A stretch of DNA of 40,598 nt. Origin: a virus. The notes under the pieces are model-generated. The model saw nothing but the letters and a program-made list of their open reading frames with translations. It ran no database searches and was not told the DNA's origin. The translations under genes were made by a program, and so were the position numbers. The DNA is taken from IMG/VR virus record IMGVR_UViG_3300030430_004503, positions 1-40,598 of that record; one strand, given 5' to 3'. Of the stretch, positions 1 to 40,598 are shown piece after piece. Each line of letters begins with the position of its first letter. The stretch's first letter is position 1.

Positions 1-3000
1 TGTGTGTGTTCCTGCATCTTCGTGAATTCTCAAAGCAACATCTGCACCATTAGCATAAACTTCTAACTTGTCTGATGGTGACGAAGTTCCCAAACCTAAA
101 TTTCCAGCACTTATATGGTTTGCTGTACCATCTGTATAAAAAGCGATCTTTTCAACACCACCATCAAACATATGTAATCGCCCACCATCTGCTGACTTTT
201 CACCTACTTTGAATATGGCATTAGTATTGGCATTACCTTGTACTGTAATAGCTGAATCTTGTGAGCTTGTTGAACTTGATTTGACAGTAAGACGAGAAGT
301 AGGGGCAGTCAGACCGATACCGAATTTTCCATCTGCCAAAAGCCTAGCTTTTTCACTATTATTTGAACCCTCATCAGTTCTGAAAGCTATATCTCTACCA
401 AATGTATCAAAAGCGATACTAGCACCATCTAAATCACCATCTGCTTGTGATAAAGCACCCACTCTGCCCATTTCTGTTGCATATGCTGATTTTAAATAAA
501 CACCATAAGTAGTTGCACCTGCTGCTTCTACTAATAAAACATTACTATCATTATTAGCAGAATTTTTTATATGAACTAACTTAGAGGGTGATGTAAGTCC
601 TATACCAAAATTCCCACCACCACTATTAAAATATGAATCGCCATAACTTCTTACTAGGGTTGTTACAACCCCACCATCAGCACCTTTAAGAACACCACCT
701 GAAGAATTACCCTCAAGTCTCATATAGTGGTTAGCATCAAAAGCCGCCGATATAAGTCTGCTTCCAGTTGCTTGTATATTACCTGCTACATCTAATGTCT
801 GACTTGGTGAAGAAGTTGCTATACCTACTCTCCCTGAAGCCCCATCAACTCGCATAAACTCAGCACTTGCAGAACCATTCCAACCAGTTACTTTGAAGAT
901 ACCATGTGCTGTATTGTTTTGTGTTTGTATTTCTGTTGCACCACCAGTCTGTTTGAAAAAAGTTTTGGCATTAGTATTATCTTGGTCTTGCATAGTAATA
1001 CCTGCATGACCTGATGAAAAACCTTTGATATGTAGTAAGGCATTATTATCTAAAGAAGTTGAGGTGTTTATTAGTACACGACCTGAACTATCTATCCTGA
1101 ATCTTTCTAAACCATTTGTAAAAATACGAGCATTATTTGCTATTGACCAAGTAATTTTATTAGTTGAAGTTCCAAAGGTATCACCAATAAAATCGTCTGA
1201 AGCTGTAACTGAACCAGTAACATCTATACCTGTTGAGGTGGTTTCCATTTTGATAGAAGCGTTATGATAAAGACCAACACCAGCACCAGAGTTTGTTACA
1301 AGCTGTTGATTACCTGAACTATCTTGCAGTCTAAATTCAGTACCACGAACTATTAAGTTACCTGTGCCTTTTTCCCAAATGTAACTATTAGAGCCATCGT
1401 GATAAATTTCTAAGTCATTACCTGTACCAAATTGAGCTTTTACATTATCTTGTAGTTTTAGGTTTTTTTGATATATGACATTTTCTGTACTGCCATCTAC
1501 CCTAAAGTATGAAGTTACACCACCACTTCCGTCATCTGTTCTGAAGATTATGTCTTTGTCATCTGAGGTAGTTGTGATGTAAAAATGACCTGTATTGTTA
1601 GCCATAAAGGTATCTGTACCATTATGTGTAAGAGAAAAATCACCACCTGCCCCTACTGTAAAAACTTGATCATCTGCATTTATTCTTAGACCATGACTGA
1701 AATCAAATCTGTCAGCACTTGCATTCCATAAAATTGTGGCATCAGAAGAAGCACTGACTGCATCTTGGATTGTGATACCTGCACCATCAGCATTTGAAGA
1801 AGTGTCGCCACTACCGAAATTAAGGGTTATATTCTTATCTTTGACATCTAAATTAGTGGTATCAATAGTTGTGGTTGTACCTGAAACTGTAAGGTTGCCT
1901 GAGATCGTCTGATTCCCTGTTAGAGCTAAAGTTGTACCATCAAAGGTAAGATTAGCTTCCCCATTCAAAGAATTGCTTCCTGAAGCTGTTATGACCCTGT
2001 TATCTGACATATTGGTAACAGAGTTGATAGCACCTACACCAACCTGATTACCATTCCAAAAAAGTGTGCCTGAGTTTTGATAAAGTCTGTTTGTGGTTGA
2101 GCTTGGAGTATGATCTGCAATTAAGACATTTTTGAAAGCCTTACTTGCATCAATAACAGTAGTATCACCAACATGTAAATATCCATTACTATCTGCATCA
2201 TCAATATTTAAACTTGAATCTAGTTGCGAACCATTGTGTCTATCAAGGGTTAATAAATCCACCAAATTGTAAGAGCCACCTGATGTTGTTGGAGCTTGTA
2301 CAACTTTGAATTTTATTTTTGCAGATGGATTAGCTGAACCTAAACCGAACCCAGCAGTTCTGCTAGTCATATCAACAAACATTCCAGCAATATCTTGTTC
2401 AGTCGCTAAGTTTGCTCCTGTACCTGAATCTCTTAAATTTGTTGAAAATTTAATACTACCTGCATTTAAACCTGAATCATTAGTTTGTCCTTGTTTTCTT
2501 TGGTTAAATATGACGAGTTGTGGCAAGTTATCTGAGGTCGCCACATACTGATTAAATGTTTGTAACTTTGTTGTATGTTTGTTAAAGGTAATGCTACCTT
2601 GATTACCAGTTGTGGTATTTGACAAAATATCTTGGACACCTTCACCTGCTAAACCAACTAAATCACCAGTCAGTAAAATACCTGTACTTGAGAATGAGCC
2701 ACCACCACCCTCACTATTAGGTGTTTGACCTGTATATTTATAGGAAACACTTTCGTTATCAGTTGTATTTCTGCTTATAACAATATCTTCGTTTCTTGGT
2801 TTTCTGCCCTCTTGATTATTAAATGCAGTATCATCAGGAGCATTAGTGTTTCCTGCTTGATTAAAGAAGAAGATACCACCACCGACACCCTGAAAATCAT
2901 CATCTCTAATTCTGACAAAGTTACCTGAAACAGAACTTGATAAAGCAGATTCATTACCTGAATAATCTACTGCTCTGACCCAAAAGAAATAATTTGTGCC

Positions 3001-5157
3001 ATAAACCAACCCATCTTCTACACCTGTAAAAATGGTAGATGCTTTACTTGGTTCTCCTGAAATAGTTGCTATAACAGTAGAATCATCTGTGGGGTTTGAA
3101 TCAACAGTTTTTCTATATACTTTAACTGCTCTTAAATCTGTATCACTAGGATTTGTCCAAGTAACTTTAATTGTTGATGGCAGACCTGTAGAAGCAGAAA
3201 GATTTGTCGGCACACTTGGAGCAGTTGTATCTCCTGCAATTGTAATATTTCTTACAGTTGAAAAAGCACTAGAAACAGTTGATGCACTTTTGTGTCTGAC
3301 CCTGACATAATACTGTGCACCTCTTACAGCATTTTCTATTCTGAATGTAGTTTGATCTGGTTCAACTAATGCACTTGATGTTGGTGTTCCAAATGTTCCA
3401 CCCACTCGCCATTGAATCTCAGTTTGGAAAATAGATGATGAACTTGCATTTGTCCAAGTAACATCAACATGACTTTTGATCGTACCATTGTCATTTGTAT
3501 TTCCTTGTGTCAATCCATTTGCTGCTAATGTTGGTGGTGAAATAATAATCAGACCATCATCAGATTGAGAATTTGCTGTGGTTGCAATGTAATCATTACT
3601 TGTATCAAAAGCGAAAACATTGTTATCAATTTCTTTCAGACCAAGTTTGCAAAATACTACAGGGTTTTCCCCACTTGTAGTTTCTGTATTCACAGAGAGA
3701 ACTTCAAAAGTTTTTGCACTAAAACCTAATCTTTCGTTTGTAACATTCACATAGTTTCCAGGTACTAATTCAAGAAATTTAAGTGTTGTGCTTACTTCCA
3801 ACATTTTTGTTCTTCTTTGATAATTTAAATTAAGTTGGCTTAATCTTTGTGCTTGAGAATCATTTGTAACAAATGGCATTTTGACTTCCATTTCTTTTTT
3901 ATAATTACTTGAACTTTCGCCAGTAGGTGTATCTATATTTAGATAATTAACTGCATTACCACTTGAATCTTGACCTGTATTTCTGACAGCAGAATCGGTT
4001 GTTGTAAATTTATTATTAGCATCAACAAAAATTGGTTTGACAGTATTTTGTAATTTTCCCAATGCTGTGGAGTTTGTCATTTGGATTTCTGAGACTAAAT
4101 CATCGTCTGTAATGGTCAGACTTGCTGTTTGAGCAACACCGACAAAGATATTGAATTGTCCATTGACATAAGTGACTTTACCAGCACAACTTGACAAAAT
4201 ACCACTCAAGGCTTCTGACCCTGCTGTACTTGCATTTAAAAAACCATTAGCTGTATATTTATTTTGGTTTGTACCTGAACTGTCAGCAATTTGCACTTCA
4301 CAAGCATTTGCCGCACTAACAAAGTTACCAGCAGAAGAAGTATTATCATTTATCTCATTAAGTGAATCGTTACTTGAAATAGCTTTTAAACCATATCTTG
4401 TATCAGTAAGGTAATCTCTAACAATCAAAGCTGGATTATTTGTCCATGCTGTTTGTGAGTTTCTTGGGTCAAATACTTTTTTACCTTTAACTTGAAAACT
4501 TATTTCTGGCAAACTTGTAAGTTTTTGTTGATCAAAAACCATCTTAAAATGTACATAAGCAATCCCTTTTAAATCATGCTGATCTGTGAAATCTGTTTGA
4601 GCAATCGTATATGGATTCATTTCTTGGTTGTCAGCACCAAGACCTGATATGAACTGAATCAATCTACCATTTACATCTAAAGCATTTGGATTATCTGTAT
4701 TTGTATATTTAACATTTGTGACTGTACTTACTGTTGCTCCATCAATTGTAGATGTACTTGCTGTTACTTCCTCTTTATTAATAAATATTTTTTCAATGCT
4801 CTGTATTTCATGTCCAGCAACTGCCACAATAATATTTAAATTTGAGTTATCAATACCACTTGCTTTTGCATAAATTATTGTTCCACCAACTCTCGTTTCT
4901 CCATAGATTATTTGTCTTGGAGCTATCCCACTTATTTTTGAAAGTTTTGAACCAAAGTTATCTGCTAACGGATTGTCTTGCTTTTTGGATAGTATGACAC
5001 CTAATGTTGTTAAAACTCCTGCTGTAACAATCTGACCAATATTTGCTGCAAAAAAGCCACTAAGTGCAAATGAACCTGTAGTAATTATTGTGCTTATTGC
5101 TAAACCAACTGTTGCAAAAAGTGCGGCTTTTAATCCTGTTTCAAGTGCCTTAGCCAT
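1..5157 (-). CDS. Tail tip/host-specificity protein (J-like) with FN3 domains and long fibre region, 3' end off the window
   Basis: Open without a stop from ATG at 5157 (GGAG just upstream) to the left edge, at least 1719 residues. The N-terminus has small hydrophobic/glycine-rich segments and then about 500 residues resembling the phage J/tip attachment proteins that cap the tail and contact the receptor. Around nt 3540-2940 are two fibronectin-III-like domains (motif TTAPSVPTNLSAS, then TWTNPSDTDLRAVKVYR). A Gly/Asn-rich linker follows, and the rest (nt about 2650-1) is a long run of beta-rich fibre sequence with recurring phrases such as GIGLTSPS, GLGTSSPS and LEIYHDGSN, typical of marine phage fibres. 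It overlaps the 3' end of the upstream NlpC/P60-like gene by 8 nt. Its missing C-terminus is probably the S74 fragment at the right edge. The role is certain at the level of tail tip/fibre; the receptor is unknown. Confidence 0.85.
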   Translation of the reverse strand, partial: MAKALETGLKAALFATVGLAISTIITTGSFALSGFFAANIGQIVTAGVLTTLGVILSKKQDNPLADNFGSKLSKISGIAPRQIIYGETRVGGTIIYAKASGIDNSNLNIIVAVAGHEIQSIEKIFINKEEVTASTSTIDGATVSTVTNVKYTNTDNPNALDVNGRLIQFISGLGADNQEMNPYTIAQTDFTDQHDLKGIAYVHFKMVFDQQKLTSLPEISFQVKGKKVFDPRNSQTAWTNNPALIVRDYLTDTRYGLKAISSNDSLNEINDNTSSAGNFVSAANACEVQIADSSGTNQNKYTANGFLNASTAGSEALSGILSSCAGKVTYVNGQFNIFVGVAQTASLTITDDDLVSEIQMTNSTALGKLQNTVKPIFVDANNKFTTTDSAVRNTGQDSSGNAVNYLNIDTPTGESSSNYKKEMEVKMPFVTNDSQAQRLSQLNLNYQRRTKMLEVSTTLKFLELVPGNYVNVTNERLGFSAKTFEVLSVNTETTSGENPVVFCKLGLKEIDNNVFAFDTSNDYIATTANSQSDDGLIIISPPTLAANGLTQGNTNDNGTIKSHVDVTWTNASSSSIFQTEIQWRVGGTFGTPTSSALVEPDQTTFRIENAVRGAQYYVRVRHKSASTVSSAFSTVRNITIAGDTTAPSVPTNLSASTGLPSTIKVTWTNPSDTDLRAVKVYRKTVDSNPTDDSTVIATISGEPSKASTIFTGVEDGLVYGTNYFFWVRAVDYSGNESALSSSVSGNFVRIRDDDFQGVGGGIFFFNQAGNTNAPDDTAFNNQEGRKPRNEDIVISRNTTDNESVSYKYTGQTPNSEGGGGSFSSTGILLTGDLVGLAGEGVQDILSNTTTGNQGSITFNKHTTKLQTFNQYVATSDNLPQLVIFNQRKQGQTNDSGLNAGSIKFSTNLRDSGTGANLATEQDIAGMFVDMTSRTAGFGLGSANPSAKIKFKVVQAPTTSGGSYNLVDLLTLDRHNGSQLDSSLNIDDADSNGYLHVGDTTVIDASKAFKNVLIADHTPSSTTNRLYQNSGTLFWNGNQVGVGAINSVTNMSDNRVITASGSNSLNGEANLTFDGTTLALTGNQTISGNLTVSGTTTTIDTTNLDVKDKNITLNFGSGDTSSNADGAGITIQDAVSASSDATILWNASADRFDFSHGLRINADDQVFTVGAGGDFSLTHNGTDTFMANNTGHFYITTTSDDKDIIFRTDDGSGGVTSYFRVDGSTENVIYQKNLKLQDNVKAQFGTGNDLEIYHDGSNSYIWEKGTGNLIVRGTEFRLQDSSGNQQLVTNSGAGVGLYHNASIKMETTSTGIDVTGSVTASDDFIGDTFGTSTNKITWSIANNARIFTNGLERFRIDSSGRVLINTSTSLDNNALLHIKGFSSGHAGITMQDQDNTNAKTFFKQTGGATEIQTQNNTAHGIFKVTGWNGSASAEFMRVDGASGRVGIATSSPSQTLDVAGNIQATGSRLISAAFDANHYMRLEGNSSGGVLKGADGGVVTTLVRSYGDSYFNSGGGNFGIGLTSPSKLVHIKNSANNDSNVLLVEAAGATTYGVYLKSAYATEMGRVGALSQADGDLDGASIAFDTFGRDIAFRTDEGSNNSEKARLLADGKFGIGLTAPTSRLTVKSSSTSSQDSAITVQGNANTNAIFKVGEKSADGGRLHMFDGGVEKIAFYTDGTANHISAGNLGLGTSSPSDKLEVYANGADVALRIHEDAGTHT

Positions 5158-5560
5158 TTATTCTCCAAATTTGTTTTGCAAGATGTACTGGTTTTGGAAT
5201 CATTCCTGAATCAGAGATTGCTTGAATATGTGTGCCATCAAAGATTCCAAGTAAATGTTCTTCCTCTTTGAAAAGGACAATATCACCAACATTTATATAT
5301 GGTAATTTGATTTGTTTATATTTAAGTTTTTTAAAAACATTATTGATTGTTTGAGGGAAATTATCACCAAGCTCTGAAATCGCTTCTAAGGCACTCTTTT
5401 CATCAGACCAGCTTATCCCTTTGGGTATTGCTGTTTGATCAGTTACAGCTTCAATATATCCGTTTACATAGCGAACACAATCCCATTTTCCCCATGCAAA
5501 TCCTTGATCTTGCACTTTTTTGAAATAATTGAATAAAATTGTTTCCCAGTCATTTTTCAT
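5150..5560 (-). CDS. Tail-tip NlpC/P60-like protein (DUF6950-like)
   Basis: 136 residues. A WGKWDCVRYV motif near residue 23 places a Cys in the Asp-Cys setting seen in the NlpC/P60-like small phage proteins (DUF6950 and the GTA gene 14 peptidase position), and GDIVLF followed by a GTHIQAI strand is the matching barrel part with a possible catalytic His. In GTAs and related siphoviruses the gene at this position, between the DUF2163-like hub and the J-like tip protein, is a cell-wall peptidase that helps DNA entry. Here the protein is short and activity is inferred only from the Cys and His. ATG overlaps the upstream stop by one base (5560). Confidence 0.65.
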   Translation of the reverse strand: MKNDWETILFNYFKKVQDQGFAWGKWDCVRYVNGYIEAVTDQTAIPKGISWSDEKSALEAISELGDNFPQTINNVFKKLKYKQIKLPYINVGDIVLFKEEEHLLGIFDGTHIQAISDSGMIPKPVHLAKQIWRING

Positions 5561-6210
5561 TATTCTAATATTTGTCTTGTTTCTAATGGGTCATCACCAC
5601 CAGAAGGCCCACCGCCTGAACCTCTTCCTGCACTTGTTGGCCCCCAATTTATCACTGCTTCTTGTAGAGCTTGAACAAAATCTAAACCTTTGTCACCAGC
5701 AAATAAGTTTTGCTGACTTGCTCTTGTATATCTCAAGTTTGTAGGTCTTGAAAAATCTATTAATCTATTTTCAAGCTCAACTGAAATTGTATTGGTTGAT
5801 GGGCCATCTGATATTGACATATTCATTATTCTGCCTTTAAAAATAATAAAAGAACTTGCAACTTCATTGTTTCCTGAAAGGAAGCCCATGTGGATAATAA
5901 CATGTCTGTTTTGATAATTTTCTGCTAAAGCTAGATCAATAATTTCTTCGTTCATGCCTGATAAGGCAAGTGACATACCAGTGCTTGAAAGCTCACTTGT
6001 GTCCTCAGTTGAACTGATACTCAAAAGATCACCAGCACCAAGATAGGTTTGACCACCCAAAGATAAATCTTGTGTACCATTCCAAATACGAATTGTGTCT
6101 GTATCAAACAAAAGTTGTACTGCAAAAAACAAAGAAGTTTTATCAGCTTGAATATTCTTTTGAATTTTTAGTTTGTCTGTTGCCGATAAATTGTCAAATC
6201 TACTAGCCAT
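5560..6210 (-). CDS. Minor tail/baseplate hub protein (DUF2163/GTA gp13-like)
   Basis: 216 residues, one base overlap on both sides with its neighbours, so part of a tightly coupled tail-tip operon. The middle (WNGTQDLSLGGQTYLGAGDLL, then ELENRLIDFSRPTNLRYT and LFAGDKGLDFV) is typical of the DUF2163/phage BR0599 group, which in GTAs forms the hub of the tail tip. The protein is shorter than full GTA gp13 and ends in a Gly/Pro-rich tail. A structural role is well supported by position; the exact family assignment is from memory of motif patterns. Confidence 0.65.
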   Translation of the reverse strand: MASRFDNLSATDKLKIQKNIQADKTSLFFAVQLLFDTDTIRIWNGTQDLSLGGQTYLGAGDLLSISSTEDTSELSSTGMSLALSGMNEEIIDLALAENYQNRHVIIHMGFLSGNNEVASSFIIFKGRIMNMSISDGPSTNTISVELENRLIDFSRPTNLRYTRASQQNLFAGDKGLDFVQALQEAVINWGPTSAGRGSGGGPSGGDDPLETRQILE

Positions 6211-7091
6211 TAGACCACCTCAATACATGAAAAACTTATACCATAATTTGATACTTTGTCTGCTGACCAACCAACTTCAGGGCTTACCAATCTGAATAAA
6301 CCTTTAGGATTTGTAAACACAGCAAAACTTCCATCTGCAAAATCTGCTCTTAATTTTGGTTCAATTCTAACTGAAAAATGATTCAAAGCACTTCCGCCTT
6401 GTGATGTTTCTGTCGCATCTTCTACTACTTGTACCAGTTGAACTGGATTTGTGGTTGTAGAACTTGTACCTTGAATTTGTAAATAATCGCCAACTTTAAT
6501 TGTACCTGTACCACTATTTGAACTTGCTTCTAAAGATAAAGCTTCTGCTCCTTTTACATTTTGCCTTACTTTGCAACTAGCTGTACTACTCTCTGTCACT
6601 AAAGTTTTATCTGATGTAAATTGTGTATTAGTTCCTGCAATATTAGTAATTTTATGTGTCCCATTATTTTCAGGATTGACAGCTCCTGTAATATGAAAAA
6701 AATCACCCACAGCTAAACCTGTTAAAGCTGTACCAGCAGTTATAACTGAAGTGGTGGCATTGAAACTAAGAGTGACATTTGTATTATTAACTCTTGGGTC
6801 AGCTATTAAATGTGTTGTGCTGTAAGTGCCTTTGTTGGCTAAAGCATCAGGGTCTGCGAATTTAAAATAATTTTCTTGTCCTTTTAATTGCATCAAAAAA
6901 GATTGCCAATTAACTGCTGTTGATCTTCGCATTGGCGGTAAGGAAACATCTGCTGTCCAATAAACCCCATCAAATTCTTGAACTTTATATTTAAAACTAA
7001 AGGGTGAGCTTGTTATACCTTGTGCCCTTACAATTCTAAAACTACTTGTAACAAAGTTTGGGGTTGTTGGCATTGCTATTGTTCTAGGCAT
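6210..7091 (-). CDS. Distal tail/minor tail protein
   Basis: 293 residues, directly downstream of the tape measure gene, where siphoviruses encode their distal tail or gpM-like protein. The N-terminal third (FRIVRAQGITSSPFSFKYKV, then W.ADVSLPPMRRSTAVNWQSFL) fits the beta-rich fold of distal tail proteins that measure substitution of positions in a sheet; residues about 110-250 are Thr/Ser-rich and resemble an inserted beta domain. The last residues GISFSCIEVV end the domain on a strand. No catalytic motif. The role is inferred from order and composition, not from a firm family match. Confidence 0.6.
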   Translation of the reverse strand: MPRTIAMPTTPNFVTSSFRIVRAQGITSSPFSFKYKVQEFDGVYWTADVSLPPMRRSTAVNWQSFLMQLKGQENYFKFADPDALANKGTYSTTHLIADPRVNNTNVTLSFNATTSVITAGTALTGLAVGDFFHITGAVNPENNGTHKITNIAGTNTQFTSDKTLVTESSTASCKVRQNVKGAEALSLEASSNSGTGTIKVGDYLQIQGTSSTTTNPVQLVQVVEDATETSQGGSALNHFSVRIEPKLRADFADGSFAVFTNPKGLFRLVSPEVGWSADKVSNYGISFSCIEVV

Positions 7092-7105
7092 TTTGTAAAA
7101 CTCCT

Positions 7106-9373
7106 TTAAGCACCTTGTAAAGCTCCTCTAAATCTTAGATTTCTTTCAGCACTTTCAGATACAGCAGATTTTGTTGCATCAGCTATTTGTGGCATAAGTT
7201 GTAAAACCTCATTTCTTACAGTAGCTTGAACACCAGTAGCAAAGTTTACAGACTGATTGACAACAACTGTTTGTCCCCCACCAAGTGCATTTCTTGTATT
7301 CATGTTGTTAAGCAATGTTCCACTGGCATGAGGTACAAATAATTCAGGCCCTCTTTCTCCTACAAGTTTTGGCATTCTTGAGTGCATTGCTCCACCCCCT
7401 GCCATTCCTACTGAACCAGACCCTGCACTTGATGTTTCAGGTGCTGGTGTATCATTACCAAAGTTACTAAATATACTATCTATGATTGGGTCAATAATTG
7501 ACATTTGTATGAACGCCGCAACAACTTGATCAACTATCCGTAAAGCTAAATTTTTAAATGATTCCATTGCATCTTCACCACCTCTTAATGCTTGAACAAA
7601 TTCATCAGCAATAGCCAAGCTTGATGCTGTAAGTGCATCTTCAAGTGCATCGCTAAATACAAATGCTTCTTTTTCACCCTCACCAAAAAAGTTAGAAAGT
7701 TTTTCTGCAGCTTCATCAACTGTTAAACCAAATTCTTCTCTTAAAAAATCTGCCATATCCTCTAATTTTTCTTTGAAAAATTCAGGGTTTTGATTTTTAA
7801 ATTCCTGATTTAGTAGAGCTGTCGCATCTGTTGCTTTTGTAAGTGAATCAAATAATAATCTATCATCAACTGGTAACAATTCAATTTGTAGATTTCTCAT
7901 AAAATCTTCTTCTGACATTCCAAATATAGTTTTGAAAAATTCTGATCTGAAATCAAATTCTGCTGGATTGATTCCGAGCATTCTAAAATAAGTTTCTGTT
8001 CCTCTAAGCATTGTTGGCTCTGCTTCACCAAATACTGTTTTTTCTAAGTCTAAAATTGCATTCTTTCTGAATTCAACAAAATCACCTTCCAATTTGTCAA
8101 GAACATTTTTTAAACCACCAGCTTCATTAATGATTTGTTGTATTGTTAGTTCAGGTGGTTTTATCTTTTTAAACGCATTTGCTAAATCAAGCACTGAGCC
8201 TGATAGTCTTTTTACTGGGTCAATTGTAACTGTTATATTATCTTCTACTGCTTTACTTTTTTCTGCTAATGTATCTCCTTCTTCTGCTGTTTCTTTAAAT
8301 GCTAGACTGAGTGCTCCATAAGCTGCTGTACTTGCTGCGGCAATGATTCCAGTATTCACAAGAATTGAAACACCTCTTGTTTGAATCGCTTGTAAAATTG
8401 ATTGAGCTACTGTCAAGTTTTGTATAACTTGTGATAATGCTTTAAATGCAGTTGTGATTGTTCCAATATTTGCTATAACCGCTGCAACACTTGCACCGAT
8501 AAGAAGTGATAAAAATACTCTTAAATTTTCAATAGCAAGAAGTATAGGTTCTGTTAGTAGTTTGAGAGCACCTGTTAAAACCACACCGATTACATTTGCT
8601 ACACCTTTAGCATTATTTAAAATAGCGGCTAATCTTCTTGAAAAACTTGTGAGAGCTTGAGCAAAACCACCATCACCAATTGCTACAAAGAATTCTGAAA
8701 TTGCATCTTGTAAGTTTGATATAGCACCTGATAAGGTATTTGCTCTTTCTGCAATAGCTGTTGGAAATTTTTCTCTTCCAATACTACGAAGAAAATCTAT
8801 AACAGCACTACCTGATCTATCAATTGTTGTTGTGACACCATCAAAGGTAACAGTAATTTTATCGCCCTGTTGTCTTGCAATTACACCAAACTGTTTCAGC
8901 ATTTCCATCTCACCAGTAGTAGCATTAAAAGCTGCTTGAGCAAGGTCAGTAATTGATTTACCCATACCAGCGGCGAAGTTACCAAAATCTTGTAATACTC
9001 CTGCTGTTGGCACTACCCCAGCTTGTTTTAAAGTTATAAATGCTCTTGCTACTTCATCAATTTGGAATGTGGTTCTGCTTGTAAATTCTCTGATAAGATC
9101 AAAACTTAATGCGGCATTTTTCGCACTTCCAGTTACTGCTCTTAATGTTGCTTCTAAATCTTCAAATGTTCTTATCGTATTAACAATATTTCCAAGAACA
9201 ACCCCAACTCCTAAAGTTGCAAGAACAGCACCTACTTGTTTTAAACTATCACCGACACTTTTGGATTTTTGTTTTGTTTGATCTAATTTTTTATTAACAT
9301 CTGCAAGACCTGCTTTAAGTTTTGCGGTTTCTGCTTTGATCTCAATTAAGAGTGTATCAACAGTTTTAGCCAT
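7106..9373 (-). CDS. Tail tape measure protein
   Basis: 755 residues, the longest complete tail gene. The N-terminus is a charged coiled coil (about residues 1-45), followed by an Ala/Gly-rich hydrophobic region and several hydrophobic helices (about 255-360), then a long mostly helical region. The C-terminus carries the tape-measure signature GERGPELFVPHASGTLL (around residue 665) after a Gly-rich linker, as in lambda gpH-type and many siphoviral proteins. Using the usual rule of about 0.15 nm per residue, the tail would be roughly 110 nm. It starts with ATG sharing one base with the stop of the tail chaperone upstream. Confident. Confidence 0.93.
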   Translation of the reverse strand: MAKTVDTLLIEIKAETAKLKAGLADVNKKLDQTKQKSKSVGDSLKQVGAVLATLGVGVVLGNIVNTIRTFEDLEATLRAVTGSAKNAALSFDLIREFTSRTTFQIDEVARAFITLKQAGVVPTAGVLQDFGNFAAGMGKSITDLAQAAFNATTGEMEMLKQFGVIARQQGDKITVTFDGVTTTIDRSGSAVIDFLRSIGREKFPTAIAERANTLSGAISNLQDAISEFFVAIGDGGFAQALTSFSRRLAAILNNAKGVANVIGVVLTGALKLLTEPILLAIENLRVFLSLLIGASVAAVIANIGTITTAFKALSQVIQNLTVAQSILQAIQTRGVSILVNTGIIAAASTAAYGALSLAFKETAEEGDTLAEKSKAVEDNITVTIDPVKRLSGSVLDLANAFKKIKPPELTIQQIINEAGGLKNVLDKLEGDFVEFRKNAILDLEKTVFGEAEPTMLRGTETYFRMLGINPAEFDFRSEFFKTIFGMSEEDFMRNLQIELLPVDDRLLFDSLTKATDATALLNQEFKNQNPEFFKEKLEDMADFLREEFGLTVDEAAEKLSNFFGEGEKEAFVFSDALEDALTASSLAIADEFVQALRGGEDAMESFKNLALRIVDQVVAAFIQMSIIDPIIDSIFSNFGNDTPAPETSSAGSGSVGMAGGGAMHSRMPKLVGERGPELFVPHASGTLLNNMNTRNALGGGQTVVVNQSVNFATGVQATVRNEVLQLMPQIADATKSAVSESAERNLRFRGALQGA

Positions 9374-9546
9374 CAGTCAGGGTACAACTCCTGTAATTCG
9401 GCAAGTCTGTCTTTTGTCATTGATTCCGTTTTTTGTCCACTTGTATTGAACTCAATAAAACCATTGACAGCTTTGTAAATTTCTTTTGGACTAGAATTCC
9501 AAAAGTCTTTGGGTCGCATACCTATCATACCAAAACAAATTTCCAT
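9373..9546 (-). CDS. Tail assembly chaperone (Phage_TAC_6/rcc01693-like), probably made as a -1 frameshift extension
   Basis: Short frame of 57 residues from the first ATG (9546), ending in TGA that shares a base with the tape measure start. The sequence GMIGMRPKDFWNSSPKEIY is the hallmark of the small chaperone family that follows GTA gene 10. The family normally has about ten residues before this motif, and here the frame is open upstream of the ATG back to a slippery GGGAAAG at the end of the preceding gene, giving VDSLPIKRY before the Met; no ATG, GTG or TTG lies in that stretch and there is no obvious ribosome site at the ATG. The simplest reading is a fusion product like lambda gpGT. 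Confidence 0.7.
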   Translation of the reverse strand: MEICFGMIGMRPKDFWNSSPKEIYKAVNGFIEFNTSGQKTESMTKDRLAELQELYPD

Positions 9547-9569
9547 GTATCTTTTGATAGGTAAACTAT

Positions 9570-9917
9570 CTACTTTCCCCCTGCTTTCTCACCCCCTGAT
9601 TCTTCGCCTGAATCATCAGATAATGTTGTCGCTAGTAAGGTTGCTACAACTTTTGTTGATTCAACAATACCTGCATCTTGCACAATCTTATTGATTTCTG
9701 TTTGTTGTAAATCATTTCCACCACCCCTAAGTGCTGGTAACAAAACAGTAACGAGGTCTCTGATTCTCACATCACCCTCGCCCATTCTTTGCGCAACTTT
9801 TATAATACCTTGACCTAATGCATCTTCTATCTGCATTAGTGCATCTATCGTAAGCCTTGCCTTATATTCTTTATTATTAAGACTTAGCTTTATTTCGCCC
9901 TTTAATGGATTCGCCAT
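9570..9917 (-). CDS. Tail tube/tape chaperone, GTA gp10-like (lambda gpG position)
   Basis: 115 residues from the ATG at 9917, chosen because AGGAG lies at good distance upstream; a longer frame to 9950 adds 11 residues without support. The sequence (KLSLNNKEYKARLTIDALMQIEDALGQGI) matches the GTA_gp10 group of small proteins between the major tail protein and the tape measure, which chaperone tail assembly. The C-terminus is a disordered Gly/Glu/Ser stretch ending GEKAGGK at the slippery site. The gene starts inside the preceding frame (41 nt overlap). Probable partner is its own frameshifted longer form. Confidence 0.75.
   Translation of the reverse strand: MANPLKGEIKLSLNNKEYKARLTIDALMQIEDALGQGIIKVAQRMGEGDVRIRDLVTVLLPALRGGGNDLQQTEINKIVQDAGIVESTKVVATLLATTLSDDSGEESGGEKAGGK
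9573..9579 (-). promoter_or_regulatory. Slippery heptamer GGGAAAG for -1 ribosomal frameshifting
   Basis: Read on the minus strand the end of the upstream gene is GCA GGG GGA AAG TAG. It contains G GGA AAG, the same heptamer and phase used in the lambda G/GT tail chaperones, immediately before the stop. A -1 slip enters exactly the frame of the downstream tail chaperone. Efficiency cannot be judged; I did not find an obvious strong stem downstream. Confidence 0.65.
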
Positions 9918-10137
9918 TCTTAGCTCCTTTTTCAAGACTTGCAACTGCAAGTTTTATATTTAATAAATTGTCTATATTATTTATTGTTGTTGATAAAACA
10001 TTGTAAGTTTTTTTACCAACTTTGATTGAATCACCAACTTCAATTACATTTGGAATCTCAAGTTCTGATTCATCATGCTTCAACATTGCAGGAATGCTTT
10101 CACCATCAACGGAAACTTTTACACTATTCCAAGCCAT
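9877..10137 (-). CDS. Small conserved-position tail protein, unknown function
   Basis: 86 residues between the major tail protein and the gp10-like chaperone; its ATG shares a base with the stop of the major tail gene and its 3' end overlaps the next gene by 41 nt. The sequence is beta-rich in the first half (KVSVDGESIPAML, IEVGDSIKVGKKTY) with a charged basic tail. I recognise no family. Position suggests a tail tube accessory or assembly factor. Confidence 0.55.
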   Translation of the reverse strand: MAWNSVKVSVDGESIPAMLKHDESELEIPNVIEVGDSIKVGKKTYNVLSTTINNIDNLLNIKLAVASLEKGAKNGESIKGRNKAKS

Positions 10138-10586
10138 TATGCATCAAAAGCTGTAATTAGTATTATTCCACTTGATTCAAAAGACATTGAGTAAGTAGCT
10201 TCTCCATTGTACTCACCTGCATATTCAAGTGATGAAATCATAAACTTTCCTCTGAATTTAAAAAACTGAGGAATGAAAAACTCTAAGTTTCTGAAAGCCG
10301 CAGTTTGTGCGGTTGAACCATCAACTTGTAAGTTTTGTTGTGCCAAGTACATATCTTTGAGCAAACCTTCTGATGCTGAATCAGTAAAAACACCACTGCC
10401 AGAAATGGAAATTGAATTAACCCCACCACCTGCAAGAAGTTCTCTATATCCGTTAGAACTCTTATTTGTAATATCTACTGCTTCATCATTTAGAGTAATT
10501 GAACTTGATCTGAGACCACCGATTGTTACATAAGTGCCTGAGTTATCAACCTTGATCAAGACATCTTTACCTTTTTGTGCTGCCAT
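10137..10586 (-). CDS. Major tail (tube) protein, GTA gp9/TP901-1 type
   Basis: 149 residues with the pattern of Phage_tail_2 proteins: an opening strand GKDVLIKVDNSGTYVTIGGL, SITLNDEAVDITNKSSNGYRELL, a GVNSISISGSGVFTDSAS segment and a closing strand YSMSFESSGIILI. This family forms the hexameric rings of the siphoviral tail tube. It sits after the DUF3168-like terminator protein and before the chaperones, the standard order. Good ribosome site (AAAGGAG) upstream of the ATG. Confidence 0.85.
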   Translation of the reverse strand: MAAQKGKDVLIKVDNSGTYVTIGGLRSSSITLNDEAVDITNKSSNGYRELLAGGGVNSISISGSGVFTDSASEGLLKDMYLAQQNLQVDGSTAQTAAFRNLEFFIPQFFKFRGKFMISSLEYAGEYNGEATYSMSFESSGIILITAFDA

Positions 10587-10601
10587 ATTTTTCTCCTTTA
10601 A

Positions 10602-11003
10602 TTAACCTAATATTATTGCACGGAATCGCATGACACCATGTCTTGTAACACCATCTGGGTCTATAAGTATGTCAGAAAATTCAAATCTTAAATTAATCAG
10701 ATTGAACCCTGAAACACTTAAACTATGATTATGCAGTAATGTATGAACTCTGTCCATTATTTGCTTACATTCTTTTGCTCCTTTATATTCAGACCAAATA
10801 TCAAAAGTAACAGTAAACTCACCACCATCTAAATCTTTTGTACCATATTCAATTGCTGTTCCATATCCCATTGAGATAAAAGGTGTAGCTTGATTCTGTG
10901 TAACTTCGTCAAAGACACCGACACCCAAGGTATTGGTCAAAGTATTATCTGTACTTAATCTTGAGTACAAAGCTTCTTGTAATTCAAATAATCCTATGCT
11001 CAT
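10602..11003 (-). CDS. Tail completion/terminator protein (DUF3168, GTA gp8-like)
   Basis: 133 residues. The opening LQEALYSRLSTDNTL, the central TPFISMGYGTA and FTVTFDIWSEYKGAKECKQI, and SVSGFNLINLRFEF fit DUF3168, whose members (lambda gpU/GTA gp8 position) cap the tail tube and join it to the head. It overlaps the upstream gp10-like gene by 4 nt (ATGA type) and is followed closely by the tail tube gene. Confidence 0.8.
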   Translation of the reverse strand: MSIGLFELQEALYSRLSTDNTLTNTLGVGVFDEVTQNQATPFISMGYGTAIEYGTKDLDGGEFTVTFDIWSEYKGAKECKQIMDRVHTLLHNHSLSVSGFNLINLRFEFSDILIDPDGVTRHGVMRFRAIILG

Positions 11004-11428
11004 TTTATGAATCCACCCTTGGCAAATTTGCTTTTAATTTTTCTTCTGTTTTTTTCTAGTGCTGGTTGTAAAAAAGGTCTTGCTGACATTTTTCTTGTGC
11101 CAAATTCAAGAAACTTTGAATATGGAGCTTTACTTTCTACGGAAATTGAAAGTGCTGTCCCTGATTTTTCAACAGCAGTTTTGGTAATATTAGAAACAAG
11201 GAAACTAGTATCTGATGCTGGTGGTTCACCAGGAGCTGATGCTTGATGAACAATTGATCGTCTTTTGTAAACTCTTCCTGATTTTACTCCTCTCTGTATT
11301 GATTGTCTTGCTTCAGCTTCAACTAAATTTGCGGAACTAAATAGTCTTACTTTGATTTCGTTTTCTGCTTCAGTAGTTAGTCTTTTTGCAATTTGTTTTT
11401 TAAGAGCATTTGTATTTCTGAAAATCAT
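11000..11428 (-). CDS. HK97 gp10-like tail completion protein
   Basis: 142 residues, basic. SAPGEPPASDTSFLVSNI and YSKFLEFGTRKMSARPFLQ are the signature of the HK97-gp10-like family found between the head-tail adaptor and the DUF3168 protein in siphoviruses. The role is at the head-tail interface or neck. Overlaps both neighbours by 4 nt, showing translational coupling. Confidence 0.85.
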   Translation of the reverse strand: MIFRNTNALKKQIAKRLTTEAENEIKVRLFSSANLVEAEARQSIQRGVKSGRVYKRRSIVHQASAPGEPPASDTSFLVSNITKTAVEKSGTALSISVESKAPYSKFLEFGTRKMSARPFLQPALEKNRRKIKSKFAKGGFIK

Positions 11429-11754
11429 GATGCTACACCTTCTTCAGCTAGAATTTTCATATATCTACTTCTTTCATTTACATTTAACACAGAGCGTATA
11501 TTAAAAATTCTTGAACCAAATTTTATTCTATTTTTGGGAGTTACACTTACATTGTAACGAATCATAATTTCGTGTGTAACGCGGTCTTGTAGTTTGCCTT
11601 GTGCAAATACTTCTTTGCCGTTTACGGGCTTTACAGACGCTTGTACAGTCTGTGAATCGCTGTAATTAGAGGATATTCCACCACCAGTATCTCTTGTACT
11701 GCCAATAGTTTGAATTGTAATTTGCTCTCGCATTGAGCCTATTGATATTCCCAT
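11425..11754 (-). CDS. Head-tail joining/head closure protein (SPP1 gp16-like)
   Basis: 109 residues. MGISIGSMREQITIQ, SVKPVNGKEVFAQGKL and YNVSVTPKNRIKFGSRIFNI match the phage head-tail adaptor family (Phage_H_T_join), a small beta barrel that closes the portal after packaging. One-base overlap with the connector upstream, four-base overlap downstream. Confidence 0.85.
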   Translation of the reverse strand: MGISIGSMREQITIQTIGSTRDTGGGISSNYSDSQTVQASVKPVNGKEVFAQGKLQDRVTHEIMIRYNVSVTPKNRIKFGSRIFNIRSVLNVNERSRYMKILAEEGVAS

Positions 11755-12416
11755 TATCCAATTGCCATTAACTCACTTGTACCTAAACCTTTATGAATTC
11801 TATAAGGAGCTAATAATTTAATAATCATTGGTGGGAATTCTCTTTCTTGTAGATAGTCACCCATATCACCTCTTTGTTCATACATATTTGCAACAAGTTT
11901 TAACATTGCTTGTTTTATGGGATAGGGGACACTTGTTGCATTAGCATAGCCGACAACATAGGTGACTTTTATTGAACTTGCAACCCTTAATGCAGTAGGC
12001 CAAGTTGAGCCTGTTCTTAGTACAATTCTTGCAGGTTCTCTTGTAGATTCAACAAAATAATTTGCAGTAGAAAAAGTAGTTTGTGTGTCATCATCATCAA
12101 ATGTAACAATACTTGTGACTGACTGAACTGGCGCTCTTGGTAAATCAATATAGTTTTTGTAAAAATTTAAATAAGGCCCTGTCCTAAAACCCTCAAACAA
12201 TGGGTCCTCATCTTCCCTAAAACCATCAAGAAAAAGATTAAGGGTCTGTGGCATTAAAGCTCGCCCAGTATGCTCCTCAACAAATTGACGAGAAGCTATA
12301 ATTAGGCTAGTAATTAAGGCATCGTCATTTGAATGATCAACCCTCAGAAACGATTTTGTCTCTGAAAGAGTAAGGGGTTCTGATGAAGGAGCAACACTGA
12401 CAACGAGACTTCCCAT
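11754..12416 (-). CDS. Head-tail connector protein (GTA gp6/phiE125 gp8-like)
   Basis: 220 residues. PLTLSETKSFLRVDHSNDDALITSLI is the typical opening of the helical head-tail connector family that binds below the portal; the region around YVVGYANATSVPYPIKQAML and NMYEQRGD is the conserved C-terminal helix pair. Order (connector, adaptor, gp10-like, terminator, tube) is canonical. Start ATG at 12416 is separated by one base from the coiled-coil gene upstream. Confidence 0.87.
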   Translation of the reverse strand: MGSLVVSVAPSSEPLTLSETKSFLRVDHSNDDALITSLIIASRQFVEEHTGRALMPQTLNLFLDGFREDEDPLFEGFRTGPYLNFYKNYIDLPRAPVQSVTSIVTFDDDDTQTTFSTANYFVESTREPARIVLRTGSTWPTALRVASSIKVTYVVGYANATSVPYPIKQAMLKLVANMYEQRGDMGDYLQEREFPPMIIKLLAPYRIHKGLGTSELMAIG

Positions 12417-12417
12417 T

Positions 12418-12621
12418 TTAGTTTACTGTTTCTCCCTCAACTACTTGTGGCACTGGTGCATTATCTTGCTGTGCCATTTCTTTGTTCATCAACATAAGCT
12501 GTTGTTCTAACTGAACTTTTTGATTCATATACTGTCCCAACAAGAAGTTTGTATCATCTAGTTGTTTTTTTAGTTTTTCGTTTTCAGCTTCTAGCTGTTT
12601 AACTTTATCGGCATTACTCAT
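12418..12621 (-). CDS. Small coiled-coil protein, unknown
   Basis: 67 residues with an almost continuous heptad pattern (VKQLEAENEKLKKQLDD, then QKVQLEQQLMLMNKEM), and a short Pro/Val-rich acidic tail. A ribosome site (GGAG) precedes the ATG. No family recognised. Lies between the small membrane protein and the first connector gene; could be a scaffold-like or neck assembly factor. Confidence 0.6.
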   Translation of the reverse strand: MSNADKVKQLEAENEKLKKQLDDTNFLLGQYMNQKVQLEQQLMLMNKEMAQQDNAPVPQVVEGETVN

Positions 12622-12632
12622 ATTTTTTTCTC

Positions 12633-12815
12633 CTATAAAAGTTTATCAATACCTATTGATGCTACTAGCAAACCATAAAGACCCCAAACCATAGCATCAA
12701 GTTTATTAAAACGACCATGTCCTTTTTCCAATCTTTCTTCTATGTTTTTATACCTGATTGCACATTCTCTTTCATGTGCTTCAAGCCTAGAGATACTATC
12801 TGATTTACTAGCCAT
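12633..12815 (-). CDS. Small membrane-anchored protein (XhlA-like)
   Basis: 60 residues: a charged helix (SRLEAHERECAIRYKNIEER) followed by one C-terminal hydrophobic segment (MVWGLYGLLVASIGI). This layout, amphipathic coiled coil then a single membrane span, resembles phage XhlA-type proteins and other small phage membrane proteins. It is the first gene after a leftward terminator, so it may be transcribed separately from the capsid genes. A holin-partner role is possible but not shown, and the true lysis genes lie elsewhere. Confidence 0.6.
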   Translation of the reverse strand: MASKSDSISRLEAHERECAIRYKNIEERLEKGHGRFNKLDAMVWGLYGLLVASIGIDKLL

Positions 12816-12842
12816 AGTGCTAGTCTAATGGAAATTAAGAAT

Positions 12843-12872
12843 AAAAAAAAGGGGCTTGTTTAAAACCCCTTT
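12843..12872 (-). terminator. Rho-independent terminator, leftward
   Basis: On the minus strand AAAGGGG (12872-12866) pairs with CCCCTTT (12854-12848), with an 11-nt loop, followed by an unbroken run of T to 12843. It lies in the 151-nt gap 12816-12966 and would end transcription coming from the capsid genes. The rest of the gap holds only a weak inverted repeat (CTCATTT/AAATGAG near 12887-12903) and no clear promoter. Confidence 0.8.
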
Positions 12873-12966
12873 GCGAAACGAAAATACTCATTTTTGAAAT
12901 GAGATCATATACTTTTTAATACAACTTTCTTAGGAGGTGTTTAAGAGTATTATGATTTATATTATT

Positions 12967-13152
12967 TTAAAGAAAATTATTTTTAAGTAAAGTAATTTGT
13001 TCAAGTTTATTTTCAATAGCATCTAACCTTTCTAACAGTTCTTGAAATCCTGTCATATCTGCAAGACCTTTTGGAGTATGTGCTACTGCTTCTAGTTTTT
13101 GTAATCTTTCTTCAACTGAAAGAGGAGGGGCGGTATTTGAGGAAATCTTCAT
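12967..13152 (-). CDS. Small coiled-coil protein, unknown
   Basis: 61 residues from the ATG at 13152; a GTG three codons upstream is an alternative and neither has a clear ribosome site. The sequence has a Pro-containing head (SSNTAPPLSVEERLQKLEAV) and a leucine-rich heptad helix (LLERLDAIENKLEQI). Last gene before the leftward terminator. Function unknown. Confidence 0.5.
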   Translation of the reverse strand: MKISSNTAPPLSVEERLQKLEAVAHTPKGLADMTGFQELLERLDAIENKLEQITLLKNNFL

Positions 13153-13192
13153 TATATACACTTATAGAAATTATTTTGAACCGCCCCAAGAC

Positions 13193-13516
13193 TTATTTTT
13201 TCTTAGTAGTTTTCTTTTTTGTAGATTTCTTAGCAGGAGCTTTGCCACCGACATAAGCTTCATTTACATCAGGGGTACTTAGATCATCTGCTATATAATG
13301 ACCTTTTTCATTTCTAGCTCTTACAGGTTCACCTTCTTCTGCTTTTGCATCTACTTTGATTTCCATAGCCCAACCATTTGCAACAAATTGATTCATCAAA
13401 TCTTCTTGCCAATCTTCTTGAGCTTCTACAATTTCATCATGGACATATAGTTTTTGTGTCAATCCATGTTCATCATTGCTACCGGCTTTCGGTATAAGTA
13501 TTTTAAATTGTTTCAT
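13193..13516 (-). CDS. Hypothetical protein with lysine-rich tail
   Basis: 107 residues. The first 70 are an acidic, probably folded region (QKLYVHDEIVEAQEDWQEDL, then a possible small strand FVANGWAMEI); the last 17 are almost only Lys, Thr, Ser and Ala (ending TKKKTTKKK). Its ATG shares a base with the stop of the KPKKPMK repeat gene. In several marine siphoviruses a small protein of this kind sits beside the capsid genes, but I do not know its role. A DNA- or capsid-binding tail is a guess from charge. Confidence 0.6.
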   Translation of the reverse strand: MKQFKILIPKAGSNDEHGLTQKLYVHDEIVEAQEDWQEDLMNQFVANGWAMEIKVDAKAEEGEPVRARNEKGHYIADDLSTPDVNEAYVGGKAPAKKSTKKKTTKKK

Positions 13517-13704
13517 TATTTACCTCTTAAATAATTACTAAAACCTTTCATTGGTTTTTTTGGCTTACTGCCATGTCCCATTTTCATAGGTTTCTTTGGC
13601 TTTTCTTCATGACCCATTTTCATAGGTTTTTTTGGTTTTTCGTTTTCTAAATGTCCACCTTTCTTTTTAGGTTTCTTTTTGTCTTTGTCCATGTGATAAG
13701 GCAT
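13516..13704 (-). CDS. Lysine-rich 12-residue repeat protein
   Basis: 62 residues, of which residues about 20-55 are three copies of a 12-residue repeat (EKPKKPMKMGHE type), and the head is DKDKKKPKKKGGH. Extremely basic and lacking hydrophobic core, so likely disordered. A strong ribosome site (AAAAGGAG) comes immediately after a terminator hairpin. Probably binds DNA or the acidic capsid interior; this is inference from charge and from its place next to the capsid genes. Confidence 0.6.
   Translation of the reverse strand: MPYHMDKDKKKPKKKGGHLENEKPKKPMKMGHEEKPKKPMKMGHGSKPKKPMKGFSNYLRGK
13544..13651 (-). repeat. Tandem 36-nt repeat, about three copies
   Basis: The phrase CCCATTTTCATAGG recurs with a spacing of 36 nt (13577 and 13613), and the third copy is shortened. 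It encodes the KPKKPMK repeat in frame, so it is protein-coding expansion, not an independent DNA element. Confidence 0.75.
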
Positions 13705-13718
13705 TGTTTTCTCCTTTT

Positions 13719-13744
13719 AAAAAAGAGGGGTGTTGCCACCCCTC
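13719..13744 (-). terminator. GNRA-loop terminator directly before a ribosome site, leftward
   Basis: On the minus strand GAGGGGTG (13744-13737), loop GCAA, CACCCCTC (13732-13725) and then six T. The next bases are the AAAAGGAG ribosome site and ATG of the repeat protein. An almost identical unit is found on the other strand at 30406-30430. It should attenuate transcription between the probable decoration gene and the small basic proteins. Confidence 0.8.
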
Positions 13745-13756
13745 AAAATTACATTG

Positions 13757-14221
13757 TTATGCATTATGTGGTGTAAATGCGTTGTCAGTAGAATGTCTAG
13801 CATGTCCTTTGACAATCATAACACCTAAAGGTGTACCATTTGAATGTGTACCAGTTTTCGCTAATACAGCTCTCAAATATCTTTTACCACCAACATAGCC
13901 TACTCTGAAAATGCCACCAGTAGAATCAGGGTCACCACCAGCAGTTCCATCTAACTTCAAGAATATTCCACCTGAAGCGATAGTTCCGTCAATGATGTCA
14001 GCTTGTGCTACATCTGTATATGTTGAATCATCATCAGAATGCTCTAATGAAACTTCAAAGAAAACAGTTGAAGATAAAGTATCTCCTTCTGCTCCAACAT
14101 CTACTAAAGCAGTAGCTGATTCATAACCTTGTAAATCAACTCCTGTTCCATTAGCTGCGGCTGATCTAACAGCTACCGCTAAACTGACAGCAGGACTTAT
14201 ATTATTGCTTAAATCTTTCAT
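13757..14221 (-). CDS. Probable head decoration/auxiliary head protein
   Basis: 154 residues, directly after the major capsid gene with its own ribosome site. It is beta-rich with alternating short strands (ATALVDVGAEGDTLSSTVFF, GKRYLRAVLAKTGTHSNGTP) and no membrane or catalytic motif. The place after the capsid gene is where lambda-like phages encode a decoration protein. High expression would be limited to this point by the terminator that follows. The role is inferred from position; family not recognised. Confidence 0.6.
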   Translation of the reverse strand: MKDLSNNISPAVSLAVAVRSAAANGTGVDLQGYESATALVDVGAEGDTLSSTVFFEVSLEHSDDDSTYTDVAQADIIDGTIASGGIFLKLDGTAGGDPDSTGGIFRVGYVGGKRYLRAVLAKTGTHSNGTPLGVMIVKGHARHSTDNAFTPHNA

Positions 14222-14238
14222 ATTAATTTACTCCTTTA

Positions 14239-15459
14239 TTATGCTGAAACTTTTTGTTTAACAATTGCTTCAGGAAGTATTACCTGACCACCAACTCTTC
14301 TCCTTGCAATGTATCTGACATTACCTGAAGTAGCTTGTGTGAATGGGTCTCTAAGGACTGCCATCGCAATTCTATCTACGATCATATATCCTCTGCTGAA
14401 ATCACCAAAGGCAATAGGGAAGTTATTAGCACCAACACTAGGCATATCTGTTGCTTGAATGTATGGGAAGCCTAATACTGAATTAGGAACACCACTTGTA
14501 AGCATCATACCTGCTTGGAATACATACTGACCAGCAGTATCTTTAAGCTTTCTAATTTCTGCTAATGTGCTTCTATTGAAAACAAAAGTAGCATTTCTGC
14601 TGTATTCTGATTTGATACTGTGAACCAAAGAAATGAGACCATCACCAGTAAGTGCTGCACCTGCACCTGAGACTACTTCACTAACACTGCTGTTAGTCAT
14701 AAAGCCTTCAGGTTTACCAACTGCATTACCACTTACAAAAGCTGTACCTTCAGCTTTAGCGAACTGTTCTGCAAACTCTGATTGCATTTCTGCTTCAAGA
14801 TTGAACACTGAATCCTCTAAGTCTTGCTCAGAAATATCAACCATCGCATAGTATTCGTGTGCTGGTATTTCTTCTAGCCCAACTTGGTAACCAGTAGTTT
14901 CTGATCTTGTGCCACTTTCAGCTACCCATTGTGCTGAAAATTGTCCAGTTCTTTTTGGTATTTGAATTGATCTTTGACCTGTTGATCTCACTCTAGCAAT
15001 TGATCTGATAGGTGATATTTCGGTCACATCTTTGATTAATTCTCTTACATATTCTGGTGGAGCTAAATATCCACCTGTTGAATCGTTAGATACTGTTAAT
15101 GCTTTTTTCTCTGCTTCAGAAAGAGCATCAAATCCTTTTCTGCAATATGCATCAAAGGCTTGTAGAGTTTCATCAATTTGCTTTGTCTCTAATCCTGCAT
15201 TTGGTCTTTTTAAGACTGTCTCAAGATTTGAAACTTGCTCTTTGAGATTCTCTTGATTTAGATTGGCTTGTGTTATTTTTTGATTTACATCTTCAAATGC
15301 ATCTAGCTTAGATTCAATCTTTGCTAATTTATCGTCCAGTAAACCATCATAACTTTCACCCTTTTCAAGTGCATCTAATCTTTCATCATTTGCTTTTTTG
15401 AATTCTTCAAAAGCATTTCCGATATTCTCAACTGCACTCTTAATTTCGTTATTTTCCAT
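14239..15459 (-). CDS. Major capsid protein, HK97 family
   Basis: 406 residues. The first about 105 residues are a charged coiled-coil scaffolding (delta) domain (ENIGNAFEEFKKANDERLDAL). The mature fold follows: LTVSNDSTGGYLAPPEYV, P-domain helices, WVAESGTRSETTGYQVGLEE, and the C-terminal strand QATSGNVRYIARRRVGG with AIV at the end, all typical of HK97 gp5-type proteins. Cleavage after roughly residue 100-110 by the neighbouring protease is expected. It overlaps the protease gene by 11 nt, which supports coupling. Confidence 0.95.
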   Translation of the reverse strand: MENNEIKSAVENIGNAFEEFKKANDERLDALEKGESYDGLLDDKLAKIESKLDAFEDVNQKITQANLNQENLKEQVSNLETVLKRPNAGLETKQIDETLQAFDAYCRKGFDALSEAEKKALTVSNDSTGGYLAPPEYVRELIKDVTEISPIRSIARVRSTGQRSIQIPKRTGQFSAQWVAESGTRSETTGYQVGLEEIPAHEYYAMVDISEQDLEDSVFNLEAEMQSEFAEQFAKAEGTAFVSGNAVGKPEGFMTNSSVSEVVSGAGAALTGDGLISLVHSIKSEYSRNATFVFNRSTLAEIRKLKDTAGQYVFQAGMMLTSGVPNSVLGFPYIQATDMPSVGANNFPIAFGDFSRGYMIVDRIAMAVLRDPFTQATSGNVRYIARRRVGGQVILPEAIVKQKVSA

Positions 15460-16471
15460 CTTTTCTCCAAGAGTTAAATTTATTATTAAGGTTGTTTAAG
15501 GCTTCTGCCAATTCAGTATTCACATCAACATCTCGTTGCATAAATACCTGATGTACAGCTTTTGCCGCCATCTTTGCTTCTGAACGAGAAAGATTGAAAG
15601 CATCTCGCATTCCATTTTCCCACTCTCTTATAGAAAAATCTTCACCCTTTACACTACGAATTCTAGCCGATTGATTCATAGGAAAAGTAACTAAAGATAT
15701 TTCCATTAATTCCACTTCTTCAAGAATCCTCTTATTTGAGGTCTTGTCGTAGTGAGTAGCTTTCGGATTCGGCTTAAATCCTATGCTAAGTCCGTCTAAT
15801 GCACCCATTTTCATTAACTCAAAAGCATCTCTTCCAGCTTGAGTTTTAAGTGCTAATCTGCCTTTTACTCTCAGTCCATGCTGATCTTCTTTAATTTCAT
15901 CAAATACTCCAATAGGCATATCTGATTTATGTTGATATAAAAGCTTGACCCCTTTTGCCCCTTTTCTCTTTAATGATTTTTTAAATGCCCCATATTTGAC
16001 AACATCATTTCCTAAATCAGCTTTATTGAAAACAGAACCATATCCTTCAAAAACTCCCTCTTCTTTGTTCTCTTCCTCATGGTAAGCTTTTATTTCTGTC
16101 TTAAATTCAAGGTGTTCAGTTTCGTGAAACTCTAAAGGTTCATCGTTTTTGACATCTTCGCCAGTTGCTCTTACATAATCTGTATGTGTTTCGCATGGCA
16201 TATACACTTTTTTTCCATCTTCATCATGTTCATGGAAACCTACACAACCAATTTCTTCTGCCCTTTCTTCGGCTTCTTCTTGTGTAGTAAAAACATCTTT
16301 TCTTATTTCTTCTTTAGCTTCTTCGGAATCTTCCTTTTTTGAATTGTACGAACTTGCACAGACAGCTAACCTTTGATCATTTTCATATTCTGAGGTCATC
16401 GTCTTATCTCCCATACATCTCTGCATAAAATTTTGCCTACTTTCTCCTGTTTTCGGTTTTGGTATCGGCAT
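15449..16471 (-). CDS. Prohead protease (HK97 gp4-like) with N-terminal extension
   Basis: 340 residues. The protease domain spans about 120-265: VFEGYGSVFNKAD, then H181 in LLYQHKSDMPIGVF, S229 in LDGLSIGF and E247 in LMEISLVTFP, which fit the His/Ser/acid arrangement of the U35 family that matures the capsid. The first about 110 residues are an added module with Cys19 and Cys38 (FMQRCMGD, LAVCASSY), followed by a highly acidic helix and C93; similar Cys-bearing N-termini occur in other phage protease and head genes. ATG at 16471 has no clear ribosome site. Confidence 0.87.
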   Translation of the reverse strand: MPIPKPKTGESRQNFMQRCMGDKTMTSEYENDQRLAVCASSYNSKKEDSEEAKEEIRKDVFTTQEEAEERAEEIGCVGFHEHDEDGKKVYMPCETHTDYVRATGEDVKNDEPLEFHETEHLEFKTEIKAYHEEENKEEGVFEGYGSVFNKADLGNDVVKYGAFKKSLKRKGAKGVKLLYQHKSDMPIGVFDEIKEDQHGLRVKGRLALKTQAGRDAFELMKMGALDGLSIGFKPNPKATHYDKTSNKRILEEVELMEISLVTFPMNQSARIRSVKGEDFSIREWENGMRDAFNLSRSEAKMAAKAVHQVFMQRDVDVNTELAEALNNLNNKFNSWRKDGK

Positions 16472-16473
16472 AC

Positions 16474-16485
16474 ACTATATATAGT
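16474..16485. repeat. 12-bp palindrome ACTATATATAGT
   Basis: A perfect palindrome lying 3 bp before the protease start codon in a 44-bp gap without a ribosome site. It could be part of a weak AT promoter (TATATA) or an operator; nothing else supports either. Confidence 0.35.
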
Positions 16486-16515
16486 AGTTAAATTCGTAGT
16501 CTAGCACAACATTAT

Positions 16516-17337
16516 CTAATCTATCAAACTCAAATCTTCTTCATCAACATATACGACTACACACCGACAATTTACAACATTCTTTGCACCACCTCTTGGG
16601 TCACCGGGATATTTCATGCGTGCTCCATTTATTTCAAAATCTTCATCTAACTGTCTTACTTGACCATTTGCTCTTGCATGGGAATCCCTTGTTCTACCAT
16701 CACCAACTGCAACCCACCTTTTATAAAGGGTTTGACCGAGTTGATCGCTTATCTTTTTATTATATTGTTGCGATGCAAAACTTGCTGCACTGTGTGTTTC
16801 AGTTCGCGCAATTCTTGCTGATCTAAATAAACTAAATCCTCTTACAACTTGTCGTACTTCTTTTGCAAGTTGCGGTAAAGTTAAGTTCTCGTTTCTTTTA
16901 TTTCTAATGGTTCTCATTATTTGTTTTGATTGGTTTGCAGATAAAGTTTCAAAAATAATATTTCTTTCTCGTAGATATTCTTTAAAAATTTGCTCAAAAG
17001 TTACTGCTGTGCCAAAGGTTGTAAACTCTAAATTTTTAGTATCTGGGTCGTAAAGCTCAATATTGTATTTGATAAATGCTTCAAATATTTTTCTAAGATT
17101 CTTTTCTATTACTGGAAACAGACTATTAAAAAGTCTTATCGTGTTTACATCTGGGTCATAATCAACAGCATAAAGAAGCTCGTCGGCAACCCTATCGGCA
17201 TTTTTATTAAGCACAGTTCTGATATTTCTGTGAAATGCTTTTTCTAAATTGTTTCTTAGTCTTAGTTGTGTTCTTATTTCAAAACGCGTGTTAAATCTTC
17301 TTTTGCGATATGCCTTTGTTTGAATAGCATGTTGCAT
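16516..17337 (-). CDS. Head morphogenesis protein (Mu F/SPP1 gp7-like)
   Basis: 273 residues. The C-terminal half carries the family signature: IARTETHSAASFASQQYNK, KRWVAVGDGRTRDSHARANG and the Cys pair NCRCVVVYV at the end. The N-terminal half is basic and helical. In phages this protein is carried inside the prohead, a few copies per particle, and binds the portal. Shares one base with the stop of the portal gene. Confidence 0.9.
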   Translation of the reverse strand: MQHAIQTKAYRKRRFNTRFEIRTQLRLRNNLEKAFHRNIRTVLNKNADRVADELLYAVDYDPDVNTIRLFNSLFPVIEKNLRKIFEAFIKYNIELYDPDTKNLEFTTFGTAVTFEQIFKEYLRERNIIFETLSANQSKQIMRTIRNKRNENLTLPQLAKEVRQVVRGFSLFRSARIARTETHSAASFASQQYNKKISDQLGQTLYKRWVAVGDGRTRDSHARANGQVRQLDEDFEINGARMKYPGDPRGGAKNVVNCRCVVVYVDEEDLSLID

Positions 17338-19475
17338 TATTTTTTAGGTCTGCCTTGCGAATCAGTAGGCCCTTTAGATTTTAGAGGGTGTCCTTCAGGG
17401 AATAAATCCGTATCGTGCTTTCCACCTTGGAATCTACCAGTTCTCAAAGCAAATAAAAATGAATTCGTTCTGGCAAATGCCCAGCGATCAGCACCACCTT
17501 GGCGTCTGACCCCAGGTCTTACCGAACTTGGATTTGTATTAAAGGCCCCAACACCACGAAGAAATACTTTCTCTAACATTCCTAAAGTCACTCTTTTAGT
17601 TTTGTTATCTCCATATTTTTCGTTATGTTCATCAACTTTATTTTTAAGTGCTTCTTTTACTCTCGCTGAGACTTGTTTTTCTTCAACCTGAATATCAACA
17701 TGTACATCAGTTGCCAATGGTTTTTCTTTTTCTTCTGGCTCTTTTCTGCCCTCAAGTTTTTTTGTAAGTTCAAGAATGACATCTTTCATACCTTGTTCAC
17801 CAAGTTTTGGATTGATAACACCCCATTTCATAAGTGCGACTACACCTGAAACATTTGAAAGATTCGGTTCTTTTTCACCACCTACAAACGCATTACCATC
17901 GTTTACACTGTGTCTTGCAGCCCATGCTTCTCTTTCCTTTATCCATTTCAAAACAGCAGGGCTATCGTCGCCCTCTCTTGCTCTACCCCATAAGTTAAAT
18001 GCTTCATTACCCCTAATGTTTCCGCCAGCTTTCCATATATCTTTTCCTACACTTCCACCATCTTCTTTTACATTTAAAGCAAAGTCGTAATCAAATTGCG
18101 GATAATTGCTATTTCTCAAAGATATTTTTTTATCGTCACCACTTTTTGGAAAATTTGTTGCTTTTATTTCCTTTTTAAACTCGTCATCAAGCTCATCAAA
18201 ATCTTCAAAATCTTTTTCATTATCAGGCGGTGGTAATGGTTCAGACCCCAACGGAAACAAGTTTGCTGAGATATAAAGCTCATTACCACCTTCAACTGGT
18301 GAAAGACCAAGCCTTTCTCTAGCTTCATTTCTGGTAATGATTCCCTGTGCCACAGCATTTGTTACATTTGCATAAATTAATCTTCTCCTTTCAGAAAGAG
18401 CAGGTATGTCATCAATATTAAATTCAAAATCTATATTTTCTCCAAACATTGGTATTAGCCATTCGTTAAGATCAGAAGCAACTTTTCTTAAATATGGAAT
18501 GATTGTTTCTTCATATAAAGCAAGTCTAGCTTCTGCAACATTTGAATAAGTTTGTGAATCAGGAACACCGACAAGTTGGGACGGAACCCCAAAACAGAGT
18601 GCAATATCAGTAGCACTCATGTGTTTTAAATTTATAAAATCCATGTCTTTAGGGCTCAGCCCCATCTCTTTCCAGTCAAAGTCTCCCTCTAAGAGTAGGG
18701 GACGACCTGCATTACTGGCCCCTGAAAATCTATTGTTTAAATCTGTCAAGAGTTGTTGTCTTTGTGTTTCTGTTAAATTTACTGACATTCCAGTTTCGTC
18801 TTGTGGTTTAAATACCACAGCACCACTTGGTCTTGCTCCATTGTTTAATAAATTTACGTTATGTTTACTTGCTAAATTGTGTTGATCAATTTCCATTGCT
18901 GCAGCAGTAAGAGGACTACACCCATAATAATCGTCAAGTGGATTCCAAAGTTTTATATGTTTGACTTCACTAAAACCATTTTCTTGATCAACAGGATAAA
19001 CTTTATCAATTCTGCCATTGACCATATATTCATACGAATCAGGAATATAATTACTTCCACCTTTAATAACTATTCTGTCAGGTCTTAATAAGTGTAATTC
19101 TTTTGGGGCTTGCCCCTCTGCACCTACTTTTAAGATGTAAGCATTTCCTGATAAAAGTAAAAAACCAAATAAGCTGTTGAAAAACTCTGTGTAGGATTGT
19201 TGTGGATTTGGTCTATCTATTAAATTATGTAAATCTGTATTTTCTAAAATTGAATCTTCTGCTTTTATTCTGTAAGGCACAGCACTTGCACCCTTTGAGA
19301 TTTCATTCACACAACGATATACGATGGCATTTTTCATATATCCTTCTTTTGCTAAATCTTGGTACTTGTACATTTTTTCTTGTGTACCAACATTGAAGTA
19401 ACCCATAACTGAGCCTTTTTGTTTTTTTTCAGTATTCAGACCGAATACTTTTTTTATGTCATCAAATATAGCCAT
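17337..19475 (-). CDS. Portal protein (HK97 type) with a 280-residue C-terminal extension
   Basis: 712 residues; HK97 portals are near 420. Residues 1-410 are a normal portal (YRCVNEISKGASAVPYRI, LIDRPNPQQSYTEFFNSLFG, GVPSQLVGVPDSQTYSNVAEA, NEARERLGLSPVEGGNELY). From about 430 there is an extra region: a helical-acidic part with GGNIRGNEAFNLWGRAREGD and AVLKWIKEREAWAARH, a linker rich in Lys/Glu, then VTLGMLEKVFLRGVGAF and WAFARTNSFLFALRTGRFQG, a module also present as a free-standing or fused protein in many phages. The extra part is probably internal head protein fused to the portal. Confidence 0.92.
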   Translation of the reverse strand: MAIFDDIKKVFGLNTEKKQKGSVMGYFNVGTQEKMYKYQDLAKEGYMKNAIVYRCVNEISKGASAVPYRIKAEDSILENTDLHNLIDRPNPQQSYTEFFNSLFGFLLLSGNAYILKVGAEGQAPKELHLLRPDRIVIKGGSNYIPDSYEYMVNGRIDKVYPVDQENGFSEVKHIKLWNPLDDYYGCSPLTAAAMEIDQHNLASKHNVNLLNNGARPSGAVVFKPQDETGMSVNLTETQRQQLLTDLNNRFSGASNAGRPLLLEGDFDWKEMGLSPKDMDFINLKHMSATDIALCFGVPSQLVGVPDSQTYSNVAEARLALYEETIIPYLRKVASDLNEWLIPMFGENIDFEFNIDDIPALSERRRLIYANVTNAVAQGIITRNEARERLGLSPVEGGNELYISANLFPLGSEPLPPPDNEKDFEDFDELDDEFKKEIKATNFPKSGDDKKISLRNSNYPQFDYDFALNVKEDGGSVGKDIWKAGGNIRGNEAFNLWGRAREGDDSPAVLKWIKEREAWAARHSVNDGNAFVGGEKEPNLSNVSGVVALMKWGVINPKLGEQGMKDVILELTKKLEGRKEPEEKEKPLATDVHVDIQVEEKQVSARVKEALKNKVDEHNEKYGDNKTKRVTLGMLEKVFLRGVGAFNTNPSSVRPGVRRQGGADRWAFARTNSFLFALRTGRFQGGKHDTDLFPEGHPLKSKGPTDSQGRPKK

Positions 19476-20779
19476 TAACTTATTCTCCAGTTTACATTAC
19501 CTGATGATTTACTCAACTCGCTTAGACCCCAAACCAGTGCATCTAATCTATCAGGACTATTTTGTTTATCGCCTGTATATGAACACATCTGTGATTCTAA
19601 TTCTGAGAAAGTTCCCATATGAAATACTTTGCTTTGTTCATAAAGTGCAGAGATTGGTTCTGCCCTTACTATTTTACCCCTCGTTGCTCTTACTGATCTA
19701 AAAGGTATAGTTGCATCATGACTTCTAATTAGTCTTTCCACAAGGTCTCCGCCATTATTAACTTCAGCTACAATACGATCAGCTTGCCAATCATAAAAAG
19801 CATTAATTGCTATTCTAGCCCATTTATCAGCAGAATGCCTACCTGACAAATCTTCTAACACATAATAATAATTATTAAAATCTTTACCAACTACAATAAT
19901 ACCTGTTTCATCACTATTTTCATTTGCAGTTACAGCAGGGTCAATTGCAATAATTATTTGTTTTAATTCTCTTTCTTCGTTTGCATTTAACCTTGTTTTT
20001 TCAATCATTTTATGGGTCCATAAAGCGCCTTCAACATCTTCTAATATTTCAGCAAAAAGTTCTTGTCGTCCTAATGCTGTACCCTCATACCTTTCTTTTA
20101 ACATCTCTAGTGCTGTACCAGCTAAATTTTCTTCGTTTTCAAAAGTGTTGCCCTGTGTTGTAAAAACATCTTTTCTTGTTACAAGTTGTTTTATTAGGTT
20201 CGTGGGTTTTGGTGTTGTCGTAATTACACACTGTGGTTTAGCACCTAAACGAAGCCCAAACATAAGTTGGTCAAATGCTTCAGGGTAACGCCAAGCTGCA
20301 AGTTCATCACACCAAGCCCTGTGAAATTGTGGTCCTCTTAACCTATCAGGATTAATTGCTGCATATCCAATTATTTTAGAACCATTGGATAAAGTAATTT
20401 CTTCACCTCTATAACTTGAATAACCTGAGACATCTTTTGCAAAACACTCTTCTGGAATGATGGACATAAGGCCAGAGGGGCCGTTAAAACAAACCCTTCG
20501 TAAATCACCATGTGTTGGTGCTACAACTGCACAAATAGAATTAGGGTTTCTTAGAGCAAATAAAGCTATATCTTGTGCCCCTGTTCTAGTTTTGCCCCAA
20601 CCACGACCTGCTAAAATAAGCCATATAGGAAAATATTCACTTGGTCCAAGCTGTTTGGGTCTTGCTGTATTTAACCAATCAGTGTAAAGCTGAACTGCTT
20701 TCTGATCTGCGCTGTTCTGCAACTGTGTCAAGCAATTCCATAGCTCTTCTGAAGGTTTCTGTATTTCCGATTTCGGCAT
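19475..20779 (-). CDS. Terminase large subunit
   Basis: 434 residues. Walker A is GRGWGKTRTGA (58-68), Walker B with the catalytic pair is AWCDELAAW (DE at 158-159), coupling motif TTTPKPTNL follows, and the RNase H-like nuclease part has AIDPAVTANENSDETG, EVNNGGDLV and DRLDALVWGL with the needed Asp residues. It cuts and pumps DNA into the prohead. The start ATG lies 101 nt inside the small terminase frame and has no strong ribosome site, so coupling to the upstream gene is likely. Confidence 0.95.
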   Translation of the reverse strand: MPKSEIQKPSEELWNCLTQLQNSADQKAVQLYTDWLNTARPKQLGPSEYFPIWLILAGRGWGKTRTGAQDIALFALRNPNSICAVVAPTHGDLRRVCFNGPSGLMSIIPEECFAKDVSGYSSYRGEEITLSNGSKIIGYAAINPDRLRGPQFHRAWCDELAAWRYPEAFDQLMFGLRLGAKPQCVITTTPKPTNLIKQLVTRKDVFTTQGNTFENEENLAGTALEMLKERYEGTALGRQELFAEILEDVEGALWTHKMIEKTRLNANEERELKQIIIAIDPAVTANENSDETGIIVVGKDFNNYYYVLEDLSGRHSADKWARIAINAFYDWQADRIVAEVNNGGDLVERLIRSHDATIPFRSVRATRGKIVRAEPISALYEQSKVFHMGTFSELESQMCSYTGDKQNSPDRLDALVWGLSELSKSSGNVNWRIS

Positions 20780-21248
20780 TGATACTTATATTTTCAGTTG
20801 ATTCTCCAAGTGCAACTTTTGAGATTTTCTGTGCTGTTAAAGCAACATTCGCTAATGAATTTAATTGGTGTGGTTGTATTCCTGTTTTGCCATTTTGAAC
20901 ATCTAACATATTTTTCTGTAGTGCTTGACCAACACTTGTGAGAAAAGTTTGTGCCAAAGCTATACTGTTGCTGTCTATTTTTTTTGCAACTTGTTGTAAA
21001 TTTTTAATTCTTTCTTCATCTAATTTTGCTTGAAACTTATTTTGAAACAAATTTTTTTGTTCTTTCCAATCTTCTTTTTTTGATACTCTGTATAAAGTTG
21101 ATTTTGGGACATTATATTTTTTTATCAAATCCTCTAAAGATGGCATTTCTTTTAGGCCTTTTTCACCATCTATACCTTGAACAAAATCGTTACGAATTTT
21201 CTGTTTCAAAGTTTCTGTCAATTTTTTTGTTTGTCTTTTTTTATCCAT
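20679..21248 (-). CDS. Terminase small subunit (HTH)
   Basis: 189 residues. A helix-turn-helix lies at about 35-60 (LEDLIKKYNVPKSTLYRVSKK), preceded by a basic head, and the rest is helical with a Gln/Leu pattern suited to oligomer formation. First gene of the leftward late arm and directly before the large terminase, which fits a DNA-recognising small subunit. 101-nt overlap with the next gene is large. Confidence 0.75.
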   Translation of the reverse strand: MDKKRQTKKLTETLKQKIRNDFVQGIDGEKGLKEMPSLEDLIKKYNVPKSTLYRVSKKEDWKEQKNLFQNKFQAKLDEERIKNLQQVAKKIDSNSIALAQTFLTSVGQALQKNMLDVQNGKTGIQPHQLNSLANVALTAQKISKVALGESTENISINAEIGNTETFRRAMELLDTVAEQRRSESSSALH

Positions 21249-21271
21249 TTTTTCTCATTATTTCTTACAGC

Positions 21272-21287
21272 AAATAATATTCCAAAA
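21272..21287. promoter_or_regulatory. Degenerate copy of the repeated promoter element
   Basis: AAATAATATTCCAAAA differs from the first part of the 26-bp repeat (AAATAAATATTCCAAAA) by one missing A. It covers the -10 and part of the spacer of the leftward late promoter, so a protein bound here would block that promoter. Confidence 0.5.
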
Positions 21288-21302
21288 CTAAATATATGAC
21301 AA
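21274..21302 (-). promoter_or_regulatory. Leftward promoter for the late/packaging arm
   Basis: On the minus strand TTGTCA (21302-21297), a 17-nt spacer, then TATTAT (21279-21274), 26 nt before the small terminase start. Close to the sigma70 consensus with ideal spacing. No start site evidence beyond sequence. Confidence 0.65.
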
Positions 21303-21308
21303 CATTAA

Positions 21309-21334
21309 AAATAAATATTCCAAAAAGGGTTTAC
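21309..21334 (+). repeat. 26-bp repeated promoter element, copy 1
   Basis: Exact 26-bp match to 29961-29986, ending in AAAAAGGGTTTAC. In both places the end of the element forms the -35 of a rightward promoter. The core ATTCC-N5-GGG is also present with a different middle at 27152-27164. Confidence 0.85.
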
Positions 21335-21358
21335 TTATTTATGGATATTATTTAATAT
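21330..21358 (+). promoter_or_regulatory. Rightward early promoter
   Basis: TTTACT (21330-21335), 17-nt spacer, TAATAT (21353-21358), then a leader with TAAGGAG before the first early gene at 21386. Faces away from the late promoter. Confidence 0.7.
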
Positions 21359-21385
21359 ATTTCTAAGTTTGATAAGGAGAAAAAA

Positions 21386-21622
21386 ATGAGAACTTTTAAA
21401 GAAGCTGTAAAGCTATACCAACAGAAACAACCAGAAGATTGGTCATTTATACCAAGTGAAGAGTTTTCTTCTGAAAGATGTGGTGGTTGGTTAATTCGTG
21501 ATGCCAATGATATGTATATTGGTTGGGTAGGAAATAAGGGTGATACCTCTTATGCTTCATATGCCTTAACTACAACTGATACTGCCTTTGATGATAAAGG
21601 TAATGTGTTAAGGAAAAAATAA
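21386..21622 (+). CDS. Hypothetical early protein
   Basis: 78 residues, first gene of the rightward arm, with a strong ribosome site (AAGGAGAAAAAA). Contains GGWLIRDANDMYIGWVGNKGD, which looks like a small beta sheet, and no known motif. First-expressed small phage proteins often act on host functions, but nothing here shows it. Confidence 0.6.
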   Translation: MRTFKEAVKLYQQKQPEDWSFIPSEEFSSERCGGWLIRDANDMYIGWVGNKGDTSYASYALTTTDTAFDDKGNVLRKK

Positions 21623-21981
21623 TGAAAAAAGAAATATATACTGACTATGTAATTTGTCTTGATAATTCAGATAATATTATTAAGGAATATTCTAATTATG
21701 CTGAGATGCTTATTCATCTCTTCCAACTTCATTCTGAAAACCCAAAAGCTGACTATTTTGTTAGATGGTATAAATATCAGAAAACTTCTTATACAAAAGA
21801 AGAAATTAGAAAAGCTGGATATTGTGTAGAGGGTGAGGAAGAATCTTATGATGGACAACCAGTTTGGGGACAATATCCTCGTATGGAAGAAAGAGTTTTT
21901 GAATTAGAGAAAGGTACTTACGAACTAGACATTTTAGGTAAGTATCAAAACAAATATGCTAAACATTTTTCAGTAGTGTGA
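21622..21981 (+). CDS. Hypothetical early protein
   Basis: 119 residues; ATG shares its first base with the stop of the preceding gene. Acidic, with many Tyr and Trp (KADYFVRWYKYQKTSY, YDGQPVWGQYPRMEERVFEL). No family recognised, no membrane span. Part of the early operon. Confidence 0.55.
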   Translation: MKKEIYTDYVICLDNSDNIIKEYSNYAEMLIHLFQLHSENPKADYFVRWYKYQKTSYTKEEIRKAGYCVEGEEESYDGQPVWGQYPRMEERVFELEKGTYELDILGKYQNKYAKHFSVV

Positions 21982-21989
21982 TATGAATA

Positions 21990-22586
21990 ATGAGTATTGA
22001 GTTACTAAACAAAGCCTTAAAGGTTCAAAATCTTAGTCCAACAAAGAAATTAATATTGTTGATACTTGCTAATTATGCTGATGAAAATGGAAGTTGTTAT
22101 CCAAGTCATCAACATTTAGCAAATCTTTGTGGATTACAAACTACAAAAAGCATTAAATCAGCTATCAAAGAATTTGAATCTTTGGGGTTTTTAGTTAAAA
22201 AAAATAGAAAACTTAAAAACGGTGGTAACACTTCTAATAGATATATTCTAAATTTTGACGGAAATAACCCTAAGGTCTTAGAGGAACCAAGGGTGGTGTC
22301 CAAGAAGAACCACAATACTAAAGAAGATACAAAAGAAATATATATGACTAATTTTGAAATATTTTGGAATTTATATCCAAGAAAAGTTTCAAAGAAAACA
22401 AGTTTATCTATATTTTTAAAGATTGATCTAAAAGAATTTGATGATATTTTGAAAGGTGTGAGAAATTTAATAAATACTAATACAGAAATAAAATATATAC
22501 CTCACCCATCAACTTGGTTAAATCAAGAAAGGTGGAAAGATGAGCTTGAAATTGAAAATAAAAATTTGAATAATCTAGCTGGATAA
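21990..22586 (+). CDS. Replication initiator-like winged-helix protein (O-like)
   Basis: 198 residues. The N-terminal half is a winged helix of the HTH_36 kind (LSPTKKLILLILANYADENG, CYPSHQHLANLCGLQTTKSI, EFESLGFLVKKNRK); the C-terminal half has FEIFWNLYPRKVSKKTSLSI and YIPHPSTWLNQERWKDEL, common at the end of phage replication proteins of the lambda O/DnaT-like type. Position before the primase-helicase fits origin recognition. I did not find clear iterons. Confidence 0.75.
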   Translation: MSIELLNKALKVQNLSPTKKLILLILANYADENGSCYPSHQHLANLCGLQTTKSIKSAIKEFESLGFLVKKNRKLKNGGNTSNRYILNFDGNNPKVLEEPRVVSKKNHNTKEDTKEIYMTNFEIFWNLYPRKVSKKTSLSIFLKIDLKEFDDILKGVRNLINTNTEIKYIPHPSTWLNQERWKDELEIENKNLNNLAG

Positions 22587-22598
22587 AAAAGGAGAAAA

Positions 22599-22925
22599 AT
22601 GAAATTAATTACAAAAAATATTAAAACACTTTTAGAAAAAAATATGTCTTTACCAGAGATGGAAAGAAAACCGTATTTGAAATTATTTAATGCTTATGGA
22701 CAAGGTACATGGCTTTTAAGTGAGATTGATGAAAATAATACTTTTTTTGGTTTATGTGATCTTGGCTTTGGTACACCTGAACTTGGATATGTAACCTTAG
22801 AAGAATTAGAAGCACAAAAGGTTGGTAATTTAAATATGATTGAAAGAGATATGTATTTTTTGCCTGAATACACACTTTCTGAATATGCAGAAAGGGCATA
22901 TAAAGATGGATTTATAAATGCTTGA
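22599..22925 (+). CDS. DUF2958 family protein
   Basis: 108 residues. The sequence order KLFNAYGQGTWLLSEID, FFGLCDLGFGTPELGYVTLEEL, IERDMYF and SEYAERA is the DUF2958 pattern, seen in many plasmids and phages but without known function. Good ribosome site (AAAGGAG). Overlaps the primase-helicase start by 8 nt. Confidence 0.8.
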   Translation: MKLITKNIKTLLEKNMSLPEMERKPYLKLFNAYGQGTWLLSEIDENNTFFGLCDLGFGTPELGYVTLEELEAQKVGNLNMIERDMYFLPEYTLSEYAERAYKDGFINA

Positions 22926-24600
22926 TCTTTCAGATGTAAATATAAAATTAAAACATTACCAAGATGGGACACAAAAAACTAAATGTCCACAGTGCCAACC
23001 ACCGCACAAGATGTCAGACGACCCTTTATCAGTCACAATAGAAAACAATCAGTCTAAAGCTGTTTGGAAGTGCCACCATTGCGATTGGACTGGGTACAAG
23101 TTTGCTGAAAATACTAACTGGTACCCTCAGAAAAAAAATTCTAATACAGAATATGAAAAACCAGTAATACATAATAAAACTTACGAAGATTTTATATATA
23201 GCTTTTTAAAAAAAAGAGGAATATCAATAACAACTGCCAAAGATTTTAAGATATTTTCTGATGGTGACTGGATTGGTTTTCCTTACTTTGATGAAAAATC
23301 AGAAATAGCTAATATAAAATTTAGAACAGTTGATAAAAAATTTAGACAAAAAGCAAATACCAGACCTTTATTTTACAACTACGATAATGTTAGAAACAAA
23401 GATATGGTTTTTATATGTGAGGGTGAAATTGATGTTTTAAGTTTAGCAGAATGCGGATTTAATAATGCAACCACTCTTGCGAATGGTGCACCAAAAGAAG
23501 CTAAATTTAATAAAGATGATGCAAGATTTAAAGCACTCACAGAATCACCTTTATCTGCAACAAAAATTGTGCTATTTACTGATAATGACAGTAGCGGTCA
23601 TGCTTTACATAAAGAACTTTTGCACAGATACGGTAAAGACAAATGTTGGTTTGTAAATATGCCACAAGGCTGTAAAGATGCAAATGAGATTCTCGTAAAA
23701 CATGGTAAAGAATTTTTAAAAAATATTCTTAAAAATCCAATACCTTATCCAGTAGAGGGATTATATCGTGCTTCAGATTACTCTTTACAGGTTCAAGAAT
23801 TATATGATGGAAATTATGTAAAGCCTTTAGAAATAGGAATACAAGGTCTTGATGATATTCTAAAAATATTGCCCTCAACATTTCATACCATTACTGGAAT
23901 ACCAAACCATGGAAAATCTTTATTCCTTGATCAAATACTATTAAGTATTGCAGAAAATCACAATTGGAAATTTGCTGTTTTTTCACCAGAACATTCAACA
24001 CAAATGCATATAAGAAGATTAGTGCAAATGTATAAGGGTAAAAACTTTGATGAAAATTTTGAAAATCGTATGACAAAAGCAGAGCTTGAAGAAGCAATGG
24101 ATTTTATAAATAAACATTTCTTTTTTATAGAAACAAGAAACAGTGTACCTGATATAAATACTATTTTAGGAATTGCAAAATCAGCAATACTAAAACACGG
24201 AATTAATGGTGTAATTATTGACCCTTACAATGAAGTTGATGCATCAAGAATCGGCAACAAAAGAGAAGATGAGCATATCAGAGATTTTATTTCTTTGTGT
24301 AAAAGGTTTGCAAGAGTACATGAAATAGTTTTTTGGTGTGTCGCACACCCAACAAAATTACCAAAATCAACAGATGGTGGCTATGCACCACCGACAGCTT
24401 ATGATATTTCAGGTGCAAGTCATTGGCATAATCAATCTGATGTAGTAATGACAGTGCATAGAGATTTTGATGATAATTCAACAAGAGTAATAACAAGAAA
24501 AATAAGAGAACAAGATCATTACGGTAAAATTGGTGAAGTAAAATTTATATACGATTTTAATACAAGAAGATTTGTACAGCATACTGTAGAAAATTGGTAA
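22918..24600 (+). CDS. Primase-helicase (T7 gp4-like)
   Basis: 560 residues. An N-terminal zinc ribbon has C23, C26, C52 and C55 (CPQC, CHHC). The TOPRIM part spans about 150-270 (FICEGEIDVLSLAECG; LFTDNDSSGH; CKDANEIL). The RecA-like helicase starts near 300, with Walker A GIPNHGKS (about 325-332), FSPEHS, a Walker B VIIDPYNEVD and VAHPTKLP. It should unwind and prime phage DNA; no polymerase gene is present, so host polymerase must be used. It stops one base before the end of the convergent SDR gene. Confidence 0.92.
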   Translation: MLDLSDVNIKLKHYQDGTQKTKCPQCQPPHKMSDDPLSVTIENNQSKAVWKCHHCDWTGYKFAENTNWYPQKKNSNTEYEKPVIHNKTYEDFIYSFLKKRGISITTAKDFKIFSDGDWIGFPYFDEKSEIANIKFRTVDKKFRQKANTRPLFYNYDNVRNKDMVFICEGEIDVLSLAECGFNNATTLANGAPKEAKFNKDDARFKALTESPLSATKIVLFTDNDSSGHALHKELLHRYGKDKCWFVNMPQGCKDANEILVKHGKEFLKNILKNPIPYPVEGLYRASDYSLQVQELYDGNYVKPLEIGIQGLDDILKILPSTFHTITGIPNHGKSLFLDQILLSIAENHNWKFAVFSPEHSTQMHIRRLVQMYKGKNFDENFENRMTKAELEEAMDFINKHFFFIETRNSVPDINTILGIAKSAILKHGINGVIIDPYNEVDASRIGNKREDEHIRDFISLCKRFARVHEIVFWCVAHPTKLPKSTDGGYAPPTAYDISGASHWHNQSDVVMTVHRDFDDNSTRVITRKIREQDHYGKIGEVKFIYDFNTRRFVQHTVENW

Positions 24601-24601
24601 C

Positions 24602-25477
24602 TTAAAAATCTTTTAAATAATCACCTAAAAAATACTTAGATCGCCAACCAAGAGATTCTGTCTTATCGCTAATAACAGGTGCAGTTTGTCTGTTTCCTTT
24701 TTTCGCCTTTGTAAATTTATAGTCCATATTTAACATTTCCGCAATTTCTAAAATGCTGAATGATTCTTTAGAGCCAATGCCAAAACCATCTCCTTTACCT
24801 TTTAAGGCAATATAATGCAGACCGCTTATTATATCTTTTATATGTGTAAAATTTCTTCTTTGTGTGCCCGGTTTTGTAATAGGTAATTTTTTACAACCAA
24901 TTTTTTTTAATTCAATAAATTTAGCAATAACTGTAGCATATTTACCATTTTTTATTTCTCTTTCACCATAAACATTATAAAAATAAGAAATTGCAAAATC
25001 TAAATTGAACCAATCACAATAAGTTTTTACCAGTTCTGTATTTGCACTTTTTGTAAAAGCATAGGGGCTAGTATATTTAGCTGAACCATCGTCACCAAAT
25101 TTTGTACTTGAACCTGCATAAATTAATTTGGCATTATGTTTTTTAACAAATTTAAGAACTTCATATATAGAATTCCAATTGTATTGAAACACTTTATCAA
25201 TATCATCAAAACTTTGCTCAACCCTTGAATATTCCCCAAGGTGAAAAACTAAATCAAAATTAAATAAATAGTGTTTAAAAATATCATTTATTTCTATGGT
25301 TTCGCCACGATAGAAATGACAAAGATTGCTTAGATTTTCTTTTGAGCTTGTAAAATTATTATCTAAACAGTAAACATCATTTTCAAGAACCAATGAATCA
25401 ATTAAATGACTACCAACAAAGCCACAACCACCTGTAACTAAAATTTTTTTATTTTTTAATTTTAAGTTGCATTCCAT
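24602..25477 (-). CDS. NAD-dependent sugar-nucleotide epimerase/dehydratase (extended SDR)
   Basis: 291 residues from ATG 25477; a GTG at 25492 is possible. Rossmann motif KKILVTGGCGFVGSHLIDSL, D in VYCLDNNFT, AGSST, and the catalytic SPYAFTKS (YxxxK) are in order, and NFTHIKDIISGLHYI is the usual substrate-part motif. This is the UDP-glucose 4-epimerase/GDP-mannose dehydratase class; substrate cannot be read. Next to the glycosyltransferase it probably supplies its sugar donor. Minus strand inside a plus-strand operon. Confidence 0.87.
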   Translation of the reverse strand: MECNLKLKNKKILVTGGCGFVGSHLIDSLVLENDVYCLDNNFTSSKENLSNLCHFYRGETIEINDIFKHYLFNFDLVFHLGEYSRVEQSFDDIDKVFQYNWNSIYEVLKFVKKHNAKLIYAGSSTKFGDDGSAKYTSPYAFTKSANTELVKTYCDWFNLDFAISYFYNVYGEREIKNGKYATVIAKFIELKKIGCKKLPITKPGTQRRNFTHIKDIISGLHYIALKGKGDGFGIGSKESFSILEIAEMLNMDYKFTKAKKGNRQTAPVISDKTESLGWRSKYFLGDYLKDF

Positions 25478-26327
25478 AATTATTTGGTTCACCTTTAGGT
25501 TGCCAATCTTTTTTTCTGACCAACTTATTTTTTTTCATAAAAGGTTTGTAATCGCAGTGATGGTGCCATCTTTTATATTTAAAACTCAATTTACAAACAT
25601 CACCATGTGTATCAACCATCATTTGGCTTTTTGCCAATGTGCCATCTTTATAAAGCTGATCAGTATTTCCACCTTTCATAACTTGAGTTGTAACCTTATC
25701 TTGAAGCAATGCATTGAATAAAACAGTACACCAACCCTTTTTAAGCATATCTAAAGAAAGAATTGTGTCTTCATTATATCTGCCCCTCCATCTAAAAGGC
25801 ACATCAGTTCTTATTAAATTACAGCTGTATATTCTTGAGTTTACTGTAATTGGTGGTTTTGTAACTCGTGATGGAAAAAAATAATCGTAATGTGGACCAG
25901 CCATTGCTACATTTTCATACCTTGCACAAAAGTCTTCAATAATTCTTAAAGGTGCTCCATTCGCAACCCTTATTTTTCTATTTTTATGCATTCTTCTAAA
26001 ACCCATAATATTGTCGTCCATTATCCAATGCCATTTATGCCCCTCTTTTTCTGCAGTGTCCCAAATAAAGTTCCTTGCAGGGCCACTTCCTGTAGTCTTA
26101 GACTGTCCTAAATCGTCGCAGAGGTCGTATTTTTCTTTATACGACATATCTAGTTTAATAAGTTTTTTCTCGTCTCCTACCTCGTTTAAATAGTTATCAT
26201 ATTCGTCAGGCTCAACAACAAGTCTGTAAGGAATGCCTAAGCTGTCCCACCATTTGCTTGTTAATCTTGATTCCCACCTACCCTTGCTTGGTATAAATAT
26301 CGGATATTGAGGGTCAGTCTGATTCAT
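25449..26327 (-). CDS. TAGT-type glycosyltransferase (TET-associated family)
   Basis: 292 residues. YPIFIPSKGRWESRLTSKWW, YRLVVEPDEYDNYL, SGPARNFIWD and HKWHWIMDDNIMGFRRMH fit the TAGT family, GT-A-like enzymes described in phages where they glycosylate hydroxylated or hydroxymethylated DNA bases. DDN is the likely metal/nucleotide-sugar site. No TET/JBP oxygenase, hydroxymethylase or DNA methyltransferase was found in the window, so the acceptor is unknown. Overlaps the ParB-domain gene by 14 nt and the SDR gene by 29 nt, so one operon. Confidence 0.82.
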   Translation of the reverse strand: MNQTDPQYPIFIPSKGRWESRLTSKWWDSLGIPYRLVVEPDEYDNYLNEVGDEKKLIKLDMSYKEKYDLCDDLGQSKTTGSGPARNFIWDTAEKEGHKWHWIMDDNIMGFRRMHKNRKIRVANGAPLRIIEDFCARYENVAMAGPHYDYFFPSRVTKPPITVNSRIYSCNLIRTDVPFRWRGRYNEDTILSLDMLKKGWCTVLFNALLQDKVTTQVMKGGNTDQLYKDGTLAKSQMMVDTHGDVCKLSFKYKRWHHHCDYKPFMKKNKLVRKKDWQPKGEPNNYGMQLKIKK

Positions 26328-26934
26328 ATTGACGGTCTTTTGTAGTAAATTCAGGTTGTGGTGGGTACCAAATAAATTTTGTTTTTTCTGTTAATTTTTG
26401 ATTCACCAGTTTTGCAAATTCTTGCCTATCATCTTCGTTAGCAAAATGTACCAGTAAAGTTTTTTGTGGCATTAAATTTTCTTGTTCATAGTCTGGCATA
26501 TCAACCCATTCAGTGCTTGGATCATCAACAACTTGCCCAATATTTAAAATCGGCAATATTTCCATTTCTTCAAAAGCCAAAACATTTAAATCAAAACCCT
26601 TTTCATTAAGTTCTCTAATTTGATCCCACAGTAAATTTTCGTCCCATGTAGAATTTGAAGCAATTTTATTATCAGCAATAACCAATGCTTGTTTTTGTTC
26701 ATCTGTTAAATTCTCTGCTTTTACAACAGGCACACTATCTAAATTTAATGTTTGTGAAGCCATATACCTGCCGTGACCTGCCAATATTATATTTTTTTCG
26801 TCAACCAAAATAGGGTTTAGAAATCCAAACTCATCAATAGATTTTGCAATTTGTGCTATTTGTTCTTCAGTATGTTTTCTAGGATTATTTTTATAAGGTT
26901 TTAAATCATTTATTTTTGTTTGAATTATCTTCAT
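26314..26934 (-). CDS. ParB/sulfiredoxin-fold domain protein
   Basis: 206 residues. N-terminal ParB-like nuclease domain: INDLKPYKNNPRKHTEEQI, SIDEFGFLNPILVDE, ILAGHGRYMAS and LNLDSVPVV; the later LTDEQKQALVIADNKIAS is the helical part. The C-terminal LLVHFANEDDRQEFAKL and KFIWYP form a small tail seen with phage DNA-modification genes. In phages such proteins accompany DNA methyltransferases or TAGT enzymes. Not a partition protein in this setting (no ParA, no centromere repeats). Confidence 0.82.
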   Translation of the reverse strand: MKIIQTKINDLKPYKNNPRKHTEEQIAQIAKSIDEFGFLNPILVDEKNIILAGHGRYMASQTLNLDSVPVVKAENLTDEQKQALVIADNKIASNSTWDENLLWDQIRELNEKGFDLNVLAFEEMEILPILNIGQVVDDPSTEWVDMPDYEQENLMPQKTLLVHFANEDDRQEFAKLVNQKLTEKTKFIWYPPQPEFTTKDRQYESD

Positions 26935-26935
26935 A

Positions 26936-27142
26936 TTAATCTAAAAAAAAATCATTTGGTGTTACTTTGCGATTTGTAGTTTCGTAAATTTTTATCATAT
27001 CGTCTTTCCTTGGTATTCTAATGCCGAGAATCCATTTTGCTAAAGTTCCTTGAGGTATTTTTTTATTGTGTTTTGTTTGAATTTCTTTAATGAAATCTTT
27101 TTGGGTCATTGAATTATTAATTAAATATTCTTTTAATTTCAT
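26936..27142 (-). CDS. Small HTH regulator (XRE/Cro-like)
   Basis: 68 residues. LKEYLINNSMTQKDFIKEI, IPQGTLAKWILGIRIPRKDD and MIKIYETTNRKVTPNDFF form a single Cro/CI-type helix-turn-helix. It reads divergently from the RecB-like gene; the 58-nt gap between them has an ATTATAAT palindrome that can serve as -10 in both directions. Likely represses this region; may also bind the repeated element. A lysogeny role is not supported as no integrase is present. Confidence 0.75.
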   Translation of the reverse strand: MKLKEYLINNSMTQKDFIKEIQTKHNKKIPQGTLAKWILGIRIPRKDDMIKIYETTNRKVTPNDFFLD

Positions 27143-27143
27143 G

Positions 27144-27172
27144 TTTATTTTATTCCTTTATGGGATTATAAT
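27144..27172 (+). promoter_or_regulatory. Rightward promoter before recombination genes
   Basis: TTTATT (27144-27149), 17-nt spacer, TATAAT (27167-27172). The spacer carries ATTCCTTTATGGG, which has the ATTCC-N5-GGG shape of the repeated element. The -35 is weak. Confidence 0.5.
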
Positions 27173-27200
27173 GGTAGAAACTTATAAAGGGAAGAAAAAA

Positions 27201-27995
27201 ATGAAAAATGTATTTGAACATCATGGGGTTGCATATTTATCTCCATCATCTATAAACAAATTCAGATCAGACCCTGCAAAGTGGCTAGTAAATATTGCTG
27301 GTTATAGAGACAAAGCATATAGCCCTGCAATGACTTTTGGTAACATTGTTGAGCTTGGAATTACCCATGCTTGTATCAAGCCTGAATCTGATATTGAAGA
27401 AGCTATCCATATTTGTATGGATAGATATGAAGTTGTCCATAAAGAAATTACAGAAGCTGGTCATGCAAAAGATTATGACTTTTATATGTGTGCAAAAAAA
27501 CAAGCACAGATACCTGAAACTTTAAGATTGGCTATACCCTGTTACAGGAGTTTTGGTGAGCTTGAAAAACCACAACATAAGGTTGAATATAAGTTTGATG
27601 ATTTACCTATTCCAATCATTGGTTATGTAGATATGGAATATTATGATTGTATTAGAGACATTAAAACAACAGGCACAGCAGTTAAAGAAAGAAGCGATCA
27701 TTTAAGACAAGTTTCTTTTTACAGTTTAGCTACAGGCAAAATTGCAATGTTAGATTACATTTATGTTACCCAAACAAAGAAAGAATTTATAACAAGACAT
27801 GTTCACGATGTTGAAACACACATCAAGGACATTTACCGAATTGCTAAAAAAATGATGCAGATGTTGTCATTTTCTAGTGATATACATGAAGTGGCTCGTA
27901 TGTCTTGCCTAGTGCCTGACACCACGAATGAAAACTTTATGAAACAATGGGGACCTCAAGAAATTAAAGGTGCTCAAATTTTATTTAAGGAGTAA
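27201..27995 (+). CDS. RecB/Cas4-like PD-(D/E)XK nuclease
   Basis: 264 residues from ATG 27201 (AAAGGGAAG upstream). LSPSSINKFRSDPAKWLV and AMTFGNIVELGITHACI are the opening motifs of RecB-like nucleases; HKVEYKFDDLPIPIIGYVD and CIRDIKTTG (about 130-157) give the D...D-x-K catalytic set, and HLRQVSFYSLATG the motif IV helix. Paired with the ERF gene, it is expected to resect dsDNA for strand annealing. Confidence 0.85.
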   Translation: MKNVFEHHGVAYLSPSSINKFRSDPAKWLVNIAGYRDKAYSPAMTFGNIVELGITHACIKPESDIEEAIHICMDRYEVVHKEITEAGHAKDYDFYMCAKKQAQIPETLRLAIPCYRSFGELEKPQHKVEYKFDDLPIPIIGYVDMEYYDCIRDIKTTGTAVKERSDHLRQVSFYSLATGKIAMLDYIYVTQTKKEFITRHVHDVETHIKDIYRIAKKMMQMLSFSSDIHEVARMSCLVPDTTNENFMKQWGPQEIKGAQILFKE

Positions 27996-27998
27996 AAA

Positions 27999-28451
27999 AT
28001 GAAAAGAATTGATTATTTAATTAATGCTTTGATAAAAGCTCAATCTGAGATTGAGAATGTAGTAAAAGATGGAACTAACCCTTATTTTAATAGTGGTTAT
28101 GCAACATTAGAATCCGTGCTTGGTACAGTAAAAAAACCATTAAACAATAATGGTATTTACTTCCAACAGGTCGCACACGAAAGACAGGGTGGTGTTGGTA
28201 TAGAAACAGTTTTATATGGACATGGTGCTTCTCTTAGCAGTGGTGTTTTATTTATACCTGCTATTAAAAATGACCCTCATGCATACGGTAGTGCAATTTC
28301 TTATGGCAAGAGGTATTCTTTATTGATGGCTTGTGGTCTTGGTAGTAAAGATGATGATGATGGTAATAAAGCTGTTGAAGCTATAAAAAAACAGGTTTCT
28401 ACCAGTAAACCAATCCAACCAAAAACTACTGTTGGACAATCTGACTTTTAA
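27999..28451 (+). CDS. erf: ERF family single-strand annealing protein
   Basis: 150 residues. LINALIKAQSEIENVVKDG, NPYFNSGYATLESVL, LGTVKKPLNNNGIYF and AYGSAISYGKRYSLLMACGL are the ERF superfamily pattern; the tail is disordered and ends TTVGQSDF. Such proteins anneal ssDNA and circularise or recombine phage genomes. Four bases after the nuclease, with AAGGAG overlapping the stop. Confidence 0.9.
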   Translation: MKRIDYLINALIKAQSEIENVVKDGTNPYFNSGYATLESVLGTVKKPLNNNGIYFQQVAHERQGGVGIETVLYGHGASLSSGVLFIPAIKNDPHAYGSAISYGKRYSLLMACGLGSKDDDDGNKAVEAIKKQVSTSKPIQPKTTVGQSDF

Positions 28452-28709
28452 ATGAAAAAGTTATCTATAAACGATTGTGTTTATAAATGTATGCAAGATG
28501 GTAGATGGTGGACTTTTTGGGAATTACAAAAAACCATTAAAGAAAAAGCCAATAAATTTTATGGTGAACCATCTATCTCTGCTGCAATAAGAGATTTAAG
28601 GAAAGACCCTTTTCGTATCAAATACGAATTACCACGAACTGGTGAGGTGGTAGATCGTAAAAGAATTGATGGCGGTAAGGGTTATAAATATAGATTAATA
28701 AAGGAGTAA
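28452..28709 (+). CDS. Winged-helix-like hypothetical protein
   Basis: 85 residues. WWTFWELQKTIKEKANKFYG and EPSISAAIRDLRKDPFRI, with GGKGYKYRL at the end, look like a small winged helix in which the wing ends the chain. Similar small proteins occur next to phage recombination genes. Starts directly at the end of erf. DNA binding is inferred. Confidence 0.6.
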   Translation: MKKLSINDCVYKCMQDGRWWTFWELQKTIKEKANKFYGEPSISAAIRDLRKDPFRIKYELPRTGEVVDRKRIDGGKGYKYRLIKE

Positions 28710-28711
28710 AA

Positions 28712-29011
28712 ATGTTACCAATAGGAAACGATAAAGACGGTAATTTTTTGTTTGTCAAAGATGGGGCAACAGAAAAAGATTACAAAGAAGTAAAAAAAAT
28801 GAACATCAACATGATTGATCAGGCTTATGCAAGTGGTGATATAAATGAAGATGTAAGGAATTTGTTTTATGAGGTTTGGGATAATGAACCCATAATTCAA
28901 GATAATGAAATAAGGGTAATGATGACACAAGAACAATATTTTAGGTTCTTGGAACTCATGCCTACTATTTCAGAAGATATGAAAAACGATAAATTATTTA
29001 CTAAGCATTAA
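28712..29011 (+). CDS. Hypothetical protein
   Basis: 99 residues with ribosome site AAGGAG. Acidic; the N-terminal strands LPIGNDKDGNFLFVKDG are followed by helices. No family recognised. Belongs to the recombination operon by spacing. Confidence 0.55.
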   Translation: MLPIGNDKDGNFLFVKDGATEKDYKEVKKMNINMIDQAYASGDINEDVRNLFYEVWDNEPIIQDNEIRVMMTQEQYFRFLELMPTISEDMKNDKLFTKH

Positions 29012-29021
29012 GGAGAAAAAA

Positions 29022-29420
29022 ATGGATAAAAAATTTGAATACAAAGAAAATACTGGAAGCTTATGGCACGAAACTAATTGTACTGTTGTAAGAAAAGGAA
29101 AAATTAAAATTGAGGGAATAGAAAGATATGCCTGTATTTTAAAATATTCACAGCCAGATAAACCTGATAAATTTGAAATTGCAATATCAGCTGGTTTATT
29201 AAAAAAAGTTACAGATGAAGAAAGGGCAGATTCAGAAAAACCTGATTTAATGCCTGATATTAAAGGACTTATTACCTTTAATACAAAGAAATATGAGCTT
29301 GGTGGGTGGAGAAATGTAACTGGAAATGGTGCAGAATATACTAAAGTAAAACTAAAAGAAGCAAATTTACTTTGCGATGAAAAGAAAACCTATAAAAAAG
29401 AAACGGAAACAGACTTCTAA
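29022..29420 (+). CDS. Hypothetical protein, possible OB-like
   Basis: 132 residues with good ribosome site. Contains ERYACILKYSQPDKPDKFEI and YELGGWRNVTGNGAEYTKVK; the latter phrase resembles segments of small phage ssDNA-linked or DUF736-like proteins, but I cannot assign it. The HNH-like gene starts inside its last 44 nt. Confidence 0.55.
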   Translation: MDKKFEYKENTGSLWHETNCTVVRKGKIKIEGIERYACILKYSQPDKPDKFEIAISAGLLKKVTDEERADSEKPDLMPDIKGLITFNTKKYELGGWRNVTGNGAEYTKVKLKEANLLCDEKKTYKKETETDF

Positions 29421-29751
29421 AAGATTTGTTTGTCGTGAGCATTTAGAAATGGTTGCTAATATGCAGTGTTGTTTTAAAACACTTAAGATAAGTAATAACT
29501 GTAAAGGACCAACACAAGCACATCATCTTTTAAAACCTTGGGACGGTATTAGAGGAATGGGAATGAAGTCGTCAGATAGAAATGTCATTCCTCTTTGTAT
29601 GTTTCATCATGGTCTTTTACATACTAAATATGGTTCTGAAAAAGCATTCTTTGAAGCTTATAATCTTACAGAGAATATTGGAAAAGTTCTTGCTCGTAAC
29701 CTTTGGGAAGATTATCAACCTGATGATATAGATAGCGACCTACCATTTTAG
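29377..29751 (+). CDS. HNH-like/DUF968-type nuclease
   Basis: 124 residues. A basic head (KRKPIKKKRKQTSKRF) precedes the fold; CCFKTLKISNNCKG gives the first Cys pair, QAHHLLKPWDG the HH, and DRNVIPLCMFHHGLLHTKYG the second metal motif. This layout fits DUF968/Ref-like small HNH nucleases of phage recombination modules. Probably cuts branched or ssDNA-containing DNA. Confidence 0.75.
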   Translation: MKRKPIKKKRKQTSKRFVCREHLEMVANMQCCFKTLKISNNCKGPTQAHHLLKPWDGIRGMGMKSSDRNVIPLCMFHHGLLHTKYGSEKAFFEAYNLTENIGKVLARNLWEDYQPDDIDSDLPF

Positions 29752-29756
29752 AAAAA

Positions 29757-29966
29757 ATGAAATTTAAAAAAGCAGACCTCTATGTACTTTTATGCCATTC
29801 AGCTGGTAATGAAAAAAGGCAAGAAGAACAAACTTTAATTAAAAAATATAATTTATGGCAATACATTCCAAAATCAGAATATAGAGATTTAAAGAATACT
29901 TGCAAAGAGATTGACTACAAGTTTGCTCAAATGCTTAAAGCTGTATTAAAAGATTATTATAAATAA
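29757..29966 (+). CDS. Hypothetical small protein
   Basis: 69 residues, five bases after the HNH-like gene. Helical and charged (KKADLYVLLCHSAGNEKRQE, FAQMLKAVLKDYYK). Its end overlaps the second copy of the 26-bp promoter element. No family recognised. Confidence 0.5.
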   Translation: MKFKKADLYVLLCHSAGNEKRQEEQTLIKKYNLWQYIPKSEYRDLKNTCKEIDYKFAQMLKAVLKDYYK

Positions 29967-29986
29967 ATATTCCAAAAAGGGTTTAC
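29961..29986 (+). repeat. 26-bp repeated promoter element, copy 2
   Basis: Exact copy of 21309-21334. It begins at the stop of the preceding gene and ends in the -35 of the next promoter. Confidence 0.85.
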
Positions 29987-30010
29987 AATATAAAAAAATT
30001 AAGTTATGCT
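29982..30010 (+). promoter_or_regulatory. Second rightward promoter
   Basis: TTTACA (29982-29987), 17-nt spacer, TATGCT (30005-30010), leader, then AAAGGAG and the start at 30042. Shares its upstream 26 bp with the early promoter at 21330, which implies common control. Confidence 0.7.
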
Positions 30011-30041
30011 GTAAGGGATTTTATTTGAAAAGGAGAAAAAA

Positions 30042-30401
30042 ATGAATAACCAAAACTGTGAAATCAAAGACCAATTAGCTCAAGATGTTGAGCAAGATTG
30101 GAGTGTTCTGTGGAATGAGCTTAGAGCTCAGTACCCCTATTGTGAAAACTATTTGCCTAATGGTGAATGGGACGGTAATGCTGTTTATTGTGATAAGTCT
30201 ATTGACCTTTTTGTTTTTGAAAAATTCAAAGAAGTATTAATTGACCAGTATAAGGTTAGCCCTAAGCTGTTTGATTATGATGATGAGTATTATGATTTTG
30301 AAGATGCTAACTGGTATAGTTGTAAGAAAAAAGGTGCTATACAAACACCTGATCAAATCAAAAATCTTTTGGTTGAAACAAAGTTTGAGGCTTTATTATA
30401 A
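30042..30401 (+). CDS. Hypothetical acidic protein
   Basis: 119 residues, alone between a promoter and a terminator, so a separate transcript. Very acidic (DQLAQDVEQDWSVLWNEL, FDYDDEYYDFEDANWYSCKK) with no membrane span. Strong ribosome site. The composition resembles small phage proteins that mimic DNA or bind host proteins; this is only suggestive. Confidence 0.6.
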   Translation: MNNQNCEIKDQLAQDVEQDWSVLWNELRAQYPYCENYLPNGEWDGNAVYCDKSIDLFVFEKFKEVLIDQYKVSPKLFDYDDEYYDFEDANWYSCKKKGAIQTPDQIKNLLVETKFEALL

Positions 30402-30405
30402 AGAT

Positions 30406-30430
30406 AGGGGTGGTAACACCCCTCTTTTTT
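30406..30430 (+). terminator. GNRA-loop terminator directly before a ribosome site, rightward
   Basis: AGGGGTG (30406-30412), loop GTAA, CACCCCT (30417-30423), C, then six T. AAGGAG and ATG of the next gene follow at once. Nearly the same unit as 13719-13744 on the other strand. Confidence 0.8.
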
Positions 30431-30442
30431 AAGGAGAAAAAA

Positions 30443-30550
30443 ATGAAATTTAGATACAGAAATAAAAACCATAATCTAGTCTTTCAGAAAAGGCTAAGAA
30501 ATTACTTCGTATTCTTAATGCTTGGATTTTTGATAGGAGTTGTAATATGA
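30443..30550 (+). CDS. Small single-span membrane protein (35 residues)
   Basis: 35 residues: a basic head (MKFRYRNKNHN, KRLRN) and one hydrophobic span YFVFLMLGFLIGVVI. Strong ribosome site (AAGGAG) right after the terminator; TGA overlaps the next ATG (ATGA). No family recognised. Confidence 0.55.
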   Translation: MKFRYRNKNHNLVFQKRLRNYFVFLMLGFLIGVVI

Positions 30551-30738
30551 AAAACTTAAAATTTTATTTTACTGTTTTAGATTACATTAAAGGGACAGAT
30601 TTTATGGATTTAAAAAGTGTTCCAAATTATTTTCGTGAGCATTTTGGTTTAAGAAAAGATGAAGCCATTGATATAATTAATAAATGGCAACAAATTGATA
30701 AAGGAGAAAAAAATGAAAATTGTAAAAAACACATCTAA
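30547..30738 (+). CDS. Hypothetical small protein
   Basis: 63 residues coupled by ATGA to the membrane peptide. VPNYFREHFGLRKDEAIDII and NKWQQIDKG suggest a small helical domain; overlaps the start of the next gene by 26 nt. Confidence 0.45.
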   Translation: MKNLKFYFTVLDYIKGTDFMDLKSVPNYFREHFGLRKDEAIDIINKWQQIDKGEKNENCKKHI

Positions 30739-31348
30739 ATTTGATACGAAAGAATTAAAAAAACTTTTTACTATCGTACATAATTATATTGCAAAAAATC
30801 ATAAAGGTTTTGGCAAATTAAAAGGCTGGGATATATTAAGTATAAATATTGCCAATAAAGTAAAAGGCAGAAAACATTCAGGTCGTGCTTATGTTGGCTT
30901 TTTAGATATGCTATTTGGTCTAAAAAATAAGGGTTGGAATATGTTTTTATCCCTTAATGAGTTTGAAACTATTGAGCAAATCATTCAGCTTTACGCTCAC
31001 GAGCTTTATCATAATTACGGCTTACGACACAAAGATTATCCTGATAAATATAATGTGTTTATGACTTGGGAGCTTGATAAAATTATTGAGCTTTTTGGCA
31101 AAAACTTTGTGCCACATAAAAAGAAAGATAATTTAATAAAAAATGTTGTAGCTAAAAACTATAAAAATCTAAAAGCAAGAAAAGAAAATTTGCTAAAAAG
31201 GCAAAAACAATATTTATCAAACCTAAAAAGGATAGAAAACTTACTTAAAAAAGTTGATCGTAATATAGCCAATTATGAAAAAAAATATGATGAAGAAAAA
31301 CTCAATGTTGAAAAAATAAAATTACCAGAAAAAAAAGAGGTAGCTTAA
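30713..31348 (+). CDS. Putative zinc metalloprotease with HExxHxxGxxH motif
   Basis: 211 residues from ATG 30713 (AAAGGAG upstream). HELYHNYGLRH at 96-106 has H96, E97, H100, G103 and H106, the extended zinc-binding motif of metzincin-like proteases; Met117 in FMTW could be a Met-turn residue. Upstream there is a plausible beta segment (GRAYVGFLDML, WNMFLSLNEF). The C-terminal 80 residues are a long Lys/Glu/Asn-rich coiled coil. No signal peptide, so it acts in the cytoplasm. SprT-like DNA-linked proteases are an alternative, but these have only HExxH. Confidence 0.65.
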   Translation: MKIVKNTSKFDTKELKKLFTIVHNYIAKNHKGFGKLKGWDILSINIANKVKGRKHSGRAYVGFLDMLFGLKNKGWNMFLSLNEFETIEQIIQLYAHELYHNYGLRHKDYPDKYNVFMTWELDKIIELFGKNFVPHKKKDNLIKNVVAKNYKNLKARKENLLKRQKQYLSNLKRIENLLKKVDRNIANYEKKYDEEKLNVEKIKLPEKKEVA

Positions 31349-31539
31349 TGGAAGATTTATATAACGATTGGGTAAAAGATTCTATAATTCAAGATGTTGA
31401 TACACTAACAAAAAAACAAATTGAAGAAGAATTAAAATGCTCTTGCTACTATGACGAATCTTATATCAAACTAAAAAAGTCTATTGATGATTTAAAATCT
31501 TTACTTATTGATTTAAGATTTGAAAAGGAGTGTAGATAG
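31348..31539 (+). CDS. Hypothetical small protein
   Basis: 63 residues, starts on the last base of the preceding stop. LTKKQIEEELKCSCYYDESY and a helical, Leu-rich end (DDLKSLLIDLRFEKE). No family recognised. Confidence 0.5.
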   Translation: MEDLYNDWVKDSIIQDVDTLTKKQIEEELKCSCYYDESYIKLKKSIDDLKSLLIDLRFEKECR

Positions 31540-31697
31540 TGTTTCATATTGAATTCAAAGAAAATGGTCAGTATCACAAAACCAGAATTATTTTCAAAAC
31601 AAAAGAACAAGCAAAACTTTATGCTGAAAAAAATTTAAAAACCGAATATATTATTTATGAAACAGGAGATACCGATGTCAAAAAGAGAATGGGTTAA
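31539..31697 (+). CDS. Hypothetical small protein (GTG start)
   Basis: 52 residues starting GTG, sharing a base with the preceding TAG; AAAGGAG lies at fitting distance. MFHIEFKENGQYHKTRIIFK and TKEQAKLYAEKN look like two strands and a helix. Ends inside the next gene. Function unknown. Confidence 0.45.
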   Translation: MFHIEFKENGQYHKTRIIFKTKEQAKLYAEKNLKTEYIIYETGDTDVKKRMG

Positions 31698-31914
31698 ACC
31701 TGAAATAAATGAAATGTTTACTCATATTTATTTGTGTCCAATTTACAATAGTCATGAAGAACCAAAAATATTTAAAATGCCAGTTGAAATATTTATTCAT
31801 GCTTTTAATAAAGATGAATTTACTGGGAAAAATTCTATACTGTCAAAAGATTTAAAAACTATGCGAGAAATACTTGGGGTAAATGAGGATTATAAACTAG
31901 ATATTTATGAGTAA
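31675..31914 (+). CDS. Hypothetical small protein
   Basis: 79 residues from ATG 31675, selected by the GGAG before it. WVKPEINEMFTHIYLCPIYN and KMPVEIFIHAFNKDEF; no known motif. Overlaps both neighbours slightly. Confidence 0.5.
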   Translation: MSKREWVKPEINEMFTHIYLCPIYNSHEEPKIFKMPVEIFIHAFNKDEFTGKNSILSKDLKTMREILGVNEDYKLDIYE

Positions 31915-32035
31915 ATTATTTAGAGATTATTTTGATAATATACAAGATAACTGGAACAACTTATCTGAAAAAGAAAAAAAAGATTTTCAAGATTTTTTAG
32001 ATAAGTCAGAAGAAGAGGAGAGATATGATAAGTAA
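31907..32035 (+). CDS. Hypothetical acidic mini-protein
   Basis: 42 residues, Asp/Glu/Lys-rich helix (SEKEKKDFQDFLDKSEEEE). It starts in the last bases of the preceding gene and overlaps the next start. Likely real given the tight ATG/stop chain, but unsupported otherwise. Confidence 0.4.
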   Translation: MSKLFRDYFDNIQDNWNNLSEKEKKDFQDFLDKSEEEERYDK

Positions 32036-32204
32036 AGTTTTTCAATACGATATTAAATGTTCTTATGAACAGAATAAAAATGATTTCATTAATCAGGCAT
32101 ACTTTGAAAGATGTGATGCAATTAAACAAGGTTTTTTAGAACCTGAATTTGATGCTAAAAGAGTAGAGCTAAGATTTGATGACCTATTCGGTCATAAGAA
32201 ATAA
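32025..32204 (+). CDS. Hypothetical small protein, end of early arm
   Basis: 59 residues with a good ribosome site (GAGGAGAG). KVFQYDIKCSYEQNKNDFI and VELRFDDLFGH; no family recognised. It ends 23 bp before the end of the convergent lysis operon; no terminator hairpin is visible between them. Confidence 0.45.
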   Translation: MISKVFQYDIKCSYEQNKNDFINQAYFERCDAIKQGFLEPEFDAKRVELRFDDLFGHKK

Positions 32205-32227
32205 CCCATAGTAAGACACCTTTAATA

Positions 32228-32488
32228 TCATTTCTTCTCGTTAGAAACGATTTTAGAGCTTCTATTACTATCTTTTTCGCTTTGATACATTATATTTAGC
32301 CCTGCGAGAGTACATAACCTGTTTTTTTCCGACAGACCTCTTTCAGTCAAAATATATTTAGTGCCTTTTAATTTAGCAAAATCTTTGTCTAATAATTCTT
32401 TAAGTATTGGTTCAGGTAGTTTGCCATCTTCAAACATTATAGAAAGTAAGCTACCTAATCTTTTGGTTTGTGTTTTGCTCAAAGCCAT
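32228..32488 (-). CDS. Hypothetical winged-helix-like protein
   Basis: 86 residues from ATG 32488, which overlaps the endolysin stop (ATGA). KRLGSLLSIMFEDGKLP, LKELLDKDFAKLKGTKYILT and ERGLSEKNRLC have the look of a small winged helix. Last gene of the late arm. Unknown role; regulator of the lysis end is possible. Confidence 0.5.
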   Translation of the reverse strand: MALSKTQTKRLGSLLSIMFEDGKLPEPILKELLDKDFAKLKGTKYILTERGLSEKNRLCTLAGLNIMYQSEKDSNRSSKIVSNEKK

Positions 32489-32931
32489 CAAACTTTACTC
32501 CAGTCCTCTCCAGACCAGAGGAGGCTTTCAGCAAGTCGCCTTCTAACTAACCCCTCACTAATTTCACCATTTACTTTATTCCATCTTTTTATTTCATGTG
32601 GTATTTCATCGTATAGCCCCTTGTTAAGTTTAGAAAGCAACGTACTCTGAACAAGGTTTGTAGGGCCTAAATTGTAGCACCATGAAACGAGACTTGAGAA
32701 TTGATTTTCATTCAAAGGCACATCAACCAAGTCATTGACATATTCTTCATATTCTTCTAATTCAATTTCTAACATTTCTTCTGCATGAGATTGAGACCAG
32801 ACATCACCTTCTTGAACTCCTTTCGTGAACCCAAATCCAATTGTCCAAACTCCTGCTTGACAACGGTATGCTTCCAACTCACAACCTTCAAACTTTTTAA
32901 TAAGGGCTTTACCCTCTTCTGATATTTTCAT
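32488..32931 (-). CDS. Endolysin, GH24 lysozyme (T4/P21 R type)
   Basis: 147 residues from ATG 32931 (GGAG upstream). Catalytic E15 in KKFEGCELEAYRC, T30 in AGVWTIGFG, and NLGPTNLVQSTLL and GLVRRRLAE are the family markers. At the place of T4 Asp20 there is Cys24; Cys at this position is common in this branch and is compatible with activity. No signal-anchor, so it needs a holin to reach peptidoglycan. Confidence 0.92.
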   Translation of the reverse strand: MKISEEGKALIKKFEGCELEAYRCQAGVWTIGFGFTKGVQEGDVWSQSHAEEMLEIELEEYEEYVNDLVDVPLNENQFSSLVSWCYNLGPTNLVQSTLLSKLNKGLYDEIPHEIKRWNKVNGEISEGLVRRRLAESLLWSGEDWSKV

Positions 32932-32932
32932 T

Positions 32933-33325
32933 TTAACTCCATACTTTTGTTTTTTTGCCACCATCGTAAGTGACAGCTAAAGGCGGTTCATGGTTTTTAA
33001 GTAAATCTGCAATGTTTCCTTTTTTACAAAAAACATCAGCAAGTATTCTTCCATATTTATCAGGCCCATAGCTTTTAATTGTAATATCACCTACCAACCA
33101 TTCTTTTAATTTTGCTTTGGCAAGTAATCCTAATTCTTTTTCTTTTGTTCTTTCAGGATATTTTTTGAGATTAATTCGGCTCTCAGGTGTATCAATTTGT
33201 GCTATTCGTATTGATCTATTCTGTAAAAATACACTGAACCCTAAGTCTATGCTTGAAACCTTGATTGTATCGCCATCTATGACACGATCTAAAACAACAT
33301 TGTAAACAAAGGGTTCAGCAGACAT
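32933..33325 (-). CDS. Staphylococcal nuclease-like protein (SNc)
   Basis: 130 residues from ATG 33325 (AAGGAT upstream). RVIDGDTIKV, RIAQIDTPES and GPDKYGRILADVF give the set D19, R40, D45, E48 and R93 that corresponds to the thermonuclease active site. No signal peptide. Between the small membrane protein and the endolysin, so made late; perhaps degrades host DNA or frees viscous DNA at lysis. Confidence 0.85.
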   Translation of the reverse strand: MSAEPFVYNVVLDRVIDGDTIKVSSIDLGFSVFLQNRSIRIAQIDTPESRINLKKYPERTKEKELGLLAKAKLKEWLVGDITIKSYGPDKYGRILADVFCKKGNIADLLKNHEPPLAVTYDGGKKTKVWS

Positions 33326-33326
33326 T

Positions 33327-33494
33327 TTATTTATCCTTGGCTTTGTAAACATTTAGAGCTAACAAATCTATTAAGCCATAAATTTTACTTAAGAATTCAT
33401 TGTCCTTTGGTGTTGGTGTAACCATAGCAATAAAACTTGCAATAAAAACCACCATTGAAACAATGCCGAATATATCTATTAATATTGCGAACAT
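33327..33494 (-). CDS. Small membrane protein, candidate holin
   Basis: 55 residues with a strong AGGAG. One long N-terminal hydrophobic span (MFAILIDIFGIVSMVVFIAS continuing to MV at 25), then a charged tail (KDNEFLSKIYGLIDLL, KAKDK). Directly before the nuclease and endolysin, a typical holin or antiholin place. Too short for a clear family. Confidence 0.6.
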   Translation of the reverse strand: MFAILIDIFGIVSMVVFIASFIAMVTPTPKDNEFLSKIYGLIDLLALNVYKAKDK

Positions 33495-33538
33495 AAATAC
33501 TCCTCGTTATTAGTTCAACCTAAGACTAGCAAATAAAA

Positions 33539-34018
33539 TTAGTCTTTGGAAGAATTAGATGCTCCGAAGTAAAACGAGATAATAGCACTAGCTAGACCAC
33601 CCAAATAACCAAGTACTAGATTTATAAGTGCTTCTGAATTCTGCTCTGGCGGTTGCAGAGTAACTAAAAATATATAACCGAGAAAGCCACCTATTGTTGC
33701 AATACCAATTATTCTTGCTGTCCAATCTTTTGAAAAATGTTTTCTAGCATCTTGTTTTTCTTGTGCTTCAAGAGCAAAAATATCTACACCAATTTCTGCC
33801 ATATCTTTTTCAAATTGCAACTCTGCTTCTTTTAATTTAAGAGAATCTTCTTTTGACAAAGGTTTACTTAATGCAGATTGAACTGTTTTAGGATTTGTGT
33901 CTGATAAACCAAGTTTCTCTGCAATCATTTCAGCAGCCATTCCACCCATAGGGCCACCGAGTGCTGTTCCTAATGTAGGTGCTACTGCACCCAAAACACC
34001 TTGTAATAGTTTTTTCAT
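33539..34018 (-). CDS. Holin-like membrane protein
   Basis: 159 residues: a Gly-rich amphipathic head (GAVAPTLGTALGGPMGGMAA), an acidic helical middle (LKLKEAELQFEKDMAEI), and two spans (RIIGIATIGGFLGYIFLVTL and ALINLVLGYLGGLASAIISF) before FGASNSSKD. This arrangement recurs in marine phages as the putative holin (GTA_holin-like). It shares four bases with the cyclase stop. Confidence 0.75.
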   Translation of the reverse strand: MKKLLQGVLGAVAPTLGTALGGPMGGMAAEMIAEKLGLSDTNPKTVQSALSKPLSKEDSLKLKEAELQFEKDMAEIGVDIFALEAQEKQDARKHFSKDWTARIIGIATIGGFLGYIFLVTLQPPEQNSEALINLVLGYLGGLASAIISFYFGASNSSKD

Positions 34019-35751
34019 TTTTTAAATGTATAAATTTTTAGTTTATCTTTTTTACCTTTGACCACTATATCATCTAATTTAACCAAATCAAAAGAACAAT
34101 TCTTTGCAGTTTCTTCTCCAATTAAAACATCTTTACCAACAACCTTTGTATTTGATTCAAGTCTTGCGGCAACATTACAAGGGTCACCAATAAGACTAAA
34201 AGCAAACCTATCAGATGCACCAAAGTTTCCTGCTAAAACTTCACCTGAATTAACCCCAAGTCCAATTGCTATTTTTGGTATGTTTTCTTCTTCAAACTTT
34301 TTGTTAAGTTCAGCTATATTTTTTTGGATTTCTTTTACAGCTTTAAGAGCTAAATCGTGGTGATCTGGTTGAGGAATAATTGTATTGAAATGAAACATAC
34401 CTGCATCACCAATAAATTTATCTGTTACACCAAAATATTTATTAACTGCTTTGACTTGAACATCTAAAACATTGTTCATAATATAACTGACTTTTTCAGG
34501 TTCTATTGATTCTGATAATTTTGTAAAGCCTCGTAAGTCTGAAAAAATTATTGAGCAATCTACTCTTTTTCCATTAATCTGACATAGTTCAGGATTGTCT
34601 TGTAACTTCTTAACCATTCTTTTATCTAAATATTTACCGAACTGGTTCTTAATTTGTTCTCTAAGTTTCCATTGTTTTCTAAAGGAGAAATAGTAAGAGG
34701 TACTTGCAATTATAAATTGTCCGATTAAAGTCCATGTAACATCTATTAAAACTCCATTTTTAATTGTCCAAAAGCCGTAAAAAGCTGTAGAAAGAAAGAC
34801 CAAAACACTAAGGGTAAGACTAAGGGTAATACCAAAAGAACTCGTTAGAAGCCAAATAAGCAGCCCAGAAAAGATAAAAATAGCTATTTCTAGGGTTAAA
34901 TGCCAATTTGGTATGTAAGGACTGTTTTCTAAAAGCATTGTTTCTGCTAATGCAGTTTGAATTTTATGCGGTTCTAAAAGTCCAGCAGGGGAAGAAATGG
35001 TCGGCATAATTCCTGAAGCAGTAAAACCTATGAAAACAAATTTATCTTTGACATCTAATTCTTGCAGATTTGTTTCACTTGTTTCAATCCAAGATATAAA
35101 TTTCTTTCCTTGTGAATCTGTATTTATAGGCGGTAAGCCTTGCACTCTGACTTGCTCAATTCCTAATTCGTTTGTTTTAATAATATAAGTATCAGCACCA
35201 ACCAAGATTTTTAAAACTTCAATTGCAAAAGAAGCAACCCAACCATCAGGAGTTTGATATAAAAGCGGTATCTGTCTTACAAGATTATCAACATCAACAG
35301 ATGCAGATGCAAGACCCTCGTTTGTGCTTGATCGTAAAGGTTCAACATTATTAATTGTCCCTTTTATAAAATTTGTCTTTACATCTTCACCAAGAATTAC
35401 CGTGCCAACAGTCTGTGGATAAATATTGTTTTCATATTCAAAAATAGATAACACAGAATTTGACAGACCAAGGACTTCTGCAAATGCTTCGTCTCCACCT
35501 AATCTATCTTTATGAGGCATAGCAAGAACCCAGCCCACACCTAAAGCTCCTGCATTTATTATTTCTGCATGGATTTTAGCTAACTCCAATCTTGGTATTG
35601 GATAACCACCTTGTTCATCAACAAATTTTTCATCAAGGTTTATTACAGTAAAATATCCTGATTCTTCAAACTTTGGAACAAAATAATCAAAGGTTCTAAG
35701 TTTAATAACCTGTTGATAAGTATGTTGAAAAAGCAGAGGTAAACTCAGCAA
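34015..35751 (-). CDS. CHASE2-domain adenylate cyclase (class III)
   Basis: 578 residues from the only usual start (TTG 35751). CHASE2 sensor at about 20-270 (periplasmic), three spans at about 284-303, 308-328 and 332-354, a linker helix, then the cyclase from 400: FSDLRGFT (metal Asp405), DKFIGDAGM (Lys445, metal Asp449), and SLIGDPCNVAARLE with Asp523, Asn526, Arg530. Lys and Asp are the adenine-selecting pair, so product is probably cAMP. All catalytic residues are kept. The frame is open upstream and would add NKLFPLFFVLLLSLPLLF, the first anchor expected in CHASE2 proteins, but no ATG/GTG is there; an ATA after AGGA near 35784 could serve. Not usual in phages. Confidence 0.9.
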   Translation of the reverse strand: MLSLPLLFQHTYQQVIKLRTFDYFVPKFEESGYFTVINLDEKFVDEQGGYPIPRLELAKIHAEIINAGALGVGWVLAMPHKDRLGGDEAFAEVLGLSNSVLSIFEYENNIYPQTVGTVILGEDVKTNFIKGTINNVEPLRSSTNEGLASASVDVDNLVRQIPLLYQTPDGWVASFAIEVLKILVGADTYIIKTNELGIEQVRVQGLPPINTDSQGKKFISWIETSETNLQELDVKDKFVFIGFTASGIMPTISSPAGLLEPHKIQTALAETMLLENSPYIPNWHLTLEIAIFIFSGLLIWLLTSSFGITLSLTLSVLVFLSTAFYGFWTIKNGVLIDVTWTLIGQFIIASTSYYFSFRKQWKLREQIKNQFGKYLDKRMVKKLQDNPELCQINGKRVDCSIIFSDLRGFTKLSESIEPEKVSYIMNNVLDVQVKAVNKYFGVTDKFIGDAGMFHFNTIIPQPDHHDLALKAVKEIQKNIAELNKKFEEENIPKIAIGLGVNSGEVLAGNFGASDRFAFSLIGDPCNVAARLESNTKVVGKDVLIGEETAKNCSFDLVKLDDIVVKGKKDKLKIYTFKK

Positions 35752-35783
35752 TAAAACAAAAAATAAAGGGAATAATTTATTTA

Positions 35784-36890
35784 TTAATCCTGAGTAATTC
35801 TTATTACTGATGAACTTCCCCCATTTATTTTTACAATTTTTGACACACCATCTTGAATAAATATTACTGTATATGACCCATCAATATTCAAATCAACTCT
35901 TGCGAAATTGGAAACTTGCCTTTGTAAAGTTATAGTATCACCAACAATAAACGATGTGATTTGTGTTTCTAAATCTTGACCTAATTTTGTTCCTGATAAG
36001 ATGGTAGAATTGACATCTTGCAGAGCATCTTGTTCTTCTTGATCAAAGTCATCAATAATCTGTAATAAATCCTCCAGAAAATTTGTATCAAGAGCATCAT
36101 AATCAAGTTCCGTAAATTCCAGACTATCTTCTTCTAATTCATCTTCTGCTAAATAATCAATATCAAGATCACTAAAATCTAATATAGAATCGCTTTCGCT
36201 TGAATAAACTGTTTCTTCTTCGCCAAACTCTTCTTCAGGTGGAGATACAATCAACATGTTATCAATCATATCTAAAGATAAATCAAGTATTACAGGAACA
36301 CTTGGAGCACTTTCAAAAACATCTACTGTTGTTGCTTGATAAGGTTTATTAAGAGTGACAGTGCCAATAGCTGTTGTAACCAGTATTTCACCACTAGGTA
36401 AACCGCTATCATCAGGTAATAAAATAATGAGAGAACGCCCCAATTCATCAACAGTACAGGTAAAATCTGTACCTCGTATTGTAATGTTGGCAGTTGGAGT
36501 GCTGAGCTGAATATTTTGTTTGGCAATTTTTCCTAATTTACTTGTTATAAATCTCGCTGTACCACTTGCAAATTTGAGAGCCATTTTGCTTTTTGATGGG
36601 TCTGGGTCAAAGATATATTCATCAATCACCAACTTGCTATGTTCTGTTAGTCTTACTTTTGAATCATCAAGAAAGGTAATAGCCATACGACCATTACGAG
36701 TAATAGCTTGATCATTAGATGCTATCGCAAAATCTAATTTAGCTTCATATGATTTATCTCTTAATACTTCGGCATTACCTTTTAATTCAGAAACTCCACC
36801 AATATTAACAACTGGTAGAGCCCCCTGAATCGGACTGTATAATGCACAGGTTAGAATTATTGCCGTTTTGTATGATTTTAAGATAGTCAC
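35784..36890 (-). CDS. Secreted FecR-domain protein
   Basis: 368 residues from GTG 36890. Signal peptide SYKTAIILTCALYSPIQG, then the FecR domain about 30-170: ITRNGRMAITFLDDSKVRLT, SKLVIDEYIFDPDPSK, FASGTARFIT and TANITIRGTDF. Next is a very acidic region (about 210-290, runs of Asp/Glu), then a C-terminal beta part. In other bacteria such lone FecR proteins are often next to CHASE2 cyclases and may be their periplasmic partner. The first 86 nt overlap the end of the curlin-like gene. Not a TonB sigma regulator here. Confidence 0.85.
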   Translation of the reverse strand: MTILKSYKTAIILTCALYSPIQGALPVVNIGGVSELKGNAEVLRDKSYEAKLDFAIASNDQAITRNGRMAITFLDDSKVRLTEHSKLVIDEYIFDPDPSKSKMALKFASGTARFITSKLGKIAKQNIQLSTPTANITIRGTDFTCTVDELGRSLIILLPDDSGLPSGEILVTTAIGTVTLNKPYQATTVDVFESAPSVPVILDLSLDMIDNMLIVSPPEEEFGEEETVYSSESDSILDFSDLDIDYLAEDELEEDSLEFTELDYDALDTNFLEDLLQIIDDFDQEEQDALQDVNSTILSGTKLGQDLETQITSFIVGDTITLQRQVSNFARVDLNIDGSYTVIFIQDGVSKIVKINGGSSSVIRITQD

Positions 36891-37533
36891 GAGCTAATGT
36901 ACTTGATTGAGTAATGTTATAAGTATTTGAATTTCCATCAATATCCATGTAAAGGTAGCCACTATCGCTTGATGAAGTTCCACTGTAACCATCTAAATTT
37001 GCTGTAATTGTATTTGAGCTTCCATTTATATCTATAAAATTTATAGCATTGGAATAATCTAGGTCAAATGTAAGTGTATTTGAATCACCCAAAATAACCC
37101 AGTCCAAATCTAAATAAGAAGCACTATCATCTTCGCCAATATCTACATCAAAAGTATTTGTGTTTCCTGTTACCTGAATATTCATATTCACGAAATCTGA
37201 AGTTATCAAACCTGTGCTATTCATCAACATATCGTAAACATTAGAATCACCAGTAAACTCAAAAAAGCCTGTAAAACTTTCACCATCAATAGCATCTGAT
37301 CTAAAGATATTTGAAGAACCAATTTGATTGATGTCCAAAGTCATAGAAGCACCATCTAAATCTAGTGCAGTTAAAGTACCAGCAACTGAATCCGTACCAC
37401 CAATTAAGTTATTAGAACCTAATTGTTCAAGATCAATAGAAGCATTATTTCCATTTTGATCAATATATATTTCATCATCTGCTGACAAAACACCTATTAA
37501 AAATAAAACACTTAAAACTAATTTTTTATTCAT
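36805..37533 (-). CDS. Secreted curlin-like repeat protein (candidate amyloid)
   Basis: 242 residues from ATG 37533 (GGAAAT before it). Signal peptide KKLVLSVLFLIGVLSA. The mature part has about eight repeats of the curlin kind: IYIDQNGNNASIDLEQLG, LDINQIGSSNIF, FTGDSNVYDM, VTGNTNTFDV, ILGDSNTLTF, INGSSNTITA, DGNSNTYNI and IIQNGNNSNL, with spacing near 22-25. The first and last repeats keep Gln and Asn as in CsgA/CsgB; the middle ones have mainly G-x-(S/T)-N. It ends GGSTSC. It is most likely the substrate of the CsgG/CsgF pore next to it. A calcium-binding or adhesin fold cannot be excluded. Confidence 0.8.
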   Translation of the reverse strand: MNKKLVLSVLFLIGVLSADDEIYIDQNGNNASIDLEQLGSNNLIGGTDSVAGTLTALDLDGASMTLDINQIGSSNIFRSDAIDGESFTGFFEFTGDSNVYDMLMNSTGLITSDFVNMNIQVTGNTNTFDVDIGEDDSASYLDLDWVILGDSNTLTFDLDYSNAINFIDINGSSNTITANLDGYSGTSSSDSGYLYMDIDGNSNTYNITQSSTLARDYLKIIQNGNNSNLCIIQSDSGGSTSC

Positions 37534-38326
37534 ATTTCCAAAAACCTCTTTCATAACCTTTATTTATTAATTCAAGCACTGCACCTTCTATTGCTTTTTG
37601 GAGAGCTATTGTTCCACTTTCGTTTTCAGTGTAACCAAATTCCAATTCAACAAGTTCAGTACCCTGCTCAATAAATTTAAAAACATCTTGGGATTTACCC
37701 CAAGAAAAGATAGTCTTTTGGCTAAGAATCTCAATTAAGATTTCACCAGTTGCTACTGAAACCATGCGAAGCGAAACGGTAACTGTATCTTCTCTAAACT
37801 GATCACTTGAACCAATTCCAAGATACCGCGCTCCGACACCACCTGTTCTTATATTTGTATCATAGCTTAGAACTGCTCCCTCAAGCAAGACCCCTGCCAT
37901 GAGAAGAGGACGAAGTGGTTGAGCATCTTCAGTTAATTGTTCCCTTGCTGATCTTATTAATTGACGTTCCTTTGTAAGATTGTCTAAACCTACCCTTTCT
38001 ACAACTGTAAACATTTGACCATTACCAGAGTGTTTTAATGCCCTTATTAAAAGGGCAGATGGGGCTTGTGTAACTGCTGTACTGAATAAAGCAAAAGAAC
38101 TGTTACTTTTTCTTTGACCAGTTTGATCTATAAAAGCATTTGGATATACAGCAACAACAGGTTTGTTCTTTGGTAAAGGTACTTCTAAAAGTTTTTGGTT
38201 GTGGATATGTCCAATCTGAAAGCTATCATCTCTATGATTTATTGCATTATTGGTATTTAAACCAGCACAACTAGAAAGTAAAAGCACCGATAGGCACAGT
38301 AATTTCTGTGGTATTGCCCTCGGCAT
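37526..38326 (-). CDS. csgG: CsgG-like outer-membrane curli secretion channel (lipoprotein)
   Basis: 266 residues from ATG 38326; an in-frame start at 38377 is possible. Lipoprotein signal with lipobox LLLSSC (Cys20). The mature region follows E. coli CsgG closely: VVAVYPNAFIDQTGQRK, FSTAVTQAPSALLIRALK, VVERVGLDNLTKERQLI, LEGAVLSYDTNIRTGGVGAR, YLGIG, VSLRMVSVATGEIL and KFIEQGTELVELEFGYT. It ends just after YERGFW, so the C-terminal tail of the E. coli protein is absent. CsgG is a nonameric pore exporting curli subunits. Overlaps csgF by 56 nt and the curlin-like gene by 8 nt. Confidence 0.95.
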   Translation of the reverse strand: MPRAIPQKLLCLSVLLLSSCAGLNTNNAINHRDDSFQIGHIHNQKLLEVPLPKNKPVVAVYPNAFIDQTGQRKSNSSFALFSTAVTQAPSALLIRALKHSGNGQMFTVVERVGLDNLTKERQLIRSAREQLTEDAQPLRPLLMAGVLLEGAVLSYDTNIRTGGVGARYLGIGSSDQFREDTVTVSLRMVSVATGEILIEILSQKTIFSWGKSQDVFKFIEQGTELVELEFGYTENESGTIALQKAIEGAVLELINKGYERGFWKYE

Positions 38327-38801
38327 CTGTGACTGTAAGAGTGATAAATAATCCATCTGCTGAAACCTCATATTCAATAGTATTTCCCATTAATTCTAAA
38401 ACTCCACTTGTACTTGGAGTTTCACCAAACAGATTATCTACAAGTTGTCTTGACAACTGTGCATAAATTCTGCTTTCTAGGTTTCTTATAAACCTTGCCA
38501 AAGTTGTATTTTCAGCTTCTCTTTTGAGTTCGTCTTGATATGCTTTTATTTCTGCTTCTAATGCTTCTTTTCTATTAAATTCTTGATTCTCAATTGTTAA
38601 ATAATGTGAGCTTGTATTGATACCACTAAATGAGGGTGATTTAAATTTGTGAATTAGCTCGTCTGCTGTAACCATATTTGCAAAAAGCATTACAGCAAGA
38701 AATGGTAAAATAAAAAATGAACAACCTTTATTCTTTTCTACATAGTAAGAATCCAAACCAATTTTTTGATTTTTTGTTTTTTTATTTTTTAAATTAGCCA
38801 T
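38271..38801 (-). CDS. csgF: CsgF-like curli assembly factor
   Basis: 176 residues from ATG 38801; start uncertain as no ribosome site is seen. The likely signal is SFFILPFLAVMLFANMVTA. The mature start DELIHKFKSPSFSGINTSS matches the CsgF head (QFRNPNFGGNPNNG in E. coli) which inserts into the CsgG pore; then an Asn-rich to helical part (LARFIRNLESRIYAQLSRQL) and the C-terminal strands YEVSADGLFITLTVTD and TTEITVPIG. The central helix is longer than in E. coli. Together with csgG it should form the CsgG:CsgF double-constriction channel. Confidence 0.92.
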   Translation of the reverse strand: MANLKNKKTKNQKIGLDSYYVEKNKGCSFFILPFLAVMLFANMVTADELIHKFKSPSFSGINTSSHYLTIENQEFNRKEALEAEIKAYQDELKREAENTTLARFIRNLESRIYAQLSRQLVDNLFGETPSTSGVLELMGNTIEYEVSADGLFITLTVTDAEGNTTEITVPIGAFTF

Positions 38802-38866
38802 GTAAAGAAAATATACCAAAAACCAAAACAAAAGCCTAGAACTAAAAACCAACCAGAAAGTTTCAC
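38789..38866 (-). CDS. Possible 25-residue membrane peptide
   Basis: A GTG-started frame coding for an almost fully hydrophobic peptide (WFLVLGFCFGFWYIFFTW). It fills the gap before csgF and overlaps its start by 13 nt. No ribosome site. AT-rich sequence can produce such frames by chance, so support is weak. Confidence 0.25.
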   Translation of the reverse strand: MKLSGWFLVLGFCFGFWYIFFTWLI

Positions 38867-38882
38867 AAAATCTATACGATAC

Positions 38883-39233
38883 TTAATCTTTTCTTTGATC
38901 ATCTCTGTCAGCTTTTGCAATTTTATTACTATCTATTAGTTGTGGTACACCTAGTATCGTTTTGATAAGGGTGTCCTGACGTATTATTTCGTTGTCTAAG
39001 CTTCGTATTCTATCAATGAGTGCTACTAGTATGCCATGTTGAGAATCTAGCTTTGTACCTAATCTCTCTTCCATAGCTTCAATTTGTGATTGCACTTTGT
39101 CATCAACAGTATCAAGTTTTGTTTCCATACCATTAATGATTTTCATAATGAGTTTCCAAATAAAGAAACCCAAACCAATAGCCATAGCTATTGGAAACCC
39201 AACTTCATTTATAAGCTGGATTATTTGTTCCAT
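38883..39233 (-). CDS. Membrane-anchored coiled-coil protein
   Basis: 116 residues: one N-terminal span (FPIAMAIGLGFFIWKLIMKI) and then a coiled coil (NGMETKLDTVDDKVQSQIEA, LDSQHGILVALIDRIRSLDN). Such proteins are common just after tail fibres in marine phages; they resemble BhlA/XhlA-like holin partners. It could also be a pinholin-type lysis helper for the genes downstream. Confidence 0.65.
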   Translation of the reverse strand: MEQIIQLINEVGFPIAMAIGLGFFIWKLIMKIINGMETKLDTVDDKVQSQIEAMEERLGTKLDSQHGILVALIDRIRSLDNEIIRQDTLIKTILGVPQLIDSNKIAKADRDDQRKD

Positions 39234-39238
39234 TTAAG

Positions 39239-39511
39239 TTAAGACCAAATAGCTCCACAGATAGTCTGCACTAAAGCATCTTCACCTGTTACATCAGTTG
39301 CAGAACCACCATCAGATACAAACTTATTCAAATGTTTAACTTCTGTTGCAACTGTTCCATCTAAATGCGCATCACCACCAGTACCAGTTAATGTATTTTC
39401 ATACACTACCATCATAGTTGGGTGTTTGGCATTTGCTGTTGCATCTGCTGAACTATCTGCTAAAGGATATACCTCTATTCTTTGAACTGTTTTTGTACTT
39501 GAAATTGCCAT
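39239..39511 (-). CDS. Hypothetical phage protein after the fibre gene
   Basis: 90 residues with a strong AGGAG. RIEVYPLADSSADATANAKH, MMVVYENTLTGTGGDA and TEVKHLNKFVSDGG, beta-rich and without membrane spans. Likely virion-associated by its position beside the fibre. No family recognised. Confidence 0.6.
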   Translation of the reverse strand: MAISSTKTVQRIEVYPLADSSADATANAKHPTMMVVYENTLTGTGGDAHLDGTVATEVKHLNKFVSDGGSATDVTGEDALVQTICGAIWS

Positions 39512-39535
39512 TTTTTTTTCTCCTGTTTGAAAAGT

Positions 39536-40598
39536 TTAATTTCGTTTATACAGTTTAACCTCTTCTTTGAGTTTTTCAATTTCTTCTTGTTGTTCTTGAA
39601 CCGCCTTTATTAAATGAACAACGAGCTTGGAATAATCCATTTGGTACAAATCATCTTCTTTGGTAACCGCATTTGGTACAATTTTTTCTACCTCTTGTGC
39701 GATCAAGCCCTCGTCAGCTTTACCATTCGCTTTCCAATTAAAGGCTACTGGATTTAGTTTATTGATTACTTTTAGACCTCTAGCATATCCAGTAACATCT
39801 TTTAATCTAGCATCAGATGTTGTGTTATATGAAGTTGCAGAACTTGTTACATTTATCTGACCAACAACTGTATTATTCTTTCTAAACTGAACAGCTACTC
39901 CATCACTTGTTGTTCTGTTAAAAATACCAACAACAGCACTTGCTCTTGTTGCAATAAACAAACCACCACTTCTTGCTTCAACACCAGTTGCTGCAGAATT
40001 TTGAGCAGTTTTGCCAACTAATAAACTAGCTTGATTTACTTGTATAGTATCGTCTGTCAGTATAAGAGGTTTAGCAATATCAAATGGGTCAGAGACTTCA
40101 TCTGAATTTGCAGAAACATAAAACTCCATTTTACCTGAGTTATCGTCTGCCCCATCACCAACCACTCTGATTGAAGCAGAAGCAAAATTTCCGCTACTGA
40201 ACCACTGAATACTACCCTTAGTTACAGATGCACCAGATGTTGTTTGATTGAATTGTAATTTAGCACTATTAGGTTGTGTAATAATAACTGGTGTAGAGAC
40301 AGCTGTAATGCCATCATTTTTTACTTGAAACCTATTTGAACCACCAGTATTTAGTTGTATTTGGTTATTTGTAAATTGAACACTCGTGTCAGTATCACCA
40401 GTATGTAAAATAGAACCTGCAACAGATAGTGAATTGATATTAACTAGATTTCTTGAGCTGTCTATTACAGATGTAGAACCGATTGAAAAAGAACCTGCTT
40501 GAAGTGTTTGAGACTGATTGATTGTTCCAGATGTAAATATGACCCTTTCTGTAGCGGTTAAAACTGTACCTGTTGGAGCTGAAGTTCCTGTATCTGTT
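39536..40598 (-). CDS. Tail fibre C-terminal part with peptidase S74 chaperone, 5' end off the window
   Basis: 354 codons open from the right edge to TAA at 39536. Beta-rich fibre sequence (VINSLSVAG-like phrases, GSIQWFSSGNFASASIRVVG) leads into the S74 intramolecular chaperone: SDARLKDVTGYARGLKVINK carries the Ser-Asp pair used for self-cleavage, then NPVAFNWKANGKADEGLIAQ, VEKIVPNAV and YSKLVVHLIKAVQEQQEEIE with the closing coiled coil. S74 domains trimerise fibres and are then cut off. Very likely the missing end of the fibre at the left edge. Confidence 0.88.
   Translation of the reverse strand, partial: TDTGTSAPTGTVLTATERVIFTSGTINQSQTLQAGSFSIGSTSVIDSSRNLVNINSLSVAGSILHTGDTDTSVQFTNNQIQLNTGGSNRFQVKNDGITAVSTPVIITQPNSAKLQFNQTTSGASVTKGSIQWFSSGNFASASIRVVGDGADDNSGKMEFYVSANSDEVSDPFDIAKPLILTDDTIQVNQASLLVGKTAQNSAATGVEARSGGLFIATRASAVVGIFNRTTSDGVAVQFRKNNTVVGQINVTSSATSYNTTSDARLKDVTGYARGLKVINKLNPVAFNWKANGKADEGLIAQEVEKIVPNAVTKEDDLYQMDYSKLVVHLIKAVQEQQEEIEKLKEEVKLYKRN

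Follow-up and report, generated by a model that had tools for sequence, protein, structure and literature searches.

How is the second of two overlapping tail chaperone genes translated when that gene lacks its own start codon? The question is raised by the window analysed here, positions 1 to 40,598 of IMGVR_UViG_3300030430_004503, read as a marine phage. Its late genes lie on the minus strand, as do all features of the junction (Table 1), in an order like that of gene transfer agents (GTAs): terminase, portal, capsid, connectors, tail tube, chaperones and tape measure. A programmed -1 ribosomal frameshift resembling that of lambda G/GT very probably joins the two chaperones. A preliminary description had already read them as a G/GT pair, and this reading is supported by the conservation and phase of the slip site, by the absence of a start codon and by protein-level selection upstream of the first ATG.

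Gene context and reading frames of the chaperone junction

Two overlapping small ORFs, the second in the -1 frame, separate the tail tube and tape measure genes. The gp10-like product of the first matches PF11836 (Phage_TAC_11, GTA-gp10) with E 7.9e-19 and 68 bits (gathering cut-off 27.8), and the second matches PF09550 (Phage_TAC_6) with E 2.7e-6 and 28.1 bits (gathering cut-off 23.4). By homology and position, both are predicted to be tail assembly chaperones. The rcc01693 model TIGR02216 matches the second chaperone weakly and below its curated cut-off (13.2 bits for 56.1), which identifies the latter as only a distant relative of the rcc01693 family. The tape measure ATG (9373) overlaps the stop codon of the -1 frame. 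A further ORF of 86 aa (9877-10137, minus strand) is located between the tail tube and gp10-like genes and overlaps the start of the latter. It has no match in Pfam, PHROG or NCBIfam.

Table 1. Features of the tail gene region, in window coordinates
Feature	Position	Strand	Basis or remark
gp10-like tail chaperone 1 (G-like, 115 aa)	9573..9917	-	PF11836 match and ORF; ATG 9917, TAG 9572-9570
Putative slippery heptamer G GGA AAG	9573..9579	-	in the gp10-like phase; sole GGGAAAG of the window
Open -1 frame, predicted tail chaperone 2 (T-like)	9373..9588	-	PF09550 Phage_TAC_6; would be used from GTA at 9573; first ATG 9546, TGA 9375-9373
Shine-Dalgarno-like AGGGGGTGAG, possible stimulator	9588..9597	-	anti-SD pairing energy
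Hairpin, possible stimulator	9519..9563	-	9-bp perfect stem TACCTATCA / TGATAGGTA
Tape measure protein	7106..9373	-	phrog_1716, E 1.4e-37
Tail tube protein, expected chaperone partner	10137..10586	-	PF06199 Phage_tail_2, E 1.3e-31

Elsewhere on the minus strand, the phage genome carries a gene resembling sugar-nucleotide epimerases/dehydratases (24602-25492; PF01370, E 9.9e-34) and a curli-like (type VIII secretion) gene set (34015-38852) placed between a lysozyme and an S74 tail-fibre chaperone domain. This set includes CsgF (PF10614, E 2.7e-15), CsgG (PF03783, E 2e-51), FecR, a CHASE2-cyclase and a repeat protein (36805-37554) that resembles curlin by eye and has no Pfam match. A relative of the CsgG protein (85% identity) occurs on one other viral contig (L184). 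Cargo, an adhesion function and host DNA are candidate readings of this set.

The gp10-like ORF ends GAG AAA GCA GGG GGA AAG TAG, its stop directly following the heptamer. Letters and phase are those given in the preliminary description, which had recognized GGGAAAG as the lambda G/GT heptamer. Indeed, the lambda shift site is G_GGA_AAG (PMC7618472), and both systems have it close to where the first chaperone gene ends, in identical phase. A slip of -1 leads, as had been described, into the second chaperone frame, which is open from 9588 to its TGA. The predicted product, ...EKAGGK|VDSLPIKRYMEICFGM..., is a fusion of 181 aa and contains the expected peptide GGKVDSLPIK. The claim that N-terminal residues of the second chaperone lie upstream of its first ATG without a start codon also holds, since the -1 frame includes no ATG, GTG or TTG until ATG 9546, 24 nt past the TAG, and the conserved domain begins before that codon. 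GGGAAAG is found once in the 40,598 bases (both strands), against 4.2 occurrences expected by shuffling, and this single copy is at the correct junction and in the correct phase. When the gp10-like C-terminus was recoded synonymously with the codon usage of the window, GGGAAAG appeared at that spot in 0.2% of trials.

Conservation of the putative slip site and of the peptide upstream of the first ATG

The heptamer was searched in 62 distinct junctions of viral origin, one of them that of the window. In 61 of these, GGGAAAG or AAAAAAG, both known as strong bacterial shift sites (PMC5009743), lies in phase within the frame overlap. Such heptamers account for 62 of 813 codon steps inside the overlap (one junction has two). 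Elsewhere in these genes they are about 95 times rarer (5 of 6203 steps). They precede the stop by 7 nt in the clade of the window and by 22 nt in the largest one, with distances of 10, 25 or 28 nt in other clades. The surrounding residues differ between clades, and GGGAAAG is exchanged for AAAAAAG. A motif that shifts position and changes heptamer and yet is kept is difficult to account for other than as a slip site. Conservation in relatives, proposed in the preliminary description as a check and its absence as a refutation, was confirmed, with AAAAAAG as a replacement in some clades. L044 is the sole exception, with G GTA AAG where the heptamer would be expected. Recoding of twelve representatives gave 0.3-18% each; these are not fully independent and their product is not relied on.

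Two further phage records, L045 (Desulfofustis phage) and L048, also speak for a slip site, with an equally phased G GGA AAC. Three records were not counted: the Cellulophaga phage L049 includes AAAAAAG but its second frame is +1 rather than -1, and L046 and L047 carry other in-phase heptamers (CCCTTTA and AAACCCT).

The window is a metagenomic contig, and this is the only point in favour of an assembly error or a decayed gene, in which a single chaperone gene would have been split by a lost base. However, all 62 distinct junctions, which come from many contigs, show the same frame relation, and the -1 frame is under selection (see below). This explanation is refuted by conservation and retains a negligible probability. 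Slippage of RNA polymerase, generating a mixed mRNA population that encodes the fusion, is scarcely more probable. Some sister clades (L098, L064) do exhibit a run of nine A at the site, the length of known bacterial transcription slippage (PMC5009743), but the window and most relatives have GGGAAAG and no long homopolymer, and polymerase slippage would not depend on heptamer phase.

The segment between the slip site and ATG 9546 codes for S/K-L-P-I-K-R-Y in the clade of the window. Over 49 sequences, these seven codons show mostly synonymous variation and no stop, and pN/pS of the -1 frame before the first ATG is 0.22 as opposed to 1.1 and 2.5 in the other frames. This indicates that S-L-P-I-K-R-Y of the -1 frame is under purifying selection as a protein. 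Sister clades are without ATG 9546; TTT stands there in one of them, whose next ATG falls within the conserved core. A few relatives have TTG or GTG near the core. The low pN/pS together with the TTT of the sister clade suggests that translation enters the frame of the second chaperone before the first usual start codon. It argues against a product starting only at the internal ATG, the outcome that the preliminary description had named as a refutation of the frameshift.

The same observations weigh against the alternative that ribosomes reinitiate past the TAG, at ATG 9546 or at some other internal codon, and translate the second chaperone independently. The short distance from TAG to ATG would suit such a restart, which the Shine-Dalgarno-like stretch near the end of the gp10-like gene, upstream of the stop, would serve, and stop-start coupling is found in other members of the chaperone family. 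However, a product of ATG 9546 would lack the residues conserved as protein, the sister clade would have to restart within the core, and the in-phase heptamers would be left unexplained. We consider reinitiation improbable at this junction, although somewhat less so than the two preceding explanations.

Candidate stimulators and comparison with known frameshift systems

Two elements that the preliminary description did not mention flank the slip site: a Shine-Dalgarno-like stretch upstream and a stem downstream. The former, AGGGGGTGAG, is located about 10 nt 5' of the heptamer; its pairing energy with the anti-SD is -12.7 kcal/mol (gene background -3.3). It is strong compared with the gene background but not rare compared with synonymous recoding (P 0.09), its strength following in part from the residues encoded, and it is retained only as a possible stimulator.

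The stem (TACCTATCA/TGATAGGTA) is a perfect 9-bp helix with arms 27 nt apart and begins 9 nt 3' of the heptamer. Over 49 sequences, 90.7% of the stem cells are able to pair, and one pair covaries (U-A, C-G or A-U according to clade). The downstream region of the window is more stable than its synonymous recodings (z -2.5, P 0.01), with an average z of -2.1 in the largest clade, while some clades are without excess structure. The short stretch directly after the slip site has no excess structure in the clade of the window, and codon indels kept a gapless alifold over the -22 clade from reaching a consensus structure. In other clades the conserved stem is farther from the slip site. Since its distance varies between clades, the stem is a likely but unproven stimulator.

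An SD-like element about 10 nt upstream combined with a downstream stem-loop resembles the -1 cassettes of E. coli dnaX, where the arrangement is SD plus stem-loop (PMC5009743), and of IS elements. The A AAA AAG of dnaX is also the heptamer of sister clades of the window. However, the genes are unrelated and the candidate stimulators of our sample vary between clades.

Resemblance to lambda extends to the location between tail tube and tape measure genes and to the predicted -1 fusion of two small tail proteins. It differs in the protein families involved (here Phage_TAC_11 and Phage_TAC_6), in the stop that directly follows the heptamer of the window and in the SD-like element and stem that flank the site. 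In lambda, the tape measure is served by many copies of gpG and few of gpGT, and the T part binds the tube protein (PMC5009743). By analogy, a majority of ribosomes would follow the gp10-like frame to the TAG and release the 115-aa G-like protein. A minority would move back by one nucleotide at G GGA AAG, where both tRNAs re-pair with GGG AAA, and continue through GTA GAT AGT to produce the 181-aa GT-like fusion with its Phage_TAC_6 domain. The SD-like element and the hairpin may stimulate this slippage. The G part would then bind the tape measure and the T part recruit tube subunits.

Frameshifts of this kind in tail chaperones have been known since lambda and are common in long-tailed phages (PMC5009743), and the majority of R. 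capsulatus phages reportedly carry one (PMC8601537). What seems undescribed is a frameshift, as proposed here, in the Phage_TAC_11/Phage_TAC_6 pair of a group of marine phages. It would bring the GTA-type tail chaperone pair (gp10, gp10.1) into the G/GT logic of lambda. It would also explain why the small chaperone is truncated by gene callers, because it lacks a start codon of its own.

Chaperone junctions of chromosomal gene transfer agents

The g10 (rcc01692) and g10.5/rcc01693 products of the R. capsulatus GTA belong to the same two protein families as those of the window, and clusters of RcGTA type have the same gene order. The preliminary description stated that the two chaperones are separate genes in GTAs. 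Chromosomal alphaproteobacterial loci can be divided into several groups according to junction type, and the statement holds for some of them only. In L147 and L148, the top two against the rcc01693 model, an ATGA stop-start overlap links separate, coupled genes, in contrast to the heptamer overlap of the window, where the second chaperone lacks the usual start present in such loci. Several other loci have ATGA or GTGA stop-start overlaps.

A further group combines an in-phase heptamer with the lack of a usual start ahead of the conserved core. The heptamer is CCCTTT plus C, T or G in L149, L150, L151, L159, L160, L165 and L167, and GGGAAAG in L154. L161 combines GGGAAAG with a TTG at its stop, and L156 includes three GGGAAAG within a repetitive tail. 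L135 is a good match with neither a stop-start overlap nor a start-less in-phase heptamer at its junction. The regions around L154 (L177) and L149 (L176) contain the GTA set, from terminase to the GTA_TIM/Rcc01698_C protein, within 17 kb. From this gene content, both are identified as bona fide chromosomal GTA clusters, so that in at least two of these the chaperone frames overlap with an in-phase heptamer, contrary to the earlier statement. The L177 junction is GGGAAAG-TAG, as in the window, while in the L176 family C CCT TTC is in phase in 5/5 loci found to carry the chaperone. In-phase GGGAAAG or CCCTTTC at the g10/g10.1 junction, with no usual start codon before the conserved core, was observed in L177 (8817-9185 and downstream), L176 and L179-L183.

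In the L176 family, an ATG within the core shares bases with the zero-frame stop (TGATG or TAATG), making reinitiation a rival there. It is weaker in L154/L177, where 35 nt separate the stop from the internal ATG. Moreover, protein coding may partly account for CCC TTT, as the peptide PFPW is itself conserved, and the CCC TTT codons of the GTA loci are not rare enough alone to prove selection. With coupling in the loci closest to rcc01693 and heptamers at other GTA junctions, the two modes would have interchanged. We lean slightly towards the view that some true GTAs make the second chaperone by programmed -1 frameshift and that both modes have interchanged in phage/GTA history. Our literature search turned up no description of frameshifting in the tail chaperones of GTAs; a Wolbachia GTA paper deals with a +1 shift in a hydrolase. 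The frameshift proposed for the window also offers a simple test of whether the phage mechanism that sets the ratio of the chaperones was retained or replaced in GTAs.

The L176 cluster also includes, between its portal and protease genes, an ORF (5426-6622) resembling an acyl-CoA dehydrogenase by eye.

Follow-up and report, generated by a model that had tools for sequence, protein, structure and literature searches.

Gene content and organization of the cassette

The analysed window, 40,598 b long, is a contig from a virus. Between its plus-strand primase-helicase gene on one side and its PD-(D/E)XK/ERF recombination genes on the other lies a cassette of four genes spanning positions 24602–27142, which the sequence and the list of open reading frames place all on the minus strand in the coordinate order SDR, TAGT, ParB and HTH. 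A sequence-only reading had described four minus-strand genes amid plus-strand replication genes, and the coordinates, strand and order that it gave are exact. The genes of the cassette and the two borders of the slot that it occupies are listed below.

22918..24600, plus strand: primase-helicase, left border of the slot (PHROG 239, 1.2e-89) and anchor of the sibling search
24602..25492, minus strand: SDR of the extended type (NAD-dependent epimerase/dehydratase; Pfam Epimerase), likely sugar-donor enzyme
25449..26327, minus strand: TAGT glycosyltransferase, 292 aa, GT-A fold (PF20691, PHROG 842, structure model)
26314..26934, minus strand: ParB-domain protein, 206 aa (ParB_N PF02195 and fold match)
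26936..27142, minus strand: HTH protein of small size bordering the slot, probably a regulator (weak HTH_3/HTH_19; PHROG repressor)
27090..27995, plus strand: PD-(D/E)XK nuclease, right border of the slot (Pfam PDDEXK_1, 2.4e-5)

The listed start of the nuclease gene (27090) overlaps the HTH gene, and the sequence makes a start at 27201 likelier. The ParB and TAGT frames share 14 nt, the TAGT and SDR frames share about 29–44 nt, and the HTH and ParB genes are separated by a gap of 1 nt, so that the four genes are packed in the manner of an operon. In dozens of viral contigs, intact homologues follow this gene order, which is therefore not a matter of chance. The genome itself looks nearly complete, since the two ends of the window are halves of one tail-fibre gene and the gene order matches that of a relative, although the record is not classed as complete. 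None of 50,697 phage genomes gave a near-identical match to the window, and a promoter and terminator scan of the window found 10 promoter-like sites, which is fewer than the 15.2 in shuffles.

The TAGT glycosyltransferase

The window TAGT is a clear member of PF20691 (E 4.9e-38, 131.6 bits against a Pfam cut-off of 27.5) with a GT-A fold, and it also matches PHROG 842, beta-glucosyl-HMC-alpha-glucosyltransferase (4.6e-47). Its profile match is to a DNA family; the match to a non-DNA family that the sequence-only reading had set in advance against itself did not occur. GT-A enzymes are the top fold matches of the structure model (pLDDT 91.4; 6nqt, Z 13.9, rmsd 4.6 over 226 residues), the best match being a polypeptide GalNAc-transferase with cellulose synthase close behind. 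Foldseek returned distant GT-A matches only, no relative was found among PDB sequences, and the modelled fold does not tell the acceptor. Two short motifs stand out in the protein.

26010..26018, minus strand: TAGT D104-D105-N106, presumed DXD-type metal/nucleotide-sugar site
25767..25772, minus strand: TAGT E186-D187, presumed catalytic-base motif (xED)

The roles of both motifs are presumed from GT-A enzymes, and D104, D105, N106, E186 and D187 are invariant in an alignment of 30 diverse homologues.

The TAGT of T6 is reported to add glucose to glucosylated (alpha-glucosyl) 5-hmC in DNA (PMC13216743; PMC13390438). It also falls in PF20691, with 37.2 bits against the same cut-off of 27.5, and shares short sequence matches with the window-type TAGTs around the IPS, VVE and IDD/MDD motifs. 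The hhalign comparison of the window-type alignment with T6 TAGT is weak (E 0.084) and the Aeh1 TAGT as a tblastn query did not reach T6 TAGT, so that the kinship of the two rests on their common PF20691 membership. By this kinship the window enzyme would likewise transfer its sugar onto DNA. The nearest relatives in isolate phages are the TAGTs of the Aeh1/PTm1/Kuja type, with 45–51% identity.

Pairing of ParB with TAGT

The expectation that TAGT goes with ParB-domain proteins was borne out in unrelated phages and prophages, where ParB lies directly upstream. A ParB gene is found upstream of TAGT in nearly all of the 54 viral loci that reach far enough, mostly immediately upstream. By script, 46/64 non-redundant clusters have ParB within 1.5 kb (≤1.5 kb) upstream of TAGT on the same strand, and in this set the start/stop overlap of the two genes is often about 8 nt. 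Four further clusters (L012, L054, L103 and L107) also have ParB upstream, and were missed by the script for the reason that a mechanically extended TAGT frame overlaps ParB by more than 80 nt. Most of the clusters without an upstream ParB have long TAGTs of 368–471 aa; where ParB is missing, its C-tail is often fused to TAGT. One locus has a ParB-TAGT fusion (L024) and another a fusion of a glycosyltransferase-like protein with ParB (L037). Bacterial contigs of several phyla, including those of Chryseobacterium type strains such as Chryseobacterium gambrini DSM 18014 (L115), carry TAGT relatives, mostly with ParB upstream, and the hosts of related prophages include Bacteroidota, Proteobacteria, Acidobacteria and others. 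Among 17 long genomes compared, TAGT (16) and ParB (15) are the only near-universal families; beyond these two, no gene family runs through all window-type ParB-TAGT lineages.

The ParB-domain protein and its tail

The window ParB matches ParB_N PF02195 at 4.1e-11, and its model superimposes on the CTPase domains of Noc/ParB with a Z of 15.2 and an rmsd of 1.4 over 91 residues; the model has a pTM of 0.58, with a tail of low confidence. ParB folds of partition proteins bind CTP. In a Pfam scan of all 206 residues, no central HTH/parS-binding domain was found, and the tail differs from that of partition ParB. Assignment as a plasmid-partition gene was rejected, given this lack of an HTH domain and the regular partnership with modifiers. 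The protein divides into two segments.

26596..26934, minus strand: ParB N-domain, residues 1–113, common to the ParBs of TET, Mom, C5-MTase and PAPS-reductase cassettes
26317..26526, minus strand: ParB C-tail, residues 137–206, proposed TAGT-docking segment by homology to TAGT extensions

In pairwise BLAST, the N-domains detect each other in 0.74–1.00 of the pairs drawn between classes of partner enzyme. The C-tails are detected in 0.99 of pairs within the TAGT partners and 1.00 within the TET partners, as against 0.05 of TAGT-TET pairs and 0.00 of TAGT-PAPS pairs; the exception is that the C-tails of C5-MTase and TET partners are similar (0.70 of pairs). The C-tail of the window ParB is homologous to the N-terminal extension of the long TAGTs of Aeh1, PTm1, 1.076, 1.124 and POP12 (E 2e-8 to 3e-3), and when searched alone against 50,697 phage records it matches only the N-terminal extensions of Aeh1-type TAGTs. 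Among other phage relatives of this ParB domain, annotation as a DNA methyltransferase is frequent. These comparisons suggest that ParB is an adaptor with a common N-domain and a largely partner-specific C-tail, and from the partner-specific tails together with the fusion of the tail to TAGT we infer that the N-domain deals with DNA and that the enzyme is held by the tail.

ParB proteins beside phage DNA-modification enzymes are known, with their function stated to be unknown (PMC12783734), and nuclease and NTPase activities have been described for ParB-methylase and related proteins (PMC5512222).

SerK and SbnI also match the ParB model, with Z of 8–9. Small-molecule kinases exist among proteins of the ParB/Srx fold, which counts against reading the fold as an adaptor on DNA.

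The SDR and the exchangeable sugar genes

The SDR matches Pfam Epimerase PF01370 at 9.9e-34. Its listed start is a GTG at 25492, with an ATG at 25477 being the likelier one, and its translation has the Rossmann motif TGGCGFVG and the catalytic YxxxK as YAFTK. The best sequence matches in the PDB are the epimerase 6dnt and the UDP-glucose 4-epimerase 3ehe, while the scores against the NCBIfam equivalogs GalE, HldD, UXS and RmlB are all far below cut-off.

In relatives, a varied set of sugar genes lies beside ParB-TAGT. It includes UXS-like SDRs (L010 and L037), a UDP-glucose dehydrogenase (L003), CTP_transf_like enzymes in about 20 loci that are closest to heptose-1-P adenylyltransferase and glycerol-3-P cytidylyltransferase, GT32-like, GT4-like and GT9 transferases, SAM methyltransferases (FkbM and a TAGT-methyltransferase fusion among them) and, in two loci, a radical SAM protein. 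The earlier proposal that the SDR makes the sugar donor is consistent with both its matches and this swapping of sugar genes. Surface-glycan pathways, too, typically include GT9, cytidylyltransferase and FkbM methyltransferase.

An exchange slot for DNA modification in sibling phages

The cassette sits in a DNA-modification exchange slot that is common to sibling phages. Siblings were found via the primase-helicase, and 80 sibling loci were inspected. The slot holds ParB with TET/JBP (9e-27) and a different TAGT in L137, L143 and L130; ParB with TET and putative thymine-hypermodification genes, named by eye from the sequence, in L133, L138, L142 and L202; ParB with Mom (2e-49) in L144 and L145; ParB with a C5-cytosine methyltransferase (2e-49) in L176; ParB with a PAPS-reductase (5e-15) in 11 loci; a C5- or N6/N4-methyltransferase without a recognised ParB in L129 and L155; and a window-type TAGT in 7 loci. 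In 44/80 loci no cassette enzyme was recognised in the slot; many of these contigs are truncated and several slots hold the HTH gene only. That the block serves DNA modification, as had been read from the sequence, gains from the undoubted DNA-modification enzymes and ParB partners held in the slot of siblings.

The HTH protein has a weak Pfam match to HTH_3/HTH_19 (8e-4, below the Pfam cut-off) and matches a PHROG repressor at 3.8e-6. It is a slot-border gene, since in siblings it occurs at the slot border with other cassettes and also alone in slots without any cassette, and it looks like a regulator that belongs to the slot backbone. A part in the chemistry was rejected for the HTH protein for the same reason.

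Proposed mechanism of the cassette

We propose, with a probability of roughly 0.7, that the four genes form a self-contained cassette for DNA glycosylation, placed in a hot spot of modification exchange. The ParB-domain protein would act as a DNA-loading adaptor, with its NTP-binding N-domain engaging DNA and its C-terminal tail holding the glycosyltransferase. The SDR would reshape a host nucleotide-sugar into the donor, and TAGT would move the sugar from the nucleotide-sugar to a base of the phage DNA. With ParB-TAGT kept in relatives and the genes that make or decorate the sugar swapped, the sugar would differ from phage to phage, probably as a means of evading the restriction enzymes and DNA glycosylases of the host. 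With no known base-hydroxylating enzyme at hand, TAGT may take as its acceptor either a base that carries no modification or a handle supplied by an enzyme that escaped recognition.

The acceptor of the sugar

What, then, is the base to which the sugar would be joined? The sequence-only reading had seen no TET/JBP, hydroxymethylase or methyltransferase, and this absence holds by profile: PF12851 (TET/JBP), PF00303 (TS family) and PF00145 (C5-MTase) found nothing in the window, where PF12851 detected 7/7 TET-bearing sibling records and PF00303 detected 5/7 isolate phages and 12/12 TAGTc records as positive controls. The small window-type viral records, several of them of 40–61 kb, likewise have no TET, TS-family or C5-MTase gene, the TS and C5-MTase searches having covered 35 small records with the window included. 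By clade, TET is present in 7/7 TAGTb loci; TAGTc has TET in 4 loci and a TS-family gene in 12/12 TET-less records tested; and among the Aeh1-type large phages 5/7 isolate records have a TS-family gene, two 48-kb Vibrio phages being without. The window TAGT falls in a clade of 58 rows in which neither TET nor TS partners occur (SH-aLRT 81, quick method), in a tree with long branches and quick-search support from which the broad grouping alone is used. An exception to the clade rule is L121, in which a long TAGT lies near a TET gene.

Given that window-type records are without the known makers of an acceptor, the acceptor would be either a base without modification or a handle that is unrecognised or comes from the host, and the latter is the main alternative to direct glycosylation. 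In that alternative, which shares DNA as the substrate with the mechanism proposed above and opposes direct glycosylation only, the sugar goes onto a hydroxylated pyrimidine whose handle is host-made or comes from an enzyme that profiles miss and that differs from lineage to lineage. We regard it as a real possibility, though one held at well below even odds. Each TAGT clade whose partner is recognised relies on a TET or TS-family enzyme, many small unknown genes are present, and a 2OG-Fe(II) oxygenase occurs in 3/19 records (G001, G002 and G003), all of which speak for such a handle. Against it, besides the general absence of TET, TS-family and C5-MTase genes, this oxygenase is absent from the window and 15/18 other records and in G001 is encoded near the tail-fibre gene, a long way from the cassette; 0/19 records contain radical SAM or N6/N4-MTase; and the lineages have no third family in common. 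The scanned small genes gave no base-modifying Pfam match, which weakens the earlier suggestion of a base-modifying enzyme among them. One common host-made base is unlikely, as the prophage hosts span Bacteroidota, Proteobacteria, Acidobacteria and others.

Direct glycosylation is a proposal that we hold tentatively, as a minority prospect. ParB and TAGT alone would glycosylate an unmodified base of dsDNA with no prior hydroxylation, ParB being a general adaptor whose C-tail picks the enzyme. If true, this would be a new DNA-glycosylation chemistry, in which the sugars can be swapped and the site of attachment could, for example, be an exocyclic amine.

A lone TAGT with neither a prior glycosyltransferase nor a hydroxyl donor is chemically unexplained, as T6 TAGT adds the second sugar and not the first.

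Less likely readings: a surface glycan or a decayed cassette

An unlikely explanation is that the cassette modifies a host surface glycan (LPS or capsule) and blocks superinfection, the ParB being incidental. It draws on the GT9-like, GT32-like and GT4-like transferases, the cytidylyltransferase and the FkbM methyltransferase that occur beside ParB-TAGT, as well as the UXS-like SDR and UDP-glucose dehydrogenase there in relatives. However, the constant partner is a ParB-domain protein, fused to TAGT in places, the sibling slot otherwise holds DNA-modification enzymes, TAGT belongs to a family that is a DNA-enzyme family in T6, and the Pfam scan recognised in the cassette no pair of membrane-anchored glycosyltransferases like those of seroconversion. 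That the block is a decayed TET-TAGT cassette with the oxygenase lost and TAGT idle is highly improbable, since, even with TET-TAGT cassettes and ParB in the same slot of siblings, the window TAGT falls in another clade than the TET-linked TAGTs of the slot, its catalytic motifs do not vary among 30 diverse members and no frame is broken.

Comparison with known systems

TAGT glycosylation, TET-TAGT cassettes and ParB-linked modifiers are already known. What appears to be new is a TET-less ParB-TAGT clade with exchangeable sugar genes, the modification-exchange slot and the partner-specific ParB tail. The pairing of ParB and TAGT may already feature in a 2013 NAR survey of base-modification systems.

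The DNA-glycosylation reading narrows the question to one large TAGT clade, paired with ParB and without any recognised acceptor-making enzyme, and from such a clade one would predict either DNA chemistry of a new kind or a hydroxylating enzyme that is new. The reading also offers a candidate role for ParB beside phage DNA-modification enzymes, as a common DNA-loading part with a partner-specific tail, and the prophage copies in culturable type strains put both the chemistry and the role of ParB within reach of mass spectrometry. In a 2026 survey, 288/753 phage genomes with homologues of T-even-type glycosyltransferases carry TAGT without an alpha- or beta-GT, and these TAGTs were termed potentially novel transferases (PMC13216743).

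The TAGT of T6/T2 belongs to PF20691 like that of the window. In T6, however, a hydroxymethylase-type TS gene adjoins and an alpha-glucosyltransferase is present, whereas in the window phage a TS-family gene is lacking and TAGT is accompanied by ParB and SDR. The phages of the Aeh1/PTm1/Kuja type, several of which have a homologue of the ParB tail as the N-terminal extension of TAGT, are unlike the window in that no ParB was found adjoining TAGT and that the large genomes have a TS-family gene. The TET/JBP-TAGT cassettes of L137, L143 and L130 resemble the window cassette in occupying the same slot and in having a TAGT and sugar-activation genes, and those of L137 and L143 also follow its order of HTH, ParB and modifier; they differ in the TET/JBP oxygenase, in TAGTs of other clades and in the ParB C-tail. 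The arabinosyl-5-hydroxycytosine system of RB69/NP, in which an isomerase, an epimerase, a kinase and an NTP-transferase feed DNA glycosyltransferases (PMC13390438), is alike in its sugar genes, but has a 5-hydroxy-dCMP synthase of the TS family where the window has none. The ParB-linked phage DNA methyltransferases and the CmoX-type carboxymethyltransferases have a ParB-domain partner too, the modifier in these cases being a methyl- or carboxymethyltransferase.

Completeness of the genome and additional genes of the window

Three further features of the window, all on the minus strand, are as follows.

1-5157 and 39536-40597, minus strand: one tail-fibre gene, split into two halves at the ends of the record
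34015-35751, minus strand: single protein with a CHASE2 domain (2.3e-22) and a class III adenylate/guanylate cyclase domain (1.4e-17)
35784-38852, minus strand, adjoining the cyclase gene: homologues of FecR (1.1e-10), the curli secretion channel CsgG (2e-51) and CsgF (2.7e-15)

A single tail-fibre gene is divided between the two ends of the record, which therefore probably represents a nearly complete genome in circularly permuted form; at a TG-repeat, the reading frames of the two halves are a few bases out of register. The CHASE2-cyclase protein, which matches a PHROG of unknown function (1.5e-100), is a predicted receptor-type cyclase, unexpected in a phage genome. The order of the FecR, CsgG and CsgF genes is kept among the homologues in three related genomes (G003, G005 and G006), and their sizes are similar.

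Other cassettes and unusual neighbours of TAGT

In the slot adjoining the primase-helicase, where sibling phages exchange DNA-modification cassettes, four loci (L133, L138, L142 and L202) carry ParB-TET cassettes, the proteins of which include TET, the one member confirmed by profile, and others named by eye for their likeness to thymine pyrophosphorylase, a small kinase, GNAT and class II glutamine amidotransferase. Such a composition may represent a rich thymine hypermodification pathway. The same slot holds a PAPS-reductase with ParB in other siblings (L147, L148, L152, L159, L164, L166, L184 and L203), often accompanied by a second ParB-domain protein, and sulfur-based DNA modification is possible there.

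A radical SAM/SPASM protein lies immediately 3′ of TAGT in two ParB-TAGT loci that are unrelated to each other (L009:5875-6882 and L119:6828-7808). On L121, a Winogradskyella MAG contig, a long window-family TAGT has genes for TET and ParB close by on the opposite strand, the only association with TET among the window-family TAGTs seen.
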